NCBI GenBank assembly: GCA_014879655.1
Contig: JACSRS010000083.1
Coordinates: 1 to 34,131, forward strand
Origin: Burkholderiaceae bacterium
GTDB taxonomy: Bacteria > Pseudomonadota > Gammaproteobacteria > Burkholderiales > Burkholderiaceae_C
DNA length: 34,131 nucleotides
Direction: 5' to 3'
The notes below the pieces were generated by a model, which was not told where the DNA came from, made no database searches, and worked only from the letters and a program-made list of their open reading frames with translations. The position numbers and the translations under genes were made by a program. Of this stretch, positions 1 to 34,131 are shown one piece after another; positions within the stretch are counted from its first letter, which is position 1; the number at the start of each line of letters is the position of its first letter.

Positions 1-275
1 GCCGGGCCGCCGATCTGCACCCGGCTGCCGCCAAGCACCGAGATCAGAAAACCCGCGATGATGGCGGTGAACAGTCCGGCTTCGGGCTTCAGGCCCGAGG
101 CAATGGCGAAAGCCATCGCCAGCGGCAGCGCCACCACGCCAACCGTGAGGCCAGCGCCGACATCGCCCCAGAAACGCTGCCGGTTGTAGCCTTGCAGCGC
201 GTCCAGCAGGCGGGGTCTGAATTCGATGGGCGGCAGGTGCATGGCGGATGAGCGTGATTTCGGCGGCCGTGACAT
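1..275 (-). CDS. SulP family anion permease, N-terminal fragment
   Basis: The reverse strand reads into the window edge as the first ~90 residues of a SulP (SLC26-type) inner-membrane anion/sulfate transporter. After a short cytoplasmic lead with [20 protein letters not shown] comes the first membrane segment ([16 protein letters not shown]), then [23 protein letters not shown] and QIGGP. This matches the SulP N-terminal signature, in which an amphipathic segment precedes an [12 protein letters not shown] helix. I chose the ATG at 275-273 because AGGG lies about 8 nt upstream; an in-frame ATG at 242-240 has no visible ribosome site and is the alternative. The C-terminal transport helices and any STAS domain lie outside the window. 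The substrate (sulfate, bicarbonate or other) cannot be told from this fragment. Confidence 0.8.
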
Positions 276-393
276 TGTGCACCCTGCGCTCGCAGAAACG
301 ACAGGCGGGCCCTGAACGGCGATGAGCGGGAGCAACAGTTGGCTCGCTGGCTGCTAGAGTGATTACTTTCCCGGATCTCGAACTTTGAAAACG

Positions 394-2106
394 ATGGGTC
401 GATGGCTGTTGGCTTTGTTGCTGGCTGCTTGTGCAGCGCTGCCGGCAGGGGCCGGCACGCCCATTGCAGGCGATCTGGGCTTCTCGGGCCGGGTGCTGCT
501 GGACCCCGGCAGTGCGTTGACCCCGGCGCAGGTGGCGGCGCGGTTTGCGAAGGGTGAGGGAGAGCCGTTTGCCGGCAACCGACCGTATCCGATGAGCCGC
601 GCGGACTCGATCTGGATCTGGCTTGACGTGCCCCGGCTGCGCGAAGCCAGCGTCGCCGTGCTGTCGCTTGCCTACGCGGGGCTGGACATGGCGCGGTTGC
701 ACACGCTGTCGGCCGCGGGCGAATGGACGCAGGTGCAGGCCGGTGACCTGATGGCGGTGAACGAGTGGGTGATTCCGCATCGCTATCCGGCGCTGCCACT
801 GCCGCTCGGACCGGATGCTGCGCAAGTGGTGCTCCTGCAGGTGCAGCATTCGCACCCGGGCACCATGCCCTGGCGGCTGGAATTGCAGAATGCGTTTTCA
901 GCCAGCAACCACCGATCGCTGCTGTTGCTGGGGGTCTATCTGGGCCTGGTGCTGCTGGTGGTGGTGCTGGGCGCGGTGAACTCGGTGATGCTGCGTGATC
1001 CGCTGCACGCCCTGTATGCGGCCAACATCCTGATTCTGGCGGTCACGCAGTCGACGCTCACCGGCCTGGCGGGGCAGTTTCTGTGGCCGAACATGCCCTG
1101 GTGGAACGACACGGCGTCGATGGTGATGCCGATGCTGGGCCTGCTGTCGGCGGCGGCTTTCGTGCTGGCGGTGGTCTGGCCGCTGCCGTGGCGCTGGCTG
1201 CTGCGCGTGTTCCAGGCTTATCTGGCGACTGGCCTGCTGATCACCGGGGTCATCCTGGTGATCGGCCGCGAGCCAGGTTTTGTGCTGGCGAATTTGTACT
1301 TTCTGGTGGGGATTCCTGTCTGCATCGGTCCGCTGGTCTGGTTTGCGCGGGCACGCTCGCGTCACGGCTGGTGGCTGGTGGCCGGCATGGGGGTGCTGTA
1401 CCTGGGCGCATTGCCCATTCCGCTGCGCAACGCCGGGCTGTTGCCGATGAACGGCTGGACCTTGTACGCACCGCAGATCGGCGCAGCACTGGAAATTCCG
1501 CTGTTGCTGATCGGTCTTTACCTGCTCAGCCGCCGGCGGCGCGACGCGATGGTGCGCCACACCGCGCTGCAGACGCGGGACCCGGTCACCGGGCTTTCGA
1601 ATGACCGCCTGACGCGCGAGCGCCTGGACCATCTGGTGCAACGCATGAAGGGGCAGCCCGGTGCCAGCTGCGTGATGCGCGTGCGAATCGGCAACTATGG
1701 GCAAATCGTCGGCGAGTTCGGCATTCAGGTGGGCGCGGTTACCAGTGTGCATGCGGCCGCATGCCTGTCGCTCATCACCCGCGAAGGCGATACGCTGGGC
1801 CGCCTGCGCGATGGCGACTTCCTGCTGGTGCTGGAACGCCGCCTCACCGAAGGTCAGGCGATGCAGGAGGCGGCGCGGGTGGTGGCGCGTGGGCTGGCGC
1901 AGCCGACCCGCGCGCCCGTGACGCCACCGATCCGGCTGTATGTGGCGATCAGCCTGTTCGCGCACGAGTCGAAAAACGCCGAACACCTGCTCGCGCAGCT
2001 GAACCTGCTGCTGCTGGACATTGCCACCAACCCGCAGAAGGTGATACGCGTGGCTCAGCCGCGCAGTCAGCCGCAGCCGAAGACCGGCGAACCCGCGCGT
2101 TCCTGA
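394..2106 (+). CDS. 7TM-DISM sensor protein with degenerate GGDEF domain
   Basis: This is a predicted membrane signalling protein of about 570 residues. Residues ~1-21 (MGRWLLALLLAACAALPAGA) are a signal peptide. Residues ~25-170 form a periplasmic sensor region of 7TMR-DISMED2 type, and ~175-385 hold about seven membrane helices. The C-terminus (~395-540) is shaped like a diguanylate cyclase domain, including DPVTGLSNDRLTRERL, typical of the GGDEF start. Where GGDEF is expected the protein has RDGDF (residues ~472-476), so cyclic-di-GMP synthesis is doubtful. It may act as a GTP or c-di-GMP binder, or only transmit signals. An in-frame TTG at 385 would add three residues; I prefer the ATG at 394 because the signal peptide starts cleanly there. 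It ends 4 bp from the convergent metG. The input signal is unknown. Confidence 0.75.
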   Translation: MGRWLLALLLAACAALPAGAGTPIAGDLGFSGRVLLDPGSALTPAQVAARFAKGEGEPFAGNRPYPMSRADSIWIWLDVPRLREASVAVLSLAYAGLDMARLHTLSAAGEWTQVQAGDLMAVNEWVIPHRYPALPLPLGPDAAQVVLLQVQHSHPGTMPWRLELQNAFSASNHRSLLLLGVYLGLVLLVVVLGAVNSVMLRDPLHALYAANILILAVTQSTLTGLAGQFLWPNMPWWNDTASMVMPMLGLLSAAAFVLAVVWPLPWRWLLRVFQAYLATGLLITGVILVIGREPGFVLANLYFLVGIPVCIGPLVWFARARSRHGWWLVAGMGVLYLGALPIPLRNAGLLPMNGWTLYAPQIGAALEIPLLLIGLYLLSRRRRDAMVRHTALQTRDPVTGLSNDRLTRERLDHLVQRMKGQPGASCVMRVRIGNYGQIVGEFGIQVGAVTSVHAAACLSLITREGDTLGRLRDGDFLLVLERRLTEGQAMQEAARVVARGLAQPTRAPVTPPIRLYVAISLFAHESKNAEHLLAQLNLLLLDIATNPQKVIRVAQPRSQPQPKTGEPARS

Positions 2107-2110
2107 GCGC

Positions 2111-4213
2111 TCAGCGCACCCGCATGCCCGGCTGCGCACCCGGCCAGGGGTTCAGCACATAGATGCCTGGTGAGGCCTTTTCGTCAGCGGCGCTGGCGGC
2201 CAGCACCATGCCCTCGCTGACGCCGAACTTCATCTTGCGGGGCGCAAGGTTGGCCACCATCACCGTCAGCTTGCCGATCAGGTCAGCCGGCTGGTAGGCG
2301 CTGGCGATGCCTGAGAAAACATTTCGATGGCGCCCTTCGCCAGCGTCCAGCGTCAGTCGCAGCAGCTTGGTCGAGCCTTCCACCGGCTCGCAGTTGACGA
2401 TCAGCGCAATGCGCAGATCGATCTTCGCAAAATCATCGATCGTGATCAGCGGGGATATTGCCTCGCCGCCGGGCAGGGCGAGGGTTTCTTCAGCGGCTTC
2501 GGCAGCCGGCGCGGGTGCGGGCTCGAACAGCGCTTCGAGCTGTTTCACGTCCACACGCTGCATCAGGTGGCGGTATTCGCCAATGGCGTGGCCGGCGGGC
2601 AGGCGCGTACCGGCGCCATCAAAAGTCAGCGGCTCGACTTTCAGAAAGGCTTCGACCTGCGCCGCCAGTTCGGGCAGCACCGGCTTCAGGTAGGTGGTGA
2701 GCAGTCGGAAAGCCTGGATGCAGGTGGTGCAGACATCCTGAAGCCGCGTCTCCATGTCGGCTTTTTTGGCCAGTTCCCAGGGCTTGTTCTGGTCCACGTA
2801 TTCGTTCACGCGGTCGGCCAGCAGCATGACTTCGCGCAGCGCCTTGCCGAATTCGCGCTCTGCGTACAGCTCGGCCACGGGCGCCGCGGCGTCCTGCAGG
2901 TGCGACAGCAGCGCGTCGCCATCGGCCGAAACTTCGCCCAGCGCGCCTTCAAAGCGCTTGCTGATGAAGCCGGCCGAGCGCGAGGCGATGTTGATGTATT
3001 TGCCCACCAGATCGGCGTTGACCCGCGCCATGAAGTCTTCCGGGCTGAACTCGACGTCTTCGTTGCGGCTGTTGAGCTTGGCGGCGATGTAATAGCGCAG
3101 CCACTCGGGGTTCATGCCCAGCGACAGGTACTTCAGCGGGTCCAGCCCGGTGCCGCGGCTCTTGCTCATCTTCTCGCTGTTCACCGTCAGGAAACCGTGC
3201 ACAAACACCGCGTTGGGCGTCTTGCGGCCGCTGAAATGCAGCAGCGCCGGCCAGAACAGTGTGTGGAACGTGATGATGTCCTTGCCGATGAAGTGGTACT
3301 GCTCGGTGGCAGGGTCGGCCATGAAAGCGTCGTAGTCCAGTCCCTGCTTGGCAAAGTGGTTCTTCAGTGAGGCCAGGTAACCTATGGGCGCATCGAGCCA
3401 GACGTAGAAGTACTTGCCCGGTGCATCCGGAATCTCGATGCCGAAGTAGGGCGCGTCGCGGCTGATGTCCCAGTCGGACAGGCCGTGGCTTTTCACGCCG
3501 TCTTCGGTTTCGGTCGGCAACAGCCATTCCCTGATCTTGTTGTAGACCTCCATCTGCAGATGGCCGGTATCCTGCGTCCATTCCTCCAGAAAAGCCACGC
3601 AGCGCGGGTCGGACAGCTGGAAAAAATAGTGCTCGGAGTTGCGCAGCACCGGCGTCACGCCGCTGAGCGCCGAGTACGGGTTCTTCAGCTCGGTGGGGCT
3701 GTAGACCGCACCGCAGTTCTCGCAGTTGTCGCCATACTGGTCCCTGGTGCCGCACTTCGGGCATTCGCCCTTGATGAAACGGTCGGGCAGGAACATATTC
3801 TTCTCGGGGTCGAAGAACTGCTCGATGGTGCGGGTGGCGATCAGGCCAGCGGCCTTCAGGTCGCGGTAGATCGCGCGGGCCAGCTCGTGGTTTTCCGGCC
3901 CGTCGGTCGAGTGCCAGTTGTCAAAGGCGATGTGAAAGCCGTCCAGATAGGGTTTGCGGCCGGCGGCGATGTCGGCGACGAACTGCTGGGGCGTCATGCC
4001 AGCCTTTTCGGCCGCGATCATGATCGGCGCGCCGTGGGCGTCATCGGCGCAGACGAAGTGCACGGTGTGGCCCTGCATGCGCTGGAACCGCACCCAGATG
4101 TCAGCCTGGATGTATTCCATGATGTGGCCGATGTGGAACTTGCCGTTGGCGTACGGCAGGGCGGTGGTGACGAAAAGCTGGCGCGGGGCCGGCTTTGAAA
4201 GCGTTGCGGGCAT
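2111..4213 (-). CDS. metG: methionyl-tRNA synthetase
   Basis: This cytoplasmic class I aminoacyl-tRNA synthetase charges tRNA-Met with methionine using ATP. At 700 residues it has the length of the long bacterial form. Visible signatures are the HIGH motif at residues 27-30 (ANGKFHIGH), the zinc knuckle with Cys151, Cys154, Cys164 and Cys167, the KMSKS loop at 348-352 ([15 protein letters not shown]), and a C-terminal EMAPII/Trbp111-like tRNA-binding domain from ~590 ([12 protein letters not shown] ... [19 protein letters not shown]). An Ala/Glu-rich linker (~555-585) joins the anticodon-binding and C-terminal domains. It is divergent from apbC with a 91-bp gap. No strong ribosome site is visible before the ATG. 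It is an intact, ordinary housekeeping gene. Confidence 0.97.
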
Positions 4214-4223
4214 GGAGGGGACT

Positions 4224-4251
4224 TTGACTTGGGGGAATCACCGATTTTAAG
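4224..4251 (+). promoter_or_regulatory. possible sigma70 promoter for apbC
   Basis: In the 91-bp divergent gap between metG and apbC, TTGACT (4224-4229) is followed after 16 bp by TTTAAG (4246-4251). The -35 is near consensus and the -10 is weak (4 of 6). It is placed to transcribe apbC with a leader of about 45 nt. This is inferred from motif matching only. Confidence 0.3.
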
Positions 4252-4304
4252 AGTTGTCGCTACACTGCCCGCCTGCCCCTGTCTCAAGTACGAAAGATTC
4301 CCGA

Positions 4305-5393
4305 ATGGCCACGCCCGAACAGTTGCTGCAAGCCCTCCAGTCCGTCGTCGACCCGAACACCGGCGCCGACTTTGTCTCGACCAAAGCCCTGAAGAACCTG
4401 CAGGTCACCGGCGGCGACGTGTCGTTCGACGTCGAGCTGGGCTACCCGGCGAAGAGCCAGATTCCGGCCCTTCGCCGCGCACTGATCGCCGCTGCCAAAG
4501 GCGTTGCGGGCGTGGACAACGTCTCGGCCAACGTCACGATGCGCGTCGTCGCCCACGCGGCGCAGCGCGGCGTGGCGCTGCTGCCCAAGGTGAAGAACAT
4601 CATTGCCGTGGCGTCTGGCAAGGGCGGCGTGGGCAAGAGCACCACGGCGGCCAACCTGGCGCTGGCGCTGGCCGCCGAAGGTGCCGCCGTCGGCCTGCTT
4701 GACGCCGACATCTACGGCCCGAGCCAGCCGATGATGATGGGTATCGAAGGCCGGCCCGAAAGCGCCGACGGCCAGACCATGGAGCCGATGGAAAACTTTG
4801 GCGTGCAGGTCATGTCCATCGGTTTCCTGGTGGCGCAGGACGAAGCCATGATCTGGCGCGGCCCGATGGCCACGCAGGCGCTGGAGCAGCTGCTGCGCCA
4901 AACCAACTGGAAAGATCTGGACTACCTGATTGTCGACATGCCGCCCGGCACCGGCGACATCCAGCTCACGCTGTCGCAGCGCGTGCCGATGACCGGCGCG
5001 GTCATCGTCACTACCCCGCAGGACATCGCGCTTCTCGACGCCAAGAAGGGCATCAAGATGTTCGAGAAGGTCGGCGTGCCCATTCTGGGGATCGTCGAAA
5101 ACATGGCGGTGCACGTGTGCAGCAACTGCGGTCATGTCGAGCACATCTTTGGCGCCGACGGCGGCAAGAAGATGGCCGCTCAGTACAACATGGACTACCT
5201 GGGCGCGCTGCCGCTGGCGATGCAGATCCGCGAACAGGCCGACAGCGGCCGCCCCACCGTGGTGGCCGACCCCGACGGCGAGGTCGCCGCGATCTACAAG
5301 ACCGTTGCCCGGCAGGTGGCGATCAAGATAGCGGCCAAGGCGAAGGATTTTTCGTCGAAGTTTCCTTCGATCAAGATTTCGAAGGACACGTAA
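4305..5393 (+). CDS. apbC: iron-sulfur cluster carrier protein ApbC/Mrp
   Basis: This cytoplasmic MinD/Mrp-family P-loop ATPase binds and transfers Fe-S clusters to apo-proteins. Residues ~5-85 form the N-terminal MIP18/DUF59 domain (LLQALQSVVDPNTGADFV). The deviant Walker A (SGKGGVGKST) lies at ~104-113, followed by DADIYGPSQP and DMPPGTGD, all typical of ApbC. The C-terminal CSNCG supplies the CxxC used for cluster binding at the dimer interface. The length (362 residues) is normal. I start it at the ATG at 4305 because the product then begins MATPEQLLQAL, as in the family; an upstream TTG would add 17 non-conserved residues. Several Fe-S enzymes in this window (BoxA, FdsA, the fused FdsG-FdsB) are conceivable clients, but that link is only inference. 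Confidence 0.95.
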   Translation: MATPEQLLQALQSVVDPNTGADFVSTKALKNLQVTGGDVSFDVELGYPAKSQIPALRRALIAAAKGVAGVDNVSANVTMRVVAHAAQRGVALLPKVKNIIAVASGKGGVGKSTTAANLALALAAEGAAVGLLDADIYGPSQPMMMGIEGRPESADGQTMEPMENFGVQVMSIGFLVAQDEAMIWRGPMATQALEQLLRQTNWKDLDYLIVDMPPGTGDIQLTLSQRVPMTGAVIVTTPQDIALLDAKKGIKMFEKVGVPILGIVENMAVHVCSNCGHVEHIFGADGGKKMAAQYNMDYLGALPLAMQIREQADSGRPTVVADPDGEVAAIYKTVARQVAIKIAAKAKDFSSKFPSIKISKDT

Positions 5394-5409
5394 GGGCTGG
5401 GTAGCTGAT

Positions 5410-5466
5410 TTCGGGGTGAAATCGGCAGTAATCCAGCGTCAAATGGTATTTTTTTGCTATTGATTC
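5410..5466 (+). repeat. dispersed repeat copy A (partial)
   Basis: The core CCAGCGTCAAATGGT, followed by a T-run and GCTATTGA, matches repeat copies at 23617-23712 and 31505-31590 and, more weakly, 13897-13980 and 5633-5725 (reverse). This copy lacks the GC-rich GGGGACCCCCTGG head seen in other copies, so it looks truncated or diverged at its 5' side. It lies just after the apbC stop. Confidence 0.6.
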
Positions 5467-5486
5467 AGGAATTTTCTTGAGGCAGT

Positions 5487-5567
5487 TGGTCGGGTCTCGG
5501 CCCAGCGGGTGCTTTGTCACTTGCTGACTGTCGGGGTTTCGTTCAGGGACCGGCTGGTCGGGTCTCG
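5487..5567. repeat. 13-bp direct repeat pair in apbC-bclA gap
   Basis: TGGTCGGGTCTCG occurs at 5487-5499 and again at 5555-5567, each followed by a related GC-rich stretch (CCCAGCGG, CCCCGGCGG). The pair sits between repeat copies A and B in a 342-bp gap (5394-5735) between the convergent apbC and bclA. No gene is convincing in that gap. The function is unknown. Confidence 0.5.
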
Positions 5568-5632
5568 CCCCGGCGGCCCGCAAAGGAAACCGCACATGTC
5601 AACTCAGGCAGAACACGGAAAATACGAACCAA

Positions 5633-5725
5633 ATTCAATAGCAACAAAGCGCCATTCCACGCTGGCTAAATCCAGAAAACATCAAAAATCTTCCTCAAAT
5701 GACCCAAAGGGGTCTCCTCCCGCCA
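5633..5725 (-). repeat. dispersed repeat copy B (reverse orientation)
   Basis: Read on the minus strand this holds GGAGGAGACCCC, a T-rich middle, then CCAGCGTGGAATGGCGCTTT and GCTATTGAA. From AGATTTT to GCTAT it is exactly as long (54 nt) as copy E at 31505-31590. It is inverted relative to copy A, so the two flank about 165 bp. It ends about 10 bp from the bclA stop. Confidence 0.65.
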
Positions 5726-5735
5726 GGGGCTGGAA

Positions 5736-7295
5736 TCACCCCCCTGAACGTTCCCGCTCCCGCAGCCGGAACCGCTGAATCTTCCCCGTCGCAGTCTTTG
5801 GCAACTCGGCGACGAATTCGATGAAACGCGGGTACTTGTAGGGCGCCAGCCGCTCTTTCACAAAGGCCTGGGCTTCGGCCTCGGTCAGGGCCTGGCCGGC
5901 CTTCAGCACGATGAAGGCCTTGGTCTTGACCAGACCGTCGGCGTCAATGGTGCCGATCACGGCGGCTTCCAGAATGGCGGGGTGCTGCATCAGCGTGGAT
6001 TCGACCTCGAACGGCGAAACATAGATGCCGCTGACCTTGAGCATGTCGTCGTTGCGGCCGGCGTAGGTGTAGTAACCGTCAGCGCTGCAGGTGTACTTGT
6101 CACCGCTTTGTGTCCATGCGCCCTGGAAGGTGGCGCGGGACTTGCCTCGCTCGTTCCAGTACATCAGCGCGCTGCTCGGGCCTTTCACGTACAGATCGCC
6201 GATCTGGTTGGCGCCGACGACCTTGCCGGTTTCGTCGCGCAGTTCGATCTCGTAGCCGGGCACGGGTTTGCCGGTGGTGCCGTAGCGCACGTCGCCGGGG
6301 CGGTTGGAAAGGTAGACATGCAACATTTCCGTGGAGCCGATGCCGTCGATGATTTCGCAGCCGAAACGATCGTTCCAGCGCTCGCCAATCTCGCGCGGCA
6401 GGGCTTCACCGGCGGACGAGCACAGGCGCAGGCTGACCTGCGCGCGCCCGGGCAGGTCGGGGGAAGCCAGCATGCCGCCGTAACCGGTGGGTGCGCCGTA
6501 AAACACAGTGGGTTGCTGTTCGGTCAGGCGCTTGAAGACGGCCTGCGGCGTCGGACGCTCGGCCATCAGGATGACGCGGGCGCCCACGCTGAGCGGGAAG
6601 GTCAGCGCATTGCCCAGCCCGTAGGCAAAAAAGAGCTTGGCGGCTGAAAACACCGTGTCGGATTCGCGCAGGCCCAGCACGGCCTTTCCGTAGAGCTCGG
6701 CCGTCCAGTACAGGTTGCCCTGGCTGTGCACCGTCCCTTTCGGTTTGCCGGTGGAACCGGATGAATACAGCCAGAAGCCGGGTTCGTCCGCGTGGGTGGG
6801 TGCGGGTGCCGTCATGGGCGGCTGCGCCGCGATGAAGCTTGCAAAGTCCTTCGCGCCATCAGGCAGGGCGGCTGCGCCGGGGCGCGAGACGATCAGGTGC
6901 TTGACCTCGTGCTGGCCCTGCGCCAGCGCCTGCTGCAGCGTGGCCAGCAGCGGCGCCGAGACCAGCGCCGCCTGCGCGCGGCTGTGGCCGGCCATGTAGG
7001 CGTAGTCCTGCGCGGTGAGCAAGGTGTTGAGCGCGACCGGCACCACGCCGGCGTACAGCGCGCCCAGAAAGGTCACCACCCAGTCGGTGCTGTCGTGCAT
7101 CAGCAGCAGCACGCGCTCCTCCCGGTGCAGGCCGAGCGAGTGCAGGGCGGCGGCGCAGCGCTGCACTCGCTCGGCCAGATCGCCATAGCTCAGCGATTCC
7201 TGGTCGTCTAGCAGTGCGATCTTGTCGGCACGTTCGGCGTTGAGGGCGAGCAGGTGGCCGGCGAAGTTGAACTGGGCGGCTGGCGGGTTCACCAT
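5736..7295 (-). CDS. bclA: benzoate-CoA ligase
   Basis: This cytoplasmic acyl-adenylate-forming enzyme (ANL superfamily, 519 residues) converts benzoate, ATP and CoA to benzoyl-CoA, the entry step of the box pathway. The AMP-binding P-loop YSSGSTGKPKGTVHSQGN lies at ~175-193, the adenine-binding region IDGIGSTEMLH at ~310-320, the hinge AGRNDDMLKVSGIYVSPFEVE at ~410-430, and the catalytic lysine in TATGKIQRFRLRE near the C-terminus. The pattern IDGIGSTEMLHVYLSNRPG is typical of benzoate/4-hydroxybenzoate CoA ligases. The ATG has AGGAGA about 7 nt upstream. The gene is divergent from boxR; its promoter contains TGCA boxes that BoxR probably binds. Close relatives use 2-aminobenzoate or hydroxybenzoates, but the box context favours benzoate. 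Confidence 0.93.
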   Translation of the reverse strand: MVNPPAAQFNFAGHLLALNAERADKIALLDDQESLSYGDLAERVQRCAAALHSLGLHREERVLLLMHDSTDWVVTFLGALYAGVVPVALNTLLTAQDYAYMAGHSRAQAALVSAPLLATLQQALAQGQHEVKHLIVSRPGAAALPDGAKDFASFIAAQPPMTAPAPTHADEPGFWLYSSGSTGKPKGTVHSQGNLYWTAELYGKAVLGLRESDTVFSAAKLFFAYGLGNALTFPLSVGARVILMAERPTPQAVFKRLTEQQPTVFYGAPTGYGGMLASPDLPGRAQVSLRLCSSAGEALPREIGERWNDRFGCEIIDGIGSTEMLHVYLSNRPGDVRYGTTGKPVPGYEIELRDETGKVVGANQIGDLYVKGPSSALMYWNERGKSRATFQGAWTQSGDKYTCSADGYYTYAGRNDDMLKVSGIYVSPFEVESTLMQHPAILEAAVIGTIDADGLVKTKAFIVLKAGQALTEAEAQAFVKERLAPYKYPRFIEFVAELPKTATGKIQRFRLRERERSGG

Positions 7296-7372
7296 GGTGC
7301 GTCTCCTGTGGGGTTCAGCAAGCCGCGCCGAGGGCGGGCATGCATTGAAGTTTTGTCGTTCGTGTGCTGAAA

Positions 7373-7418
7373 TGCATTATTGTGCTTGCGAGCATAATAT
7401 GCAGTAAAGTGCATGTCA
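7373..7418. promoter_or_regulatory. probable BoxR operator cluster upstream of bclA
   Basis: Palindromic TGCA cores occur at 7373, 7400 and 7410, with a further one at 7341. The two inner cores sit between the -35 and -10 of the bclA promoter. The 9-mers TAAAGTGCA (7405-7413) and TGCATGTCA (7410-7418) recur at the boxC promoter (8387-8395 and 8431-8439). BzdR/BoxR-type regulators are known to use TGCA-containing operators; their use here is inferred. Confidence 0.65.
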
Positions 7419-7419
7419 A
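7391..7419 (-). promoter_or_regulatory. sigma70 promoter of bclA
   Basis: On the minus strand TTGACA (7419-7414) is separated by exactly 17 bp from TATGCT (7396-7391), a near-consensus sigma70 promoter about 95 bp before the bclA start. The -35/-10 spacer carries two TGCA boxes, so a bound regulator would block polymerase. Confidence 0.75.
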
Positions 7420-7469
7420 GAGAAATAACGCGCGGGCCTTTGAGGTCAAGGCGCCGGAGAGTATGAATC

Positions 7470-8384
7470 ATGGAAGCTGAAACTGCCATCGCACCGCCGG
7501 TGCCTGTCGATGAGCCGGCGCGTCATCCGTTTCTGGTGCAACTGGGTGAGCGGGTGCGCGCGCTTCGCTCGCGCCGGGGCATGACGCGCAAGGCGCTGGC
7601 GCTGGCGGCCGATGTTTCCGAGCGACACCTGGCCAATCTGGAGTACGGCACCGGCAATGCGTCCATCCTCGTGCTGCTTCAGGTGGCCGGTGCGCTGCAC
7701 GGTTCACTGGCCGAACTGGTAGGGGATGTCAGCACCTCCTCGCCCGAATGGTTGCTGATCCGCGAACTGCTGGAAGGGCGCAGCGACGCTGACCTGCGCC
7801 GCGCCCGTGTAGCGCTTGGCGCGCTGTTCGATGGCAGCGGCAGCAGCGCACAAAGCCGTGCGGCACGCATTGCACTGATCGGCCTGCGCGGCGCGGGCAA
7901 GTCCACGCTAGGGCGGCGTCTGGCCGACGACCTGGGTTACGCCTTCATTGAACTGAGCCGCGAAATCGAGCAGTTTGCCGGTTGCAGCATCGGCGAGATT
8001 CATGCGCTCTATGGGGTCAACGCCTACCGACGCTATGAGCGGCGTGCACTGGAAGAAGCCATCCAGATCTACCCCGAGGTGGTGATCGCCACCCCGGGCG
8101 GGCTGGTCTCTGATGCGGCCAACTTCAACCTGCTGCTGTCGCACTGCACCACCATCTGGTTGCAGGCCAGCCCTGCCGACCACATGGCGCGTGTCGCGGC
8201 GCAGGGCGATCTGCGCCCGATGGCGGCCAGCCGCGAGGCGATGGACGACCTCAAGCAGATTCTGGCCGGGCGCTCGGCTTTTTATTCCAAGGCCGACCTG
8301 TGTTTTGACACCAGTGCGCAGTCGCTGGACGGCAGCTTTCTGGCGCTGCGCGATCAGGTCCGCGATCTGTTGCAGAAAAAATGA
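7470..8384 (+). CDS. boxR: BoxR-type transcriptional regulator (XRE + shikimate-kinase-like)
   Basis: This is a 304-residue regulator of the BzdR/BoxR type. Residues ~28-85 form an XRE/Cro helix-turn-helix (VRALRSRRGMTRKALALAAD, then SERHLANLEYGTGN). Residues ~130-300 resemble shikimate kinase, with a Walker A GLRGAGKSTLGRRLA at ~138-152 followed by DDLGYAFIELSREIE. In this family the kinase-like part senses benzoyl-CoA rather than phosphorylating shikimate, and the HTH part represses the box genes until benzoyl-CoA appears. The start at 7470 has GGAGA about 9 nt upstream. The gene lies between divergent bclA and boxC. TGCA operators are visible on both sides, consistent with one regulator controlling both units. 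Confidence 0.92.
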   Translation: MEAETAIAPPVPVDEPARHPFLVQLGERVRALRSRRGMTRKALALAADVSERHLANLEYGTGNASILVLLQVAGALHGSLAELVGDVSTSSPEWLLIRELLEGRSDADLRRARVALGALFDGSGSSAQSRAARIALIGLRGAGKSTLGRRLADDLGYAFIELSREIEQFAGCSIGEIHALYGVNAYRRYERRALEEAIQIYPEVVIATPGGLVSDAANFNLLLSHCTTIWLQASPADHMARVAAQGDLRPMAASREAMDDLKQILAGRSAFYSKADLCFDTSAQSLDGSFLALRDQVRDLLQKK

Positions 8385-8386
8385 AA

Positions 8387-8439
8387 TAAAGTGCAGATTT
8401 TCTTGACAATACTGGAAAAGCGCAACATAATGCATGTCA
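8387..8439 (+). promoter_or_regulatory. boxC promoter with probable BoxR operators
   Basis: TTGACA (8403-8408) is followed after exactly 17 bp by CATAAT (8426-8431). TGCA cores at 8392 and 8431 flank the promoter; the second overlaps the end of the -10. TAAAGTGCA (8387-8395) and TGCATGTCA (8431-8439) are identical to 9-mers at the bclA promoter. Transcription should begin near 8438, leaving an untranslated leader of roughly 130 nt before boxC. The promoter starts just after the boxR stop. Confidence 0.75.
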
Positions 8440-8565
8440 TCGGGTCAAGAGGCCAGTGCAGTTGGCACCAAACCCGCCCTGCTTCGGGCCTGCCGAAGCG
8501 TCGATTGTCCCGGCACCGCCGGCCATCCGGATGGCGCGGGGTTTGCCGATTTACCAGGAGTGAAT

Positions 8566-10224
8566 GTGACCCATCCCGCCCCCGTTGACTACCGCACCGA
8601 ACCCGGACGCTACCGTCATCTGAAGCTCAGCTATGACGGCGCAGTCGCTACGCTGGCCATCGAGATCGATGAAGACGCCGGCATCCGCCCCGGCTACAAG
8701 CTCAAGCTCAACAGCTACGACCTCGGCGTGGACATCGAACTGCACGACGCGCTGCAGCGCATCCGCTTTGAACACCCCGAGGTGCGCAGCGTCATCGTCA
8801 CCAGCGCCCGTGACCGGGTGTTCTGCTCCGGTGCCAACATCTTCATGCTCGGTGTATCCAGCCACGGCTGGAAAGTCAACTTCTGCAAGTTCACCAACGA
8901 AACGCGCAACGGCATCGAGGATTCCAGCCGCCATTCGGGGCTGAAATTCGTCGCCGCGCTCAACGGCGCCTGCGCCGGCGGGGGCTACGAGCTGGCGCTG
9001 GCCTGCGACGACATCGTGCTGGTGGACGACCGTTCTTCATCGGTCTCGCTGCCCGAAGTGCCGCTGCTGGGCGTGCTGCCCGGCACCGGCGGCCTGACCC
9101 GCGTGACCGACAAGCGCCACGTGCGCCACGACCTGGCCGATATCTTCTGTACCACGGCTGAAGGCGTGCGCGGCCAGAAAGCTGTGGACTGGCGCCTGGT
9201 CGACGCGGTCGCCAAGCCGCAGCAGTTTGCCGCCGTTGTGCGGGAGCGCGCAGAAAAGCTCGCTGCTACCAGTGACCGCCCGGCCGACGCAAAAGGCGTG
9301 GCCCTGACGCCGTTGTCGCGCACGGACAGTGCCAATGGCCTGGCCTACACGCATGTGGCAGTGGTGATCGACCGCGCCCGCCGCAACGCCACTTTCATCG
9401 TCAAGGCGCCCGATGGCGCGCAGCCGGCCGACGTCGCCGCCATTGAGGCAGCGGGTGCTGCCTGGTGGCCGCTGCAGATGGCGCGAGAGCTGGACGACGC
9501 CATCCTGCACATGCGCACCAACGAGCTGGACATCGGCACCTGGATCCTGAAGACCGAAGGCGACGCCGCCGCCGTGCTGGCCTGTGATGCGGCGCTGCTG
9601 GCCAACCAGAGCCACTGGTTCGTGCGCGAAACCATCGGCATGCTGCGCCGCACGCTGGCGCGGCTCGATGTATCGTCTCGCAGCCTGTTTTCGCTGATCG
9701 AACCCGGCTCGTGTTTTGCCGGCACGCTGGCGGAGCTGGCCTTTTGCGCCGACCGCGCCTACATGCTGGTGCTGCCTGACGAACCCGAGCGGCAGCCGGT
9801 GCTGACGCTGGGCGAAATGAACCTCGGCCTTCTGCCCATGGTGAACGACCAGTCGCGTCTGGCGCGCCGTTTCTATGAAGAATCCGGCCCCATGGATGCC
9901 GTTCGTGGCGCGCTCGGACAGCCGCTGGATGGTGACGCCGCGCTGACGCTGGGCCTGGTCACCGCCGCGCCGGACGATATCGACTGGGAGGACGAAATCC
10001 GCATCGCGCTGGAAGAGCGCGCCGCGATGTCGCCCGACGCGCTGACCGGGCTGGAGGCCAATCTGCGCTTTGCCCAGAAGGAAAACATGGCCACCCGCAT
10101 CTTCGGCCGCCTGACCGCCTGGCAGAACTGGATCTTCCAGCGCCCCAATGCGGTGGGCGAGAAGGGCGCGCTCAAGGTTTACGGCACCGGCGAGAAAACC
10201 GCCTTTGACATGAACCGCGTCTGA
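8566..10224 (+). CDS. boxC: BoxC, 2,3-epoxybenzoyl-CoA dihydrolase (ring-opening, formate-releasing)
   Basis: This cytoplasmic crotonase-superfamily enzyme (552 residues, normal for BoxC) opens the epoxidised ring to 3,4-dehydroadipyl-CoA semialdehyde and formate. The N-terminal half carries a crotonase fold: SARDRVFCSGANIFMLG (~85-101), then LNGACAGGGYELALACDDIVLVDD and LPEVPLLGVLPGTGGLTRVTD. A second crotonase-like half follows (~265-520), with ELAFCADRAYMLVLPDEPE. I chose the GTG at 8566, which has AGGAG 5 nt upstream and gives MTHPAPVDYRTEP. An in-frame ATG at 8434 would precede the predicted transcription start and adds non-conserved residues. It is the first gene of boxC-boxB-boxA, 88 bp before boxB. 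Confidence 0.93.
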   Translation: MTHPAPVDYRTEPGRYRHLKLSYDGAVATLAIEIDEDAGIRPGYKLKLNSYDLGVDIELHDALQRIRFEHPEVRSVIVTSARDRVFCSGANIFMLGVSSHGWKVNFCKFTNETRNGIEDSSRHSGLKFVAALNGACAGGGYELALACDDIVLVDDRSSSVSLPEVPLLGVLPGTGGLTRVTDKRHVRHDLADIFCTTAEGVRGQKAVDWRLVDAVAKPQQFAAVVRERAEKLAATSDRPADAKGVALTPLSRTDSANGLAYTHVAVVIDRARRNATFIVKAPDGAQPADVAAIEAAGAAWWPLQMARELDDAILHMRTNELDIGTWILKTEGDAAAVLACDAALLANQSHWFVRETIGMLRRTLARLDVSSRSLFSLIEPGSCFAGTLAELAFCADRAYMLVLPDEPERQPVLTLGEMNLGLLPMVNDQSRLARRFYEESGPMDAVRGALGQPLDGDAALTLGLVTAAPDDIDWEDEIRIALEERAAMSPDALTGLEANLRFAQKENMATRIFGRLTAWQNWIFQRPNAVGEKGALKVYGTGEKTAFDMNRV

Positions 10225-10237
10225 ACACCGCTTCTTG

Positions 10238-10268
10238 TGCCCTGGGTTTCCCGGTGGAGCCCAGGGCA
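10238..10268. promoter_or_regulatory. intercistronic hairpin between boxC and boxB
   Basis: TGCCCTGGG (10238-10246) and CCCAGGGCA (10260-10268) form a perfect 9-bp stem with a 13-nt loop in the 88-bp boxC-boxB gap. No U-run follows, so a terminator is unlikely. An mRNA processing or stabilising role is possible but unproven. Confidence 0.5.
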
Positions 10269-10312
10269 ACCTCAACCGATTCCACCGTTGACTCGCTTTC
10301 GGAGAAGACACC

Positions 10313-11740
10313 ATGACCGCCATGAATTACAGCGACAAGATCCCCAACAACGTCAACCTGTCGGAAGACCGCACGCTGCAGCGCGCGCTGGAGCACTGGC
10401 AGCCCAACTACCTGAAGTGGTGGCAGGACATGGGCCCGGACGGTTCGCAGAACTTCGACGTTTACCTGCGCACCGCCGTCAGCGTGGACCCGCAAGGCTG
10501 GGCCCAGTTTGGCCACGTCAAGATGCCCGATTACCGCTGGGGCATTTTCCTGAATCCGGCCGAGCAGGACCGCAAGATCCACTTTGGCGACCACATGGGC
10601 GAAGCGGCCTGGCAGGATGTTCCCGGTGAACACCGCGCGAACCTGCGCCGCATCATCGTCACGCAGGGCGACACCGAGCCGGCGAGCGTGGAGCAGCAAC
10701 GCCATCTGGGCCTGACCTGCCCCAGCCAGTATGACCTGCGCAATCTGTTCCAGGTCAACGTGGAAGAAGGTCGCCACCTGTGGGCCATGGTCTACCTGCT
10801 GCACAAGCATTTCGGCAAGGACGGCCGCGAGGAAGCCGAGGCGCTGCTGGAGCGCAACAGCGGCGACGCGGACAACCCGCGCATCCTGCAGGCCTTCAAC
10901 GAGAAGACGCCCGACTGGCTCAGCTTTTTCATGTTCACCTATTTCACCGACCGTGATGGCAAGTTCCAGCTGTGCGCGCTGGCCGAGTCGAGTTTTGACC
11001 CGCTGGCCCGCACCACCAAGTTCATGCTGACCGAAGAAGCGCACCACATGTTTGTGGGCGAATCGGGTGTGGGCCGTGTCATCAGCCGCACCTGCGCGGC
11101 GATGAACGAGCTCAAGACAGACGATGTGGGCAAGCTGCGCGCCGCCGGCGTGATCGACCTGCCGACGATCCAGCGCTACATCAATTTCCACTTCAGCGTC
11201 ACGATCGACCTGTTCGGCGCCGACCAGTCGTCCAACGCCGCCACGTTCTACAGTTCGGGCCTGAAGGGGCGCTACGAAGAAGGCAAGCGCACCGATGACC
11301 ATGTGCTCAAGGGTCAGACTTACAAGATCCTCGAAGTGGTCAACGACCAGATGGTCGAGAGAGAAGTGCCGATGCTCAATGCGCTCAACGAGGTGCTGCG
11401 CGACGACTACATCAAGGACAGCGTGGGCGGTGTGGACCGCTGGAACCGCCTGATCGAAAAGGCCGGTATCAGCTTCAAACTGTCGGTGCCGCACAAGGCT
11501 TTCCACCGCAACATCGGTTCGCTGGCCGGCGTCAAGGTGTCGCCGGATGGCCGCGTGGTGCACGACCACGAATGGAACCAGAAGGTCGAGCAGTGGCTGC
11601 CCACCGATGAAGACCGGGCCTATGTCGGTTCGCTGATGGGCCGTGTGGTGGAGCCGGGCAAGTTTGCCAACTGGATCGCGCCACCGGTCATGGGCATCAA
11701 CCGCCAGCCGGTGGATTTTGAGTACGTCCGGTTCAATTGA
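10313..11740 (+). CDS. boxB: BoxB, benzoyl-CoA 2,3-epoxidase oxygenase subunit
   Basis: This soluble class I di-iron oxygenase (475 residues) inserts one oxygen atom into benzoyl-CoA to give the 2,3-epoxide, with electrons from BoxA. Opening residues NLSEDRTLQRALEHWQPNYL are typical of BoxB. The di-iron ligands fit two E-x-x-H motifs: Glu152/His155 in NVEEGRHLW and Glu242/His245 in TEEAHHMFVGESG. The family-typical TYFTDRDGKFQL also lies in the core. A GGAGA ribosome site lies 8 nt before the ATG. It is co-directional with boxC upstream, but a 308-bp gap separates it from boxA, unusually long for two subunits of one enzyme system. Confidence 0.95.
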   Translation: MTAMNYSDKIPNNVNLSEDRTLQRALEHWQPNYLKWWQDMGPDGSQNFDVYLRTAVSVDPQGWAQFGHVKMPDYRWGIFLNPAEQDRKIHFGDHMGEAAWQDVPGEHRANLRRIIVTQGDTEPASVEQQRHLGLTCPSQYDLRNLFQVNVEEGRHLWAMVYLLHKHFGKDGREEAEALLERNSGDADNPRILQAFNEKTPDWLSFFMFTYFTDRDGKFQLCALAESSFDPLARTTKFMLTEEAHHMFVGESGVGRVISRTCAAMNELKTDDVGKLRAAGVIDLPTIQRYINFHFSVTIDLFGADQSSNAATFYSSGLKGRYEEGKRTDDHVLKGQTYKILEVVNDQMVEREVPMLNALNEVLRDDYIKDSVGGVDRWNRLIEKAGISFKLSVPHKAFHRNIGSLAGVKVSPDGRVVHDHEWNQKVEQWLPTDEDRAYVGSLMGRVVEPGKFANWIAPPVMGINRQPVDFEYVRFN

Positions 11741-11771
11741 AGCTGCTTCTGGCCGTATGTGGGCGGAACCC

Positions 11772-11876
11772 GTTGCGGGGCGTGGGTACGTACCGCCGCT
11801 CATGTCCCCCGACCGAATGCGGAAGCCCTCGATCTCCTCCTTGACTTCGCGCTGGTACGCACCCACACCCCGCAAC
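11772..11876. repeat. long imperfect inverted repeat in the boxB-boxA gap
   Basis: The 308-bp stretch 11741-12048 between boxB and boxA has no convincing gene. It contains 23-nt arms at 11772-11794 (GTTGCGGGGCGTGGG...) and 11854-11876 that pair at 21 of 23 positions across a 59-nt loop. A second exact 10-bp pair, CCTCCTTGAC (11836-11845) with GTCAAGGAGG (11951-11960), is interleaved with it. This may be the remnant of a small mobile or REP-like element, or a structured RNA. I see no transposase remnant. Confidence 0.6.
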
Positions 11877-12048
11877 TGCGTCGGGGTTTTCCTGCCGGAC
11901 CATCAAAACGCGGTGCAAGAACGGGCGGGTGGGGTGTGCGGCGCATTGAGGTCAAGGAGGCGGCCAAAGCCCGGGGGATACGAATGCAGCCGTGCACCCC
12001 AGCCGCCTGATCCGGCAGTAAAGTAGTCGCCAAGAATAGGGAAATCTC

Positions 12049-13329
12049 ATGACCGAAGCCGTCATCAAGCAACACCTGATCGACCCCGAGATCTGCATTC
12101 GCTGCAACACCTGCGAGTCGATCTGCCCGGTCGGCGCGATCACACATGACAGCCGCAACTACGTGGTCAAAGCCGACGTCTGCAACCTGTGCATGGACTG
12201 CATCTCGCCATGCCCCACTGGCTCCATCGACAACTGGCGCCGGGTGCTCAGAAGCAAGGCCTACGCCATCGAGGAACAGTTGCTGTGGGACGAATTGCCG
12301 GCAGAACTGAGTGACGATGAACTGGGTGCGGCCGAAGGCGAGGGCGCCGATACAGACGCAGGCGACCAGCGGACCGCCGTTGTGCCTTCAAAGGACGCGG
12401 CCGCAACCGATCTGACCGGCGAGGCCCCCTTCAACGCCGCCGCTTGGGGCGCCACGCTGCCGCCCTGGTCGGCCGCCCATGCCTACACCAACCTGTACGG
12501 CCCCAAGGCGCCGACCACCGCCACCGTGGTGGGCAACTTCCAGGTCAATGAGGCCGGTACCACCAACGAAACGCACCACATCGTGCTGGATCTGGGCGCC
12601 ATGCCTTTCCCGGTGCTCGAAGGCCAGTCGATCGGCATCATCCCGCCCGGCACCGATGCCAGTGGCCGCCTCCACCACGCACGCCAGTACAGCATTGCCA
12701 GCCCGCGCAACGGCGAGCGGCCGGGCTACAACAACCTGTCGCTCACGGTGAAACGCGTCACCGAAGACCACCAGGGCCGGCCGGTCGAGGGCCTGTGCTC
12801 CAGCTACCTGTGCGCGTTGAAGGTGGGCGACAAGGTGCAGGTGGTGGGCCCGTTTGGCACGAGCTTCCTGATGCCCAACCACCCGCGATCGAACATCGTG
12901 ATGATCTGCACCGGCACCGGCAGCGCACCGATGCGCGCGATGACCGAATGGCGACGGCGCCTGCGTGCCACCGGCAAGTTCGAAGGTGGCAAGCTCATGC
13001 TGTTCTTCGGCGCACGCACCCAGGAGGAGCTGCCATATTTCGGCCCGCTGCAAAAGCTTCCTCACGATTTCATCGACATCAATTTCGCCTTTTCGCGCAC
13101 GCCCGGCCAGCCGCGCCGCTATGTTCAGGATGTGCTGCGTGAACGCGCTGCCGATCTGGCCGTGCTGCTGCGCGACAGCAACACCTGCATCTACGTCTGC
13201 GGCCTCAAGAGCATGGAGGAGGGCGTCGTGATGGCGCTGCGCGACGTGGCCACTCAGGCTGGCCTGAACTGGACCACGCTGGGCGAGGCACTGCGCCGCG
13301 AAGGCCGGCTGCACCTGGAAACGTATTGA
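12049..13329 (+). CDS. boxA: BoxA, benzoyl-CoA 2,3-epoxidase reductase subunit
   Basis: This is the NADPH-dependent flavo-iron-sulfur reductase (426 residues) that passes electrons to BoxB. Two bacterial-ferredoxin [4Fe-4S] motifs lie at the N-terminus: Cys16, 19, 22, 26 ([14 protein letters not shown]) and Cys45, 48, 51, 55 ([14 protein letters not shown]). A variable acidic/alanine-rich linker (~80-130) follows, then a ferredoxin-NADP reductase unit with the FAD motif [12 protein letters not shown] (~210), the NADP motif [12 protein letters not shown] (~285-296) and a C-terminal [12 protein letters not shown]. An AGGG ribosome site precedes the ATG. It is third in boxC-boxB-boxA and 64 bp upstream of the formate dehydrogenase genes on the same strand. 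Confidence 0.94.
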
Positions 13330-13393
13330 AACCACCCGGCCGACCGCGTGCCGGCGGTTTGCACCCTGCGCGCCATCCGCTAGGCTACGGCTC

Positions 13394-15216
<1,823 letters not shown>

Positions 15217-15220
<4 letters not shown>

Positions 15221-18078
15221 GCGCCGTCCAGCCGATTGATGCCGGCATCAGCTTCGAGCTCGACAGCGAGCAAATCACCGCCCACCCTGGCGAAACCATC
15301 TGGTCCGCCGCGCGCCGCCACGGCGTGCACATTCCGCACCTGTGCCATACCGACGGCCTGCGGCCCGACGGCAACTGTCGCGCCTGCGTGGTCGAGATCG
15401 AAGGTGAGCGCACGCTCGCGCCCAGCTGCTGCCGCACGCCCGTGCCGGGCCAGAAGGTGCGCGCCCAAAGCCCGCGTGCGCGCAAGAGCCAGGAGATGGT
15501 GCTTGAGCTGCTCCTGGCCGACATGCCCGAGCAGGGCTTCAAGTGGAACGACGCGGTCGGCCCGCCGGCAAGCGCCGCGTCAGCCACGCAAGACGCTGGC
15601 CCCCACGGCGAACTCAGCGCCTGGGCCGCGCGTCTGGGCGTCACGCCACGCCCGGCACTTGCTGCCTTGCGCCGGGAATCCGTATCGCCAGACTTCTCAC
15701 ACCCGGCCATGGCGGTGAACCTGGACGCCTGCATCCAGTGCAACCGCTGCCAGCGCGCCTGCCGAGAAGAGCAGGTGAACGACGTCATCGGCATGGCCTT
15801 CCGCGGCGAACACACGCAGGTGGTCTTTGACCTGGCCGACCCGATGGGCGCGAGCACCTGCGTGGCCTGCGGTGAATGTGTGCAGGCCTGCCCCACCGGC
15901 GCGCTGATGCCAAAAACGCTGATCGGCTCGCAGAGGGTGGACCGCGAGGTGAATTCTGTCTGTCCCTTCTGCGGCGTCGGCTGCTTGGTCACTTACAAGG
16001 TGCGCGATGAAAAAATCGTCGCGGTCGACGGCCGCACTGGCCCGGCCAATGAAGGGCGGTTGTGCGTCAAGGGCCGTTTCGGTTTTGACTACGCCCATCA
16101 CCCCGAGCGCCTGACGCGCCCGCTGATCCGCAAACCCGGCGTGCCCAAAGAACCGCAACAGTTGCAGCGCAAGCTGGACTGGCGCGAAGTGTTCCGTGAA
16201 GCCAGCTGGGAAGAAGCGCTGGACCTGGCCGCCGGCAAACTGGTTGCGCTGCGCGACACCCACGGCAAGAAGGCGCTGGCGGGTTTTGGATCGGCCAAAG
16301 GCAGCAACGAAGAGGCCTACCTGTTCCAGAAACTGGTGCGCACGGGCTTTGGCAGCAACAACGTCGATCACTGCACACGGCTGTGCCATGCGTCCAGCGT
16401 GGCAGCGCTCCTGGAAGGCGTGGGCTCGGGCGCGGTGAGCAACCCGGTGCGGGACGTGGCGCACGCCGACTTCATCCTGGTCATCGGTGCCAACCCCACC
16501 AACAACCACCCGGTGGCCGCCACCTGGATCAAGAACGCGGCGCAGCGCGGCGCCCGTGTGGTGCTGGCCGACCCGCGTCGCACCGATCTGGCGCGCCACA
16601 CCTGGCGTACGCTGCAGTTCCGCGCGGACACCGACGTGGCCCTGCTCAACGCGATGCTGCACGTGATCGTCACCGAGGGGCTGACCAACGAGGCTTTCAT
16701 CCGCGAGCGGGTGGGCGACTTTGATGCGCTCCGGGTCAACGTGCAGGGCTACAGCCCCGAAGCCATGGCGCCCATCTGCGGCATACCGGCGGGCACCATC
16801 CGCGAAGTGGCGCGCGCCTACGCCACGGCAAACGCGTCGATGATCCTGTGGGGCATGGGCGTGAGCCAGCATGTGCACGGCACCGACAACGTGCGTTGCC
16901 TGATCGCGCTGGCCAGCATCACCGGCCAGATCGGCCGCCCTGGCACCGGCCTGCACCCCCTGCGCGGGCAGAACAATGTGCAGGGCGCCAGCGACGCCGG
17001 ACTGATCCCCATGATGTACCCCAACTACCAGCGCGTGGCTGATGCCAATGTGCGAAGCTGGTTTGAAGGCTTTTGGGGCGCCACACTAGACAACCAGCCC
17101 GGCTACACCGTGGTCGAGATCATGAACAAGGCGCTGGCGCCAGACACTGACCCGCACAAGGTGCGCGGGATGTACGTGTTGGGTGAGAACCCCGCCATGA
17201 GCGACCCCGACCTCAACCACGCCCGCCACGCGCTGGCCAGCCTTGAGCACCTCGTGGTGCAAGACATCTTCCTGACTGAGACCGCCTGGCTGGCCGACGT
17301 GGTGCTGCCCGCCAGCGCCTGGCCCGAAAAAGCCGGCACCGTCAGCAACACCGACCGCATGGTGCAGATGGGCCGCCCCGCGCTGCAGCCGCCGGGCGAA
17401 GCGCGCGCTGATCTGTGGATCATCCAGCAGCTGGCTGAACGCTTTGGCCTGGGCTGGAGCTATGAAAAGCAGAGTGAAGAAGCTCAGAAGGGCGATGGCT
17501 ACCACGGCGTGGAGCATGTTTTTGAAGAAATGCGCCAGGCCATGCAGGGTTCAATAGCCGGCATTACCTGGGAGCGGCTGGCACGTGAAGACAGCGTGAC
17601 CTACCCCTGCCTGAGCGAGGACGAACCCGGCCAGCCCATCGTCTTCCACGACCGCTTCCCCACAGCGAGCGGGCGCGTCAAACTGGTGCCGGCCGATATC
17701 ATCCCCGCCGACGAGCGTCCCGACGCCGACTACCCCATGGTTCTCATCACCGGCCGCCAGCTGGAACACTGGCACACCGGCAGCATGACCCGTCGCAGCG
17801 GCGTGCTCGATGCTCTGGAGCCCGCCGCCACGGCCTGCCTGCACGGCGATGATCTGGCCGGACTGGGCCTGCAGCCGGGTGATGTGGTTGAAGTGGCCTC
17901 ACGCCGCGGCGCGATCCGGCTGCACGCCCGGCGTGACGACGGCATGCCCCCTGGTACCGTCTACATCCCCTTCGCCTACATCGAAGCCGCCGCCAACCTG
18001 CTCACCAACGCCGCGCTCGACCCGGTCGGGAAGATTCCGGAGGTGAAGTATTGCGCGGTTAGGGTGGGTAGGGGGTAG
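15217..18078 (+). CDS. fdsA: NAD-dependent formate dehydrogenase, molybdopterin catalytic subunit FdsA
   Basis: This cytoplasmic molybdenum enzyme (953 residues) oxidises formate to CO2 and passes electrons to the FdsG-FdsB protein. The N-terminus is a [2Fe-2S] domain (HIPHLCHTDGL, NCRACVVEI, SCCRTP; first Cys at 43). Next come two [4Fe-4S] motifs (CIQCNRCQRACREE and CVACGECVQACPTG) and the molybdopterin domain with its own cluster (CPFCGVGCLV ... GRLCVKGRFGFDY). The Mo ligand is Cys390 in HCTRLCHASSV, so this is the Cys rather than selenocysteine type. The dinucleotide-binding domain is at the C-terminus (ITGRQLEHWHTGSMTRRSG). The ATG overlaps the preceding stop and has GGAGG upstream. The usual partners fdsC (sulfuration/chaperone) and fdsD do not follow it. 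Related nuoG-like or hydrogenase-linked subunits are less likely given HCTRLCHASS. Confidence 0.93.
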
Positions 18079-18106
18079 GGCGCGGGAATTGCGGCTGGAA
18101 GGCGGG

Positions 18107-18118
18107 TGCAGGCCTGCA
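18107..18118. repeat. 12-bp palindrome in the fdsA-hydrolase gap
   Basis: TGCAGGCCTGCA is a perfect palindrome in the 73-bp convergent gap after fdsA. It includes two TGCA cores like those at the box promoters, but it sits downstream of the operon and has no U-run, so both an operator and a terminator role are doubtful. Confidence 0.3.
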
Positions 18119-18151
18119 GCAGCCGTCCCGTCAGATCGAGGAGGGTGGTGA

Positions 18152-18928
18152 TCACCGCGCTGCGGCTTCAGGCTGTATGAAGCGGGCGACTTCGGCCTGG
18201 ACGCGGGGATCTGCGGCGAGTGAGAAGTGATCTGCGCCAGGCACCTCAATGTAGCTTCCTTGTCCCAGTGCCTCCGCGAGCTTCGGGGCCTGGCCGAGAA
18301 CCCGATCAGCCTGACCACTCATGACAAGTGTTGGAATTTTGATCGCCGAGGCATCGGTCGTGGTGAGGGGCGCATAACTTGCCTGAGCAAGTGCTCTCAA
18401 GGCCTGCCTGTCGCCACCGGTCGCAGCAACAAAGTTCCAGTACGTTGCCAGGTGCTTCGGAAGGTCCTTCGGATACGCGGTTCTGTCAAGCACTTCCAGC
18501 AGAGAGGGAAGAATGTTGGCGAACGTGTGGGGGAGTTGCCCGATCAGTCCATCTCCGGTGGCGATCAGGGCGGCTCTGTCAAATCGCTCAGGTGCATGTT
18601 GCAGCAAGTGCAGGGCGACCGCGGTTCCGATGGAGTAAGCCACCAGTGACGCCCGTGTCAGTGAAAGGTGGTCAAGGACAGCAACGACATCGCTGGCCAG
18701 ATTCGAGGTTCCGTACGACGCAATGTCGTGCGGCTTGCCGCTATTGCCATGTCCGCGCAGATCAAGGCCGATCACCTGCAGACCTATGCTGTTGAGGGTT
18801 TCGATCCAGCCGAAATCTGCATAGTTGTGCTGGAAGCTCACGGTGCCCCCGTGGATGAGGACAACCGGGTGTCCGCTCCCGTGTAATTCATAGTGAATGC
18901 GGATACCGAGGTTATCAACTGTGGGCAC
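18152..18928 (-). CDS. alpha/beta hydrolase
   Basis: This is a 258-residue soluble alpha/beta-hydrolase-fold protein. The oxyanion-hole strand VVLIHGGTVS lies at ~22-31 and GLDLRGHGNSGKP at ~54-66. The nucleophile is probably the Ser in LVAYSIGTAVALHLL (~97). The catalytic Asp is likely in MSGQADRVLG (~205) and the His in PGADHFSLA (~231). The first glycine of the usual GxSxG elbow is Ala here, as in some family members. The GTG start has AGGAG 7 nt upstream. It is convergent with fdsA and has the same orientation as the P-loop protein upstream. The substrate is unknown; candidates include esters, enol-lactones or C-C bonds. Its base composition looks less GC-rich by eye than fdsA. Confidence 0.85.
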   Translation of the reverse strand: MPTVDNLGIRIHYELHGSGHPVVLIHGGTVSFQHNYADFGWIETLNSIGLQVIGLDLRGHGNSGKPHDIASYGTSNLASDVVAVLDHLSLTRASLVAYSIGTAVALHLLQHAPERFDRAALIATGDGLIGQLPHTFANILPSLLEVLDRTAYPKDLPKHLATYWNFVAATGGDRQALRALAQASYAPLTTTDASAIKIPTLVMSGQADRVLGQAPKLAEALGQGSYIEVPGADHFSLAADPRVQAEVARFIQPEAAAR

Positions 18929-19194
18929 GAAGAACTCCTGGGTGATGAGGGCGGCCGCAGGATCCTGTGGCGCCCAGCTTTTGTGTAAACAGCATTGCGC
19001 AGGATACCCTTAACAGATGTGCTGATTCACAAGCGGGGTTCGTACAGCGTCGTCTGCAAACATGGGTGCAGTTCAGGCGCTTGTCCGTTCAGCCCGACTT
19101 CAGAGGGATGCGTGCAAGCCCTGCGGACCGTCAACATGACATGGCATGTTCAGCCGGCTGAACATTCTGCGGTGCCAGCGAATCGGGGCTGTCG
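18929..19194. other. 266-bp gap without a recognisable gene
   Basis: No gene is convincing between the hydrolase and the P-loop protein. The only clear structure is a palindrome close to the P-loop gene stop, listed separately. The hydrolase therefore may have its own promoter, but no good -35/-10 pair was identified. Confidence 0.5.
19146..19165. repeat. perfect 20-bp palindrome
   Basis: ATGTTCAGCCGGCTGAACAT is perfectly self-complementary, with no loop. It lies about 30 bp downstream of the P-loop gene stop and about 220 bp upstream of the hydrolase start. There is no T-run on either side, so it is not a classical terminator; a dimeric regulator site is possible. Confidence 0.6.
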
Positions 19195-19737
19195 TCAGCC
19201 GACGTTTGAACGGAGCAGGCCCCCGCCTGATCGCAGGGTCAGGCAGCGCTCGGCGACGCAGGCTACGAGATGGCTCAGTTCCTGTTCGCCCTCGAAACGG
19301 ATGACCGGGCATGAGCGCCTCGCTAGCCACGCATTGTGTCTTGCGAAGCTCCTGCTACTGGTCCCGACGTCATAAGCTGCGGCCCAATTCAAAAAGCCGT
19401 GATCGATTCGGCCGTAAAGGTTCATACCCCGTTGCCGGAGCCGGGCCAGTCGAACATGCACCTCAAGGTAGAGGAAGACGATCAAGTCGAAAGAGCTTTC
19501 GATTTCCGGGTCCCAACCGACGATCGAACCCGACAGAACGGCGTCTTTCTGGGCTCCGAGCTGAGCGTGAAGCAGGCGGCGGCGCTCCGATGGATCTCGA
19601 GGTGTCGCGAACGGCGGCTCGGATGGAAGCCAGAAGAAGTCATCCGAGTCGAGGTGGCGAGCTCCGATCTCATTCGCCAAAGCGCGGCCCAGCGTCGTTG
19701 ACCCCGCTCCCGCTGCGCCTGTGATCATCACTCGCAT
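19195..19737 (-). CDS. small P-loop NTPase (adenylate-kinase-like)
   Basis: This 180-residue protein has the fold pattern of small nucleotide/sugar kinases. The start MRVMITGAAGAGSTTLGRAL carries a P-loop (GAAGAGSTTLG) in which the usual Walker A Lys is Ser; relatives with GASGSGTTTLG lack that Lys too, so this is probably a family trait rather than damage. It continues HLDSDDFFWLPSEPPF (~31-46), DPSERRRLL and VLSGSIVGWD (~75), and a lid-like basic stretch RLARLRQRGMNLYGR (~105). I start it at the ATG at 19737, since the 138 codons upstream overlap the ATP-grasp gene and look unrelated. It follows that gene by 106 bp on the same strand. The substrate is unknown. Confidence 0.8.
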   Translation of the reverse strand: MRVMITGAAGAGSTTLGRALANEIGARHLDSDDFFWLPSEPPFATPRDPSERRRLLHAQLGAQKDAVLSGSIVGWDPEIESSFDLIVFLYLEVHVRLARLRQRGMNLYGRIDHGFLNWAAAYDVGTSSRSFARHNAWLARRSCPVIRFEGEQELSHLVACVAERCLTLRSGGGLLRSNVG

Positions 19738-19843
19738 ATGCTGACCTGCCTGAGATTTGAGCACGCCCTGCGTCGCGCCACTTGTTTGCGCGCTCGTACC
19801 GTCGGTCGGTATGGGCGCGGGAAAGACCAGAGCATCGCTGGAT

Positions 19844-21799
19844 TCAAGCCTCGCAGGCCAGCAGTGCATCCAGCGAGGCTGTGACCAGTCCGGACGTGTC
19901 AATACTTTCAACAACCTTGACTTCAAGGCCCCGGGGCAGGCGCAGACCGGATTGACTGACTGCATGCATGGCGCCAGCGCTGGCGACGACGGTTCGGGGC
20001 CTGAGCGAGCGTACCGCTTCAATCCAGGCACCCGCAACCGCCTTGTTCGGAGTTCCCGCGGGTGCCGCCAGCACGAGCACGTCACAACGGTCAACGGGCC
20101 AGCCACTCGCAGGAAACTGCCGTTCACCAGGCAAGGACAACACGACAGCATCTACTTTTCGGTCACGCAGCAGCATGCGGGCACCCTGGAACAGACCAAT
20201 GGGACCGCGAGTAATTCGGCGGCTGGATATCCAGACCCCTTCCGGCTCGGCCAGACCGGCTGTGCACGTTGGTGAATCCAGCCGTGTATGCACATTCACC
20301 GCCACTTCTGCAGCGGTCGATGCGCCCAGTACCACAAGGACCGGTATTCGGCCATCCCCATCGCCAAGCAGACTGCGCAGCATGGGTTTGTGTAATGTTG
20401 TGAACATCTGCGGCTGGGCATTGACCTCGCAGATCGCCGCGCCGGTATGTATCCACGAGCGCGCGATATCCGGGATCAGAAGGTCGACGCCCGCCACGTC
20501 GAGCCGAAGCAACCGGGCGGCTCGGACAGCGAGCGCAAGATTGTCTGGATGGGCAAGTGCTGGCTCGAAGGGAACGGGCACACCGCCACTGGCAACATTG
20601 GCGGCAGCGCGCAGTCGCACGACCTGACCCGACGCGGGTACCGAAGTCGCATCAAGGCCAACGGCAACAAGCATGCGCCCGGCTTCATCGTCAAGCGCCA
20701 TCTGCTTGAGATATTTGCGGTCATCAGTGGCTGTCCTGCGCGCCAGATTCTGCTGTTCGAGCAAGATTGCCACACTGTTCACGCCATCGCCCGTGACGCC
20801 ACCAGGCACACGTTCAAGGATGCCCTGAACTTCTTCGTCCACGACTTGCAGGCGATAGTCTCTGCCGCGAATGTGCTTTTCCACCAGTACTCGCCTTGAC
20901 AGCTTGCGAGCGGCAAAAAATGCCGCACGTACGGATTCTGGCGATTCGAGGTTCGCGAAAACGCCCACGCCACCGTCCAGGTCAACGGGTTTGACAACAA
21001 CCGGATAGCCGAGCATTTGCGCCTGGCTGACCGCTTCGTCCTCGTTCAGCGCAGCCGCATGTGCGGGAACGGGTATACCGCCTGCACGCAGGATTGCGGC
21101 CGCTTTGACTTTGTCACGTGCGACCATTGTCGAGATCTGCGGCGTGGCATCGGTGAAAGAACTGGACAGCCAGCGCGAGCGTGAACCCCATCCAATTTGA
21201 TGCACAGTGTCGTTGACCTGACTCCAGGGCACACCGAGTTCATGAGCAGCACGCAGGAAATGCACAGTGTTGAAGCCGCGCGGCGCAAGCCTGGCAAGTT
21301 CGCTGATCAGCGAGGTTAATTGCACGGATAGACTTTGGACCGATCGTTTCTCCGGGTCACGATCGAACGCGATCGAACGCGTGATCATCTCGATGGCGCC
21401 CCGCAAGGCGATCAAGCCACTGGCATGGGTCAGGCATGGCAGCGCGACGGTGTGAACCCGAGCGGCGCGCCGAATCCATACCGCGTGGTCGAAAACGGGC
21501 AACCCTGACTTGACCTGAAGCGCGACGGCCCAGCGCAAGGCTTTGCGCAGGATCGTGGTATCGGTGAGAAGCTCCAGTGGTGCGGAAGGGAGTTCAAGCT
21601 GCTGCTCGATGGCGTGAGACACTGGCCCCTCGCGGGCGACGAGCCCTGTCTGGACGCTGATTTTCAGCAAGAGCGCCGGCTGTCCCAAGCCATACATGTA
21701 GCCCTCGATACCATAAACCCGATCGACTATATGGATTGGGCCTTCGCTGGCAGACGGGCTTTCATTCAGGGTGGTCATGTCGGCGAATTTATTGGGCAC
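19844..21799 (-). CDS. cyanophycin-synthetase-like ATP-grasp ligase with degenerate Mur-like domain
   Basis: This predicted ATP-dependent carboxylate-amine ligase has 651 residues. An N-terminal region (~20-215) resembles that of cyanophycin synthetase (CphA). The ATP-grasp domain (~215-480) looks intact: GWGSRSRWLSSSFTDATPQIS leads in, then ARDKVKAAAILRAGGIPVP, the ATP lysine in YPVVVKPVDLDGGVGVF, VEKHIRGRDYRL, and the Mg2+ ligands in AICEVNAQPQM. The remaining ~170 residues align in order with the start of the CphA Mur-ligase domain, but where CphA has GTNGKTTT this protein has GASTAAEV, and the domain is short. It therefore should keep one ligase activity and lack the second. The GTG at 21799 is used; an ATG at 21778 is equally possible. 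Neither has a clear ribosome site. The product is unknown. Confidence 0.8.
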   Translation of the reverse strand: MPNKFADMTTLNESPSASEGPIHIVDRVYGIEGYMYGLGQPALLLKISVQTGLVAREGPVSHAIEQQLELPSAPLELLTDTTILRKALRWAVALQVKSGLPVFDHAVWIRRAARVHTVALPCLTHASGLIALRGAIEMITRSIAFDRDPEKRSVQSLSVQLTSLISELARLAPRGFNTVHFLRAAHELGVPWSQVNDTVHQIGWGSRSRWLSSSFTDATPQISTMVARDKVKAAAILRAGGIPVPAHAAALNEDEAVSQAQMLGYPVVVKPVDLDGGVGVFANLESPESVRAAFFAARKLSRRVLVEKHIRGRDYRLQVVDEEVQGILERVPGGVTGDGVNSVAILLEQQNLARRTATDDRKYLKQMALDDEAGRMLVAVGLDATSVPASGQVVRLRAAANVASGGVPVPFEPALAHPDNLALAVRAARLLRLDVAGVDLLIPDIARSWIHTGAAICEVNAQPQMFTTLHKPMLRSLLGDGDGRIPVLVVLGASTAAEVAVNVHTRLDSPTCTAGLAEPEGVWISSRRITRGPIGLFQGARMLLRDRKVDAVVLSLPGERQFPASGWPVDRCDVLVLAAPAGTPNKAVAGAWIEAVRSLRPRTVVASAGAMHAVSQSGLRLPRGLEVKVVESIDTSGLVTASLDALLACEA

Positions 21800-21825
21800 T
21801 GGAATCGTAGGCGGTTCGTTGCAAG

Positions 21826-21862
21826 TATCCCCGGCGATACAGAAGTCCGATAGCCGGGGGTA
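21826..21862. repeat. inverted repeat upstream of the ATP-grasp gene
   Basis: TATCCCCGGC (21826-21835) and GCCGGGGGTA (21853-21862) pair at 9 of 10 positions around a 17-nt loop, 27-63 bp before the GTG start. It could be a 5'-leader hairpin or an operator. No T-run follows on the minus strand. Confidence 0.45.
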
Positions 21863-22084
21863 GAGCTGTCTTGCAGACCGATCAGCGAATGGAAGGGTAA
21901 TGACCTGCTTTGGTGGACGGTGATCGGGTTGATTTTCAAACGGCTTCGGCCAGTGTTTCGAAACCGGCTACGGCCTGCGCGTGAAATCTGGCGCCATCGG
22001 CAAGATTGTTTGTGCGCGGAGGTTCACCCGCCTTCATCTCCTGGGAGCAGGACGCAGCCACTGTTGATCCGAAACCTCGCCCCA
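21863..22084. other. gap between the ATP-grasp gene and the Crp-type regulator
   Basis: The gap between the two genes is 285 bp in all, with the inverted repeat at its left end. A minus-strand reading frame at 22037-21936 could encode 33 residues (MKAGEPPRTNN...ETLAEAV), with AGGAG touching its ATG. I do not recognise it and regard it as a doubtful small gene or a fragment. No tRNA or other RNA gene is visible. Confidence 0.4.
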
Positions 22085-22705
22085 TCAGCGTGCAGCGCCA
22101 CCGGGTAGCAGCCACAGATACTGATCGGCGCGCTGGAGTCTGCCTTGCCGCTCCATTGAATAGATGCACCGGTAGAGCGCTTCGTGCGTCACCCCGAGTT
22201 CCGCCGCGATGGACTTGATGCCCGCGCCGATGGGAAATCGCCCGTTTTCGCCTTCGGTTTCCAGCAGGTGCGCCAGACGCGCCTGCACGGTAGTCAGAGA
22301 AAGTCGTTCACATTGCAGTCTCAGCCGCCGGAGTTCGCGGTTGAGCATGGCAATCCAGCGCCCGGCAAAGGCCGGGTCCTCGTCCATAGCGGCGGTCACG
22401 TCCCGGACCGGAATCTGGATGATCGTGGCGTTGGCCACGACCTGTCCGTCACAGTGGTACTTGGGTGATTTCAGGCTGGCTTCGCTCACGAATCCCCGGC
22501 GGGTACGCTGCAGGATGACCGAAGCGCCCTGCAGGCCCGGGCGCTCCAGAATCACTTCCCCGCGGACCACAAAAAACATGTGGGAGGGCTTTTCACCGGC
22601 CTTGAACAGACAGGTTCCCCGGGGCTTGTCCACCTGCTCGAACAGGTCGGTCAGGCGCACGGGCAGCAGCTGGTGGAGCTCGTGGATAGCGGCGTCAGCA
22701 AACAT
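22085..22705 (-). CDS. Crp/Fnr family transcriptional regulator
   Basis: This 206-residue regulator has an N-terminal cyclic-nucleotide-binding-like beta-roll (~20-110; CLFKAGEKPSHMFFVVRGEVILE), a dimerisation helix (~115-150; RRLRLQCERLSLTTVQARLAHLLE) and a C-terminal winged helix-turn-helix (IKSIAAELGVTHEALYRCIYSMERQG). The Cys residues at the N-terminus do not form the FNR [4Fe-4S] pattern, so an Fe-S oxygen sensor is unlikely; the ligand is unknown. The gene is divergent from the DUF4395 gene, and an FNR-shaped palindrome lies 18-33 bp before its start, suggesting autoregulation and control of its neighbour. Confidence 0.9.
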   Translation of the reverse strand: MFADAAIHELHQLLPVRLTDLFEQVDKPRGTCLFKAGEKPSHMFFVVRGEVILERPGLQGASVILQRTRRGFVSEASLKSPKYHCDGQVVANATIIQIPVRDVTAAMDEDPAFAGRWIAMLNRELRRLRLQCERLSLTTVQARLAHLLETEGENGRFPIGAGIKSIAAELGVTHEALYRCIYSMERQGRLQRADQYLWLLPGGAAR

Positions 22706-22722
22706 GGATCAGGTCTCTTACG

Positions 22723-22746
22723 TATGATTTCAATCATATGCATATG
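22723..22746. promoter_or_regulatory. overlapping palindromes, probable Crp/Fnr-type operator
   Basis: TATGATTTCAATCATA (22723-22738) is a perfect inverted repeat with a 2-bp centre. It fits the FNR/CRP-like layout TGAT-N4-ATCA. It overlaps a second perfect palindrome, CATATGCATATG (22735-22746). Both lie in the 87-bp divergent gap between the regulator and the DUF4395 gene. Binding by this regulator is inferred from position and shape. Confidence 0.6.
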
Positions 22747-22792
22747 GCTGGCGCTGGCCAATAATTTGGGCCACGATTCAACAAAGGTGGTC

Positions 22793-23551
22793 ATGACCCG
22801 CAAAATTTTCCAATTCGGCGAGATGCGCCCTGAATACCAGATCCCCGTACTCAACGAGCGGGCGGTCCGGGCCGCGGCCGGCATGCTGTTTTTTCTCGGG
22901 ATGGTCAGCTTCATGAATGCCTGGCTCACAGGCAATTTCCAGCCCACGCGCGTCTTTGTGGTCGCCTTTCTGATCGAGTTCACCATCCGCATCTTCGTGA
23001 ACCCGCGCTTCGCGCCAATCATGATCCTGGCGCAGTGGTTTGTGCGGTGGCAGCAGCCCGAATGGACGGGGGCGCCTCAGAAGCGTTTCGCCTGGGCCAT
23101 CGGTTTTGTGCTGGCGGCCACGATGCTGTATCTGGTGGTGCTCAACCAGGTGGTCGGGCCGGTCAACCTGCTCGTGTGCGCGACCTGCCTGATCCTGCTG
23201 TTCTTTGAAACCGCTTTTGGCATCTGCATCGGCTGCCGGATCTATAACGCCTTCAACAAGGAGAAGGCCCAGCTTTGCCCCGGCAATGCCTGCGAAGTAC
23301 CCGCCGCATCGGTACCCTCGGCGTCGCTGGCTCAGGCGGCCATCGTGGGGGCTTTCGGCATCGCCGTCGCAGGGATTGCGCAGTTGACGTACCACGCCAC
23401 GCCTGCAAGGGCTGTCGTGCTCGCGCCGGCCGCAGCAGGCCTGCCGGCGGCTCCCGCCGATCCGGCTGAGGCTGAACGCTGCCGGGTGCCCGACTTCGCC
23501 AAGGCGATGGGGCACGAGGAAAAGTGGAAGTTGCACAACAACTGCCGGTGA
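22793..23551 (+). CDS. DUF4395 family integral membrane protein
   Basis: This 252-residue inner-membrane protein has the DUF4395 pattern. After NERAVRAAAGMLFFLGMVSFMNA (helix 1, ~25-45) there are further helices at ~55-75, ~100-120 and ~125-145, and a final helix near ~180-200 (AAIVGAFGIAVAGIAQLTY). The family-typical cysteine stretch ETAFGICIGCRIYNAF lies at ~142-157, followed by CPGNAC. The cysteines suggest thiol or metal chemistry but no activity is established. The C-terminal ~50 residues (Ala/Pro-rich, ending KWKLHNNCR) extend beyond the usual domain. I start at the ATG at 22793, which has AGGTGG just upstream. It is divergent from the Crp-type regulator, which probably controls it. Confidence 0.82.
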   Translation: MTRKIFQFGEMRPEYQIPVLNERAVRAAAGMLFFLGMVSFMNAWLTGNFQPTRVFVVAFLIEFTIRIFVNPRFAPIMILAQWFVRWQQPEWTGAPQKRFAWAIGFVLAATMLYLVVLNQVVGPVNLLVCATCLILLFFETAFGICIGCRIYNAFNKEKAQLCPGNACEVPAASVPSASLAQAAIVGAFGIAVAGIAQLTYHATPARAVVLAPAAAGLPAAPADPAEAERCRVPDFAKAMGHEEKWKLHNNCR

Positions 23552-23597
23552 ACCGCGCAGTCATCGGCCCGCCGGCCCACAGACGGTAGACCGTCAC

Positions 23598-23654
23598 AAA
23601 AAAACCGTCTGCAGGTCCGGCCGGGGAGGGGACCCCCTGGCCGTCCGCAGACGG
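23598..23654 (-). terminator. intrinsic terminator for the degP transcript
   Basis: Read on the minus strand, CCGTCTGC (23654-23647) pairs with GCAGACGG (23612-23605) around a GC-rich inner stem, and the stem is followed directly by seven Ts (23604-23598). A further CAGACGGT at 23580-23587 can pair with ACCGTCTG (23604-23611) as an alternative structure. It lies between the convergent DUF4395 and degP genes, so it may act in both directions. Confidence 0.75.
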
Positions 23655-23712
23655 GCTTGATGCTTTTTTGACGCCATCCCAGCGTCAAATAGTGCTTTTC
23701 AGCTATTGAAAA
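23617..23712 (+). repeat. dispersed repeat copy D
   Basis: This copy holds the full order: CCGGCCGGGG, GACCCCCTGGCC, a T-rich middle, CCCAGCGTCAAATAGTGCTT, GCTATTGAAAA. From GGGGACCCCC to GCTAT it is 79 nt, against 80 nt in copy E. It lies in a convergent intergenic gap and ends 10 bp from the degP stop. Its GC-rich head forms the inner part of the terminator. Confidence 0.7.
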
Positions 23713-23722
23713 GTGACTTTCT

Positions 23723-25213
23723 TCAGCCGACTCGCACCGGCACGAAGATCTGGTCGCTGCCCCGCTGGATCAGCAGCGCCACCGATTTGTCCGACTTGGC
23801 CATGGCCGCGCGCACCTGGTCGATGTTGCTCACCGGCGAACCGTTGATGCCGAGCAGCACGTCGCCCGGTTGCACACCGGCCGCCGCTGCCGGGCCGGCC
23901 GCGTTCTCGATCACGAGGCCCGAGGCGATGCCCGACTGCTGTTTTTCCTGCGGCTGCAGCGGGCGCAGGCTCAAGCCCAGCTTGCCCTTGCCGACGGGTT
24001 CGTCGGCCTTGGCCACTTGAGTGGCTTTCTCGGCGGCGTCGCCCAGTGTTGCGCTGATCTGCTCGGCCTTGCCGGCGCGCCAGATCTCCAGTGTCACCTT
24101 CTCGCCCGGCCTGGCCAGGCCGATGATGGCTGGCAGGTCGCCGGAGGCCACGATGGGCTGGCCGTCCACCTTGCGGATCACGTCGCCGCTCTTCAGGCCG
24201 GCCTTGTCGGCCGGTCCGCCGGGTTGCACGCTGGAGACCAGTGCGCCTTCGGGCCGGTCGAGCTTGAACGAGTCGGCAAACGCCTGGTTCACTTCCTGCA
24301 CCGCAACGCCCAGGCGCGCATGGCTGGCCTTGCCGGTCTTGATGATTTCATCCTTGACCTTCAGCGCCACGTCCATCGGAATCGCGAACGACACGCCCTG
24401 GTAACCACCGGTGCGGCTGTAGATCTGCGAATTGATGCCCACCACCTCGCCGCGCGCATTGAACAGCGGGCCGCCCGAGTTGCCGGGGTTCACCGCGACA
24501 TCGGTCTGGATGAAGGGCACGAAGCTGTCGTCGGGCAGCGAGCGGCCCTTGGCGCTGACCACGCCGGCGGTGACGGTGTTTTCAAAGCCGAACGGCGAGC
24601 CGATGGCCAGCACCCATTCACCGACCTGCAGGTTCCTGGTGCTGCCCAGCGTCACGGTGGGCAGGCCTTTGGCCTCGATCTTCAGCACGGCGACGTCGGT
24701 CTTCGGGTCGGCGCCCAGCACCTTGGCCTTGAACTCGCGCCGGTCGGTCAGCTTGACGGTGACTTCGCTGGCGTCCCGCACCACATGGGCGTTGGTCAGG
24801 ATGATGCCGTCGGCGCTGACGATGAAGCCCGAGCCCACGCCATGGGATGGCACCTGCGGGCCAAAGCCCTGGCCGCCCGGCCCGCGCGGAATGCCGAAGC
24901 GCTTGAAGAATTCCTGCATCGGGTCGCCGGGCGCCATGGCGGTCTCTTCGTCGTCATCGGCCGATTGCTTCACCTTGCCGCTGACGCTGATGTTGACCAC
25001 CGACGGGCCGTTCTGGGCGGTGATGCGCGGAAAATCCGGCAGGCTGGCGGTCGATACCGGCGCCGCAGCGGGCGCGTTTGCCACGACGGCGGTGGGCTCC
25101 ACGCTGGCGCGGGCCAGCGAATGGTTCACGGCGCCCATGGTGCCGGCGCCGATGACGCCAGCAGCCAAGAGGGACAGGACGAGTTTGCGATTGGAGAAGG
25201 TTTGAGCGTTCAT
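23723..25213 (-). CDS. Do/DegP-type periplasmic serine protease
   Basis: This 496-residue periplasmic HtrA-family protease/chaperone degrades misfolded envelope proteins. It has an N-terminal signal segment (~10-35; LVLSLLAAGVIGAGTMGAV), a trypsin-like domain with His143 (TNAHVV), Asp173 (KTDVAVLK) and Ser246 (GNSGGPLF), spaced as in DegP, and two PDZ domains (~300-385 and ~410-495). Start at 25213 with AAGGA upstream; a start nine codons earlier is possible but lacks a ribosome site. It follows an OmpR-type two-component system on the same strand after 63 bp. A CTTA direct repeat in that gap also occurs upstream of the regulator, pointing to control by that system. DegP versus MucD naming cannot be decided here. 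Confidence 0.93.
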   Translation of the reverse strand: MNAQTFSNRKLVLSLLAAGVIGAGTMGAVNHSLARASVEPTAVVANAPAAAPVSTASLPDFPRITAQNGPSVVNISVSGKVKQSADDDEETAMAPGDPMQEFFKRFGIPRGPGGQGFGPQVPSHGVGSGFIVSADGIILTNAHVVRDASEVTVKLTDRREFKAKVLGADPKTDVAVLKIEAKGLPTVTLGSTRNLQVGEWVLAIGSPFGFENTVTAGVVSAKGRSLPDDSFVPFIQTDVAVNPGNSGGPLFNARGEVVGINSQIYSRTGGYQGVSFAIPMDVALKVKDEIIKTGKASHARLGVAVQEVNQAFADSFKLDRPEGALVSSVQPGGPADKAGLKSGDVIRKVDGQPIVASGDLPAIIGLARPGEKVTLEIWRAGKAEQISATLGDAAEKATQVAKADEPVGKGKLGLSLRPLQPQEKQQSGIASGLVIENAAGPAAAAGVQPGDVLLGINGSPVSNIDQVRAAMAKSDKSVALLIQRGSDQIFVPVRVG

Positions 25214-25223
25214 CAGGAGTCCT

Positions 25224-25250
25224 TTCAGGGTGATTTGCACTGACCCTGAA
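25224..25250. promoter_or_regulatory. inverted repeat in the degP leader
   Basis: TTCAGGGT (25224-25231) and ACCCTGAA (25243-25250) are a perfect 8-bp inverted repeat with an 11-bp spacer, 11-37 bp before the degP start. It could be a leader hairpin near the ribosome site or an operator. Confidence 0.5.
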
Positions 25251-25262
25251 TATCGGACCGCT

Positions 25263-25284
25263 GACTTAGACCGCTCTTAAACCC
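25263..25284. promoter_or_regulatory. probable response-regulator box upstream of degP
   Basis: GACTTAGACCGCTCTTAAAC has CTTA half-sites 11 bp apart, the layout of OmpR-family direct repeats and close to the PmrA/QseB-type CTTAA repeat. It matches the site at 27372-27394 at 17 of 22 positions. It overlaps the stop of the upstream histidine kinase gene, 50-71 bp before degP. Confidence 0.6.
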
Positions 25285-26620
25285 TACCCGCGAGTGGCAG
25301 TCGCACCGTCACGCACAGGCCGCCCAGCGCCTCGGACGCGCCCAGCGTCAGGCTGGCCCGGTGCAGGTCGGCCACCGACTTCACGATCGACAGCCCCAGC
25401 CCGCTGCCGTTGGCCTGCGAGCCGGGCAGGCGGTGGAAGCGGTCGAGCACGCGCTCGCGGTCGGCCGGTGCGATGCCCGGCCCGCTGTCTTCCACCTGCA
25501 GCACCACGGCGGGGCCGTCGCGCCGGATCGAGACATCGACGCGGCCGCCGGCCGGCGTGTACTTGACGGCGTTGTCCAGCAGGTTGCGCAGCAGGATGGC
25601 CAGCGCATCGGCGTAGCCGCTGACGGCGTCGTCGTCGGCCTGGCCCAGCCCGACGTCCACCCCGGCGGCACCGGCAGCGCTCGCGCAGTCGGCCAGCGCG
25701 CGCCGGGCCAGTTCGGCCAGCCGAACCGGCTCGGGCTTGAGGCCGCTGGCCTGCGTCGATTGCTGGCGCGCCAGCACCAGCAGTTGCTCGACCAGTCGCG
25801 TGGCGCGGTCGATGCCGGCGGCCAGCCGCTGCACCGAGCGCTCGCGCGTGGTCTCGTCGCCCGCGCGCTGCAGGCCCTGCACCTGCAGCTTGAGCGCCGC
25901 CAGCGGCGAGCGCAGTTCGTGCGCGGCGTCGGCCACGAAGTTCTTCTGCGCATCAAACGCCTGTCGCACCCGCACGATCAGCTGGTTGAGCTCATGCACC
26001 AGCGGGAGCAGCTCGTCGGGCAGGTCTTCTTCGCCCACCTCGCTCAGGTCGTCGGCCTTGCGCTGGGACAGCTGGCGCTGCACGCGCGCGACCGGAATCA
26101 TCGAGCGGCGCACCACCCACCAGACGATCAGCATCAACAGCGGCGCCACCAGGGCGATCGAAGCAACGGCCCGCAGCGCCAGCGAGCGCGCCATCTGGCG
26201 GCGCACCGCCATGTCCTGCGCAACCTGCACCACCTGCGCGCCGGTCTGGATGGAGAACACCCGGTACATCGTGCCCTGCGCCGGCACGTCGGCAAAGCCC
26301 AGGATGGCGCGCTGCGGCAGCGCCACGCGGCCGGTCGACTGGAACACCTGCACGCCGTTTTCGGTCCAGACCTGGACCAGGAATTCGTCGTTGACGTCGG
26401 CCGGATTCAGGCGACGGTGCCCGCCCGGTCCCGGCTCGGGCAGGCCTGCGCGCAGCGACAGCGCCATCTGCTGCATGTGGTAGTCGAAGATGTCGTCGGC
26501 CTGCGCCAGCGTGGTGCGGTAGGTCATCACCGCCTGCAGCAGTGCCACGATGACGATGGCGCCCAGCAGCGACCACAACAACCGGGCGCGCAGCGAGTGG
26601 GTGGCCGGCTGAACAGTCAT
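25277..26620 (-). CDS. two-component sensor histidine kinase (QseC/PmrB-like)
   Basis: This 447-residue inner-membrane sensor has a first membrane helix (~12-32; LLWSLLGAIVIVALLQAVMTY), a periplasmic sensor stretch (~33-160), a second helix (~165-187; VASIALVAPLLMLIVWWVV), a HAMP-like linker, the phospho-accepting H-box FVADAAHELRSPLAALKLQ (~235), and an ATPase domain with N (LLRNLLDNAVKYT), G1 (VEDSGPGIAP) and G2 (GSGLGLSIVKSV) boxes. The ATG overlaps the stop of the response regulator (ATGA), so the pair is translationally coupled. The signal is unknown; QseC- and PmrB-type kinases sense envelope or metal conditions, and the linked protease supports envelope stress. Confidence 0.93.
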   Translation of the reverse strand: MTVQPATHSLRARLLWSLLGAIVIVALLQAVMTYRTTLAQADDIFDYHMQQMALSLRAGLPEPGPGGHRRLNPADVNDEFLVQVWTENGVQVFQSTGRVALPQRAILGFADVPAQGTMYRVFSIQTGAQVVQVAQDMAVRRQMARSLALRAVASIALVAPLLMLIVWWVVRRSMIPVARVQRQLSQRKADDLSEVGEEDLPDELLPLVHELNQLIVRVRQAFDAQKNFVADAAHELRSPLAALKLQVQGLQRAGDETTRERSVQRLAAGIDRATRLVEQLLVLARQQSTQASGLKPEPVRLAELARRALADCASAAGAAGVDVGLGQADDDAVSGYADALAILLRNLLDNAVKYTPAGGRVDVSIRRDGPAVVLQVEDSGPGIAPADRERVLDRFHRLPGSQANGSGLGLSIVKSVADLHRASLTLGASEALGGLCVTVRLPLAGRV

Positions 26621-27276
26621 TGCCGGGGCACCATGTAACCGACGCCGCGCACGTTCTGGATCAGCCCGGCGCCCAGCTTCTTGCGCAGGCCGTGCACATA
26701 GACCTCCACCGCGTTGCTGCTGATGCCGTCCTTCCAGCCGTAGAGCTTTTCTTCGAGCTGTGCGCGCGACAGCACCATGCCGGGCCGCGCCAGCAGGGGT
26801 TCGAGCACCGCCCACTCGCGCGCCGACAGCACCACCGGCTGGCCGTCGGCCTGCACTTCGCGCGTGACCGGGTTGATACTCACGCCCAGGTGCTCGTACA
26901 CCGGCTCGGCGCGGCCGGCGGCGCGGCGCAGCAGGGCGCGGATGCGCGCCAGCAGCTCGTCCAGGTCGTAGGGCTTGAGCACGTAGTCGTCGGCGCCAGC
27001 GTCGAGGCCGGCAATGCGGTCGGGCACCGAATCGCGGGCGGTGGCAATCAGCACCGGCGTGCGGTCCTTGCGCTGGCGCATCGCGCGCAGCACCGTCAGA
27101 CCGTCGCGCCGGGGCAGGCCCAGGTCGAGCAGCACCAGGTCGTAGGGCGCACTTTGTAGCGCGGTGTCGGCCATCTCGCCGTCTTTCACCCAGTCCACGG
27201 CATAGTTTTCGGCGCGCAGCAGGTCCAGCACGGCTTCGCCGATCATCTGGTCGTCTTCAACGAGCAGCAGTCTCAT
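26617..27276 (-). CDS. OmpR/PhoB-type response regulator (QseB/PmrA-like)
   Basis: This 219-residue response regulator has a receiver domain (~1-118) with the acidic pair in LLLVEDDQMIGE, the phospho-acceptor Asp in YDLVLLDLGLPRRDG (~51), TARDSVPDRIAGLDAGADDYV and the conserved Lys in LKPYDLDEL. The C-terminal winged helix (~125-219) has LSAREWAVLEPLLARPG, SRAQLEEKLYGW and the recognition helix SSNAVEVYVHGLRKKL. The start at 27276 opens MRLLLVEDD as in the family. It is first in the operon regulator-kinase-protease. A CTTA direct repeat about 96 bp upstream suggests autoregulation. Confidence 0.94.
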   Translation of the reverse strand: MRLLLVEDDQMIGEAVLDLLRAENYAVDWVKDGEMADTALQSAPYDLVLLDLGLPRRDGLTVLRAMRQRKDRTPVLIATARDSVPDRIAGLDAGADDYVLKPYDLDELLARIRALLRRAAGRAEPVYEHLGVSINPVTREVQADGQPVVLSAREWAVLEPLLARPGMVLSRAQLEEKLYGWKDGISSNAVEVYVHGLRKKLGAGLIQNVRGVGYMVPRQ

Positions 27277-27371
27277 GGTGTGAAGGTGTCGGGGCGACGG
27301 TGGGCAAGGGGCGAATTTACCTGAGGGGCGCGTGCAGGCGCGCCGCGAATATCCGCAATCATCGGCTTGGC

Positions 27372-27394
27372 GACTTAGGCCGGGCTTAGAACCG
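27372..27394. promoter_or_regulatory. probable response-regulator box in the divergent gap
   Basis: GACTTAGGCCGGGCTTAGAA carries two CTTAG half-sites 11 bp apart, matching the box upstream of degP. It lies midway in the 211-bp gap between the response regulator (minus) and the DUF3305 gene (plus), about 95 bp from each start, so it could affect either or both. No other gene is visible in the gap (27277-27487). Confidence 0.6.
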
Positions 27395-27487
27395 GCGGAC
27401 TTTTGCCACATTGGGAGAAGGGAAAACCTGCGGCACTTGCAGCCGGTCCATCGCGTACAGTCGGCGTTTTCCCGGAAAGTCCCGCGC

Positions 27488-28102
27488 ATGAATCCTAACG
27501 AAGCTGTTGCCCCGCGTCCCGCCATCGATGTGGCGGTCGTGATGCGGCGCGAGCGGGTTCAGGGCGCGATGAGCCGCTGGCAGACCTGGCGCTGGGTGCT
27601 GGCCGATGTCGTGATGCACGAGCCGGGTTTCGGCGACCAGCCACGCCGGCTGTACCAGGACGAGAACGAAGAGCGCTGGTTGCACCCGGCGATGACGGTG
27701 GAACTGTTCAAGGACGACGCCGAGGGCTACATGCTGAACGCCACCACGCCGGCGCCGTGCTGGTTCGTGCTGTGGCGCATGGAAGAGGCGGCCACGCTGG
27801 TCGAGGAGCCGATCGCGCGGCCGTTGACGGTGTCGCTGAGCTATCACGATGCCGGGCGCTGGCTGGACGCACAGGAGACTGTCGAGCAGGTGCCGGCGCC
27901 GCAGGACGTCATCGACTGGATGCGCGGCTTTGCCGAGCAGCACTACACGGCCGAGCCCAAGCGGCGCCAGCGGCCCCAGAGCTTTCGCGGCCTGCAGGAC
28001 CGTTTTGGCAATCCGGCTCGGATCAGCACCGAGAAGAAGTTCGGTGGTGGTGGCGGTGGTGGCGCAGGTCCGGCCGAAGGTGCCAAAGGCGGTGCGGCGT
28101 GA
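27488..28102 (+). CDS. DUF3305 protein, formate dehydrogenase accessory cluster
   Basis: This is a 204-residue soluble protein of the DUF3305 type. The core (~12-165) includes VVMRRERVQGAMSRWQTWRWVLADVV, AMTVELFKDDAEGYMLN and PAPCWFVLWRME. The C-terminus (~170-204) is basic then glycine-rich (KKFGGGGGGGAG) and likely disordered. No enzymatic motif is visible. The family is commonly found beside genes for periplasmic formate dehydrogenases and is thought to help their assembly, but its role is unproven. The start at 27488 is the ATG giving MNPNEAVAPRP. The stop overlaps the GTG start of the next gene, giving a tight four-gene coupling with the DUF3306, Fe-S and TorD-like genes. Confidence 0.85.
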   Translation: MNPNEAVAPRPAIDVAVVMRRERVQGAMSRWQTWRWVLADVVMHEPGFGDQPRRLYQDENEERWLHPAMTVELFKDDAEGYMLNATTPAPCWFVLWRMEEAATLVEEPIARPLTVSLSYHDAGRWLDAQETVEQVPAPQDVIDWMRGFAEQHYTAEPKRRQRPQSFRGLQDRFGNPARISTEKKFGGGGGGGAGPAEGAKGGAA

Positions 28103-28803
28103 GTGACGGCTTCTTGGGCCGCTGGTCGCGCCGCAAGCTCGATCAGAACGCGCCAGCGGCGCGGGCCGAACCTGCGCCGCCAGCCGGCAAGCTGCCGCCG
28201 CTTGACCGGGCCGCCACGGCAACGGGCCCTGCCGATGCGCCGGTTGCCGCGAATGCGCCTGCATCAACGGCGCCCGTGTCAGGCGCTTCACCCGGGTCAT
28301 CCGGAGAGGGCAACCGCGCCGAGGCGCCGCCGCTGCCCACCCTGGACGACGTGCGCCAGCTGACCACCAGTTCCGACTTCCAGCCCTTCATGGCCCGGGG
28401 CGTCTCGCCCGAGGTACGCAATGCCGCGGTGAAGAAACTGTTCACCGACCCGCACTACAACGTGATGGACGGGCTGGACATCTACATCGACGACTACACA
28501 AAATCCGACCCCATCCCGCCGGCCATGCTGCGCCAGATGTCCAGCGCCTGGGCGCTGGGGCTTTTTGACGACGACGAGAAGAAAGCCGCAGAAAATTCCC
28601 CGGCTGCCGCTGGTGATCCGTCAGAAGCCGAGCCGGGTGGTGAAACGGCGCCGGCCGCCGCAGCCACCGAATCCCCTGTCCCGCCGGCGCTTGCCGGTGA
28701 AGCGGACGCCCCTACCGAGCCCCCCGAACATGCCCACACTGATCTGCGACTGCAACCAGACGATGCCGCTCAACGCGAAAGCGCTGGGTCAGGCGCTGCG
28801 TGA
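28099..28803 (+). CDS. DUF3306 protein, formate dehydrogenase accessory cluster
   Basis: This 234-residue protein opens with the typical DUF3306 signature MSDGFLGRWSRRKLD. After an Ala/Pro-rich linker comes the conserved core LPTLDDVRQLTTSSDFQPFM, VRNAAVKKLFTDPHYNVMDGLDIYIDDY and MLRQMSSAWALGLF (~85-160). The tail is acidic and Ala/Pro-rich. The GTG start overlaps the DUF3305 stop (GTGA). Its last 25 codons overlap the start of the following Fe-S gene in another frame. Its function is unknown; it travels with formate dehydrogenase assembly genes. Confidence 0.85.
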   Translation: MSDGFLGRWSRRKLDQNAPAARAEPAPPAGKLPPLDRAATATGPADAPVAANAPASTAPVSGASPGSSGEGNRAEAPPLPTLDDVRQLTTSSDFQPFMARGVSPEVRNAAVKKLFTDPHYNVMDGLDIYIDDYTKSDPIPPAMLRQMSSAWALGLFDDDEKKAAENSPAAAGDPSEAEPGGETAPAAAATESPVPPALAGEADAPTEPPEHAHTDLRLQPDDAAQRESAGSGAA

Positions 28804-30832
28804 AGACCTGACGCTGCATTCCACCTTGTGCCGGCGCGAAGCCGGTGCGTTCCAGCAGGCGGTGAAAACCGGAGACGAGGTGGTGGTTGCCTGCACGCAG
28901 GAGCAGCGCCTGTTTGCCGAACTGGGCGAGCAGACGGTCGGCGCCACGTCACCGATCCGCTTCGTCAACATCCGCGAGACCGGTGGCTGGAGCCGCGATG
29001 CTGCCAAGGCCGGCCCGAAGATCGCCGCGCTGCTGGCGGCCGCGCACCTGCCCGACCCCGACCCCGTCCCCACGGTCACCTTCAGGAGTGCCGGGCGGCT
29101 GCTGATCATCGGCCCGCTCGACGCAGCCGAGCGGGCGGCGGCGCTGCTGTCGGACGTGCTGGACGTGACGCTTTTTGCGCAGGGGCCGGGCAGCGCCGGT
29201 GGCGCGCAGGCGCGCCAGTTCCCGGTGCTGGGCGGCCGCATCACGGCGCTGTCGGGCTGGCTGGGCGCTTTCGATCTGACCTGGGAGGCGAACAACCCGA
29301 TCGACCTGGACCTGTGCACCCGCTGCAACGCTTGCGTGGCCGCATGCCCGGAAAACGCCATCGGGCTGGACTACCAGATCGACCTGAACGCCTGCCAGTC
29401 GCACCGTGCCTGCGTGAAGGCCTGCCAGGTGGCCGGCGCCATCGATTTCGGCCGGGATCCGGCCGCGCAGTCGGAGAGTTTCGATCTGGTGCTTGACCTG
29501 CGGCCCGCAGCGAGCACACCGACCTTCAACCAGCATGCGCTGCCGCAGGGGTATTTCCGCTGGAACGGCCAGGATCTGCCGACGCTGCTGAAGCTGCGCG
29601 ATCTGGTCGGTGAATTCGAGAAGCCGAAGTTCTTCAACTACAAGCCCGGCATCTGCGCGCACAGCCGCAACATGACGGTGGGCTGCAACGCCTGCGTTGA
29701 CATCTGTTCGGCCGAGGCCATCACGAGCGAGCGCAAGCAGCAGCAGATCAGGGTCAACCCGAATCTTTGTGTCGGCTGCGGTGCCTGCACCACGGTCTGC
29801 CCCACCGGCGCGCTGACCTATGCCTACCCGCCGGCCAGCCATCAGGGCGCGAAACTGCGCACGCTGCTGTCCACCTATGCGGCCGCGGGCGGCAAGGATG
29901 CGGTGCTGTTGCTGCACAGCCAGGACAAGGGCCGGGCGCTGGTCGAGGAACTCGGCCGCGCAGCGATGCTGAAGGTGGCGCAGGGCGTGCCGGCCAACGT
30001 GATACCGGTGTCGCTGTGGCACGCGGCCAGCCTGGGGCTGGATGTCTGGCTCAGCGCGGTGGCCTTCGGCGCCAGCCAGATCGTGGTGCTCACCACGGAT
30101 GAAGAAGCGCCGCAGTACCTGGAAGGCCTGCAGGCGCAGATGGACGTGGCGCAGACCCTTCTGAACGGCCTGGGCTACACCGGCAGTCACCTGCAACTGC
30201 TGCGGGCCCGCACGCCGACCGACCTGGACGCCAGCCTGCAGGCGCTGCGGGCCACGCGCCAGAAGACCCCGGCGGTGGCCGCGCGATTTGCCGTGGCGCA
30301 GGAAAAGCGCACCACGCTGGACCTCGCGCTCGACCATCTGATCGAACATGCACCGCTGGCGGCCGATGCGCGGCCAGACGCCATCGCTTTGCCGGCGGGC
30401 GCTTCGCCGCTGGGTTCGGTGCAGGTCGACAAGGACAAGTGCACGCTGTGCCTGAGCTGCGTCAGCGCCTGCCCGGCCAGCGCGCTGCAGGACAACCCTG
30501 AACTGCCGCAGCTGCGCTTCATCGAGAAAAATTGTGTGCAGTGCGGCCTTTGTGTCAGCACCTGCCCGGAAGACGCGCTGCAGCTGGTGCCGCGCCTGCT
30601 GGCGACGCCCGAGCGCAAGAGTGCCCGTGTGCTCAATCAGACCCAGCCTTATGTCTGCGTGCGCTGCGGCAAGCCGTTTGGCACGCTCAAGGCCATCGAG
30701 GCCATGCTGGGCAAGCTGGGCGGTCATGCGATGTTCCAGGGCGCGGCGCTGGAGCGGCTGAAGATGTGCGGCGACTGCCGCGTGATCGACATCTATTCCT
30801 CTGACAACGAAATCCGGATCACCGACCTATGA
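28730..30832 (+). CDS. multi-cluster 4Fe-4S protein, formate dehydrogenase accessory cluster
   Basis: This 700-residue soluble protein is rich in ferredoxin-type motifs: Cys196/199/202/206 (CTRCNACVAACP), a related CQSHRACVKAC at ~222, GCNACVDICSAEAI (~320), Cys347 onward (CVGCGACTTVCPTGAL), Cys571 onward (CTLCLSCVSACPASAL) and Cys602 onward (CVQCGLCVSTCPEDAL). Near the C-terminus CVRC (643-646) and CGDC (680-683) look like a zinc-ribbon or rubredoxin-like site. The region between (~365-560) resembles the hydrogen-sulfide/heterodisulfide reductase-delta type domain found in this family. It probably carries electrons or helps assemble a formate dehydrogenase. The ATG at 28730 has no strong ribosome site and lies inside the end of the DUF3306 gene, so coupling is expected. 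Confidence 0.85.
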   Translation: MPTLICDCNQTMPLNAKALGQALREDLTLHSTLCRREAGAFQQAVKTGDEVVVACTQEQRLFAELGEQTVGATSPIRFVNIRETGGWSRDAAKAGPKIAALLAAAHLPDPDPVPTVTFRSAGRLLIIGPLDAAERAAALLSDVLDVTLFAQGPGSAGGAQARQFPVLGGRITALSGWLGAFDLTWEANNPIDLDLCTRCNACVAACPENAIGLDYQIDLNACQSHRACVKACQVAGAIDFGRDPAAQSESFDLVLDLRPAASTPTFNQHALPQGYFRWNGQDLPTLLKLRDLVGEFEKPKFFNYKPGICAHSRNMTVGCNACVDICSAEAITSERKQQQIRVNPNLCVGCGACTTVCPTGALTYAYPPASHQGAKLRTLLSTYAAAGGKDAVLLLHSQDKGRALVEELGRAAMLKVAQGVPANVIPVSLWHAASLGLDVWLSAVAFGASQIVVLTTDEEAPQYLEGLQAQMDVAQTLLNGLGYTGSHLQLLRARTPTDLDASLQALRATRQKTPAVAARFAVAQEKRTTLDLALDHLIEHAPLAADARPDAIALPAGASPLGSVQVDKDKCTLCLSCVSACPASALQDNPELPQLRFIEKNCVQCGLCVSTCPEDALQLVPRLLATPERKSARVLNQTQPYVCVRCGKPFGTLKAIEAMLGKLGGHAMFQGAALERLKMCGDCRVIDIYSSDNEIRITDL

Positions 30833-31449
30833 GCCCCACCGATGCACCGTCGTCGTCCGCGCTGGACGAAGAAACCGCCCGCGCCGAGGTCTATGGCCTG
30901 CTGGCCGCGCTGACCTATGCGCCGCCGACGCCCGAGCTGCTGTCGCAACTGCGGGTGGCTGCGACCGAAGCGCCTGCAGCCGGCGGTTTTCTGGAAGAAC
31001 CCTGGCGTGAACTGGTGGCGCAGACCCGCGCGATGACCGACGAGGCCATCGCCGCCGAGTACGACAGCCTGTTCGGCGGTGTCGGCAAACCCGAGGTCTA
31101 CCTGTATGGCTCACACTACCTGAGCGGTTTCCTGAATGAAAAGCCGCTGGTGGCGCTGCGGCACGATCTGGCTGAACTTGGCCTGGCGCGCGACGAATCG
31201 ATGCCCGAAACCGAGGATCACATCGCCTGCCTGTGCGAGGTGATGCGCTACCTGATCGCCGGTGACGATGTGGCGGTGGCCAACCTGACGCGCCAGCGCG
31301 CCTTCTACGCCGCGCATCTGCAGCCCTGGGTCAACCCGCTGTGTGACGCACTGGCCGGGCACCCGCGGGCGCGCTTCTATGCGGCGCTGGCCGGCTTCCT
31401 GCGGGCGTTTGCCAGTGTCGAGGCGCAGGGTTTCGACATGCTGGACTGA
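30829..31449 (+). CDS. TorD-family molybdoenzyme chaperone
   Basis: This is a 206-residue helical cytoplasmic chaperone of the TorD/DmsD type, which holds a molybdoenzyme precursor until its cofactor is inserted. Typical features are RAEVYGLLAALTYAPP (~20-35), AAEYDSLFGGVGKPEVYLYGSHYLSG (~66-90), KPLVALRHDLAELGLAR and TEDHIACLCEVMRYLI (~128-143). The start overlaps the previous stop (ATGA). In relatives this gene is followed by a formate dehydrogenase catalytic subunit; here the operon ends at a terminator-like hairpin and the next gene is convergent. Confidence 0.88.
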   Translation: MSPTDAPSSSALDEETARAEVYGLLAALTYAPPTPELLSQLRVAATEAPAAGGFLEEPWRELVAQTRAMTDEAIAAEYDSLFGGVGKPEVYLYGSHYLSGFLNEKPLVALRHDLAELGLARDESMPETEDHIACLCEVMRYLIAGDDVAVANLTRQRAFYAAHLQPWVNPLCDALAGHPRARFYAALAGFLRAFASVEAQGFDMLD

Positions 31450-31504
31450 GACGCGCCATTGACGCGGTGGGGCCGGTCATGCCGGCGCGGCGAAAGCGGC
31501 TGAA

Positions 31505-31532
31505 CCGGCCGGGGACCCCCTGGCCTGTTTTT
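31505..31532 (+). terminator. likely intrinsic terminator after the torD-like gene
   Basis: CCGGCCGGGG-A-CCCCCTGGCC forms a GC-rich stem, with one bulged base, followed by TGTTTTTC. It lies about 55 bp after the TorD-like stop. The sequence is the GC-rich head of repeat copy E and nearly the same as the head of copy D. Confidence 0.55.
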
Positions 31533-31590
31533 CAGCAGATTTTCAGTGTTTTTGGCATCAACCCAGCATCAGATGGTGCTCTGATGCTAT
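31505..31590 (+). repeat. dispersed repeat copy E
   Basis: CCGGCCGGGGACCCCCTGGCC, T-rich middle, CCCAGCATCAGATGGTGCTC and GATGCTAT follow the order and spacing of copies B and D. The right end overlaps the stop codon of the convergent histidine kinase gene (31587-31589). Confidence 0.65.
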
Positions 31591-33656
31591 CTATCGGGGA
31601 TTGGCCGGCCGTTGTTGGTGGAGGCGCTGCTCTCCACCGGCGCCTGGGGCTCGGTGGTCAGGTGCACCTCAAAGATCGCGCCGCGGCCGTCTGAACGGTT
31701 GCCGGCGGTGAGTGTGCCGCCATAGCGCTCGACCAGCCCCCGACTGATCCACAGGCCCAGACCGTTGCCGTCGTTGCGGGTGGTGAAAAACGGCCGGAAC
31801 AGCCGCTCCAGCGTCTGTGGCGCCAGGCCCGCGCCGGTATCGGCGACGGCCAGCGCGACGCCAGGCGCCCCGTCGCCGGACTGCCAGTCCCGCGTCTGCA
31901 GGCTGAGCGTGCCGCCTTCGGGCATGGCCTGGATCGCGTTGACCAGCAGGTTGATGATGACCTGCTGCAGTTCCTGCCGGTTCACGCCTGCCCGGTTGCG
32001 CGCCTGCAGGTCGCGCGTCACTTCGATGCGGGTGTGCGCCAGCAGGTGGCCCACCAGCACCAGCGAATCTTCCAGCACCCGGTTCACGTCCAGCGTCTCG
32101 ACGTAGCCGGCAAACTCGGTCGGCCGCGCATATTGCAGCAGCTGCGTGACGATCAGGCGCATGCGCTCGACCTGCTCGTCCACCAGCTTGAGCTCGGTCG
32201 ACACGGGCGCGGCCTGGTCACCCAGGGTTTCGCGCATCAGGTCCAGGTTGCCCTGGATCACCGCAATCGGGTTGTTGATCTCATGCGCCACGCTGGCGGT
32301 GAGCTGGCCGATCGCTGCCAGCTTTTCCGACTTCACCAGCTGCTGCTGGGCTTGCACCAGCGAGGCGTTGCTGCGCGCCAGCTCGGCGGTGCGTTCGGCC
32401 ACCTTGCCGTCGAGCTCGACGGCCCAGCGCTCCAGCGCCCGGGTTTTCTCGCCGATCACGTCCAGCAGCTGGTCCAGGTGATTGGCCAGCGCGCCCAGTT
32501 CATCCTGCGCCGCGACCGGGCCCACGCGCGCAGCACCGTCGCCGTCTTCGATGCGCTGCATGGTCTGGTTCATCTGCTCCACCGGCCGGAAGATGCTGCG
32601 CGCCCAGCGCAGCGAGAACCAGGCGGCCAGCGCCATCACGCCCAGAAAGATCGCGCCGATCACGCCCAGCATGCCGTACTTGACGGCGCGAAACGGTTTT
32701 TCCAGAAAACCCACATAGAGCATGCCCACGCGCCGCCCGGTGGCGTCCAGCAGCGGTTCATAGGCCGACACGTACCAGTCGCTGACCACGAAGGCGCGGT
32801 CCAGCCAGGTGTCGCCGCGTTTCAGCACCGCATCGCTGACGGCCCGCGAGACGCGGGTGCCAACGGCGCGCTGGTCCTTGAACAGCCGCACGTTGGTGGT
32901 GATGCGCACGTCATCCATGAACAGGGTGGCCGTACCCTGACTGTCCAGCGGCAGCGAGCCGTCGGGGTAGACGATGCGGTTGATGTGGTCGATGAAAGGC
33001 AGGTTGTGGTTGAGCAGCACGCCGCCATGCAGCATGGCGATGGTGCGGCCGCTGTCGTCGGTGACGGCCGCACTGGCGCGCATCACCATGGCGCGGTTTT
33101 CGACCTTGCGGTCGCTGGGCGCGGCGTTGAGCGTGGGCACGATGGGCACCTGCAGGCGTGCCAGCAAGTGCGGCGCGAGCCGGGTCAGCTGCGCTTCGTC
33201 CAGCACCGCGAGCTGCGCGGCGCGCTCCCCGGCGGGTTCGGCCATCGCATGGGCGGTGCGTGCGGCGTCGTCGGCAGCGGAAGTTGTGACGGTGAGATAG
33301 TCCAGCCCCAGTCGTTCGCGAGCGGCCAGCAGCAGGCGGTTGACGGTTGCCGCATCGCCGCCCTGCAGGGCCTTGAGCAACGCGTGGGACTCCGCGACAG
33401 CGCTCGTGCCACTGCCCACTTCGGCCAGCACCTGGTCGAAGTAGCCCCGCGCGACTGCCAGGTCGCTGCGCACCTTGGTGATCAAGAGGCGGTCGTAGGC
33501 GGCGTTGCCCCAGACCAACAGCACCGCGGCCAGCAGCGGCAGCACCACCAGCAGCGGCGCCAGCGCCATGGCCAGCAACTTGTTGCGCACCGAGCGCTGG
33601 ATCCACAACGACGCGCCCCGGCGCGGCGGCCGGAGCGCGCTCACGGGCTGGCCCAC
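31587..33656 (-). CDS. cache-domain sensor histidine kinase (NtrB-type output)
   Basis: This is a 689-residue membrane sensor kinase. A first helix (~28-50; LLAMALAPLLVVLPLLAAVLLV) precedes a long periplasmic cache-like sensor (~55-320; YEPLLDATGRRVGMLYVGFLEKPF near its end) and a second helix (~330-350; MLGVIGAIFLGVMALAAWF). HAMP (~355-410), a coiled-coil (~415-455; ERWAVELDGKVAERTAELAR), the H-box QLTASVAHEINNPIAVIQGN (~465) and the ATPase domain (INLLVNAIQAMPEGG, ADTGAGLAP, NGLGLWISRG) follow. Starting at the GTG at 33656 it overlaps the response regulator gene by 16 bp; the GTG at 33644, overlapping that stop as GTGA, may be the true start. The stop codon lies in repeat copy E. The ligand is unknown. 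Confidence 0.9.
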   Translation of the reverse strand: MGQPVSALRPPRRGASLWIQRSVRNKLLAMALAPLLVVLPLLAAVLLVWGNAAYDRLLITKVRSDLAVARGYFDQVLAEVGSGTSAVAESHALLKALQGGDAATVNRLLLAARERLGLDYLTVTTSAADDAARTAHAMAEPAGERAAQLAVLDEAQLTRLAPHLLARLQVPIVPTLNAAPSDRKVENRAMVMRASAAVTDDSGRTIAMLHGGVLLNHNLPFIDHINRIVYPDGSLPLDSQGTATLFMDDVRITTNVRLFKDQRAVGTRVSRAVSDAVLKRGDTWLDRAFVVSDWYVSAYEPLLDATGRRVGMLYVGFLEKPFRAVKYGMLGVIGAIFLGVMALAAWFSLRWARSIFRPVEQMNQTMQRIEDGDGAARVGPVAAQDELGALANHLDQLLDVIGEKTRALERWAVELDGKVAERTAELARSNASLVQAQQQLVKSEKLAAIGQLTASVAHEINNPIAVIQGNLDLMRETLGDQAAPVSTELKLVDEQVERMRLIVTQLLQYARPTEFAGYVETLDVNRVLEDSLVLVGHLLAHTRIEVTRDLQARNRAGVNRQELQQVIINLLVNAIQAMPEGGTLSLQTRDWQSGDGAPGVALAVADTGAGLAPQTLERLFRPFFTTRNDGNGLGLWISRGLVERYGGTLTAGNRSDGRGAIFEVHLTTEPQAPVESSASTNNGRPIPDR

Positions 33657-34131
33657 TCGGCGCAGCGGCGCTCCAGCGTGCGCCGCGAGACGCCCAGCAG
33701 TTGCGCGGCGCGCGTCTTGTCACCCTGCACCGAATCGAGTACGGCCTGGATGTGCAGTTTCTCGCGCGTCTGCAGGTCGGTGGCCGCTGCGGCTGCGCTG
33801 TCGGGGTGATCGCGGACGTCGGCCGACGGGCCACCGGAGGGTCTGGCGTACAGCGCCGAAACGTTCAGCGCGCCCAGAATCAGCGAGCGTTCGACCAGGT
33901 TGCGCAACTCGCGCACATTGCCCGGCCAGTCGTACTGCTTCAGGAAGGCCATCTCGGTGTCGCTGACGGCCAGCGGCTCCACCCCCAGCAGCGGGGTCAG
34001 CTGGTCGATGAAGTGGTGCACCAGGCCGGGAATGTCCTCCTTGTGGTCGCGCAGTGGGGGCAGCGTGATCTCGACCACCTGCAGCCGGTAGTACAGATCC
34101 TTGCGAAAGCGCCCCTGCGCCACCTCCTGCG
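33641..34131 (-). CDS. NtrC-type sigma54-dependent response regulator, C-terminal part
   Basis: The minus strand enters from the window edge with QEVAQGRFRKDLYYRLQVVEI, the end of the sigma54-interacting AAA+ domain, followed by LPPLRDHKEDIPGLVHHFI and the arginine-finger/sensor II region YDWPGNVRELRNLVERSL. A Fis-type helix-turn-helix (HIQAVLDSVQGDKTRAAQLLGVSRRTLERRC) ends the protein. The receiver domain and most of the AAA+ core lie outside the window. It is immediately upstream of, and overlaps, the histidine kinase gene, so they form one two-component system activating sigma54 promoters. I saw no good sigma54 promoter in the window, so the target is not identified. Confidence 0.92.
   Translation of the reverse strand, partial: QEVAQGRFRKDLYYRLQVVEITLPPLRDHKEDIPGLVHHFIDQLTPLLGVEPLAVSDTEMAFLKQYDWPGNVRELRNLVERSLILGALNVSALYARPSGGPSADVRDHPDSAAAAATDLQTREKLHIQAVLDSVQGDKTRAAQLLGVSRRTLERRCAEWASP

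What the first reader, a model, noticed from the sequence alone, without database searches (positions are those of the whole stretch)
8566..18078. Box benzoate genes followed directly by a formate dehydrogenase: in-operon recycling of ring-derived formate
boxC, boxB, boxA, the fused FdsG-FdsB gene and fdsA lie in one direction, with only 64 bp between boxA and the dehydrogenase genes. Established knowledge: BoxC releases formate when it opens 2,3-epoxybenzoyl-CoA, and Fds enzymes oxidise formate with NAD+. Inference: the carbon lost as formate is turned to NADH in the same transcription unit, offsetting the reductant spent by BoxA/BoxB. I do not know of this coupling as a named system.
Basis: partly seen in the sequence, partly recalled or inferred. 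Interest (0 to 1): 0.75.

Follow-up and report, generated by a model that had tools for sequence, protein, structure and literature searches.

The report
Formate dehydrogenase behind benzoate operon
In this bacterium the genes that break down benzoate are followed directly by genes for an enzyme that should oxidise formate, a by-product of that breakdown; the idea of such a link is already in print, but here the benzoate genes sit inside an older formate gene neighbourhood, where in many relatives a regulator gene stands.

Summary
In detail: boxC, boxB, boxA, fdhB and fdhA run in one direction, with 64 bp between boxA and fdhB and an ATGA overlap between fdhB and fdhA. The dehydrogenase is of the Methylobacterium FDH1 type (beta subunit a NuoE-NuoF fusion) rather than FdsABG proper. 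What is added here: (1) of 138 same-family genomes with both genes placed, 18 have them within 20 kb, 17 of those with fdh downstream on the same strand, in 10 genus groups; (2) box-linked dehydrogenases fall in several separate parts of the FdhA tree; (3) many related loci without box genes nearby read metG-apbC-lysR-fdhBA-polyferredoxin-torD, and in this window the box cluster stands between apbC and fdhBA with lysR gone. The likeliest reading is that fdhBA now depends on the BoxR-controlled box promoter. Co-transcription, benzoate induction and enzyme activity are untested. Close linkage is a minority state (18 of 138), lysR is also missing from 24 of 62 loci without nearby box genes, and in the nearest relative fdhBA lies about 15 kb from box.

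The parts
2111..4213 (-). metG, left end of the conserved formate-locus neighbourhood
   Evidence: NCBIfam PRK00133 over cut-off; same place in related loci
4254..5393 (+). apbC/mrp iron-sulfur carrier; in many related loci lysR and fdhBA follow it
   Evidence: NCBIfam PRK11670 over cut-off; synteny
5736..7295 (-). bclA, benzoate-CoA ligase
   Evidence: TIGR02262 777 bits, cut-off 375
7391..7419 (-). promoter-like site for bclA, overlapping the BoxR operator-like site
7400..7413 (.). BoxR/BzdR operator-like TGCA-N6-TGCA, the only one in the window
   Evidence: spacing rule from PMC6449761
7470..8384 (+). boxR, helix-turn-helix plus shikimate-kinase-like regulator
   Evidence: PRK08154 436 bits, cut-off 204; PF01202 and PF01381
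8382..8395 (.). degenerate operator-like TGAA-N6-TGCA just before the operon promoter
   Evidence: read from sequence
8403..8431 (+). promoter-like TTGACA-17-CATAAT before boxC (11 of 12 matches)
8566..10224 (+). boxC, 2,3-epoxybenzoyl-CoA dihydrolase (releases formate)
   Evidence: TIGR03222; PDB 2w3p 918 bits
10313..11740 (+). boxB, benzoyl-CoA epoxidase
   Evidence: TIGR03225; PDB 3per 810 bits
11741..12048 (.). 308-bp boxB-boxA spacer with strong inverted repeats
   Evidence: RNA fold z -2.69
12049..13329 (+). boxA, reductase of benzoyl-CoA epoxidase
   Evidence: TIGR03224
13330..13393 (.). 64-bp junction; no promoter-like or terminator-like site, one lone TGCA
13394..15220 (+). fdhB, NuoE-NuoF fused diaphorase subunit of FDH1-type formate dehydrogenase
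   Evidence: PF01257, PF01512, PF10589; PDB 7e5z_B
15217..18078 (+). fdhA, catalytic W/Mo subunit; ATGA overlap with fdhB
   Evidence: TIGR01591 over cut-off; PDB 7vw6_A; Cys-His pair kept
28565..31449 (+). polyferredoxin and TorD-type chaperone, right part of the formate locus
   Evidence: found behind fdhA in many related loci

Best explanation
fdhB and fdhA encode a cytosolic NAD-linked formate dehydrogenase of the Methylobacterium FDH1 type that has become the tail of a BoxR-controlled benzoate operon. BoxR lets go of one promoter before boxC (in response to benzoyl-CoA, as I recall for other species); the message runs through boxC, boxB, boxA, fdhB and fdhA; BoxC sets formate free when it opens the ring and FdhAB oxidises it to CO2 and NADH. 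Shown: gene identities by family, order, spacing, no obvious signals at the junction, recurrence in other lineages, and the box cluster standing between apbC and fdhBA of a conserved formate locus. Inferred: single transcript, control by BoxR, NAD as acceptor, and BoxC formate as the main substrate.
For: Family and structure matches. One promoter-like site on the + strand in 7200-18300, before boxC; no promoter-like or terminator-like site at 13330-13393. Operator-like TGCA-N6-TGCA within 250 bp upstream of boxR in 16 of 19 linked rows with that much sequence, and in 0 of 26 boxA-fdhB gaps. boxA-fdhB gap 300 bp or less in 18 of 26 linked rows, 6 bp in 7 of them (starts chosen by script; two rows are one organism). 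18 of 138 genomes with both genes placed have them within 20 kb, 17 of the 18 same strand and downstream. Box-linked FdhA rows lie in several places of the tree and one clade was rejected. In G117 the order is boxCBA, enoyl-CoA hydratase, 3-hydroxyacyl-CoA dehydrogenase, 3-oxoadipyl-CoA thiolase, fdhB, fdhA. The FDH-linked lysR is missing from the window, and the genome's best matches to it are 26 and 31 %.
Against: No expression data. 120 of 138 genomes with both genes placed do not have them within 20 kb on one held contig, many being drafts. 71 of 210 box genomes lack an FDH1-type beta gene at the cut-off used. In the nearest relative, G063, fdhBA lies about 15 kb behind box, after a second FDH set. 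Two linked loci, L096 and L097, keep the lysR before fdhB. lysR is also not found in 24 of 62 loci without nearby box genes. The exact operator site is not present before boxC here, only a one-mismatch form. The two promoter-like sites are hardly above chance in number (2 found, mean 1.0, sd 1.1 in shuffles). The boxB-boxA spacer could form strong hairpins.
Confidence: 0.72

Rival explanations
1. Neighbours by history only: the box cluster landed in a general-purpose formate locus, and fdhBA still serves formate from many sources under its own, undetected promoter.
For: Many related loci have the same neighbourhood (metG-apbC-lysR-fdhBA-polyferredoxin-torD) with no box genes in the fetched flank; 51 of 190 genomes with this FDH have no BoxB; 120 of 138 genomes with both do not have them within 20 kb on one held contig.
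Against: Close linkage also occurs where neither apbC nor metG was seen within 12.5 kb beyond the fetched locus: G117, G015, G113, G289 and G436; 17 of 18 close pairs share strand and order; the FDH-linked regulator is gone and no promoter-like site was found before fdhB.
Confidence: 0.2
2. fdhBA serves mainly in general redox balance, and benzoate formate is handled by a second, membrane-type FDH encoded further right (on contig C4 in this genome).
For: A polyferredoxin, TorD and sensor kinase at 28565-33656 of the window, and an FdhA-like protein of 988 aa at the end of contig C4, have their counterparts in one run in G063, with a 4Fe-4S protein and a cytochrome b561-like protein.
Against: fdhBA, not the second set, stands behind boxA here and, within 300 bp, in 18 of 26 linked rows; in G063, however, box is followed by the polyferredoxin of the second set.
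Confidence: 0.08

Closest known systems
Azoarcus (Aromatoleum) sp. EbN1 box cluster with FdhBA (Suvorova and Gelfand 2019, PMC6449761, passages read)
   Same: FdhBA next to BoxR-controlled box genes; role in oxidising BoxC formate already proposed there
   Different: There a thioesterase gene and fdhBA lie close to the lactonase gene of the box cluster; in Azoarcus BH72 they are near box but too far for co-transcription, by the paper's account. Here fdhBA directly follows boxA and the whole lies in a conserved apbC-fdhBA locus
MeFDH1 of Methylobacterium (Methylorubrum) extorquens AM1 (PDB 7vw6, 7e5z; PMC10869683, passages read)
   Same: Two-subunit enzyme, beta subunit a NuoE-NuoF fusion, Cys-His at the position of the metal ligand Cys436
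   Different: Belongs to a methylotroph; here linked to aromatic breakdown. Metal (W or Mo) and activity unknown here
FdsABG-type formate dehydrogenases of Cupriavidus necator and Rhodobacter capsulatus (recalled; PDB 6tg9 matched with 578 bits)
   Same: NAD-linked formate dehydrogenases of the same superfamily
   Different: Separate FdsG and FdsB; FdhA here is far closer to MeFDH1 (1246 bits) than to 6tg9_A (578 bits); no fdsC or fdsD directly behind fdhA

Membership tests
box (aerobic benzoyl-CoA epoxidation) cluster | BoxA, BoxB, BoxC above curated cut-offs | tested here: met
box (aerobic benzoyl-CoA epoxidation) cluster | benzoate-CoA ligase and BoxR in divergent arrangement | tested here: met
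box (aerobic benzoyl-CoA epoxidation) cluster | BoxD aldehyde dehydrogenase present | not tested
   not among the window proteins scanned; the rest of the genome was not searched for it
FDH1-type (MeFDH1) NAD formate dehydrogenase | alpha subunit with 2Fe-2S, 4Fe-4S and molybdopterin domains; Cys-His at the metal site | tested here: met
   Cys-His in 111 of 111 FdhA rows
FDH1-type (MeFDH1) NAD formate dehydrogenase | beta subunit a NuoE-NuoF fusion | tested here: met
FDH1-type (MeFDH1) NAD formate dehydrogenase | formate oxidation with NAD+, W or Mo bound | not testable with these tools
   needs enzyme assay
FdsABG operon (features recalled) | separate fdsG and fdsB, with fdsC/fdsD behind fdsA | tested here: not met
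   one fused gene; the next gene after fdhA is an alpha/beta hydrolase on the other strand
BoxR regulon | TGCA repeats with the reported spacing between bclA and boxR | tested here: met
   TGCA-N6-TGCA at 7400
BoxR regulon | the same at the promoter of boxCBA | tested here: inconclusive
   only a one-mismatch form at 8382
BoxR regulon | fdhBA transcribed from the BoxR-controlled promoter | not testable with these tools
   no RNA data; no other promoter-like site found on that strand

The most novel reading that the evidence does not exclude
Regulatory capture of a formate locus: a benzoate cluster entered a conserved apbC-lysR-fdhBA formate locus, the locus lost its LysR regulator, and the dehydrogenase passed from that regulator (possibly formate sensing, as C. 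necator FdsR is) to BoxR. Box genes at this site do not form one clade (10 rows against 29, p-AU 0.002), so the capture happened more than once or the box genes were exchanged in place. G044 (L096) would be an intermediate: apbC, box cluster, MaoC gene, lysR still there, fdhBA.
Probability: 0.45. Interest if true: 0.6.

Novelty: new variant of a known kind. Interest (0 to 1): 0.48.

Why it matters
Formate is the one carbon lost from the ring in the box pathway. If its oxidation is wired into the same operon, each benzoate yields an extra NADH under benzoate control. The comparison also offers a case of how operons may grow: a catabolic cluster beside the gene for handling its own by-product, with loss of an older regulator and possible intermediate states (L096, L097). 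Records titled Limnohabitans sp. T6-20, 2KL-1 and Bal53 hold the same order, so it should be testable in isolates.

Tried and rejected
Considered and rejected: that the enzyme is a NuoEFG fragment or hydrogenase diaphorase (best match by far is FDH1); that boxC starts at 8434; a known structured RNA in 7200-18300 (no Rfam match at E 0.1 or better); a terminator in the 64-bp junction (fold z -0.31; none, where all 8 terminator-like sites found lie elsewhere and 7.6 were expected by chance); that the lactonase-like gene at 18152-18928 belongs to the module (no match in other fetched linked loci). Led nowhere: C. necator FdsR could not be compared with the lysR by sequence; the AU test on the full FdhA set did not finish, so a subset of 42 rows was used.

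Limits: genomes were drawn evenly within family and order; rows are not independent. 'Without nearby box genes' means none in the fetched flank (up to about 8 kb upstream), not in the genome. L001 and L103 were dropped from the FdhA tree; L155, L005, L082, L006, L131 and L135 from the BoxB+BoxA tree. In one search L155, L005 and L130 bear the label 'unlinked', which is wrong for the first two and loose for L130 (box about 15 kb from fdhBA). In one search box-linked rows were fetched on purpose, so their number says nothing of frequency; 31 rows had unknown context, and without them the label needs 6 changes; L111 is labelled 'no' though box genes lie about 15 kb off on its chromosome. In one search L007 was counted as box-linked. 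In one search L046, L067 and L089 were counted as 'site' without sight of apbC (p-AU 0.0009); one search repeats the test with them neutral (0.0018; 0.0024 without L098 and L112). Rows with under 1.3 kb upstream of fdhB were left out of the lysR count, and L102 and L108-L111 were counted apart (5 rows, none with lysR).

Full report
What is there. The window holds, left to right, metG (-), apbC (+), bclA (-), boxR (+), then boxC, boxB, boxA, fdhB and fdhA on the + strand, then an alpha/beta hydrolase on the - strand. Identities are firm for the box genes, bclA and boxR. BoxC matches the solved enzyme 2w3p over residues 46-596 of the long ORF, 918 bits; BoxB matches 3per, 810 bits. The last two genes are a formate dehydrogenase of the Methylobacterium FDH1 type: FdhA matches 7vw6_A with 1246 bits and FdhB matches 7e5z_B with 678 bits, while the next formate dehydrogenase alpha subunit, 9wxb_B, reaches 583 bits. 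The paper on MeFDH1 (PMC10869683, passages read) names Cys436 as metal ligand; it aligns with the Cys of the window's TRLCHASS, and that Cys-His pair is present in 111 of 111 FdhA rows aligned. So 'fused FdsG-FdsB' is best called FDH1 beta. In this genome it is the one place over the TIGR01591 cut-off; two others match below it, one of them nearest to nitrate reductase and formate dehydrogenase models beside a uroporphyrinogen methyltransferase, the other the 988-aa protein on C4.

Signals. The scan of 7200-18300 found two promoter-like sites: 8403-8431 (+), before boxC, and 7419-7391 (-), for bclA (mean 1.0 in shuffles, so weak evidence alone). No promoter-like and no terminator-like site was found in 13330-13393; terminator-like sites elsewhere were as many as chance gives (8 against 7.6). 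The junction does not fold better than shuffles (z -0.31). BoxR and BzdR are said to bind TGCA repeats spaced by 1, 6 or 15 bases (PMC6449761, passages read). TGCA-N6-TGCA occurs once in the window, at 7400, on top of the bclA promoter-like site; a copy with one mismatch lies at 8382, just before the boxC promoter-like site. In linked loci the exact site is upstream of boxR in 16 of 19 rows that had 250 bp (not in L097, L099, L107), and in none of 26 boxA-fdhB gaps; the long gaps of L099 and L100 do hold TGCA pairs spaced by 1 or 15. fdhB and fdhA overlap by ATGA.

How common. In 399 genomes of the window's family, 210 have BoxB and 190 an FDH1-type beta gene at E 1e-150; 139 have both, 71 BoxB only, 51 FDH only, 138 neither (odds ratio 5.3, not corrected for kinship). 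Places were known for both in 138 genomes. In 18 of these the two lie within 20 kb and in 11 within 3.5 kb; 17 of the 18 have fdh downstream of boxB on the same strand, the exception being G196. The 17 lie in 10 genus groups. The other 120 show no such closeness, though many are drafts. At order level 75 of 399 genomes have BoxB; the 67 of them outside the family were searched for FdhA and 63 had a match. From their places I fetched five that lay near each other: G436 has boxRCBA-fdhBA in one run, G521, G592 and G621 have fdhBA 10-15 kb off on the bclA side, and G775 about 15 kb off. The family appears to be that of Limnohabitans: contig and FdhA of G263 equal those of Limnohabitans sp. T6-20.

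Not one origin. On an FdhA tree of 109 rows the window falls in a set of 19 rows, 18 of them box-linked (SH-aLRT 99); the 19th, L007, has box genes about 15 kb upstream on its contig. Other box-linked rows lie elsewhere: L087/L089/L098, L097, L095, L050, and L107-L109. The label needs 7 changes against 24.1 in shuffles. Holding 17 box-linked rows together in a 42-row set was rejected, p-AU 8e-48. The tree cannot tell gain from loss.

Genes between box and fdh in the looser cases often belong to the pathway: a MaoC-like dehydratase in L095 and L096, 3-oxoadipyl-CoA thiolase in L097, and hydratase, dehydrogenase and thiolase in L099. Others do not: an MFS transporter in L050, an amidase on the other strand in L098. 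Of the 7-10 kb gaps of L100 and L101 only two L100 ORFs were scanned, without a match.

The site. Many related loci read metG-apbC-lysR-fdhB-fdhA, followed by polyferredoxin and torD. Of 62 loci without box genes in the fetched flank and with at least 1.3 kb upstream, 46 have apbC upstream, 28 have the lysR within 1.5 kb and 38 within 5 kb; 24 show none. In the window apbC is followed by bclA, boxR, boxCBA and then fdhBA. The order apbC, box cluster, fdhBA is seen also in G376 and, when flanks were fetched, in G384, G188, G263, G087, G044, G070 and G175, with 0.1 to 5.3 kb between apbC and bclA. In G117, G015, G113, G289 and G436 neither apbC nor metG was seen in 12.5 kb beyond the fetched locus. 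Of 25 box-linked rows in the lysR count 2 keep it, L096 and L097 (Fisher p 4e-6 against 38 of 62, 9e-4 against 28 of 62; rows not independent). The window's genome has no close copy: best matches 26 and 31 % (assembly 96 % complete). C. necator FdsR responds to formate (PMC7057948, passages read); whether the lysR here is its ortholog was not tested. Box genes at the apbC site do not form one clade (10 rows against 29, p-AU 0.002).

Against a simple story. G063, the nearest by FdhA and by box genes, has box followed by polyferredoxin, torD, kinase, regulator and a second FDH set, and only then fdhBA. The direct boxA-fdhB junction is thus not fixed even among near relatives. lysR is missing without nearby box genes too (24 of 62).

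Prior work. PMC6449761 (passages read) says that FdhBA in Azoarcus EbN1 might be co-transcribed with box genes and oxidise BoxC's formate, citing Gescher 2006 (not seen). PMC4782131 links formate from aromatics to FDH in SAR324 (passages read). PMC10803450 describes box genes in Limnohabitans; 'formate' does not occur in its text (find). PMC5987411 (passages read) reports BoxB and BoxA of Pandoraea only on kraft lignin and formate dehydrogenase raised there, which the authors tie to oxalate and formate metabolism. Searches listed other papers that I did not open (one search listed 25 of 295), so I cannot say that no further account exists; most subscription papers are not held. I recall, without having seen it here, that C1 genes rise with benzoate in B. 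xenovorans LB400.

Verdict. The new part is the place: a benzoate cluster inside a formate locus with the old regulator gone.

Noticed in passing
window 11741-12048: The boxB-boxA spacer holds long inverted repeats (RNA fold z -2.69); pieces are 73-75 % alike to stretches on contigs C23 and C27, perhaps a dispersed element. Limnohabitans-type rows have 243-523 bp here.
   Followed up: partly
window 28565-34131 and G000 contig C4 end (L106): Contig C8 ends at 34131 inside a regulator gene; the end of C4 carries a 988-aa FdhA-like protein. In G063 their counterparts are neighbours, so C8 and C4 may adjoin.
   Followed up: partly
L050: Limnohabitans sp. DM1: box genes group with other Limnohabitans but FdhA falls in another clade, behind an MFS transporter gene (lactate-transporter model, below cut-off); looks like replacement of the dehydrogenase in place.
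   Followed up: partly
L057: A record titled Akkermansia muciniphila carries a Limnohabitans-like box-fdh locus; probably a mis-binned contig.
   Followed up: no
L046, L067, L080 boxA-fdhB gaps: Repeat-like stretches (such as GTAGGAGCC and AGGTCGGTGGCTT) sit in the gap where seven other rows have 6 bp.
   Followed up: no
L006/L135 (G121) and L131 (G130): A second, much more divergent BoxB class co-occurs with the ordinary one in these genomes.
   Followed up: no
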